From a virus: a DNA stretch of 36,217 nt. Position numbers and translations under genes: made by a program. The stretch covers positions 1-36,217 of the IMG/VR virus record IMGVR_UViG_3300015263_000185; one strand, given 5' to 3'. Below, piece by piece: positions 1 through 36,217 of this stretch (positions are counted from its first letter, which is position 1; the number at the start of each line of letters is the position of its first letter). Under the pieces are notes generated by a model. The model did not search any database and had not been told where the DNA came from. It saw nothing but the letters and a program-made list of their open reading frames with translations.

Positions 1-1254
1 GAATGGTAATCCGTTGGCACCCAAGAATCCTATGATAAAAAGAACCTGATTACTATTGTAACTCATATTAGTAGCTGACGAAGTGGCGCGTAATGTGCCA
101 TTGACATAAATTCTTACCTTGAAATCGGAAGCATCATACGTTACTATGATGTGATTATATACACCATTTGTTGCCGCAACGGTACTGTCTAAAAACTGAT
201 AACTGGTGTTGTCATACCAGCTTGCGGCATAATTACTACTGTATATTGCAACTCCACCATTGCACATGTACGAGCAACCGGCTCCCGCCTGATTGCCAAA
301 AATTCCTGCGGTTGTGTGTGCTGCCGTTGGGTATGCAACAACTTCCCACGATCTAGGAATTGCGTTGGATACCGGATAGTACGACGGTGAAATGTCCACA
401 TAAATTCCGTTAGCACCCGCGCTGCCAGTAAACGAGAACACCTGATTGTTTCCAAAGGCACAGTTAGCAACATTGATAGAGTGGTGTCCTGTAATATCAA
501 TCAGAGAATTGCTGTCGGTACGTGGCGCAAGCGTGAAGGCACTTGCATAGTTCTTACCCAACTCCAACTGCGGACGGCGAATCTTGACTATTTCGTTGTG
601 CGTATAATAGTAACCATACCAGTAGAATCTAGTATAAGCCTTGTTAACATCATGACTTGCACTGATCTGAAACGTACACCAACGCCGCTGCCACTCACCA
701 GCTTTTGTATTGATAGCAGTCTCTTGTGATCCACCCTGTCCATCCCAAAATGCGGTAACGCTAGTGGCATTCATCGTGTACATGCCGGGATTTACTCTAA
801 TGGACGTATTGGAAACCCACTGATCATATGAGTAGGTGTAATAATCTCCTGTGGTCAGTCCTAACGCAGCTAGATTTAATGCATGGTTTCCATTGAATGC
901 CTTCCAGTTACCGCCATCGTAATCATTCATAGTGATAACTGGTTCACCAATTAGAGGATCATATGTCCATATGGCGTGGAATGTATTGCCCCAATCGCCC
1001 ACACCACTATTGACAAAACCGGTGATATCGCCACCAGTCATAAAACTATTTACGTAAATTGCATTAGGATGATTGTTCTGCCACAGATACGGCAGAGTGT
1101 TGGCTACGTATGGAGTATATGAAGAATCCTTGCGAGGATGCCACACATTCATGTAGTTTACGGTAGGCGCACCAATGAAGGACTTCTCGTTTCCCATGTC
1201 ATAGTGGAAAACAAGTCCCTCACGAACCGTTGCTGGATTTACGCCCGTTGCCAT
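1..1254 (-). CDS. LamG/concanavalin A-like receptor-binding fibre protein (3' end beyond window)
   Basis: The frame opens with ATG at 1254-1252 and stays open for 418 codons to the left edge, so the C-terminus is missing. The start overlaps the upstream stop by one base (TAATG). The N-terminus has VREGLVFHYDMGNEKS, a variant of the 'GLVxxxDxGNxKSYxG' opening of phage LamG/ConA-like fibre proteins. The middle looks like a jelly-roll carbohydrate-binding module, with WQRRWCTFQIS and then RRPQLELGKNYASAF. A second sandwich domain follows, with SWEVVAYP, a cysteine pair near AGCSYMCNGG and the LamG-type segment HIIVTYDAS...VRIYVNGTL near the cut end. It probably binds a surface glycan at the distal end of a tail fibre; that role is inferred from fold type and from being the second lectin-like gene after the giant fibre. 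The sugar specificity cannot be read. Confidence 0.85.
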   Translation of the reverse strand, partial: MATGVNPATVREGLVFHYDMGNEKSFIGAPTVNYMNVWHPRKDSSYTPYVANTLPYLWQNNHPNAIYVNSFMTGGDITGFVNSGVGDWGNTFHAIWTYDPLIGEPVITMNDYDGGNWKAFNGNHALNLAALGLTTGDYYTYSYDQWVSNTSIRVNPGMYTMNATSVTAFWDGQGGSQETAINTKAGEWQRRWCTFQISASHDVNKAYTRFYWYGYYYTHNEIVKIRRPQLELGKNYASAFTLAPRTDSNSLIDITGHHSINVANCAFGNNQVFSFTGSAGANGIYVDISPSYYPVSNAIPRSWEVVAYPTAAHTTAGIFGNQAGAGCSYMCNGGVAIYSSNYAASWYDNTSYQFLDSTVAATNGVYNHIIVTYDASDFKVRIYVNGTLRATSSATNMSYNSNQVLFIIGFLGANGLPF

Positions 1255-2000
1255 TAGACACCAAACCTCTTACGATCTGCATTAAAATTCCTGAGTATGT
1301 CGCTTCCGGTTCCCTCATTTCCACCAGTAAAGTATCTGTTGTAGATACGAGCAATCGCAATATTACCATACAGGTTATAAATGCTATTGTTGTTATCCCT
1401 TCCAAGACTACACGTATTGGTTGACCAACGAGTTACTCCCAACCAGCGCATACTCGTAGACAAATTCTTGAAGACTCCATCTACATAAATCTTTGCACCG
1501 GCAGTTCCGAAAGTATATACAATATGATGCCAAACATTATCCTGACCAGAAAACCCACTAGCCATTGATGTGATGGTGCTACCTACATCATGTCCACCCG
1601 TAATATTTCCACCGGTTGAAAAGTATAGACGAACTCCATACGTCCATCCGAAAATTCCGCCGAGCGTCTGGCTAGTACCCATGCCGGGAGACTTCGCCCA
1701 CGCCTCAAGCGTAAGTTCATACTTACCACCATTAGGATCGTTGTTAAACCAATCCGCACCAACGCCCCATGTCTGATAGCAGTTCGATGTTCCATCGAAA
1801 GCAAACGATGCGGGTGGACCGGCAGAATACGTCATGCCGGAAGGCATCGTAGCTGAATCGCCATTAGCAGACGGACGATTGTGCTTCGGCGCGATATTGT
1901 AAACCGTGCTACCGCTACCGGGATAACACTTAGGGTTTCCCGCGTCTATGCAGAAGATCAATCCCTCTTTGACTACATCACTGTTATATGCTACAGCCAT
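1254..2000 (-). CDS. LamG/concanavalin A-like lectin-domain tail protein
   Basis: This 248-aa protein is a single LamG/ConA-like jelly roll. It begins VVKEGLIFCIDAGNPKCYPGSG, the usual opening of this phage family, followed by YELTLEAWAKS (the 'fT..aWv' strand), HHIVYTFGTAGAKIYVDGVFK (the 'W.hva.tydg....yvDG' strand pair) and ending with GNIAIARIYNRYFT. A strong ribosome binding site, GGAGAG, sits about 6 nt before the ATG, and only one base separates it from the stop of the giant fibre. It is likely an adhesin that attaches to or accompanies that fibre. The next gene downstream shares the N-terminal signature, so the two look like paralogues. Ligand unknown. Confidence in the fold is high, in the role moderate. 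Confidence 0.88.
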   Translation of the reverse strand: MAVAYNSDVVKEGLIFCIDAGNPKCYPGSGSTVYNIAPKHNRPSANGDSATMPSGMTYSAGPPASFAFDGTSNCYQTWGVGADWFNNDPNGGKYELTLEAWAKSPGMGTSQTLGGIFGWTYGVRLYFSTGGNITGGHDVGSTITSMASGFSGQDNVWHHIVYTFGTAGAKIYVDGVFKNLSTSMRWLGVTRWSTNTCSLGRDNNNSIYNLYGNIAIARIYNRYFTGGNEGTGSDILRNFNADRKRFGV

Positions 2001-2001
2001 G

Positions 2002-5000
2002 TCAACTCTCCACGGTCAGCTTCGGCACATCCTTACGTTCCGCATAAACGGTGAAGAAATAATCATACCCACCGCCATCTTCGTTGATGACATAGATCGT
2101 ATGATTGCTTATCATGGAGACAAACAACTTCTGATAGAATGCAATTGGTGTTAGGTTTACAGTGATCGTACCCTCATCCACCAGCGCCCACCAGTAATCG
2201 GGAAGCGTGATGATTCCAGTAGAAGAACGTCCGCGAACATAGACACCATTCTCCGGTCCTTCCAACGAACCATATTGCAGCTTCATTCCCGGCTTGGTTG
2301 GATGGTCAATCAAGAAGGACTTGCTTACGGCAGTAAACGCTCCCTCATTAGTGATTTGTGCAACAGTGGTTCCGTTTGCCCTAAAGCGAACGTTTCCTAA
2401 AGGATCAATGCCATACCCCATTTCAAGATTTAGATTCTCACTACCATCTACATGAATCGCAGCATCAATATTTCCACCACGGCTGAATAGAATGCCGCTA
2501 GAAACATCAAATCCTTTACCGATAATCACCCAATTTGTGTGACCACTACTCCATCCACCAATTCTTACATTGACGCTTGTAGCATTAGATACGGACAGGT
2601 TTCCTGTCGTAATGACATTACCAGTTACATATACGTTTGGACTGATAGTTAGAGTTGTTGTATTCAACTCCATATAGTCGCTAGCGCCACTATCAGCATT
2701 TGTCGCAATATAAAAGCGGTGTCCACCATTACCCTTGAAATAGGTATAGCTACCCTCAACACCGAAATTATAACCACTGGCTTGATTTAGACGATTGTCA
2801 TACAGGGATATCTTGTCACCAAGTTCTGCTCCAAAGTATATCGCACCTACCTTCATCTGACCAGTTGCAGCATTGAATGTCAGGTTAGCTGAATTTGCTC
2901 TAGCTGTCTGAGCAGAACCAACTGCACCGACTAGAACAGGATATGTTGTAGTGTCAGCCGATTCTTCTGTTGCAGTAATCGTGGTTGATGGACCGCTCGT
3001 TCCCTGAATACCCTGTGTACCCTGTGTACCCGTTGCACCTTGTGAGCCAGTTGTTCCTTGGCGACCTTGAATACCCTGAATACCTTGTGCGCCTGTTGCA
3101 CCTTGTGTACCCGTCGCGCCTTGTGATCCTGTTGCACCTTGTGCGCCAGTGGTGCCTTGCGTACCCGTTGCGCCTTGCGAGCCGGTAGTACCTTGGCGAC
3201 CTTGAATACCCTGAATGCCCTGCGCACCCGTAGCACCCTGAGTGCCGGTTGCACCTTGAGTTCCTGTCGCACCTTGTGTACCGGTTGCACCTTGTGTACC
3301 GGTTGCACCCTGCGAACCAGTGGTTCCCTGCCGACCCTGAATGCCCTGAACACCTTGTGCGCCTGTTGCACCCTGAGTGCCAGTTGCACCTTGTGCGCCC
3401 GTTGCACCCTGAGTGCCAGTTGCACCTTGAGTTCCTGTCGCACCTTGCGTACCAGTAGTTCCCTGAATACCTTGTGATCCAGTTGCACCTTGCGAGCCAG
3501 TAGTGCCTTGGACGCCTTGCGCACCCGTAGCACCCTGCGATCCGGTAGTACCCTGTACGCCTTGTGATCCGGTTGCACCCTGTGTTCCAGTTGTTCCTTG
3601 CACACCTTGAGTACCGGTAGCACCCTGTGTTCCAGTTGTTCCTTGCACACCTTGAGTACCCGTTGCGCCTTGAGTACCTGTGGTTCCCTGCCGTCCCTGA
3701 ATACCCTGAACACCTTGTGCGCCGGTTGCGCCCTGAGTGCCAGTTGCACCCTGTGTGCCTGTGGTTCCCTGCAATCCCTGTATGCCTTGCGCACCCGTAG
3801 CACCCTGAACCGTAGCTACACTGAAAGCAACGTTGGCATTGCCTGCGGCTGCGCCTGCTCCATCCGTGACAACAACAGATACGTTCTGAGTGTTGACGAA
3901 ATTCAGTTGACGCGCAGATAGTGTCGAACCACCGTTTGCAGACACGCGCACGGTATTTGCAACATTCGCGAGTTCGAACTTGACGTTGGTTGTACCGATA
4001 AACAGATTGGCGACATTGACTGTATTCGCTGTCGAGTTCGCGATCAGTGTTGCCTTAGCACCACCAACAGCCAGAGTTCCCGCACCCTTGTCAAAAGTCA
4101 GATTAGCGGAACCACCGAATGTTGTATCGTCATTATACTGAATGTGAGTATTCGAACCCCCCGGCTGAGTCGAGCCGCCGCCGCCCGTTTGTATAGAAGC
4201 GCGAGTGTACGTGTCAATGACTTCGACATATTGAAGTTCCGCGTAGTGACACTGAGAGTTTGCGCTAGATCGTCCGTTGTATGTGAACTTACCAACAATG
4301 ACCAACTCTTCTGGTGTTACGTCACCCCAACTAATTGTACTTGGTGATTCGGATACTGCCGATGCCAGAGAATTGTGAACATTCTGACCAGCCATGAGGA
4401 AGTAACGACGAGACTGTTGAATTTCTGTCGTTGCACACAGATACATGTTGACCCACTGACCTTGACCACCAGTGCTAAGTGCGGTCTTCTGCCACGTTGC
4501 ACCCGTATACTGGTTGTAGCAAATCGTAGTACCATCAGTCAGGAATGGAACACCCTTGGAGTCAACAGCAAACGTAGAGGTCTGAATAGTCGGACCACCT
4601 GACGTATTACTGCGCCACATGACACGATAAGTACCACCATCCGAAAGAACACCAGTATCCAACTGAATGTCTTCGTCCATGATACGAATCGAAGTCGCGG
4701 AGAACGTCACCGCATCGGTGTTAGACACATTAAGAGTATAACCTGCATACGTTGGCAATCCCGGCTTCGATGCGACCTTCGTTCCGTCGCCAAAGTGCAG
4801 ACGATAGTGCAACTCTGGATCACGATCAGCCGTGTGCAACTCCATCAGGGTTGCAGCAGATTCCTTAGTATCCGCATTATACGAAATCGTAGCAACAGGA
4901 CAGTGCTTCAACAAATCCCACGGAGAAGCTACGCATGTCAAAACACCATCTGCATCGAAGTAAACAAAGTATTCGTCGCTTACGTCAGCATGACTAACAG

Positions 5001-7467
5001 CTTGTGTACCAGTGAAAATCATGCGTCCATTATTGAACGTGTAAATTTCGAAATCGTCGGCAACCGGATAAATGGATACCTGTCGAGCAGCATCGTTATA
5101 TCCAAGCGTGACCTGATATCCTGTATCTGGATGATATGGGAAACCGAGGCGACTCTTCTTAGCTACGAAAGTATTTGCTACGTTCGCACCGCCGATATAG
5201 AGATTGGTGGTGTTGATTACATTAGCAGTGATAATGTTGGCTTCGACGGTATTACTCTCGGCATTAATACGAATTGTATTAGCACCAACGATGAGAACAT
5301 TGCCATTGGCTGTTGAGAACTTGAGATTAGCCGACGCACCAAATACGCCACCGTCGTTGTAAGATACTTGCTCATCCGCACCGGGAGAGGTGGAGAGAAT
5401 AGCGCCCTGAATACCCTGAACACCTTGCGTACCGGTAGCACCCTGAGTGCCTGTTGTTCCCTGCCGACCTTGAATGCCTTGTGTGCCTTGTGCGCCTGTC
5501 GCACCCTGAGTACCCGTCGTTCCCTGTACACCCTGAGTGCCAGTCGCACCCTGAGTACCTGTCGTTCCCTGTACGCCTTGAGTTCCGGTTGCACCTTGTG
5601 TACCAGTGGTGCCTTGAACACCTTGCGTTCCTGTCGCACCCTGAGTACCTGTCGTTCCCTGTACGCCTTGCGCACCTGTTGTACCTTGGCTACCCGTCGT
5701 TCCCTGCCGACCTTGAATACCCTGTACACCTTGGCTACCCGTCGTACCCTGAATACCTTGTGTGCCTGTTGCACCTTGTGTACCAGTGGTGCCTTGTAGT
5801 CCCTGAATACCCTGAATACCTTGCGCACCATCGGCACCCGCAGCACCACCGAGGTTTACATCCCAAACATTAAACGTACCAGAACCGGTGGTAGAAGCAA
5901 TTTCTGCTTGCATCGCACCAGTACCACTATCATAGGACGAAACCGTACCTTCCATAAAGGCAGAGGCACTATTAGCAATAACAACAGACTGACCAGCAGA
6001 ATATGAAAGACCACTTGCAACAGTCAGGCTCTTTGTGCCAGTACCAATCGTAAGAGAGGTCGCAGAAGTAGTTGCGTAACGATCACCAGCAAAGCCTTGT
6101 AGTCCTTGAGTTCCTTGTAATCCCTGAACACCTTGAGTGCCTGTTGTGCCTTGAGTGCCAGTTGCACCTTGCGTACCGGTAGTACCTTGTAGTCCTTGCA
6201 CACCCTGCGTACCAGTGGTTCCCTGTACGCCTTGCGATCCAGTTGCACCCTGTGTACCGGTTGTTCCTTGCCGACCCTGAATACCCTGTACGCCTTGAGT
6301 ACCAGTGGTGCCTTGTAGTCCCTGTGTACCCGTTGTTCCTTGCACACCCTGCGAACCAGTTGTTCCCTGTGCGCCTGTTGCACCTTGCGTACCTTGTGTA
6401 CCCGTCGCACCTTGTGTACCAGTCGTTCCCTGTACGCCTTGTGCGCCTGTCGTTCCCTGTACGCCTTGTGCGCCAGTTGCACCCTGAGTGCCTGTTGCAC
6501 CCTGAGTACCAGTAGTGCCTTGTAGTCCTTGAATGCCTTGTGCGCCCGTAGAACCTTGTGTTCCAGTTGCACCTTGAGTACCGGTAGTTCCCTGTAATCC
6601 CTGAATACCCTGAAAGCCAGTTGTACCCTGAACGCCTTGTGCGCCAGTGGTACCAGTTATACCTTGAACGCCTGTGGTACCTTGAATACCTTGTGCGCCA
6701 GTGGTACCCTGTGAACCTGTTGCACCCTGCGATCCAGTAGTGCCTTGTAGTCCCTGTGTGCCTTGAATACCTTGCGTACCAGTTGCACCCTGCGAGCCAG
6801 TGGTTCCCTGCCGACCCTGAATACCTTGCGTACCTTGTGCGCCCGTAGCACCCTGCGTTCCCGTTGCGCCTTGAGTACCGGTAGTTCCCTGTAATCCCTG
6901 TGTTCCTTGTGCGCCAGTTGCACCCTGAGTGCCTGTTGCACCCTGAGTACCAGTAGTACCTTGCCGACCTTGAATACCCTGAATACCCTGAACACCCGTT
7001 GCGCCTTGTGTGCCAGTTGCACCTTGCGATCCTGTGATACCCTGAATACCCTGTGGACCGAGCGCACCTTGCAGACCTTGTGTGCCGGTTGCGCCTTGAG
7101 TTCCTGTGGTTCCCTGAATACCCTGATTAGCAATACCCTGAGTACCCTGAACACCAAAATCACCCTGAATACCTTGTATACCCTGAATACCCTGCGGTCC
7201 TGCAATGGTACCCGCTACGTATAGTTCTACGTTCGCATTTCCACCTTCTCCTGCGGTGACAGCCACGGTAATGTCGGCTGTATTGACAAAGTTTACGCCA
7301 TTGGCATTAATGGTGGATTCAGAGTTAGCAGAGACAAGAATTTCAGATATACCACCACTTCCGAATGATCCTTCGGTTTTCCACGAATAACCATCCCACT
7401 CCCAAACTGTGCCGTCAGGAGCTACGAAGGTGTCGCCGGGATTAGGATTGATGGGGAAATCTGCCAT
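2002..7467 (-). CDS. Giant collagen-like tail fibre protein (1821 aa)
   Basis: The N-terminus ([26 protein letters not shown]) is a short domain common at the start of cyanophage-type fibre proteins. Three Gly-X-Y tracts follow at about residues 88-460, 543-689 and 1218-1490, rich in Gln, Thr and Ala and nearly free of charge. Between tracts lie a beta module (about 461-542) and a large globular region (about 690-1217), the latter with [14 protein letters not shown] and [14 protein letters not shown]. The C-terminal 106 residues (1716-1821; [20 protein letters not shown], then NGVYVRGR and [11 protein letters not shown]) form a domain I know from T4-like phage fibre proteins. No S74 SDxRLK motif is present. 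It should be a long homotrimeric fibre that reaches the host receptor. The largest gap in the window lies just upstream and may hold its own promoter. Confidence 0.9.
2997..3814 (-). repeat. Collagen-like Gly-X-Y tract 3 of the giant fibre
   Basis: About 273 residues of Gly-X-Y triplets between the central globular region and the C-terminal head, beginning VQGATGAQG and ending [15 protein letters not shown] recurs about four times. Confidence 0.92.
5402..5841 (-). repeat. Collagen-like Gly-X-Y tract 2 of the giant fibre
   Basis: About 147 residues of Gly-X-Y triplets between the beta module and the central globular domain, opening GADGAQG and ending GVQGIQG. Same composition as tract 1, including two GRQG triplets. 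Confidence 0.92.
5842..6085 (-). repeat. Beta module shared with the 973-aa fibre (copy in giant fibre)
   Basis: Residues about 461-542 carry [36 protein letters not shown] and the terminal WDVNLGG. Two close relatives lie inside the 973-aa fibre. It interrupts the collagen helix and probably forms a trimeric beta knob. Confidence 0.85.
6086..7203 (-). repeat. Collagen-like Gly-X-Y tract 1 of the giant fibre
   Basis: About 370 residues of uninterrupted Gly-X-Y triplets such as GTQGATG and [10 protein letters not shown]. At DNA level it is a degenerate short-period repeat (variants of CCTTG/CCCTG plus ACCAGT/GCCTGT on the plus strand). It predicts a triple-helical rod. Arg occurs only in the GRQG triplet, which recurs. 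Confidence 0.93.
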
Positions 7468-7477
7468 TTTGTTCTCT

Positions 7478-7495
7478 TAGACGTTCATCCGTCTA
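7478..7495 (-). other. Small hairpin before the giant-fibre start
   Basis: TAGACG-GATGAA-CGTCTA forms a perfect 6-bp stem with a 6-nt loop between the promoter-like box and the weak ribosome binding site AAGAGA. It could be a regulatory or processing site, but a stem this short may be chance. Confidence 0.4.
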
Positions 7496-7501
7496 TTTAT
7501 G
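7494..7501 (-). promoter_or_regulatory. T4-late-promoter-like box CATAAATA
   Basis: The minus strand reads CATAAATA, seven of eight bases of the T4 late promoter box TATAAATA, 26 nt upstream of the giant-fibre ATG and in the largest intergenic gap of the window. T4-type late promoters need only this -10-like box, recognised by the phage sigma factor gp55. Whether this phage uses such promoters is an inference. Confidence 0.5.
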
Positions 7502-7520
7502 GCAGTTAAATTAAAACTGC
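7502..7520 (-). terminator. Inverted repeat at the end of the 174-aa gene (possible weak terminator)
   Basis: GCAGTT and AACTGC form a perfect 6-bp stem around a 7-nt AT loop that spans the TAA stop of the upstream gene. It is not GC-rich and has no following T-run, so it is not a classical rho-independent terminator. Confidence 0.3.
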
Positions 7521-8030
7521 TTGAGCGAAGGGTTTTGGACCCGCAATTGTCCATGGAGTTAATACGTATTCATCGGCACTATTCAAACCAATTGTACAGG
7601 AGTCGGTCTGGTGAGCCGAGAGGTTAATAAAGTTGATTAACGCTCTTAATCTATCACCAGCAGTCCAAGTTCCTAGACTTAAAGCAGTAAAGTTAAATGT
7701 CTTGATTCCTGCGGTTAGTGCTTGTTCAGCAGAAAGTGTTCCGGTGGATTGTACAGTACCAGAAGAAGATACGCGAAAAAGTTGAGCAGAGATATTTGCT
7801 GATGTTGCACCAACTGTGACATTACACGTAACAGTATAATTTCCAGTAGACCCCGCAGCACCGGGAACTGCCGGTTCCGTCCAAAAATAGATAAAGGACG
7901 TTCCACCTTTACCCATACCAATAGCAAGCGTGTTTGGTGTCGTTGTTGAAGTCAACAACTGGTTATTGGCATTAGCACCAGCGACACTAAGATCAGATGC
8001 GGTATCTCTTTGATAATAAGTCTGTGCCAT
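7506..8030 (-). CDS. Small beta-rich tail/fibre-associated protein (174 aa)
   Basis: It begins MAQTYYQRDTASDL and contains alternating beta-strand segments (NYTVTCNVTVGATSANISAQ, GTLSAEQALTAG, AGDRLRALINF). This pattern fits a beta-sandwich domain of the type seen in phage appendage proteins. No catalytic motif, signal peptide or membrane segment is seen. Its ATG overlaps the stop of the 98-aa gene by one base, so translation is coupled. It lies between two collagen-like fibres and is probably an adhesin or a fibre-decorating protein. I recognise the general type from other phage tail clusters but know no defined function. Confidence 0.7.
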   Translation of the reverse strand: MAQTYYQRDTASDLSVAGANANNQLLTSTTTPNTLAIGMGKGGTSFIYFWTEPAVPGAAGSTGNYTVTCNVTVGATSANISAQLFRVSSSGTVQSTGTLSAEQALTAGIKTFNFTALSLGTWTAGDRLRALINFINLSAHQTDSCTIGLNSADEYVLTPWTIAGPKPFAQAVLI

Positions 8031-8326
8031 TACGGTTCACTGCTCTTTCTAGCGATATCAAGAATGCGATAGTATCCCTCATCATCCATCCAGAGTCCCA
8101 TCTTGATTCCTTCTTTCTCACCTTCACCCTGCCACACATAAACAGAATCATCGAATGCTTCCGTGTGAACAGTCTTAAATGGTGGAGTATGATACCACAC
8201 GATGCACTGAACACCAAACGGTGGTGCGTCTGCCCATGTTCCTTGAGTAGAATCAAATGTAGAGCCATCGGCGTAATAGATACGCCATGCCTTGATTGGT
8301 AGCATATCGTATTTCCTTCCAGACAT
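8030..8326 (-). CDS. Conserved small phage protein (98 aa) of unknown function
   Basis: The sequence has the pattern WRIYYADGSTFDSTQGTWADAPPFGVQ followed by IVWYHTPPFKT and GLWMDDEGYYRILD, which I recognise as a small family found beside phage tail-fibre genes, without a known role. Start choice is uncertain. The ATG at 8326 lies 2 nt after the upstream stop with a weak site. A second ATG at 8305 (MLPIKAWRIYY, 91 aa) is preceded by GGAAGGA at good spacing and may be the true start. The stop overlaps the next ATG by one base. No transmembrane segment or catalytic signature seen. Confidence 0.72.
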   Translation of the reverse strand: MSGRKYDMLPIKAWRIYYADGSTFDSTQGTWADAPPFGVQCIVWYHTPPFKTVHTEAFDDSVYVWQGEGEKEGIKMGLWMDDEGYYRILDIARKSSEP

Positions 8327-8328
8327 AA

Positions 8329-11250
8329 TTAACTCGTTATAATCAGATTCAGAGATACCGTGACACGATCCACCGTTACTGTTGGGTTGCTGTTGACGCG
8401 GAACTGAATGATGTTACCAGCAGCAATGACGGCTGAACTCCATCCAGTATTGTCGCCAGAACCCTTCTGCGCAGTTGCCAGTCTTGGAGTCTGCGCACCA
8501 CCACTAATCTTAGTCATGGTTGGGAAGTTGGTGTAGCTCGCAGTGTAGATATCAACGTTGATCGAACCAGAAGTGTTACCAAAAGCTTGCCAGCCACTAA
8601 TGACAGCCGAGTTAGCTACCATTATGTATCCCTTGGATTGTGCAGCTTCGGTAGCACCTGTAGTGATGGTAGTTCCACCACCATCAATGATATAGTTGAG
8701 TACGCGAGGACCGGCAGTACCTTGAATACCCTGTACACCTTGCGAACCAGTAGTTCCCTGTACGCCCTGTACACCAGTAGTTCCCTGAACACCCTGTACG
8801 CCAGTGGTACCCTGAACACCTTGAATACCCTGCGAACCAGTGGTACCCTGAACACCTTGAATACCCTGTACGCCAGTAGTACCCTGAACACCCTGCGAAC
8901 CAGTGGTACCCTGAACACCTTGAATACCCTGCGAACCAGTGGTACCCTGTAGACCCTGTACACCAGTTGTTCCCTGTAGACCCTGAATGCCTTGTGCGCC
9001 AGTGGTTCCTTGAACGCCTTGCACACCAGTTGCACCCTGAATTCCTGTGGTACCCTGTACACCCTGTGCGCCAGTAGTACCTTGTACGCCTTGAACACCC
9101 TGCGTTCCTGTCGCACCTTGAATGCCGGTAGTACCTTGTACGCCTTGTGCGCCTGTTGTACCCTGAATACCCTGCGTACCGGTAGCACCCTGAGTACCAG
9201 TGGTTCCCTGTACACCTTGTGCGCCAGTTGTACCCTGTGTTCCGGTTGCACCTTGAACACCTTGTGTTCCTGTTGCACCCTGTGTGCCAGTGGTACCTTG
9301 TACGCCTTGTGTTCCAGTAGTACCCTGAATACCTTGTGTGCCTGTTGCGCCTTGAGTGCCGGTAGTCCCCTGCACACCTTGCGCACCTGTTGCACCCTGT
9401 ACACCCTGTGTGCCTGTTGCGCCTTGTGTACCAGTCGTTCCCTGCACACCCTGTGCGCCAGTAGCACCCTGTGTACCAGTTGCACCTTGTACGCCTTGTG
9501 TACCGGTTGCGCCTTGCGTACCAGTAGTGCCTTGGACACCTTGTGCGCCTGTCGTTCCCTGAATACCTTGCGTACCGGTTGCACCTTGTGTGCCGGTAGT
9601 ACCCTGTACGCCTTGCGATCCAGTTGCACCCTGTGTTCCAGTGGTGCCTTGAACACCCTGAATACCTTGCGAGCCAGTGGTTCCCTGAATACCCTGCGTA
9701 CCAGTTGCACCTTGTGTACCAGTCGTTCCCTGCAATCCCTGAATACCCTGCGGACCATCTGCACCGGGAGTACCGCCGAGGTTTACATCCCACGATGCGA
9801 ACGTGCCAGTACCAGTGACGCTGGAAACCTGAACAGACATTGCGCCTGTGCCAGTTACATAGGAGATAACCAGACCTTCCAGAGAGTGTGTCGCATCATT
9901 AGCGATAACAACAGTCTGACCAGCCGAATATGCGAGTCCAGTACCAACGGTTAGATTGAGAGGATTACCCGCTGGATAATTTTCAATTGTAATTGAGGTA
10001 ACAGATGTGGTTGCATAGATATCGCCGGGAGAACCGAGAACACCTTGCAATCCCTGAATACCTTGTGCGCCAGTTGATCCCTGTACGCCCTGAGTGCCAG
10101 TTGCACCTTGAGTTCCGGTAGTGCCTTGAACACCTTGCGCACCTGTAGTTCCTTGAACACCTTGTGTACCCGTTGCGCCCTGTGTACCAGTCGTTCCCTG
10201 AATACCCTGCGAACCAGTAGTGCCTTGAACACCTTGTGCGCCAGTTGCACCCTGCGTTCCTGTAGTTCCTTGAACACCTTGTGTTCCGGTAGTTCCCTGA
10301 ACACCTTGAGTGCCAGTAGTTCCTTGAACGCCTTGTGCGCCTGTTGCGCCTTGTGTACCAGTAGTACCCTGTGCGCCTTGCGCTCCGGTAGTTCCCTGTA
10401 CACCTTGCGAACCGGTAGTTCCCTGCGTACCTGTGGTGCCTTGAACACCCTGAGTGCCGGTAGTGCCTTGTACGCCTTGTGTACCAGTCGCACCTTGCGT
10501 TCCAGTAGTTCCTTGTAGACCCTGAATACCTTGTGGTCCGTCCGCGCCGGGAACACCACCAAGGTTTACGTCCCACGATGAAAACGTACCAGTACCAGTA
10601 ATCGTAGTAACTTCAATTACGATTGCGCCAGTACCAGAGTCATACGATGTGATTGTACCTTCCAGAGAATGTGTCGCATCATTTGCAACGATGATTAGCT
10701 GACCAGCCGAGTAAGCAAGTCCAGTTCCAATCGTGATATTAAGAGGATTTGCAGCAGGATAGTTTTCAATCGTAATCGAATTTGAAGAGGTCGTTACGTA
10801 TTGGTCGCCGGGTTGTCCGAGAACACCCTGCAATCCCTGAATACCCTGTGTACCCTGAACGCCGGTTGCGCCTTGCACACCAGTCGTTCCCTGCACACCT
10901 TGCGAGCCAGTCGAACCCTGTACGCCTTGCGCACCCGTAGTACCTTGCGTTCCTGTTGCACCTTGTGTGCCAGTAGTGCCTTGTATGCCATCGGTTCCCT
11001 GTGTACCCGTCGCACCCTGTGTACCAGTTGTTCCCTGAACACCCTGAATACCCTGCGCGGCATACAGTCCATCAAGTCCCTGAACACCCTGCGCACCGGT
11101 TGCACCTTGCGCACCATCCGCGCCAATATAGCCAGAGGAACCCTGAATGCCATCGGCACCCTGCGGTCCCGTTAAGCCTTGCGCTCCCGGTGCGCCAGCC
11201 GATAGCCCTACTCTACCAACTGCATTCTGTTCTGTAACAGTTACTTTCAT
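8329..11250 (-). CDS. Collagen-like tail fibre protein (973 aa)
   Basis: After a short N-terminus ([16 protein letters not shown]) the protein is almost entirely Gly-X-Y: tracts at about residues 18-145, 234-402 and 494-846, separated by two copies of a beta module (about 146-233 and 403-493). The C-terminal domain (847-973; [40 protein letters not shown]) resembles a beta-sandwich head. The start overlaps the upstream stop as ATGA, coupling it to the Ig-like 111-aa gene. Unlike the giant fibre, its tracts contain no GRQG triplet. It is probably a second homotrimeric fibre or a whisker-like appendage. Receptor unknown. Confidence 0.88.
8713..9769 (-). repeat. Longest collagen-like tract of the 973-aa fibre
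   Basis: About 352 residues of Gly-X-Y ([17 protein letters not shown]), with more Val and Ile in the X position toward the C-terminus ([10 protein letters not shown]). Two shorter tracts lie at 10045-10550 and 10816-11199. Confidence 0.92.
9770..10044 (-). repeat. Beta module copy 2 in the 973-aa fibre
   Basis: Carries [38 protein letters not shown] and SWDVNLGG. It is nearly the same as the copy at 10551-10815 and more distantly like the giant-fibre copy at 5842-6085. Confidence 0.88.
10551..10815 (-). repeat. Beta module copy 1 in the 973-aa fibre
   Basis: Carries [38 protein letters not shown] and SWDVNLGG. Flanked on both sides by Gly-X-Y, entering via GQPGD and leaving via GADGPQG. 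Confidence 0.88.
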
Positions 11251-11582
11251 TGACTGACCTGTGGCGTAATGGTAATGATGCCTTCAAGAACGCGAATGGT
11301 GCGATCATCATCCGTGGTCATCTTAAGATCATACAAATAGCGTCCAGCACGAATGTTGGCTGTATTAGCAGCATCCAGTCCTAGTGTAACGTTGCCATTC
11401 GCAGCATCAGCCACAGTAACAGTCAGATTAGCTGTTGCGTTGGAAGAGTAATAAGACTTACGAATCTGGCAGACAAAGGAATAACCGGTAACGTCAATCG
11501 GCGTGGCGTCATCGTTGGTCAAGTCCACGCTACTTGAAAACGTGGTTCCCTGATCCATTGTAAGTTCTACGTATAGTGCCAT
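11247..11582 (-). CDS. Ig-like/BppU-type small tail protein (111 aa)
   Basis: Pattern [20 protein letters not shown], then [39 protein letters not shown] and LEGIITITP. This matches a widespread small phage protein with an immunoglobulin-like beta-sandwich related to the N-terminal domain of BppU-type baseplate proteins. In other phages such proteins sit directly before fibre genes and are thought to be appendage adaptors. Here it sits just upstream of, and overlaps by ATGA, the 973-aa collagen-like fibre. A GGAAGA site precedes the ATG. A 28-nt gap separates it from the sulfotransferase gene. The link role is an inference. Confidence 0.78.
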
Positions 11583-11610
11583 GGCGGTCTTCCGGTGATT
11601 TATTGATTAT

Positions 11611-12315
11611 TTAGGAGAAAGTTATGCCCTTGCTGGCGAGGAAAGTATAGTCTTCCTGACAGTATGCCCGAATCTCCGACTCCTCGCTTGGCGATAGGCT
11701 GTCGAGTTGCGGATCAAGCGTCACGCCATTCAACTGTGGAATGGTCACTGTACTGATATCCACATCGAACTCAGCCAATAACGTCGCCATTTCAGTATTA
11801 AAGTTATGGTAATTAAGTGGTATTACTCCATCAGTCAGCCACGGCTTGTGTGTCTTCGCGAACACGCCCCTCTCAAAGAAGTAGCGGAATTTTCGGAAAA
11901 CCTCAATAAGCGGAATCTCATCGTGTAGCTGCTTCATTTCTGGCGTCCAGTCCTCATAGGCTAGACGAGAGGTACACTTGATCCTTACGTCATTACCCCA
12001 AAACGCATGAAAGAAGCGAGCGTGTAGGCGACCACGGCGAAGGTGATTGACGCACGAAATCACTCTGTCAAAAGGATCACGATAGAACGCAAAGACCTTG
12101 AACGTGGACAAATTCTGAGCGTTTACTCCCTTTCCACGAAACATGGGATGGTCATCACCAGCTTGAGCAAACTTGGTCACATCATTCATCGTGAAGTGAT
12201 TGATGTTACGAACGTCAGCCGAAACTCCCGCCTGACGAAAAACCTCGTAGCGAGTATGAGTTCCTGTGCGCGGAACATCAAGTACAATTATTCTTTTAGG
12301 TATGGATACGATCAT
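11611..12315 (-). CDS. Sulfotransferase-family protein (PAPS-type P-loop)
   Basis: This 234-aa protein has the layout of cytosolic/Sulfotransfer_2-type sulfotransferases. RIIVLDVPRTGTHTR (residues 8-22) fits the 5'-phosphosulfate-binding loop, usually 'hiPKTGtts'. NHFT (39-42) sits where these enzymes often have a histidine segment. FAFYRDPFDRVIS (75-87) fits the 3'-phosphate-binding motif 'FvRdPydRlvS'. KTHKPWL (154-160) and the C-terminal YCQEDYTFLASKG also fit family habit. Known members transfer sulfate from PAPS to sugars, proteins or small molecules. The start is ATG overlapping the upstream TGA (ATGA), so it is translationally coupled to the 111-aa gene and the glycine-rich adhesin. 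Substrate unknown; the P-loop Lys is replaced by Arg, so activity needs testing. Confidence 0.78.
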   Translation of the reverse strand: MIVSIPKRIIVLDVPRTGTHTRYEVFRQAGVSADVRNINHFTMNDVTKFAQAGDDHPMFRGKGVNAQNLSTFKVFAFYRDPFDRVISCVNHLRRGRLHARFFHAFWGNDVRIKCTSRLAYEDWTPEMKQLHDEIPLIEVFRKFRYFFERGVFAKTHKPWLTDGVIPLNYHNFNTEMATLLAEFDVDISTVTIPQLNGVTLDPQLDSLSPSEESEIRAYCQEDYTFLASKGITFS

Positions 12316-12647
12316 GACACATTAAACCTATAAAGCTTTTTATTCCTACCTACCAGTGCCTTAGTATTTTCATCCTGACTGTCGAGAAGCGTGTTATCGT
12401 GCTGATCAATCCAACCAATCACAACCCCCTCATCAACCTCGTCAAATGGAATGAAGTTTCCCGGCGTCGGTGCTGGCAGAATCAATTCGTGTACCGATGA
12501 TTGAACTGGTGTTCTTGGAAGATTCATGTCTATGTCGCGAGTCACGATCATATAGACGATCTTATCCCACACCTTGTCCTGCAACGAAGGATCAAAATGC
12601 CATGTGGACTTGTCAAACAAGACATTTACGTGATGTATTAGAATCAT
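12312..12647 (-). CDS. Small phage protein (111 aa), possible fibre-assembly or adaptor protein
   Basis: The start is taken as ATG at 12647 (MILIHHVNVLFDKS), because it overlaps the upstream TGA as ATGA and has GGAAG upstream. A longer reading from 12665 would begin with TTG and is less likely. The C-terminal half has FIPFDEVDEGVVIGWIDQ, similar to a 'F.pf..lte..VigWv' motif in small proteins found beside phage tail genes. No catalytic motif or membrane segment is seen. It sits between the glycine-rich adhesin and the sulfotransferase, coupled to both. A role in adhesin folding or as partner of the enzyme is only positional inference. Confidence 0.72.
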   Translation of the reverse strand: MILIHHVNVLFDKSTWHFDPSLQDKVWDKIVYMIVTRDIDMNLPRTPVQSSVHELILPAPTPGNFIPFDEVDEGVVIGWIDQHDNTLLDSQDENTKALVGRNKKLYRFNVS

Positions 12648-13984
12648 TTTGTGTCTTCCGTCCAAACTAAAGCATACGCATAAACATTACAATACACATT
12701 CGCCACCGTGACGTTATCGCTTCTTCTGCGAAATGCCAGATATCCTTTCATGTAAGAAGTTGTGGTACCATTACCGAATTGGTCTGCGTAAAGCAACCAT
12801 TTTGGATTTGTGCTGGCTTGTATCCATGTATTTGCAGATGAACTACCAGCCGTCATAGTAGTTCCAAATTTAATTACAGGATTCCATAGAACGTCAAAGT
12901 CATCAGTTAGGGTTGAATAGGCAATAGTTTTAAATCTTTCCATCCAACGTTGCACATCATTGCTAGGGCTTCCATCGGTCAAACCCGCGTAGAATATGCC
13001 GTTTGCAGCGATGTTTATGCTAGAATATGCTGTTGCACTCCCGCCTGCGCTGTTTTCGGCACTACCATAGAACAAGAATGCGTTGTAATCATAAATGCCA
13101 TTTGGCACGTTGTTGGCATAATAGCCTATTGCATCCGCACCCTTAAAATCACTAATCTTTAACGTACCACTGGTAGGAATCTTTCCACTGTCACCAACAG
13201 CACTTGGTGGAACATAGGAGCCACCTGACAAGAATGAACGAAGTGTTACTCCACTTGTCCTTTTACCATACCAAGTGAATACAACCTTACCTTGTGCGCC
13301 AGCACCACCAACGACACCACTGGAATATCCCGGTGCGCCGCCGCCCCCCGGTGCGGTACCAGCCGCGCCGCTGGATGAACCACCAGCACCACCATTTGCA
13401 CCAGTTCCACCTGTGGTTGTTGTTCCATTAGCTCCCGCTTGACCAGTACAATTTGGCACCAATACGGCACTACCACCATCCGAATCTATAGTAGTAATAT
13501 TTTGATCTGGTGCGCCGCCGAGTGAATAAAATCCACCGGTTGATGGAGCAACGTTATATCCCGGTTTACCACCGTATGCATATAGTGTGCCTACAAAAGT
13601 ATCATCTAAACCGGGAACACCATTAGCGTGACTAAATCCACCCGTCGAACCTATACCACCAGAACCAGTGACAGCCGCACCACCCGCTCCACCATTACCA
13701 ACGCGATATCCCATGGTGGTGACACCACCTTCTACTGGAACAATATATGATACGTAGCCACCGCCACCACCACCGTATTGTGAGCCAATGGAATTGTACC
13801 CGCGACCACCGCCACCACCACCCCAAAGCTCAATCTTACACCAAGCAGCAGTGGATGGTGCAGTAACCGAGCCATTGGCAACTGTCGTGAAAGTATCAGT
13901 TCTTACGATAGATGAAGAATCATAAGTGTACGCATTGATAACATCAGTAAGCTTGATTGGATATGAATTAGCCACGCGAGGCAT
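12644..13984 (-). CDS. Glycine-rich tail-fibre adhesin (446 aa)
   Basis: Residues about 54-245 contain dense Gly clusters (LWGGGGGGRGY, YGGGGGGYVS, GGAGG, APGGGGAPGY), a pattern seen in Gly-rich phage receptor-binding proteins and in gp38-type adhesins of T2-like phages, where poly-Gly helices display variable loops. A short N-terminal segment (ANSYPIKLTDVINAYTYDSS) probably docks to a fibre, and GTLKISDFKGA (about 270) is a motif common in phage glycine-rich fibre proteins. The C-terminal 170 residues are a beta-rich domain ending YALVWTEDTK. GAGGGG lies before the ATG, which follows the S74 fibre gene directly. Probably the receptor-recognising tip for that fibre (inference). Confidence 0.82.
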   Translation of the reverse strand: MPRVANSYPIKLTDVINAYTYDSSSIVRTDTFTTVANGSVTAPSTAAWCKIELWGGGGGGRGYNSIGSQYGGGGGGYVSYIVPVEGGVTTMGYRVGNGGAGGAAVTGSGGIGSTGGFSHANGVPGLDDTFVGTLYAYGGKPGYNVAPSTGGFYSLGGAPDQNITTIDSDGGSAVLVPNCTGQAGANGTTTTGGTGANGGAGGSSSGAAGTAPGGGGAPGYSSGVVGGAGAQGKVVFTWYGKRTSGVTLRSFLSGGSYVPPSAVGDSGKIPTSGTLKISDFKGADAIGYYANNVPNGIYDYNAFLFYGSAENSAGGSATAYSSINIAANGIFYAGLTDGSPSNDVQRWMERFKTIAYSTLTDDFDVLWNPVIKFGTTMTAGSSSANTWIQASTNPKWLLYADQFGNGTTTSYMKGYLAFRRRSDNVTVANVYCNVYAYALVWTEDTK

Positions 13985-13985
13985 A

Positions 13986-14288
13986 TTAATTCCCCTCTAG
14001 CTTCTTGACTCTTTCGTTCAATTCCTTGATTGCTTCGATGAGTACCGGAACCAGACGATCATAAGTGATTCGTAGATATCCTCTGTCATCCGTGTAGATA
14101 GCCTCTGGAAGAACATTTTGAACTTCTTGTGCGAGCAATCCAATCTCCAAGCGGTCAGGACGTTCACGATCAATGATACCAATATCCTTTGCGTGTTCAT
14201 TCCACCTGTAGTAGACGCCACTCATGGTGCATAGCTTGAAGGTTGCTTCTTCAACCGTACCCTCAACACTCTTGAGTCGAGCGTCCGA
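13986..14288 (-). other. S74 intramolecular chaperone autoprocessing domain
   Basis: Codons for residues 866-965. The predicted cleavage is just before Ser866 in TSDARLK, giving an approximately 865-residue mature fibre and a released chaperone of about 100 residues. Conserved GLLAQEVQ and the helical end [12 protein letters not shown] are present. Confidence 0.9.
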
Positions 14289-16883
14289 AGTTGCGGAGAA
14301 GTCCGTCGCACTCAGAGTACCAGAACTGTAAATCAGAATAGAGGTACAGCAACGTGGCGTCTGGTTGGAACCGGTGGTTGCAACCATGACTGGATAGTAC
14401 GAACCGCTGGAATATGCCGAAGCAAGAATAGCGGTAGACGGACCAGTGATACCCTGAATACCCTGTACACCGGTTGCACCTTGCGCACCAGTCGAACCGG
14501 TTGTACCAGTTGTACCCTGCGCACCGGTTGTACCCTGTGAACCAGTCGTACCAGTTGCACCCTGTGTACCGGTTGCACCTTGAATACCTGTTGCGCCAGT
14601 CGTACCTTGCGCACCAGTCGTACCTTGTGCGCCTGTTGCACCCTGCCGACCCTGAATACCTTGCACACCCTGCGCACCGGTTGCACCCTGCGCACCGTCA
14701 ACACCAATCGTGCCAGCAGTACCTTGCACACCTTGTGTACCCGTTGCGCCTTGCGAACCGGTTGTTCCTTGGCGACCCTGAATACCTTGAGTACCCTGTG
14801 CGCCTGTTGCGCCTTGCGTACCCGTAGTACCCGTAGTACCTTGAGTGCCGGTTGCACCCTGCGTACCCGTTGCACCTTGTGTACCAGTGGTACCTTGCAA
14901 ACCCTGAATACCTTGCGCACCGTCAGAACCAATATAACCCGCAGTACCCTGTACACCCTGAACACCAGTTGTGCCTTGTGCGCCAGTGGTTCCTTGTGGT
15001 CCCAACAGTTCAGGATTCGAAGAGTTTGCAGTGAAAGTAATGTTAGCATTACCCGCCGCACCACCCGCGCCTGCCGACACAGCAACGTTAATGGATGCTG
15101 AGTTAACAAAGTTCAACTGAACCTGTGAAATCGTAGCCGTACCATTTGCCGAAACGCGCACTGTGTTAGCAGCGCCGTTGGCTTTAGCGTATGCAGCTAC
15201 CGCGTTATCGTTTGCACCCTTAGTGAGAGTCAGAGTTGCAACGTTGCCGGAATCCGTAGCATAAGCCGTCTTAACATTTGCCAAGCTGAGAATGGTATTA
15301 CCAGTTGGATCAGCCAGATTGTTAGCACTTAGTTTCCATGCCCACGCAGCAGAATCAAACAGGATTTGTGCATTACCATTAGCACCACCCTGATTTACAC
15401 CAAACCAACCATCACCCTTTCCGCTGGAAGCGGCACGAAGACGATAAGAAACTTCGTTAGATTCAGCGGGAGCCGAAAGAGAACCACTTACTGTCAGGTC
15501 AGTGACCAACAGATTTGTGATGTTAGCCGTCGCCGCATTCATACGAGTGGCGAAGTTACCCACATCAATCTGCGCATTCGCTATTGCAGCATTTGCAATA
15601 TTTGCATTGGCAATGTTAGCTACAGCACCAGCCGCACGAACATTCAACGTAGCGACATTTGCAGTTGTTACGTTGATCAGGGCGGCATTCAGGCGAGTAG
15701 TAACATTACCAGTGAGAATGTTAATGTCACTTAGTTCAAGCGTTCCGATGTTAGCTGTTGTTGCGTTGAGGCGCGTCTTGACGTTCGCCACATAAACTTC
15801 TGCGTTAGCTGAGTAAACATTCGCAATGTTACCCACAGCAATGTTGGCTGTGGATGACACATTCAGTGTAGCTGCGTTAGCCTGACCGGTCACGCGCAGA
15901 ACGCCACTCTGAACGTTGGCTGCGGCTACGTTGCTTACAGTCAGATTAGCAACAACGGCTTGCGCACCCGAAGCATTGACATTCAGTGTTGCAACGTTGG
16001 CTGTGGTAATGTTAGCAAGAACCGCATTAGCGCGAGTGGTAACATTCAATATGCCAGCGGCAGCATTGGTAGTCACACTGTTAGCAATGGATACGTTGGC
16101 AAAGTTGGCTACGCCACCCGTTGCGGCTACATTCAAGCTACCGACATTTGCGGTGACGATGTTAGCCAGTACAGCATTGGCGCGAGTGGTAACATTCAAC
16201 ATCACTGTCTGAACGTTCTGAGCGGCTGCGTTGTAGATGGTCGCGTTAGCAACCGTAGCAATTGCGCCGACAGCATTGACATTCAATGTAGCTACATTTG
16301 CGACAACGATGTTGCCAGTTGCAATGTTAGCCAATTCCGAAACCACCAGATTTCCAGTGGTGCTGTTCTGCGTGACAACCAGATTAGAGGTTACATTGAC
16401 CGCATAATTGGTATTAGAGTTGCCCACAGTCAGGACATTAGCTACATTCAGCAACAGATCATTGTTGGAATATACGCCAGTCGTTTCAATGAAACCGTTG
16501 GCGTTTATGTTTGCGGCTGAGATAAAGACATTATTGCGGAAATAGACCGTGCTGGTATTGCCGTTGGCATGGAAACTTCCAGTCCTTTCGCGGAACTGAA
16601 TGTCAGGAGAGTCAGAATAGAAGAATGATCCACCACCGTCCTGCTGGATGTTCTTGACTTGCAACTGTCCAGCAATCTTGGCATTAGCAGTAACGTCGAG
16701 CGAGGTTCCACTTGTGCAAGCCAAAAGAAGCGGACCAACGTTAATACGAACGTTTCCGGTAGGCTTAATGAAGTTGCCGCGAGCAATCTCATTGAGGTCA
16801 TCTTTAGCTAGGTTGGTCTGTATTACCCACTCACCAAACGTGTTGGTGGTTTGAACCGCACCAATATTAACTGTGTCTGTCAT
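13986..16883 (-). CDS. Tail fibre with collagen-like tract and C-terminal S74 chaperone domain (965 aa)
   Basis: The N-terminal 120 residues form an attachment region. Residues 179-441 are built of 50-residue repeats rich in ANV/LNV. A short globular segment (about 485-625) contains GWFGVNQGG and [10 protein letters not shown] Gly-X-Y tract spans about 626-811, and the C-terminal 100 residues are the peptidase S74 intramolecular chaperone: SDARLK at 866-871, then [15 protein letters not shown] and [19 protein letters not shown], a terminal coiled coil. In this family the chaperone trimerises the fibre and then cuts itself off at the Ser of SDxR. It would be a homotrimeric side fibre. The Gly-rich adhesin gene follows at once. 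Confidence 0.93.
14448..15008 (-). repeat. Collagen-like tract of the S74 fibre
   Basis: About 186 residues of Gly-X-Y, opening [11 protein letters not shown]. Period slips to hexamers ([19 protein letters not shown]). It contains two GRQG triplets, as in the giant fibre. Confidence 0.9.
15900..16349 (-). repeat. Three contiguous 150-bp (50-residue) tandem repeats in the S74 fibre
   Basis: Units cover residues 179-228, 229-278 and 279-328, with a fourth, separated unit at 392-441 (15561-15710). Units two and three both open [14 protein letters not shown]. All contain TANV or VANV followed by xxLNV at the same register. They predict a regular elongated beta structure. Confidence 0.85.
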
Positions 16884-16886
16884 TGG

Positions 16887-17096
16887 TTATTTACTCTGTA
16901 GTAGTTGGGCAATCATTGCCTTTATCTCAGCAACATCACTCTTGATGTTATTTATTTCTTCCTGCTGCTGTTTTTCCCGTTGAATCCTAGCCAGCTTGCG
17001 TTCATGTTCAGCAATAACACTGCGATCCGTGTTGAGAATGGCAAAATTACGGGTATCCCGCACAAACCTATTGTTATCTTTAACTTGAACTTTCAT
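16887..17096 (-). CDS. Small coiled-coil structural protein (69 aa) conserved in T4-like phages
   Basis: It begins MKVQVKDNNRFVRDTRNFAI, continues LNTDRSVIAEHERK, and ends in a heptad-like helix (EEINNIKSDVAEIKAMIAQLLQSK). I recognise the 'MKVQVKDN..LVRD....AI.NTD' opening from small proteins encoded between baseplate and fibre genes of cyanophages and related T4-like phages; their exact role is not known. The helical tail could trimerise and join fibres to the baseplate rim. The start is 2 nt from the upstream stop, with GGATGGA upstream. No membrane segment is present. Confidence 0.82.
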   Translation of the reverse strand: MKVQVKDNNRFVRDTRNFAILNTDRSVIAEHERKLARIQREKQQQEEINNIKSDVAEIKAMIAQLLQSK

Positions 17097-17098
17097 TT

Positions 17099-20000
17099 TT
17101 ATCCATCCGGTGTAGCAATGATTCTCAGATTAGTCACAACTGGAACCACGGTGGAGTCTGCGGTTAACAGACATACCTTGATAGCAAATGACTTGAACTT
17201 ACCGCCGATTGGGTACTGAGTACCATTTTCGGTGTACTTGAGTGTATTCTCCAACAGGTCTGGACGGAATACCATTTCGACCAATTGATTAGCATCCTTC
17301 GAATACTTTTCAACTGGTCTTAGCATACGTACCCAAGACTTGTCCGAGAACCTTTCGGGGTCTTCATTACCAAGAACCTTGTAATATACCTGAATGTCCG
17401 TATTAATTGGACGGACACAATCCATGAATACTCTCAAGTCGCCCGATTCGAAACCTTCTTCCAGCGTAATTTGGCGAGTGACGTACTTGGCACGAATGTT
17501 ACCACCACGCTTTCCAGTTTCACCCTGCGCAACTGCGGTAGCTGTAACGAGTCCGCTCGTAGCGTTACCACTTGCGATAGATACTAACGGAGTCTCGACA
17601 TAGCCGCTACCCGAAGAGTTGACCACGATGTAGTTGACACTTTCCGATCCATCCGTGTTAGCTACCGCAAAGCCATCAGCACCGGTTCCCTGTCCACCCG
17701 TTATAGTGACGTTGTAGAAACCGATATTCCAGTTCAGACTACCATCCTCATATGCGTAATAAGTCTGTCTAAACAGATGCGCAGCCGCATTCAGTGTGTT
17801 ATTGGAAGAGCCGATGACAACATTTGATGGGCTAGCCAATGTTGCTGTCGCATTGTATCCAGCACCGCGATTGGTGATAGAAATAATGTTATTGGAAACA
17901 CCACCATTGTTTACATCATGTTCGCCAACGATAATTGAGAACGAATCCTTATTGAAAATTGGTGAAACGTCGGTATCAGAAGATGCGAACTCCACCAATA
18001 CATTGAGGCTGTTTACATTTCCAAGAATGATCTTACGAGTGTTCAGGAAGTTTGCTGACGATTCCTTGGTGGATGCGTCGAGCAACTTGCCGTATTCGAA
18101 GATTTCCTGTGGCGAAATATAAGTGTAGTTATCGTAATTGCTGTTCGACTTGTAGACGCCCTTCACCTTGAAATCAATGCTGCCGACAGGGAAAGTCAGC
18201 TTGTTGGTGTTCAGAAGCAGGCGATCCACATTCATGTTAGCAAGTGGTGCATCCTTGAGGTTGAACAGGGCAGAACCGCTGCTCTGGAAAGTTGCCTTGT
18301 TGATGCGGAACATCAGGTCTTCATTCTGGTACGGTGTCCATGTCGTTGCATTCTGCGAACGGAAGAACGAACCAGAGTATGGCTGCTCGGAGATACGACG
18401 AGGCGGATCAGCACCAAGCACCGAACCACCGAGTTCTGCAATGTAGCACTCATATTCTGGCGAATCGGAGTACACGATCAGTGCGTATTCGGTATCTGGC
18501 TGTAGGTAGACCGGATCACTAAATGGGAAGTTCGTAATCGTATCTGGATCGTCAATAGATGGCGAGGTCGAAACCTTAACATCCTTAGCCTTGACCGTAG
18601 AAACGGCTAGGTAGTCCTTGGTTGGGAATCCATTGCTGCAACGTGCGATCTTGACCGACACCGGTAGCTGCATGGAGCCGCGAGCCAAGGATGGCTTCGC
18701 ACCGAAGAACAGGTCAACGGATGTTACGAACACACCGTAGCTGACCTTGTTGCTCTTTGGCTTAGGCGTAAAGAACGTCTGTGCGATTGGGTCGCCCGAG
18801 CGGAAACGCGGCACAACTCTTGGTCGAACACGCGGAGTTGGCGTGATGATAGGTGGCGTAACCGGAGTTGGAGAGATTGGCTCTTCGGTTGGTGGCGGCG
18901 GCTTAACTGGATTGTCCGGTGGAACCGGTGGAACTGGAATTACAATTGGCGTAGTTGGAAATTGTAGATTCAAGTTCTGCAATGCATTCTGCAAACCAGC
19001 CGTGGTGAACTTAGCTGCTGCCTTCATTGTATAGTCGCTGTCCTCAAGAACGTTGGTGTCCGTGATTGTGAATACACGCTCACCAGTCTTGAACTTGAAG
19101 TTTGGTTCTTCTGGAATGTTCAGAATACCACACAGAGTACCATTCTCATCAACGTAGTGGTTGCCAATGCTGTACTTGGTATTACACGTTGGGGCGACAA
19201 GTAGCGCATCCGCGATAGTGACAGTATTTCCGGTAACTGCGGTAATACGACGGAACTGCCCCAAGCCTGTTCCTGCCGTGAAGTAAATCAGGTTTCCAAC
19301 TGCGGTGGTTACGTTTGCAGTAGAACTGAGGTACAATGTAGTACCTGTTCCAGAAGTGTTAGCCACATTAGAGAACAAACCAGAGGAATGTTCATGCGAT
19401 ACGATGGAAACGCGCTTTGCAGTGTTGGCAGTGGAAACCAGAATGTCGCCATTGGCAAAGTTGTAATAACGATATCCAGTACCCACGGTCATCAGAGCAG
19501 CCGAATTGGAAGAGTTCCAGATACGAGACTGAACGTTTGTGGTAGTGGTATTGACATTCATCTTACCTCTTACTGGACTGATAACAAGCAATCCAGTAGA
19601 GGGTCCACCAGCAGTAGAGTAATATTCAACCTTACCGACGAATGTTGCGCGTTCGAAGTTGCGAGTTCCGTCCGAAGACTGGAAGATCATGTCGCCATTA
19701 GCAAATGAAGATGCGGTCACGTTACCGGAGATATTAGCCTGAATGTAATTCTCATTAACGTACAGGATGTTCTCGCCGGAATTACCGATTACGCGAACGA
19801 AATTGTTGGTAGATAGGCAGAAGAGTCCTTCATTCTGCTCAAAGATATCAGAGGTATTCTGGTTGACAACGCGGCTGATGTTTGCGTACATGAATGTCTG
19901 ACCAACCGCACTGACATTTCCATGAACGCTCGCAGCCTCAATATAAACGTTGGCATCTTCATCGAAGTTACCAGACATGCTCTTGACGAGCAAGGTGGTA

Positions 20001-20308
20001 TTAGCTGACGTATACGTATCAACAACGGCTGAGAAAGTTGGCGACAGGTTAGAGGAACCCTGATATAGAATGTCACCAGCAACCGGTGGACTTGCCCCCG
20101 TATTTGGCGTTACAGTCAGTACCTTCTTAGAGTTGAGTACAATCCTGTTACCCTTCTGAGTAAACAGGTTCATAGCAACGTCATCAAACCAGATTCTTGC
20201 CAACCTGTTTGGACGCAGATTGTCGGCGTCGAACATAACGTCCTGCCGACGAATATACGGAATCAGCGTTGATTCTGAAATGAGCTTACCTTGGGTAATG
20301 TCTGCCAT
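17099..20308 (-). CDS. Large baseplate-associated/fibre-attachment protein (1069 aa)
   Basis: The N-terminus SESTLIPYIRRQDVMFDADN, then RPNRLARIWFDDVAMN, matches large virion proteins of cyanophage-like T4 relatives. Residues 61-128 form a beta module also found in the gp7-like protein. A proline-rich hinge lies at about 450-505 (PVPPVPPDNPV, PPPPTEEP). It is followed by DPIAQTFFTPKPKS and GVFVTSVDLFFGAKPS, and a C-terminal half with repeated GxGY beta motifs (NRGAGYNATATL, SSGSGYVETPLVSI). It follows the DUF4815 gene after 11 nt, with AAGGT as the ribosome binding site. It lies where T4 has genes 9 and 10, so it may form the connector or peripheral baseplate ring; no sequence match to gp9 or gp10 is claimed. 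Confidence 0.75.
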   Translation of the reverse strand: MADITQGKLISESTLIPYIRRQDVMFDADNLRPNRLARIWFDDVAMNLFTQKGNRIVLNSKKVLTVTPNTGASPPVAGDILYQGSSNLSPTFSAVVDTYTSANTTLLVKSMSGNFDEDANVYIEAASVHGNVSAVGQTFMYANISRVVNQNTSDIFEQNEGLFCLSTNNFVRVIGNSGENILYVNENYIQANISGNVTASSFANGDMIFQSSDGTRNFERATFVGKVEYYSTAGGPSTGLLVISPVRGKMNVNTTTTNVQSRIWNSSNSAALMTVGTGYRYYNFANGDILVSTANTAKRVSIVSHEHSSGLFSNVANTSGTGTTLYLSSTANVTTAVGNLIYFTAGTGLGQFRRITAVTGNTVTIADALLVAPTCNTKYSIGNHYVDENGTLCGILNIPEEPNFKFKTGERVFTITDTNVLEDSDYTMKAAAKFTTAGLQNALQNLNLQFPTTPIVIPVPPVPPDNPVKPPPPTEEPISPTPVTPPIITPTPRVRPRVVPRFRSGDPIAQTFFTPKPKSNKVSYGVFVTSVDLFFGAKPSLARGSMQLPVSVKIARCSNGFPTKDYLAVSTVKAKDVKVSTSPSIDDPDTITNFPFSDPVYLQPDTEYALIVYSDSPEYECYIAELGGSVLGADPPRRISEQPYSGSFFRSQNATTWTPYQNEDLMFRINKATFQSSGSALFNLKDAPLANMNVDRLLLNTNKLTFPVGSIDFKVKGVYKSNSNYDNYTYISPQEIFEYGKLLDASTKESSANFLNTRKIILGNVNSLNVLVEFASSDTDVSPIFNKDSFSIIVGEHDVNNGGVSNNIISITNRGAGYNATATLASPSNVVIGSSNNTLNAAAHLFRQTYYAYEDGSLNWNIGFYNVTITGGQGTGADGFAVANTDGSESVNYIVVNSSGSGYVETPLVSIASGNATSGLVTATAVAQGETGKRGGNIRAKYVTRQITLEEGFESGDLRVFMDCVRPINTDIQVYYKVLGNEDPERFSDKSWVRMLRPVEKYSKDANQLVEMVFRPDLLENTLKYTENGTQYPIGGKFKSFAIKVCLLTADSTVVPVVTNLRIIATPDG

Positions 20309-20319
20309 GTTATTTTACC

Positions 20320-23300
20320 TTAAAACTTTTCCACTGTACTCAGTGCTGCCATGTTGTGGTGCAGTATGTAGGCACCTTCCTTCTCACCCGCCCAAAAACT
20401 GTTGTTATGTGCGTCAATGACACGAACGAACTTGACACCAGCATCTTCCACGCTAACAACCTTATTCCAGTAAGTCATACCATCCTTGAACACTGCAACT
20501 GCCTTACCAAGAACATCTGGTGCAAGATGTAGTCCCTGTAGGGTTGGCAATGGAGCCGTAGTCGAGCAGACCAGCGAAGTGCCATCTTCCGTGACCACAC
20601 GAACGCATGGTTGCAGTTCGATTGCACCCTTACGCACTTCACCAACGAATACTGCAAGATTAGTCTCATTAGCCAGCCAAATCTTGAACCCATCCTGTAG
20701 CTGATAAGCTTGACGAATTTCACTGTTGTTCCATACCTGTCCATCAACCCACGGAATGTAGGATTCCAGAGCAACGCAACCACCACCGCCACTAAATCTC
20801 GTAGCCCTAACAGTAGAGGTAGTAACTGTTGGTAGTGGGGTGACTGTTGGCTGCGGTGCAGGCTCCTTGACTGTGATCAGTGTACGCAGAACATCGAAGA
20901 TCGTCCTGCTGCGCGTGGTCGTAGGAGCAGGCTGCGGAGCAATGACCGGAGTCGGAGTTGGTATAATGACCGGCAGCGTGAACCAAGTGTTCTGTGCTGG
21001 CGGATCAGTTGCAGGCGTAGTGATAATCTGGTTAGCTGCATTGGTAGAAGGTACTGGAACCGTGACCTGTGGAGCAGGCTCCGCAATCTGGTTCGCAATG
21101 CGCTCGGCATTGAAGATTTCACGAACGCGACCATCAATCTCAGGCGCACGGAGTACGTCTGGCTTGAGAGTTTCTGATACCCAATAATCAATGTCAGGAT
21201 TCAAGCGAACATCACCCACAAACTGTGCAAACAGGAATGGCTGCACAGAAATGAGCTTGTTGCTTGTAACTGGCTGTGACACCATTTCTTCCTCGGTGTA
21301 ATTCAGAGTCAAAGTCTTATTGCGACGATTGACGTTAGAACCACTCACCAAATTAAGACCAAATGAACTGTTCTTGATGTAAGGGCGCATTTCACCCTCT
21401 TCCATCGTCACATTGAAGTCGGGGTCTTGATAATCAGCAATGTTGAAATTCTTGAAACCTTCGCCAATGATACCGAACTTTTCCTTTTCAGTCTTACCAT
21501 CATCATACTTGGTATCATCATACATTGCCATAGATTCAATGTTGTTCAGAGCAGTGTAGTATTCGATAGCCTGAACGCGCTTGTCAATGCGAGCGATATC
21601 CTTCATGGTATAACGCTTAGTCTCATTGTAGCGCATACGAATGTCATCCACACGCGCAACGAATGGCGGCAGATAGATCGTATACAGAGTCATTGCGTCA
21701 TCCGTATCATCTGGTGGGACCGGCTGTGGAGCCGAGACACCCTTAAGAATACGGAATTCCTTGTTCTTCGACAGTACCAGTTTGTCAATACGAGGTAGAT
21801 AGTAGCTGAAACTTAACTCGCAAGACGAATCTGGCGCGGGAATTCTTGGAATATCCAGTGCAGTTGGGCTACCAATCTGGCGTACTGGACGGAAGTCCAG
21901 ACAGTCGCGCAGGAAGTATACGTAGCCATCATTTGAGTAGTATACCGGAATGTTACCATCTTCATATACATCCGCTTCATATGACTCAACAGAGAAGTAG
22001 CTTGTTCCAACGCCATCATGCTCAAAGAAGTCAACGTGGACAAGCATCTTTGCATTAGGTGATGGATACCCCTGCTTGAGAATGAGCTTGCAGTGATCGT
22101 ATAGCTCATCAGACTGTCCATAGTCAACAACGAAGTTATCAGTGATATCCTGATAATTCGTAGAATCTGGATTATCAGCGTAGGTTCCAGCCAGAACCTT
22201 ACGAATTTTGACTACATCAGGAACATACAGATTGATGCTATCACCGGGATAAATTGCGGTCACATTTGGATCAACCACGTAGATTAGACCATGTTCAACG
22301 TTCATTTCAACACGATTTACCGAATCAATGGTCACGGTATGATCAATATTTACTGCCGTGTTTGCTGGATAATTATAAGGTGAAACAGACAGGTTGGTGT
22401 TACTGCGGAACGTCTTGGTTCTGCGGCTATCCTCTGCATCATTCACCTTGGTCATCACATAAATGTCCGTCTTGGTAATGGTTGATGCTGTATTGAATGT
22501 TAGTGAGCCACCAAGACCACCGACGATAGACACACCCTCGTTGACGGTGATTGGATAAATTGTACCATTGGCAGGACCGGAACCGGTATTAGCAGCTACA
22601 ACAATAATGAGATTATCTTCAAGGTTGCTGTTGGTACCAGACCAAGGAATGGACTCATCTGCATCGAAGTTGTGAACAAAGGTGGTATTACCAGCAGAGG
22701 TAGACCCAACAAGTCCCTCAACGTACTTGATGTAGTTATAATCTACATTTTGAATGCTGTTACGCTGAACAGTATTGCGTGGCAATGGGAAGAGCAATCC
22801 CTTACGAGCCGAATCAAAGAGTTCAGTCTGTCCGTCTAACAGTACAGATTGAATGGAAATGTTTGCGTGAGCATTAGCCGTTACACCATCAGTTTCCATG
22901 ATGGATTCAAGATCACCAATACCAAAGTTCAACTGGAATACAGTATTGGCTCCTGCCTTGGCACCCTCATCCCACGGACGATCTAATGTTCCAACTTTAC
23001 CGCTGTAATTCACGATCTTTCGAACCTGATTTACAACATTCGATGAATAGTCATATTGCGTGTAAACAACAACAGGATTGGTTGGAGTGCCAACAAGAGT
23101 TGATGTGAACGCGCTGTTGACGGTCAGCCAATCACCAGAAGAATCAATATATACTACTTCGCGGGACTCATCACCCACGCGAACGATATCACCGATGTTC
23201 AGGCTTGAGAATGCAGCAGCAGAGTTTGCGTTGACGCGAGTCGAATATGCAAATACGTTTGCTTGAGTAACACCAGCAACGGCTACGAGGTCAAGCGGCA

Positions 23301-24726
23301 GAACACTAACCGACACATTCAAATACGCATTGGTACATGCGCTGGCATGTGCGGGGAACAGAATGGTGTTAGCGTTGGTATCCGCACCAGAAACCTTGAA
23401 TACCTTTGGCTTGATGCTGATATCCGAGAAATAGAAGTTGAACACACCATTGGAGTCGGAATTAGCAACACCAGTCGTTTCAGGAATTGCGCGAGTAATT
23501 GCGCGAACCTTTGCAGTACCAATCTTGGTGTTTGGATAGCTGATTGTGTTACCGACGTTTACCTTGTCGCGAGTGACGCAATGTAGGTCAACAGATTCAA
23601 GCGCGTTGGTTGCAATGAACGCAACGTTCGAACCGAAGACATTCTTGAACTTGAGGTAATTGCCATAAGAGGTATCGAAATCAATGTCCACCATGGAACG
23701 AGTGTCAATGCCTTCTTCGCGTGGCTTTGCGACTTCCATGCGGAACGTGCCGATGGTTTCGAACTCAAATCCCTTGACGTAGGCTTTACCCGGCTCAAGG
23801 TTGATAATGTAGTTGTTTGAATCTGGTGCGTCAGAAACCGAAGCGCGGAATGGAACCACGGTGTAGTCACCGGATTCATCAAACGTTCTACGCGCAAGCG
23901 TCTTTTCGATTTCCGAGTAGATTGGATACTTGACTTGCTTGGTGATTGCACCGTTCTCTAGGCGCATCAACTCAAAGAACTTGGACTCGTCAACGGCAGT
24001 TGCAAGAGGTCGAGTCGAAAGCTGTAGATTGAACTGATAGCGATCTGCGCCGGGAGCCTGATAGTTGAAGCTGCCCTGCGCTGGATCAAGCAACGTAGAA
24101 TCCACACCATAGTCAATAACATCGTCACTGACTTCCAGACCAATCTTGACATTTGCATACTGTGTATATGCATCAACAACAGTGGTCTGTGGATTGATCT
24201 TGACAAAGAATCCGTCTACGTAGAAGATACCGTCATTGATCGAAACGATGGTGCCGAAGCCAGATGCAGATGAACCCTGCAACCTTGCTCTTGTGGTGGT
24301 TCCGGCAATGCGGAATACGTCACCGTCGCTAAATGCAACACCGGAGAGATACTTGATCATCAGGGTTGGAACGCCACCCGATGGGAAATACGATGCGAGA
24401 ACCTTAGCCTGAACCACAGAATCGGAGTCACGCAGAATAACCTTACCAACAAAATCGTCTACTTCAACGTCTTCGGTGTCATAGGTTTCTTCCAGCTTGA
24501 TGTAAACCACGTTGTTGTCCAACGCAAGGTTGCCACCAACCACAGGAGAACCGTCAGCAAAGATGTGGTCGCCAAACGACTTGATCTGGTTCTGTAGAAT
24601 GGACTGAATCTGAGTCAGTTCACGCGCCTGAACCGCATATCCCGGCTTGAACAGAATACGCAGATAGTTATTATCTTTCGCGTTTAACTCAAAATCGTCA
24701 TTATAGGGGTCTACATTGAATTCCAT
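20320..24726 (-). CDS. DUF4815 baseplate/fibre protein with C-terminal Hint domain (1468 aa)
   Basis: The N-terminus (FNVDPYNDDFELNAKDNNYL, then RILFKPGYAVQARELTQIQS) is the hallmark of DUF4815 proteins, large virion proteins of cyanophages and other big T4-like phages. The body is beta-rich. Residues about 1030-1180 include a helical stretch (TMKDIARIDKRVQAIEYYTA). A proline/threonine-rich linker (about 1205-1312) leads to GGGG-Cys1317, the start of a Hint domain that ends in ILHHN at 1458, followed by only ten residues. The ribosome binding site is AAGAGAG. It lies between gp8 and the 1069-aa protein. Role: probably a peripheral baseplate or fibre-anchoring component; the Hint tail suggests autoprocessing or a remnant of it. 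Confidence 0.85.
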   Translation of the reverse strand: MEFNVDPYNDDFELNAKDNNYLRILFKPGYAVQARELTQIQSILQNQIKSFGDHIFADGSPVVGGNLALDNNVVYIKLEETYDTEDVEVDDFVGKVILRDSDSVVQAKVLASYFPSGGVPTLMIKYLSGVAFSDGDVFRIAGTTTRARLQGSSASGFGTIVSINDGIFYVDGFFVKINPQTTVVDAYTQYANVKIGLEVSDDVIDYGVDSTLLDPAQGSFNYQAPGADRYQFNLQLSTRPLATAVDESKFFELMRLENGAITKQVKYPIYSEIEKTLARRTFDESGDYTVVPFRASVSDAPDSNNYIINLEPGKAYVKGFEFETIGTFRMEVAKPREEGIDTRSMVDIDFDTSYGNYLKFKNVFGSNVAFIATNALESVDLHCVTRDKVNVGNTISYPNTKIGTAKVRAITRAIPETTGVANSDSNGVFNFYFSDISIKPKVFKVSGADTNANTILFPAHASACTNAYLNVSVSVLPLDLVAVAGVTQANVFAYSTRVNANSAAAFSSLNIGDIVRVGDESREVVYIDSSGDWLTVNSAFTSTLVGTPTNPVVVYTQYDYSSNVVNQVRKIVNYSGKVGTLDRPWDEGAKAGANTVFQLNFGIGDLESIMETDGVTANAHANISIQSVLLDGQTELFDSARKGLLFPLPRNTVQRNSIQNVDYNYIKYVEGLVGSTSAGNTTFVHNFDADESIPWSGTNSNLEDNLIIVVAANTGSGPANGTIYPITVNEGVSIVGGLGGSLTFNTASTITKTDIYVMTKVNDAEDSRRTKTFRSNTNLSVSPYNYPANTAVNIDHTVTIDSVNRVEMNVEHGLIYVVDPNVTAIYPGDSINLYVPDVVKIRKVLAGTYADNPDSTNYQDITDNFVVDYGQSDELYDHCKLILKQGYPSPNAKMLVHVDFFEHDGVGTSYFSVESYEADVYEDGNIPVYYSNDGYVYFLRDCLDFRPVRQIGSPTALDIPRIPAPDSSCELSFSYYLPRIDKLVLSKNKEFRILKGVSAPQPVPPDDTDDAMTLYTIYLPPFVARVDDIRMRYNETKRYTMKDIARIDKRVQAIEYYTALNNIESMAMYDDTKYDDGKTEKEKFGIIGEGFKNFNIADYQDPDFNVTMEEGEMRPYIKNSSFGLNLVSGSNVNRRNKTLTLNYTEEEMVSQPVTSNKLISVQPFLFAQFVGDVRLNPDIDYWVSETLKPDVLRAPEIDGRVREIFNAERIANQIAEPAPQVTVPVPSTNAANQIITTPATDPPAQNTWFTLPVIIPTPTPVIAPQPAPTTTRSRTIFDVLRTLITVKEPAPQPTVTPLPTVTTSTVRATRFSGGGGCVALESYIPWVDGQVWNNSEIRQAYQLQDGFKIWLANETNLAVFVGEVRKGAIELQPCVRVVTEDGTSLVCSTTAPLPTLQGLHLAPDVLGKAVAVFKDGMTYWNKVVSVEDAGVKFVRVIDAHNNSFWAGEKEGAYILHHNMAALSTVEKF
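20353..20778 (-). other. Hint (intein/hedgehog-like) domain at the protein C-terminus
   Basis: Cys1317 in GGGGCVALES starts block A. CVRVVTEDGTSLVCSTTAPL is the block-B-like region, with Ala where inteins have His. YWNKVVSVEDAG and FWAGEKEGAYILHHN are the block F/G-like end with the terminal His-Asn. The next residue is Met, so a splicing nucleophile is absent. Confidence 0.75.
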
Positions 24727-24737
24727 TGCTTACTCTC

Positions 24738-26342
24738 TTAGAATGATAGGATTAACCTGATCTGCTCGGTTTGGTTCTCATTACGAACAATTTTTTGCCT
24801 ATTCTCAATATATAGGATATCTCCCGCAAACAGGCTTACATCAGGCTCTTCTGTGCCTAGAATCGTCGCGCTGGCATTGGAAACGGTACCGTACAGGGTA
24901 CTGCCGACAGTCACATTACCAGACAGATTATTCACGTATAGTTCGTTCGTATTAGGCTCCCAATGAACCACTACGGCTGTGAATGCAGGATCACCCGAAG
25001 CACCAATGTACACCGTTTCGTCATTACTGTAGTTTGATGTACCGGGGTCCGTCAAACTCAACTTAGTGGTGGTTCTGTAAACCGAATCATTCGCATACAA
25101 CCCATTCGCAGTTAGTGGATCACGTACCAGTATGATCTGACGGAAATCGAATGGATCAACATCTGTTCCTACTGGAATCGTTCCCGATTCGGTTCCCTCA
25201 AGGTCTACCGATATCATAATGGAAAAGCATCCAAGTTCCTTTGCCGGATTGCTGCCATGTCCACCATACGGTGAAATTGCTACCTCAAGATTAGCTGATG
25301 TTCCGTTTGCTAGCTGATCAGGATCGTCAATGACAATCTCAGCCGTAGTATAGTCGCTACCACCATTAAGTATATTTATGTCGGTAATGACACCAGATTC
25401 AACCCTCGCTGAAACTGTCGCGCCGGTTCCATCACCAACAACGGTCAGAATTGCGAGCGAATTTGAATTACCTGATTCGCCATTGTCGAGGAAGTATCCA
25501 GTGCCGCCATCCACGATGTTGATAACGTCAATACGACCACTAACAGCACCAGCAACCACCGAAGCATCTTCTACGACAGGCATCCAGTTTTTGGTGAAGA
25601 ACTTCTGCTTCAAGCCATACGGAATGGTGTACAGATACTTCCACTTGTAACCATCACCCGTTTCGATGTACGGATTTTCTGGCAACTGTCCGTCAATGTC
25701 AATTGTCGGCTCAACTGTGGAATTCGCTTCATAGTTGTTGAACAGGCACTTGAAGACCTGATCCTTGCTATTACGCACATAGAAGTTATTCGCGAATTGC
25801 GGATAGGTGTTCGAAATACGAATTGCGGCTGTATTGGTGTAGGCAGTGGAAACGTTGGTATTGATCACCACTGCCGTTGCGTTAATGAAACCAACAACTT
25901 CCTTAGACTCATGCCCAATCTGAATTACATTTCCGGTTGCGAGGTTTCCGGTAAAGACTGCTGTGTTCGAATAAACGATATTTCCGGTAGCATCCACGGT
26001 TCCGATGGAAAGATGCGCTTCGTGTGAAAATAGTGCTTGATTGTCCGAATATGGATCGTAATGAATGCCAGAAATCCAATCCCTGCGCGGAACGACCAGA
26101 TACATTGACGCAGACTCAACCTTCTTCATGGCTACCATGTCACGCCAGACCTGATTTGCATAATTGGTAGAAAATATGATACCCTCAATCTCATCAACTT
26201 CTTCTGGATCAACGGCATCACCCCAACGAATCGGACGACCAATACCCATATAGGTATTAGCAGCCGTCGTAAAGATGTTGCTCTTGATGTTTTCCACTAT
26301 CTCAAATTTTAGCAGTGGAGTGATATTGATTTTATCATGCAT
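24738..26342 (-). CDS. 8: Baseplate wedge protein gp8
   Basis: This 534-aa protein carries the conserved landmarks of T4 gp8 in order: VVPRRDW (83-89), VFKCLFNN (196-203), ETGDGYKWKYLYTIP (227-241) and the C-terminal GDILYIENRQKIV followed by QTEQIRLILSF, close to T4's 'GEMIYMENRPPI...DQTEEINILFTF'. T4 gp8 is 334 aa, so about 200 residues are inserted, mostly beta modules at 100-180 and 260-480 (GDGTGATVSARVESG, SGNVTVGSTLYG). gp8 forms a dimer in each wedge and binds gp7 and gp10. One base separates it from the gp7-like gene upstream, as expected for T4 order 6-7-8. Confidence 0.92.
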   Translation of the reverse strand: MHDKINITPLLKFEIVENIKSNIFTTAANTYMGIGRPIRWGDAVDPEEVDEIEGIIFSTNYANQVWRDMVAMKKVESASMYLVVPRRDWISGIHYDPYSDNQALFSHEAHLSIGTVDATGNIVYSNTAVFTGNLATGNVIQIGHESKEVVGFINATAVVINTNVSTAYTNTAAIRISNTYPQFANNFYVRNSKDQVFKCLFNNYEANSTVEPTIDIDGQLPENPYIETGDGYKWKYLYTIPYGLKQKFFTKNWMPVVEDASVVAGAVSGRIDVINIVDGGTGYFLDNGESGNSNSLAILTVVGDGTGATVSARVESGVITDINILNGGSDYTTAEIVIDDPDQLANGTSANLEVAISPYGGHGSNPAKELGCFSIMISVDLEGTESGTIPVGTDVDPFDFRQIILVRDPLTANGLYANDSVYRTTTKLSLTDPGTSNYSNDETVYIGASGDPAFTAVVVHWEPNTNELYVNNLSGNVTVGSTLYGTVSNASATILGTEEPDVSLFAGDILYIENRQKIVRNENQTEQIRLILSF

Positions 26343-26343
26343 G

Positions 26344-29300
26344 TTATTCTACCGTGATGATTTCATAATCGTAAGGAAGACTGCTGTAATCTGGTGCAAC
26401 AATGTACACCACATTACTGACAGTATTACCGATAGTCGTATTTAGGGTCAGTGTATTCGCGCCCATGCTCAAAACCTGACAGGTTTCGACATAGCTATTG
26501 GCATTAAATCTAATTTCATCACCAACATTGACAAAGCTGGAAAGGCTCTTGTCATGCCCCACGATCAATACCGTATCGTTGCTTTCCTCGGAAGACAGCT
26601 TTCCATAGCCGATATAGGTGAAATTACTCTCGACTTCCAGTTCCGTATCCGAGTTGACCGCAGTAATGATCTTGACCTGATCACGCCACGTATGACCGGG
26701 ATAGTTGTCCACCAGATAGAGCATGTCGCCCACGTTCGCGTTCGAAGACCATGTGGTGGAAGAACCCGTAACCACGTTGCTCCAAGAGTTCGCAATGGTG
26801 ATCTGACTGCTGACAGGATTCTCAGCATTTACGTAAATTACGGAATTTCCACTGATGCCTTCCTGTAGCTGCGAGCGTGTGATGGTGCGAGACAGCATGA
26901 GCGTACCAATTGGATGAATGATATCCTTCATGGTGTTCTCGTACTCAGACAGGCTCTTCTCCGACTCAATGACGTAACTGTAATTCTGATAAACGCGACC
27001 ATCCTGCAATCTCTTGTCGGATGATGGGAAACCGTCCGTATTCAGATAGAAGCCGGGGAACTTGATGAGTCCCTGATAGAACTCTGCGTATCCCTTAGCC
27101 TTACCGTTGCCGTAGAAGTAAGGATTCGTCAGTCCGGTTGCGCGAAGTGCTGCGGGATATTCAGCCGGTGCAGGCACGTTTGCGCTCGTATTGACCGTGA
27201 ACTGAACGCCACCCTGAGAAGTAAAGACCAGACTGGTAGTGTAGCTGGTGTTACCGGAGTAGTTGAACAGACGCAGACGCTTGGTGGAGCGATTGTAGGA
27301 CTTGACAATGCCTTGGAACAGAGCCGTTTCCAGCGTTGCGCCCTGATAGACGCGCTCGCCCTCGCTCAAAGTCTCATTATCGTCCACTCCATCAATGATC
27401 ATGTCCACAACCTTGAAGGAAACCAGCGGCTCATCAATGTAATCGAAGCCGCGACTGATCATTCGAACGTCACGAATACGTCCAATTGCACCCGTTTCCA
27501 CTGCCACTTCGACACCTTCACCGAATCCGTAGGCTGTTAGAATGGCATTTGCGCCCGAAACGGTGTTTACGGTCACTGTTCGATGCGTAATTCCACCAAA
27601 ATAGCCTGCACCACGGTCCAAAATGTCTACGGAAGTGATTTCTCCGCTCGCGCCGACTGTTACGACACCGTTAAAGCCGTATCCACGCCCCGAAACCGAC
27701 ACAGTTTCGCCGTTTGCGTAGCCATCGCCGCCATTATCAATGTAAATGTGCGCAATATGCCCAAAAACACCCAAACTTTGGCGTGTATTAACCTTATCTG
27801 GATACTCAGCCGTGTTCGCATAGTCATAATTTGCACTCAAAAGCGTGTCAAAGTAGCTTTGCGTGTCCACAGATGGCTCTCCTGCAAAGCCATAACCACC
27901 GTTGATGACGTTATAAAGCGCAATTCCGCCCGTATCAATGTTCTCATAAGTGAGTGCTTGAACGATTTGCGTGTTCAGATTAGCGTCTAGGTAGTATTGC
28001 AGATTCGGCGGATCAAGGTCAATCAGTGCGTCAACGTCAAAATTGGTTAGAGATTGCGTTGTGGTCAGTGTTTGCCCGACCAAAAAGCCGGTTGTATCCA
28101 GCGCAACGGTGCTATTGACGTTATAGAGAATGACGTTAGTTGGACCGCCTGCCCAACCGGTGTTAGCGGAAAGAATCTGTGCGGTAAAGTTGGCTGTTTC
28201 GAAGCTGCCGTTCGAATTAGCGTATACGTACTCGCCGGGAATCCACGGATCGTCGGCTGGCGTCTGGCTCAGAGTCAGCACGATGTTCTTGTTTGTATTG
28301 GAAAAGAGCGGATAGAATGTGCTGCCGTCGCCAATGACCGTCGTATTCATGTACTCAATCGGCATCTTGTCCACGGAAATCGTTTCCAGATACGATTCCT
28401 GTGAGTTTGCGCCGACCAGAGTCGTAATACCAGCCACGCGAATGTCCGTAGACAAATTAGCGTTTGGATCATCATCCTCGCTGCGATAAACAATGGCTTC
28501 CGTGTTCCAGTATGTGCGATAGCCATAGCCGGGGAATCTGACGGTCAAGCCCTCAATCGAACCCACGGTGACGTTTCCGACGATTGCAACCGCGTCATTG
28601 GCTTCCACGGAGTCAGCCAAACCGCCATAGAACACAATCGGATCACCGACCTTGTACGTTCTACCGCGCCTTCTGCCGTCTGGATCAGTGCGAATGTCCG
28701 AATCCATGATGACGCCACTGATCGAACCGATGATGCGCTCACGGAAAAGCTGCTCTACGCCGTTCTCGTCCACATACGGTATCTCTAAGTATTCGCCGTT
28801 CGTGAATTCCTTTTCGACATTCGATACGTACATTTCCAACAATTCCGCGCCGTGCAAGGTAAAGGTGTTCAGCAACGTAGCGGTAATGATGATTTCTTCG
28901 GTAGCTGGATCAATGATATAGAGAGTGCCGGTTGGATCGTAGCTGCCCGACGTATTAGTGATAACCAGAGTCGTATTGCCGGTATAGTACGTGTCTACCG
29001 TAGCGGAAAACGTCGGCGCGATATTACCACCCTGATAAACGGTGTAATCGCTCAGAATGTCTACCGCATTGTTGGGCGTGATTTCCAGCACCTTCTTAAG
29101 CAACGATCCGCGACTTGGGTCTACCGTCTTGTTCGCGGATTCGATGATACAGGTGGCTTTCGAAATAGACCCTGTGGCTTTGTGCTTTTCCAGAAGGTTT
29201 ACGTCTATGCTGGCGTTTTCCACGCTTAGAGTTAGCTGGAAGGCTTGAGGCAGCTTCCACTTACCATCCGACGCGATCAGGACTTGCTGTTTTGGATAGT

Positions 29301-29661
29301 AAATCTCTACGTCTTCGCCAAAGAGAACGCGGAAAAGCCACTGAACGGACTCAATCGAACCCTTCTTAACGTAAAACTCTCGCGCTCCCTTAAGGATTTT
29401 TACGAGGTCTAGCTCGGACTTCTCAGGAAAGTACGGCAGGAGTTCCTGCTTGAATAGGCGAATGAACGGGTCGAGTGTGTTGTCAATGTCCCGATACTCG
29501 CCGGAACGCATGATGTGATAGACCGTATTGCCCTTGGTTTCGTCTTCCAGCCAGCGATAGTAGGCTTGCAGGAACGCTTGAAACTGCGGATTGTCAGCCC
29601 GAACAAAGTCCGGTAGCTGGCGACCAATTAGCGCACTTACGGTTTTTTCTGCTGCTGCCAT
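26344..29661 (-). CDS. gp7-like baseplate wedge protein (1105 aa)
   Basis: The N-terminus has QLPDFVRADNPQFQAFLQAY and then YRWLEDETKGN, an opening typical of giant wedge proteins in cyanophage-like T4 relatives. ILKGAREFYVKKGSIESVQW (89-108) and LFRVLFGEDVEIYYP complete this helical domain. The rest is beta-rich, with repeated GGxGYAxGE/GGAGYF motifs around 640-720 and a 70-residue module (189-260) shared with the 1069-aa protein. The C-terminal part includes SSDKRLQDGRVYQNYSYVIE and ESEKSLSEYENTMKDIIHPI (about 885-920). Size (T4 gp7 is 1032 aa) and position between gp6 and gp8 support gp7, the wedge initiator; sequence alone would not prove it. Confidence 0.78.
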   Translation of the reverse strand: MAAAEKTVSALIGRQLPDFVRADNPQFQAFLQAYYRWLEDETKGNTVYHIMRSGEYRDIDNTLDPFIRLFKQELLPYFPEKSELDLVKILKGAREFYVKKGSIESVQWLFRVLFGEDVEIYYPKQQVLIASDGKWKLPQAFQLTLSVENASIDVNLLEKHKATGSISKATCIIESANKTVDPSRGSLLKKVLEITPNNAVDILSDYTVYQGGNIAPTFSATVDTYYTGNTTLVITNTSGSYDPTGTLYIIDPATEEIIITATLLNTFTLHGAELLEMYVSNVEKEFTNGEYLEIPYVDENGVEQLFRERIIGSISGVIMDSDIRTDPDGRRRGRTYKVGDPIVFYGGLADSVEANDAVAIVGNVTVGSIEGLTVRFPGYGYRTYWNTEAIVYRSEDDDPNANLSTDIRVAGITTLVGANSQESYLETISVDKMPIEYMNTTVIGDGSTFYPLFSNTNKNIVLTLSQTPADDPWIPGEYVYANSNGSFETANFTAQILSANTGWAGGPTNVILYNVNSTVALDTTGFLVGQTLTTTQSLTNFDVDALIDLDPPNLQYYLDANLNTQIVQALTYENIDTGGIALYNVINGGYGFAGEPSVDTQSYFDTLLSANYDYANTAEYPDKVNTRQSLGVFGHIAHIYIDNGGDGYANGETVSVSGRGYGFNGVVTVGASGEITSVDILDRGAGYFGGITHRTVTVNTVSGANAILTAYGFGEGVEVAVETGAIGRIRDVRMISRGFDYIDEPLVSFKVVDMIIDGVDDNETLSEGERVYQGATLETALFQGIVKSYNRSTKRLRLFNYSGNTSYTTSLVFTSQGGVQFTVNTSANVPAPAEYPAALRATGLTNPYFYGNGKAKGYAEFYQGLIKFPGFYLNTDGFPSSDKRLQDGRVYQNYSYVIESEKSLSEYENTMKDIIHPIGTLMLSRTITRSQLQEGISGNSVIYVNAENPVSSQITIANSWSNVVTGSSTTWSSNANVGDMLYLVDNYPGHTWRDQVKIITAVNSDTELEVESNFTYIGYGKLSSEESNDTVLIVGHDKSLSSFVNVGDEIRFNANSYVETCQVLSMGANTLTLNTTIGNTVSNVVYIVAPDYSSLPYDYEIITVE

Positions 29662-29666
29662 GATGC

Positions 29667-31721
29667 TTAACTCTGTACTACGCCGACTCTAATATCAATT
29701 GCGGCTGGATCGGTATCGTCCAGCGTCAAAATTGCGTTGCGGGTTGTCGAGAAAACGTTGGTGTTTGGTGAGGCTTTAAAGGTCATCGTGCCAAACGGAT
29801 CATTCACGAAAGTCGGCGCAAACGAGTCGAGGACGATATAGCCGTCATCATAGTAGATCGTTCCCACGTTGTTATTGATCACGCGCTTGATGTTGTTTAC
29901 GTCATAGTAGAACGTGCGCAGCGTTCCCTTCTTGCCCTGTAGAACAGCCCGAAGTTCCGCGCCGCTTCCACCGCCACCTTCTACGCGAACGACGGCTGCG
30001 GAATAACCCGAACCTGAATTAGTCACAACGACGGACTTGAGCTTGCCGTTGATAATGACCGCACTTGCAGCCGCGCCTTCTCCGTCGCCTTCGATAGTGA
30101 CCTTCGGAATGTCCGTATACTGGTCGCCCGTCGCTAGAACGGTGATTTCGTCAATGCCGGTAAAGGACTGCGGGACTTCTTCGATGAACGCGGTTCGCTC
30201 TACGCCATACTCGTCAATGATGCCGAAAGACGGCGACGAATAAAGCCGGTCCAGCGCGGTTCCTTTCCGCAGCGGCACGTAAAAGTCAATTCTGTAACTT
30301 TTCGCTTGATTCAGCAACGGACGGAAACGCTTCTCTATCAGGACGCGAATACTGTTATTCTGAATGCTCGGATCAGCCTCGTCTACTGCGCGAACCAGCT
30401 TGGACATGCGGAAGGTGTTATTAAAGGTGTTCAAATACGTATTAGCGAAACCTTCCACCGCTGCCCGAACAGCCGTGTTGATTGCGCCTGCGGTCTTCGT
30501 GGTCTGGCGCGGATCGTACACTACGTCAATCACAAAGTTCATGTAGTTGTAATCCGGCGCGACATACTCGGGCGTTACGGTCAGGACGGAAATCGGCTTC
30601 AATACGTTGTCCTTCATGTACTGAATTTCCGTCTGCGTGACCTCGTAGTTTCCACGCGGCTTGCAAGAGAAGAAAATCTTGCCGTATACTGGCGGGTCGT
30701 TCTCTTCGCCGCCCCACACCGAAACCGAGTCGAAGTACGGATAATTCTTATTAATGAGTGCTTCGTAGTCGTTCTTCGTCACAGCGCGGTTTTGGGCAAT
30801 GAAGGACTTCGGCGCGGTAAAGCGAATGGATTCGATATCTTCCGCTTGCTTTCCTGATGAACTTTCCTGCGTTACCGTGACCACTCCCGTAGAACCCGGC
30901 TTTGGATTGCTGCTTAGGCGGAAAGTGCCGATTCCGTTCGCTTCGTCGCCGCTCGTAACGACATAGCTGACCAGCACCAGATTGCCGTCATCCAGAGCCT
31001 TGCCAATTACGCCGTCGCCAAAGTAAATCTGATAGCGCCCGTTGCGGTTTTCTTCCAGATAGTAGACCGGATCATCCGAGACTACCGAAGTTGCGTCTTC
31101 CGCGAGTTCGAACGTTTCCAGCGAGTAGTTGTCCGCACCTTTCTGCACCTGAACTGTAATTGTACTTGTATCAATGCCCTCGTCTGGCAGTTCGAAAATC
31201 TGCTTGCTGTTCGTGTCCGCGACATAGGCAAAGACGTAGCTGACGGGGTTTCCTTCCTTGATCGTGACGGATTCGAAGATAAAGTCGCTGTTTGCGTCCT
31301 TTGCCACCGTGCGCGACTCTATCGTGACAAAGCTGTAACTCTTGCCGTCCTTCGGTGCGCTCGTAAACTTCGTGAACTTCGGCAGCGTCATGGAAGAGTT
31401 TGCGCCGCCGACCACTTCCGCGAACTTTACGTCAATAATGGCTTGGCTGGCTACGCGGCTTCTTGGCGTGTATCCGAGAAGCTTTGCGTGGGAAACGACG
31501 GACTGCCGAAGCTGCGCGGTGTCTATGAACATTTCGTTGCCGACCATGTTCATGTAGTAGCCCATGTAGTGCGTGTTGTATGCGAGAACGTCCAACAGCA
31601 CCGACAACGCGCTTCCGTCAAAGTCGTAGTCGGTAAATTCCGGCTGGCTTCTCAGGAATTCCTTGAGGTTCGCTTTGATTGAGTCAAAGTCGAGTTCTGT
31701 GATGCGAATTTTCTGTGCCAT
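29667..31721 (-). CDS. 6: Baseplate wedge protein gp6 (baseplate J-like)
   Basis: At 684 aa (T4 gp6 is 660) this has the J-like wedge N-terminus: LKEFLRSQPEFTDYDFDGSA (20-39), then LLDVLAYNTHYMGYYMNMVG and EMFIDTA. In gp6-family proteins this helical part packs in the wedge ring. RFTAPKSFIAQNRAVTKNDY and the following INKNYPYFDSVSVWGGEEND are the typical mid-domain of baseplate J/gp6 proteins. The C-terminal quarter carries an added beta region with GxGY repeats (NSGSGYSAAVVRV). gp6 forms the dimeric iris ring that joins the six wedges. The ATG follows the gp25 stop directly with no spacer. Confidence 0.93.
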   Translation of the reverse strand: MAQKIRITELDFDSIKANLKEFLRSQPEFTDYDFDGSALSVLLDVLAYNTHYMGYYMNMVGNEMFIDTAQLRQSVVSHAKLLGYTPRSRVASQAIIDVKFAEVVGGANSSMTLPKFTKFTSAPKDGKSYSFVTIESRTVAKDANSDFIFESVTIKEGNPVSYVFAYVADTNSKQIFELPDEGIDTSTITVQVQKGADNYSLETFELAEDATSVVSDDPVYYLEENRNGRYQIYFGDGVIGKALDDGNLVLVSYVVTSGDEANGIGTFRLSSNPKPGSTGVVTVTQESSSGKQAEDIESIRFTAPKSFIAQNRAVTKNDYEALINKNYPYFDSVSVWGGEENDPPVYGKIFFSCKPRGNYEVTQTEIQYMKDNVLKPISVLTVTPEYVAPDYNYMNFVIDVVYDPRQTTKTAGAINTAVRAAVEGFANTYLNTFNNTFRMSKLVRAVDEADPSIQNNSIRVLIEKRFRPLLNQAKSYRIDFYVPLRKGTALDRLYSSPSFGIIDEYGVERTAFIEEVPQSFTGIDEITVLATGDQYTDIPKVTIEGDGEGAAASAVIINGKLKSVVVTNSGSGYSAAVVRVEGGGGSGAELRAVLQGKKGTLRTFYYDVNNIKRVINNNVGTIYYDDGYIVLDSFAPTFVNDPFGTMTFKASPNTNVFSTTRNAILTLDDTDPAAIDIRVGVVQS

Positions 31722-32120
31722 TTAGCGAATTCTCTCTAAGAAAAGTGTAATTGTGATTGGGTTCGCTTGGTTCACAATGAAGAACGTAAGCGTGACCGAA
31801 TAGCCGTTGTTGTCATAGTCGGGCGTGACGTTTACCGTAGTGAGGTCTACTCGCGGTTCGTGCTTGCCAATCGTCGTGCGAATCTCTGCGGCAATCGCGC
31901 TGCCCGTAATGCTGTCCACCGGTTCGAAAAGGTGTTCCCGCAGCTTGCTATGAAGATTCGGTTGCCAGAGCCGCTCAAAGCGCCCCGTCTGTAGAAGCCC
32001 CGCGATAGACTGCATGATGGCTTTCTCGCCCGTCTTTCGCGCAACGTCGCCCGTTACCGGATGAGCGGCAAAGGTAAAGTCGAGGTCTTTATAGGTGCGC
32101 GTTATAAGGGAATTAGCCAT
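31722..32120 (-). CDS. 25: Baseplate wedge protein gp25
   Basis: The product matches the GPW/gp25 family: TYKDLDFTFAAHPVTGDV, AIMQSIAGLLQTGRFERLWQP, LREHLFEPVD and the conserved EPRV near residue 90, followed by a C-terminal beta hairpin. Taking ATG at 32120 (MANSLITRTYKD) gives 132 aa, the same length as T4 gp25, and an 8-nt overlap with the upstream gene. An alternative ATG at 32132 adds MKTI. gp25 sits at the inner ring of the wedge, where it helps start sheath polymerisation. It precedes gp6 without a gap. Confidence 0.93.
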   Translation of the reverse strand: MANSLITRTYKDLDFTFAAHPVTGDVARKTGEKAIMQSIAGLLQTGRFERLWQPNLHSKLREHLFEPVDSITGSAIAAEIRTTIGKHEPRVDLTTVNVTPDYDNNGYSVTLTFFIVNQANPITITLFLERIR

Positions 32121-33762
32121 TATCGTCTTCATCCACGATTGCGATCTTCGTTGTGCTATTTAGTGTAGATTCCAAAGTAGTATTAGCATTGGCGTCTTCG
32201 TAACCCTGCGCCAGCCCGTAAGCAATCGTCAAAGCTTCCGACTTCTTGCCGCACTCCACAAACGAATTCCAGTCGGTGTTAATGCTCTCCTGTATCAGAT
32301 TGGCTCGCGTGGACATGAGGGCTGACCATGAATTGATCGTCGCGGACTGATTAGCTAGCGGAGAAACCAGAAACGATCCCGCAGTCAGAACTCGCAGCAT
32401 GTCTTTCATTTCCCGCGCAATGTTACGGACGACAACCGCGTTATACAGGGAGCCGCTCTGATAGCGAATGTAGTCCACGCCGTCATTCAGAAAGTTCGAT
32501 AGCGTCTGATGGTTTTCTATAATCTTACTTTGGCTTATCTTGGAGTAAGACGCTGCACTTCGCGAGACTTGCAGCCGCGTTCCGTGTATGACGAAATCCG
32601 TATTGTCCGCAGTGGTCGTAGCCAAGACTTCGATGTTGCCCCCGTAAAGGCGAGTCGTAAAAGTGACGAATGGATTTTCCGAATACATGGCTGCGATTTC
32701 GCGAGTGTAGGCGTGGTGTCCATCGTGCAATATGTAAAGCTCGTTGACCTGATGCCCACGATCCGCGTCAGCCGCAGTCGCCTGTATGAGATACTTGGCT
32801 GAACGGAACTTTCGCGCATTGAATCGGAAGATGATCTGCGGACCACCGGAAAGTCCATAGAGATTCAGATACTCCTGTGTGCTATCCGCAGTCGCTTCGG
32901 CATTCGGGCTATCCTCGTCCAGCGTTAGTCCCGACAACCGATTAGTGTGATCCAGAAAGGCGTCCAACTGAGCCACGCATCCAGAGAGTCCGTCCGGTCC
33001 ACCGATAGCCTCGCGAAGCATACGATACTCGGTGTTCAGGGATGGATTGGAAGACACGCCCGATAGCGCAGTATTCAGATTCGCATAGTTGCCTTCCGTA
33101 TAGTAGAAGAGCAGATCACGCATGGAGTCAATGTCAGCCGCTAGCGGATTTTGCGAGAATGTCGTAAGACCAGCCTGTAAGCCATTGGCATTCGCAGCCG
33201 CAGTCAGTGCCAGCGCGATCAGTGCGTTACTCATCATGGGCGCAAAGGGCGCTTCCACGGCATTGTACGTCATGGGAGCTTCGGTGACTTCCTCTGCGTC
33301 CAGTGCGTCAAACTCGGGATCAATCTCGTCATCCAGCACTTGCGAATATGGGACGATGACCGTGTTTGCGGGAGCAGCGGCAGCGGTGTAGGTGATCACT
33401 TCACTCGATGAACAGGCAGAAGTTGAAAAAGTTACCGTTTTCGGGTATAGCTTCTTACCCGTCCGTATTACCGTCTGTGTTTCAGTGCTAATCTGGACGT
33501 TGGGCAGCATCGGTGGATACAGATTGAGTATGATTCCCTTGTCCTTGGCAAGCTTGTATAGCTCATAGTTGATGGCTTGTAGGTCTGAGCGTATGCTGTA
33601 CACCCAACCCGTATAGTATCCCGACAGCCCATTCAGTGTATCCTCAAGCGTATGAGTGGCTGCGCGTAGCTTGATGGCATCCCTCTCGGTACGCAGGACT
33701 GTACGATAAGCATCTTGAGCTTTCGTATATTTTACTAAATTCTTGTCTTCTGTGAGTCTCAT
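32113..33762 (-). CDS. Structural protein of unknown role in the baseplate cluster (549 aa)
   Basis: The N-terminal 80 residues are helical and charged (TEDKNLVKYTKAQDAYRTVL). A low-complexity acidic region lies at about 140-160 (DDEIDPEFDALDAEEV). Residues 310-400 form a recognisable beta domain (RSAKYLIQATAADADRGHQV, ELYILHDGHHAYTREIAAMY, GGNIEVLATT). I know this domain pattern from neck, tail and fibre proteins of T4-like cyanophages. The C-terminus is helical and Ala/Asn-rich. The ATG overlaps the spike gene's stop as ATGA. Its position between the gp5-like spike and gp25 suggests a baseplate or spike-associated role, but I cannot assign a T4 counterpart. Confidence 0.75.
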   Translation of the reverse strand: MRLTEDKNLVKYTKAQDAYRTVLRTERDAIKLRAATHTLEDTLNGLSGYYTGWVYSIRSDLQAINYELYKLAKDKGIILNLYPPMLPNVQISTETQTVIRTGKKLYPKTVTFSTSACSSSEVITYTAAAAPANTVIVPYSQVLDDEIDPEFDALDAEEVTEAPMTYNAVEAPFAPMMSNALIALALTAAANANGLQAGLTTFSQNPLAADIDSMRDLLFYYTEGNYANLNTALSGVSSNPSLNTEYRMLREAIGGPDGLSGCVAQLDAFLDHTNRLSGLTLDEDSPNAEATADSTQEYLNLYGLSGGPQIIFRFNARKFRSAKYLIQATAADADRGHQVNELYILHDGHHAYTREIAAMYSENPFVTFTTRLYGGNIEVLATTTADNTDFVIHGTRLQVSRSAASYSKISQSKIIENHQTLSNFLNDGVDYIRYQSGSLYNAVVVRNIAREMKDMLRVLTAGSFLVSPLANQSATINSWSALMSTRANLIQESINTDWNSFVECGKKSEALTIAYGLAQGYEDANANTTLESTLNSTTKIAIVDEDDNG

Positions 33763-34796
33763 GGCGTCTTCAATCCTGTATTGGATGGGGACGAGGCTGA
33801 ACCAGTTGGCAGTATCTTACAAATGGACTTTGGACACTTGACCTTGTTGGCGATCTTACCAGCAAGGGAGACTGACTTACCCTGTAGTGCGGCTGACTTG
33901 CCCTTGAGATTGAGCTTGCCTGTAGCTCCTATCTTCATCACACCACCTGACTTGATATCTACTGTCTTACCCTCTTGCTTTAATGCTCCACCAGCCTTAA
34001 TGCGTACTTGCCCTGACGCTGCCATGTTAATCTCACTGGCTTCCACATTGAACTTGCCTATCACCTTGAGATTACAGTCTCCACCCACCGTGATATTGCA
34101 ATTACCATCCACTGAGATATAGTCATCCCCTAGTATGACTGAGTACCTATCCTTGGTGGCTTTGTAGGTGCATGTACCATCAGGCTTGAACTCTACATGC
34201 GAACCATTCTTATGTGCAAGATGAACACGCTCGCTGCCCTCTGTATCGTCAAACTCTAATGCGTGACCAGACTCCGACTCATGAGCAGCATTGTATGGAT
34301 AGGTGGGTGAGAATGTGGGTGCGGGTTCATCCCAACTACCCTCTATCTGTTTCACGCCTGTCTTGAGATTGCGTTCGCGAGTCTCAATGACTGTACCATC
34401 CTTGCGTCCACGGCTGAGTCTATTGAGCGTGGATTCATTGATGCGCTTTGGATATACACCATTAGGATCATTATACCCCACATTGGAATCTGGTGTTTGA
34501 GTAGGATATCCCGGTAGTACACCCATGACCACTGGCTGTTGGCAACTGTCACCATCCATAAAGAATCCAATGACCCAATCGCCCTCTTTTGGTGCATGAG
34601 CAGCATTAGGCGTATTGCTATTGTGTAGGCACTGACTCCATGGCAGACTCTCAGTAGGTATGTCTTCCTTGTTCTCGGTATGCCAGCCAAAGCAACGTAC
34701 ACGCACACGCCCCAACATGTCAGGGTCCATGCGATCCTCGACCACACCCACAAACCAGATGAATCCTTCCTTGCCAATGAAATATCGCTGATTCAT
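33759..34796 (-). CDS. 5: gp5-like baseplate central spike, without lysozyme domain (345 aa)
   Basis: Residues 8-105 form the OB-fold of gp5/VgrG-type spikes (WFVGVVEDRMDPDMLGRVRV, RCFGWH, LPWSQCL, KEGDWVIGFFMDGD, QPVVMGVLPG). Residues about 185-325 have the repeated short beta pattern of the spike beta-helix (YISVDGNCNITVGGDCNLKV, then GQVRIKAGGALKQEGKTVDI and KIGATGKLNLKGKSAALQGK). T4 gp5 (575 aa) has a lysozyme domain between these parts; here about 80 residues without a lysozyme signature occupy that place. It should form a trimer under the gp27-like hub and pierce the outer membrane on contraction. One base separates it from the gp27-like gene. Confidence 0.9.
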   Translation of the reverse strand: MNQRYFIGKEGFIWFVGVVEDRMDPDMLGRVRVRCFGWHTENKEDIPTESLPWSQCLHNSNTPNAAHAPKEGDWVIGFFMDGDSCQQPVVMGVLPGYPTQTPDSNVGYNDPNGVYPKRINESTLNRLSRGRKDGTVIETRERNLKTGVKQIEGSWDEPAPTFSPTYPYNAAHESESGHALEFDDTEGSERVHLAHKNGSHVEFKPDGTCTYKATKDRYSVILGDDYISVDGNCNITVGGDCNLKVIGKFNVEASEINMAASGQVRIKAGGALKQEGKTVDIKSGGVMKIGATGKLNLKGKSAALQGKSVSLAGKIANKVKCPKSICKILPTGSASSPSNTGLKTP

Positions 34797-34797
34797 G

Positions 34798-36096
34798 TTA
34801 CTTGCTCAGTTTACGTATTGAGAGTGGTAGATCAGTCTTAGGCTTGACTGGCGCAACTGGCAATGAGTCTCGCCCACAGATCAGTACAGAGTCAAATTGT
34901 GATTGCATGACATTGAAACGATGCACCACGGCTGTCACCAGATACTTGCCACTGCGTACCTCGTCCTTCATGTTCTGTGTGGTAGGTGTAATCATATACT
35001 TGAAGTCTATGTTGATAGGCTTGCCAGCTTGCAGGGACATGTTTCCCGGCATGACCAGTTCCAACAGTGAATTGCTCAATAGGGCAATGGACATGACACG
35101 CTTCATCCATATCTCTGACTGTGTGGCTTTGTTGCCAGCAAACTCGGTGGTCTGTGGATAAACCACCTGATAGGCAGATGAGGCTTGATAGTGTGATGTA
35201 CCATCATAGTCGAAATTGACAATGGGTGGTATGTCATACATCTTGGGTATGTCTTTGACTGAATACTCATTGATGGTTATGGTGCGCCGAATAGGATCAA
35301 AGCCAGTGAAGTGTATGCCCAAGCCACCATTACGAATTAGAGTTAGAATGTCGAAATCACGCTTGAAGGTGAATGCGTCCAGATAGTATTGATGATCTTC
35401 CAGTGTCTTTTCAACCGTGGAGTATTCATATACGAATGGCTTGCTGTTGACTTCCTTATCCTCGTACATGGATTGCAGGGAACGGAAGTTGAAACCATCC
35501 AGATTCTCATAGAACAGGTATGCAAACTGATCATTGCCATTGGTAGCACGGCTGGCTAGCCAGTTCAAGGCTTCTGTTGGGCGCAGGCTAGGTATGACCA
35601 GATTGGTGCCTGTGTCCGTATCATCCACATTGACCTTGGTAACTGCCAGTTCCTTGCTCAGTATGTCCTTGACGATATCCGAAATGGTACGATCTGAGTA
35701 TGCTCGGCTGATACGCTTGGTGGATGAGGCAACCATTTCATCAGATACGAAATGAATCTTATAGGTCTGGCTGTTGTTCTTGGCTGGCTCACGCCCACTG
35801 ATCTTGTAGATGCGAAATGCTTTTCTGACCTGATATGAGGTTCCCGGTTCCTTCAAATTCAGATACAGGAACTCACTGCCATGTACACCCTGCTGATTAA
35901 TGAGGTCAACACCATCCGAGACTAGACATTCACCATTAATGTAATTGGTGAAGATATCCTGCCTAAGAGTAATTTCCAGCACCAGTCTGGCAATGTCAAT
36001 AGTCTCGCCACCACCACTGATTAGCGAGATAGACTCAACACGAAACTCTCTAAAGTCTAATGCTTTGTCTTGTGGAAGATGAGTGGTATCATTCAT
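34798..36096 (-). CDS. 27: gp27-like baseplate hub protein (432 aa)
   Basis: Size (T4 gp27 is 391 aa), position before the OB-fold spike gene, and sequence features place it in the gp27/late-control-D group: early beta barrel (DFREFRVESISLISGGGETI), then RIYKISGREPAKNNSQTYKI, PSLRPTEALNWLASRA (169-184), FAYLFYENLDGFNFRSL (191-207) and a C-terminal barrel ending LVTAVVHRFN...FDSVLICGRDSLP. gp27 forms a trimeric ring that links the tail tube to the spike. The start codon overlaps the upstream gene's end by 8 nt (ATGAATGAATGA). Confidence 0.85.
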   Translation of the reverse strand: MNDTTHLPQDKALDFREFRVESISLISGGGETIDIARLVLEITLRQDIFTNYINGECLVSDGVDLINQQGVHGSEFLYLNLKEPGTSYQVRKAFRIYKISGREPAKNNSQTYKIHFVSDEMVASSTKRISRAYSDRTISDIVKDILSKELAVTKVNVDDTDTGTNLVIPSLRPTEALNWLASRATNGNDQFAYLFYENLDGFNFRSLQSMYEDKEVNSKPFVYEYSTVEKTLEDHQYYLDAFTFKRDFDILTLIRNGGLGIHFTGFDPIRRTITINEYSVKDIPKMYDIPPIVNFDYDGTSHYQASSAYQVVYPQTTEFAGNKATQSEIWMKRVMSIALLSNSLLELVMPGNMSLQAGKPINIDFKYMITPTTQNMKDEVRSGKYLVTAVVHRFNVMQSQFDSVLICGRDSLPVAPVKPKTDLPLSIRKLSK

Positions 36097-36217
36097 TCAT
36101 AAGCCTCTGGAACTCATTCTCTACTGCATTGATATATCGTGCATCCAATAGTCTGATCTTGCGCTTTTTCTCGTTTTCATTCTGCTCATGAGCATAGACA
36201 GACACAAACCAGTATTC
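36089..36217 (-). CDS. C-terminal fragment of an unrecognised structural/assembly gene
   Basis: The last 42 codons of a gene that begins beyond the right edge, ending KIRLLDARYINAVENEFQRL-MNE and a TGA at 36091-36089. The fragment is strongly charged and helical (EQNENEKKRKIR). It overlaps the gp27-like start by 8 nt, so the two are translationally coupled. In T4-like phages a hub-assembly gene such as 26 or 51 or another small hub protein can lie here, but 42 residues are not enough to decide. Confidence 0.6.
   Translation of the reverse strand, partial: EYWFVSVYAHEQNENEKKRKIRLLDARYINAVENEFQRLMNE

Follow-up and report, generated by a model that had tools for sequence, protein, structure and literature searches.

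Phage sulfotransferases are already known (phrog_3347), and their role has been called unclear in print. As set out in part of PMC11625862, and similarly in PMC9372746, sulfotransferases have Ser in the 3′ site and use His or Glu as the catalytic base; the same part of PMC11625862 gives Lys in the 5′ loop, or Arg as in mycobacterial Stf0. Tyrosylprotein sulfotransferases (TPSTs) act on proteins, according to a section of PMC9372746. The label sulfotransferase has also been given to PAPS reductases (in passages of PMC2920897 and PMC10269572), and the protein described in part of PMC10269572 is CysH-type, yet encoded downstream of tail-fibre genes. Elsewhere, a sulfotransferase is named with replication genes (in a passage of PMC13299392) or entered as an auxiliary gene (in a passage of PMC8290583). 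In the open-access PMC literature searched, judged partly by listings, we found no sulfotransferase of this family tied to adhesin genes and no description of the multi-copy adhesin-cassette form reported here, which we regard as new.

A sulfotransferase-family gene in a tail-fibre cassette

We analysed a viral DNA stretch of 36,217 nucleotides (the window; IMG/VR record IMGVR_UViG_3300015263_000185) and confirmed that an intact sulfotransferase ORF, encoding the protein P0001, lies in its tail-fibre cassette (Table 1). The minus frame is open from ATG to stop for 234 codons, and the plus frame of the same interval is stop-rich. The 12.7 kb around the gene match a segment of a 172,580-base IMG/VR contig (G001) at 99.99% identity, and there the copy of P0001 has one changed residue (I187S) and an equally intact ORF. 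The preliminary description had placed the gene between a Gly-rich adhesin and a collagen-like fibre gene in the same direction, and this arrangement holds, all neighbours being on the minus strand. On the right of the window, three baseplate/tail genes were tested.

Table 1. Features of the window around the sulfotransferase gene, with the basis of each assignment
Feature	Position	Strand	Basis or remark
Sulfotransferase-family protein P0001	11611..12315	minus	234 aa; profiles and modelled fold
5′-PAPS-binding loop VPRTGTHT, residues 14-21	12253..12276	minus	residue 16 is Arg
3′-phosphate-binding motif FYRDPFDRVIS, residues 77-87	12055..12087	minus	Arg79 and Ser87 conserved
His40, candidate catalytic base	12196..12198	minus	conserved in 31/32 rows
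Gly-rich adhesin	12644..13984	minus	PF21722, E=5.3e-8
Adhesin C-terminal tip domain, last 150 aa	12647..13096	minus	common to adhesins beside enzyme relatives
DUF7936-like small protein, 117 aa (111 from ATG)	12312..12665	minus	E=4.8e-5, under cut-off
Fibre-assembly-like protein	11247..11582	minus	phrog_1084, E=4.4e-29; phrog_3304 'L-shaped tail fiber protein assembly'
Collagen-like fibre protein	8329..11250	minus	PF01391, E=3.2e-102
S74/collagen fibre	13986-16883	minus	ORF run right of adhesin
Further collagen-like ORF	2002-7467	minus	by eye
Baseplate/tail gene	34798-36096	minus	phrog_350
Baseplate/tail gene	31722-32132	minus	phrog_261
gp6-like baseplate/tail gene	29667-31721	minus	similarity to gp6

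The DUF7936-like ORF has a TTG start and a likely ATG at 12647, and its relatives also directly precede a sulfotransferase in two other contigs (L012 and L045). Its stop overlaps the start of the sulfotransferase gene as ATGA (gap -4), which had been taken as coupling of the two genes. The overlap itself is real; its special meaning did not survive. The enzyme starts between -23 and +8 nt from the upstream stop in all 19 junctions measured, of 34 copies; this spacing is also possible for 47 of 68 other junctions from six loci, so the overlap is ordinary. Tight gene coupling is weak evidence here, and what lies upstream is sometimes a gene other than an adhesin gene. The window also encodes a LamG/ConA-like lectin protein at 1254-2000 (PF13385, E=1.1e-12); in G001 (65333-68765), this lectin gene is followed by what appear by eye to be two more diverged copies.

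Family assignment, modelled fold and PAPS site

Taken alone, the profile matches of P0001 are suggestive only: it matched PF03567 at E=0.0017 over residues 6-88, its 19 bits not reaching the cut-off of 22, and gave a weak partial match to phrog_3347 (E=0.023 over 27 residues, 70-96). As a direct query it matched nothing in the phage genome collection or the PDB and only the same virus in viral contigs; three pattern matches in genome contigs yielded no confirmed relative. The route to relatives ran through the neighbouring fibre-assembly-like protein, which as query led to seven phage loci, including L010, where three ORFs are related to P0001 by phmmer (2.9e-13, 2.5e-9 and 4.4e-7, among 457 ORFs). 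Profiles built stepwise from A1 through A2 to A3 were run on viral contigs and genome contigs, and A4 comprises 32 aligned proteins, near copies included (L010/L015 and the sphingomonad set). The genome contigs contributed seven loci, five titled Novosphingobium, Sandarakinorhabdus, Sphingomonadaceae or Erythrobacteraceae, one Rhizobium and one Betaproteobacteria MAG. Searching four relatives by tblastn against the phage genome collection gave no match, and the A4 profile found nothing significant among PDB sequences, its best hit (0.17) being a sulfotransferase.

The relatives match the known families better than P0001 does. Two of those in L010 reach the PF03567 cut-off (10944-11528 at 24.7 bits and 11986-12549 at 22.0), and half of the aligned A4 members (16/32) match this family at E<=0.01, the best at 4.8e-10. 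Furthermore, phrog_3347 was matched by all 12 A2 members at E<=0.1 and by 22 of the 32 A4 members at E<=0.01 (best 1.7e-10).

AlphaFold2 with the A4 alignment of 32 relatives produced a model with a pLDDT of 90.0 and a pTM of 0.87; the single-sequence model of P0001 had a pLDDT of 37. The best 50 Foldseek matches in the PDB all had the sulfotransferase fold, one of them being a retinol dehydratase of that fold, with E 4.7e-3 at best, a probability of 0.96 and TM ~0.4. At E<=0.001 there was no match in the PDB and there were six in the viral structure library, headed by a 'Sulfotransferase family' protein of an uncultured Caudovirales phage (E=1e-10, TM 0.71-0.74). Re-alignment of the Foldseek matches by a second aligner (VIA-align) gave PAPS sulfotransferases in all 50 rows shown (Z 7.9-10.1). 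Heparan sulfate enzymes spanned Z 10.1-9.3, with the 2-O-sulfotransferase (4ndz_C) at Z 10.1 (rmsd 3.3, 175 residues aligned), N-deacetylase/N-sulfotransferase at 10.0 and 3-O-sulfotransferase at 9.9, and SULT1C3, at 9.2, ties with them by the aligner's own note. Identity to P0001 was 12-15% in the top two re-aligned rows. No tyrosylprotein sulfotransferase stood among the 50 rows shown, which excludes nothing. In this structure search, set beforehand as the refuting test, P0001 was not placed in another P-loop family. Because the relatives match PF03567 better, four key residues are conserved (31-32 of 32 rows) and a sulfotransferase fold is modelled, the assignment goes beyond chance, and the membership of P0001 in the sulfotransferase family, as first proposed, is secure.

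Both PAPS-site signatures of the preliminary description are present, VPRTGTHTR at residues 14-22 and FYRDPFDRVIS at residues 77-87, and the model places a strand (73-78) and a helix (81-94) around the latter. The first strand is modelled at residues 2-4, and given this strand and the PAPS loop at 14-21, P0001 has no N-terminal extension and is expected to remain cytosolic. When the 32 rows were re-aligned, position 16 was occupied by Lys in 27 of them and by Arg in five, with nothing else; Gly18 is kept in 30, His40 and Ser87 in 31 each, and Arg79 and Pro81 in every row. TPSTs with solved structures have PRSGTT at the 5′ loop, that is, Arg. The replacement of the P-loop Lys by Arg had been read correctly, but the loss of activity suspected from it is weakened by the Arg of five relatives, the TPSTs and Stf0, and the residue is probably not the sign of a dead enzyme.

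His40 would be the natural candidate for the catalytic base. It lined up with a His of heparan sulfate 6-O-sulfotransferase in a non-significant profile match (E=0.28). With heparan sulfate 2-O-sulfotransferase, hhalign aligned only the 3′ motif; we therefore only infer that His40 may be the counterpart of that enzyme's base. Regarding selection, the seven sphingomonad-type genes form 21 pairs, all with dN/dS of 0.15-0.34; the ratio was 0.07 in an L010/L015 pair and, for a different type, 0.29 between L010 and L013. Nine pairs at greater distance were saturated, and the window copy has no relative near enough, so selection is known from the relatives. By these ratios, the relatives are under purifying selection.

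Genomic setting of the relatives

After merging of near-copies, seventeen contig groups were obtained, not all independent, since G008 and G009 are close relatives; L046, L047 and L058 were assigned to the groups of L045 and L057 because their matches agreed in length, identity and E-value. In ten of the 17 groups (G001, G006, L013, G009, G008, G003, L043, L044, and the L045 and L049 groups), a fibre-type gene, recognised by its tip domain, by collagen repeats or by a tail-fibre profile, lies on the same strand no more than 3 kb upstream. Three more (the L052 and L059 groups and L017) would be added on Gly-rich composition alone, which is weak evidence. The rule-based scan used stop-to-stop frames, which overlap, and so passed over the immediate tip neighbours in L035 and L043; these two were taken by hand from the list of tips. 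Four groups are without a fibre neighbour: in L014, the enzyme occupies the same slot before an HExxH protein and gp13, with upstream genes unrecognised; in the L051 group, the gene before it encodes the major head protein (phrog_138, E=6.6e-145); and L048 (kinase-like) and the L057 group (no recognisable genes) had neighbour roles judged by eye. The second copy of L049 likewise has no fibre-type neighbour.

Several contigs carry more than one copy: three in G006, G008 and G009, and two in G003, L013 and L049. Two or three diverged copies lie in one cassette in G006, G008, G009, G003 and L013. A second, diverged copy in G001 (70526-71137; L035 10526-11137) stands directly behind a tip-domain adhesin, three genes before gp13. 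The nearest relative of the window's copy by type, 43% identical, is found in L012 between an HExxH protein and gp13.

Other features of these contigs were observed in passing. In L051, L054 and L061, a relative lies directly 3′ of the major head protein gene (phrog_138 for L054), a hint at other virion targets. T4-like relatives encode, directly before or near gp13, a zinc-protease-like HExxH protein of ~100 aa, recognised by eye (L012 7705-8004, L013 1871-2173, L014 3583-3873, L015 4269-4571, L036 8170-8466, L043 2359-2658 and L035 11599-11916). A GIY-YIG-like homing endonuclease ORF (L015 7306-7815; motif by eye) lies among neck/terminase genes and is absent there in the close relative L016.

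Nine adhesin genes near the enzymes share a C-terminal domain of ~110-150 aa (pairwise phmmer up to 93 bits). The tip of the window adhesin matches that of L012 best, at 21-23 bits, and is not convincing with several others of the nine. The tip profile was made from these nine genes, all at most two genes from an enzyme, and its independent matches are only those in L043 (7e-30), L045 (1.6e-5) and gp13-anchored loci. In five of five contigs (L012, L013, L010, L015 and L043), one enzyme type comes immediately after one and the same tip type, with 49-59% identity between the enzymes of the more distant contigs. The tip is a protein of 145-151 aa in the first four. The L043 tip (79-104 bits to the L010, L012 and L013 tips) is joined to a different N-terminal part, which has an EYGGSNP motif, and the enzyme still stands behind it, so tip and enzyme have remained associated through change in the rest of the adhesin. 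Checking thus weakened the overlap evidence and strengthened the tip-enzyme evidence. The copy type found in the window has no fixed adhesin partner, its L012 relative following the HExxH protein. A common N-terminal anchor of sphingomonad and T4-like adhesins was considered and dropped, the match being weak. Two cassette adhesins of L010 (10069-10944 and 1182-2879) have a Hint-type domain at their C-terminus (PF01079, E=4.6e-7 and 2.6e-5), and a Hint-type C-terminus is apparent by eye at L012 4881-5714, an odd feature for a tail-fibre tip.

Among the seven contigs found through the fibre-assembly-like protein with the enzyme disregarded, five carry the enzyme (G001, G003, G004, G006 and G009, not G002 or G005), four of them in a fibre cassette. 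In 80 gp13-anchored phage loci (61 with at least 1.5 kb upstream, 36 with at least 5 kb), the enzyme was found in none at E<=0.05 and the tip domain in four at E<=0.01; the tip therefore does not need the enzyme. The gp13 sample was drawn from a candidate list limited to 600 rows and lacks all known carriers, and the other sample is also small, so these counts are no estimate of prevalence. The enzyme gene is thus an accessory with a patchy distribution, present in some lineages.

Relatives in named phages were reached via the fold library and then by profile searches of eight records, three of which were matched by the A4 profile and three by PF03567 at E<=0.01; phrog_3347 matched none of three records, in which positive controls were equally silent. 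By profile or fold, ACG-2014f, P-SSM7, SIO1 and S-T4 carry a relative. In cyanophage ACG-2014f, two relatives (E=2.0e-14 and 5.7e-9) are part of a nucleotide-sugar/glycosyltransferase cluster, with a tail fibre gene 1.8 kb after the nearer one. The P-SSM7 relative is directly 3′ of the gp5 baseplate hub/lysozyme gene, and that of S-T4 (PF03567 only) is beside a gene annotated as a nodulation protein. In the cultured Roseobacter phage SIO1, gp5.1 is preceded by gp7 and gp6, both tail-fibre genes, and followed by gp4, which PHROGs identifies as a terminase. The neighbours in these four phages are adhesin, hub or glycan-type genes rather than genes of sulfur assimilation. The ACG-2014f cluster (L086, 5959-15912) holds nucleotide-sugar epimerases, an aminotransferase and glycosyltransferases with the two relatives, possibly a sulfated-glycan pathway.

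Candidate targets and comparison with known systems

The explanation that we tentatively prefer is that P0001 is an active cytosolic PAPS-dependent sulfotransferase, made with the fibre genes, that modifies the virion adhesin of the same cassette. The enzyme would be produced in the cytosol together with the fibre proteins, probably late, and would take sulfate from PAPS made by the host: neither PAPS reductase nor APS kinase was found in any of the six records searched (five carriers and G005, mostly fragments), which would leave the host as the source of the donor. Sulfate would then be placed, before or during virion assembly, on a side chain or carried glycan of what is presumably the adhesin, and the charge and binding of the receptor-binding tip would thereby be altered. 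If one substrate is to be named, we would choose the adhesin, since the enzyme is repeatedly found beside adhesins, increases in copy number with them, and in one type accompanies one tip. The earlier suggestion that sulfation is a new way to tune adsorption draws some support from recurrence in other fibre cassettes. That adhesin-matched sulfotransferases, up to three per cassette, sulfate receptor-binding tips and so diversify their charge and receptor specificity without any change to the adhesin sequence is a further step that we consider rather unlikely. Against the adhesin as substrate, the closest solved structures of the model are mostly glycan enzymes, though with Z differences within ties. 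The sugar-cluster setting in ACG-2014f, the four groups that lack a fibre neighbour, the loose association of the window's copy type with adhesins and the gp13-anchored loci that have the tip but no enzyme also count against it.

An alternative that we rate almost as highly, though it too is doubtful, is that the same enzyme acts on a glycan of the host surface, or on the cytosolic precursor of that glycan, masking the receptor against further adsorption or progeny binding. The enzyme would then travel with the receptor-binding module whose receptor it alters, and its linkage to receptor-binding genes fits this too. The top structural rows, those of heparan sulfate 2-O-, N- and 3-O-sulfotransferases, favour such a target, tied as they are with SULT1C3, as does the PHROGs family name Galactose-3-O-sulfotransferase; the ACG-2014f relatives in their sugar cluster would also fit a glycan. 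However, the gene stands among virion genes, which are probably expressed late, when little host glycan is still made, and copies beside different adhesins in one cassette would be unexpected with a single glycan. Moreover, the surroundings of the window's copy contained no recognisable glycan gene; the glycosyltransferase family PF00535 occurs in two of the same six records, its one match in G001 being at 111 kb.

It is improbable that the target is something else altogether (a small molecule, lipid, head protein or host protein) and that fibre cassettes are merely recombination-prone islands of accessory genes. The patchy distribution, including the empty gp13-anchored sample, would suit such islands, as would the general tightness of gene packing in these phages, the four groups of 17 located elsewhere, one adjoining the major head protein, and the P-SSM7 relative behind a baseplate hub gene; the invariable pairing of one enzyme type with one tip, kept despite a differing N-terminal part, and the ten groups in fibre cassettes argue against it. 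Still less probable is a catalytically dead or binding-only relative, for instance a sulfoglycan-binding protein or chaperone, or a decaying moron: the P-loop Arg and the weak Pfam match can be cited for it, but Arg occurs in other sulfotransferases, the PAPS-site residues and His40 are conserved, the relatives are under purifying selection, and the ORF is intact in the 172-kb contig as well. Sulfotransferases use up PAPS and do not feed assimilation. A role as an auxiliary gene of host sulfur metabolism, the class to which viral sulfotransferases are assigned in parts of two surveys (PMC12285232, PMC13079714), is therefore hardly credible for a gene that sits in a fibre cassette, in five carriers whose records, mostly fragments, yielded no genes for PAPS reduction or APS phosphorylation.

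The recurrent position behind adhesin genes turns the preferred adhesin target and its main alternative into a testable question, namely whether the virion adhesin or the receptor is sulfated. Recurrence in other bacterial viruses suggests that they may chemically decorate their attachment parts or the surface to which they attach. If the adhesin is sulfated, phage host recognition would bear an enzyme-made chemical layer invisible to sequence-based host-range prediction.

Compared with described systems, the relatives of P0001 resemble phrog_3347 by profile; its name is an annotation, and the galactose acceptor is in the name only. PSSM7_018 of P-SSM7 and gp234 of ACG-2014f bear the same product name in their records, but, unlike the window's gene, they lie after the hub/lysozyme gene and in the sugar cluster, respectively, not behind an adhesin. 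With PF03567 and heparan sulfate 2-O-sulfotransferase, P0001 has in common the PAPS-site motifs, the modelled fold and a conserved His between the two motifs. It has no visible membrane anchor, whereas metazoan polysaccharide enzymes are Golgi-anchored, as stated in part of PMC9372746. TPSTs share the Arg of the 5′ loop (PRSGTT) with P0001, and the candidate base here is His. The catalytic base of TPSTs is Glu. SIO1 gp5.1 is a very distant relative (A4 profile E=0.0047, with no PHROG match at E<=0.01 and no PF03567 match), and is nevertheless alike in its sulfotransferase fold (BFVD TM 0.56/0.68, E 8.1e-3) and in following the tail-fibre genes gp7-gp6, across a 408-nt gap; it offers an opportunity for testing in a cultured phage.
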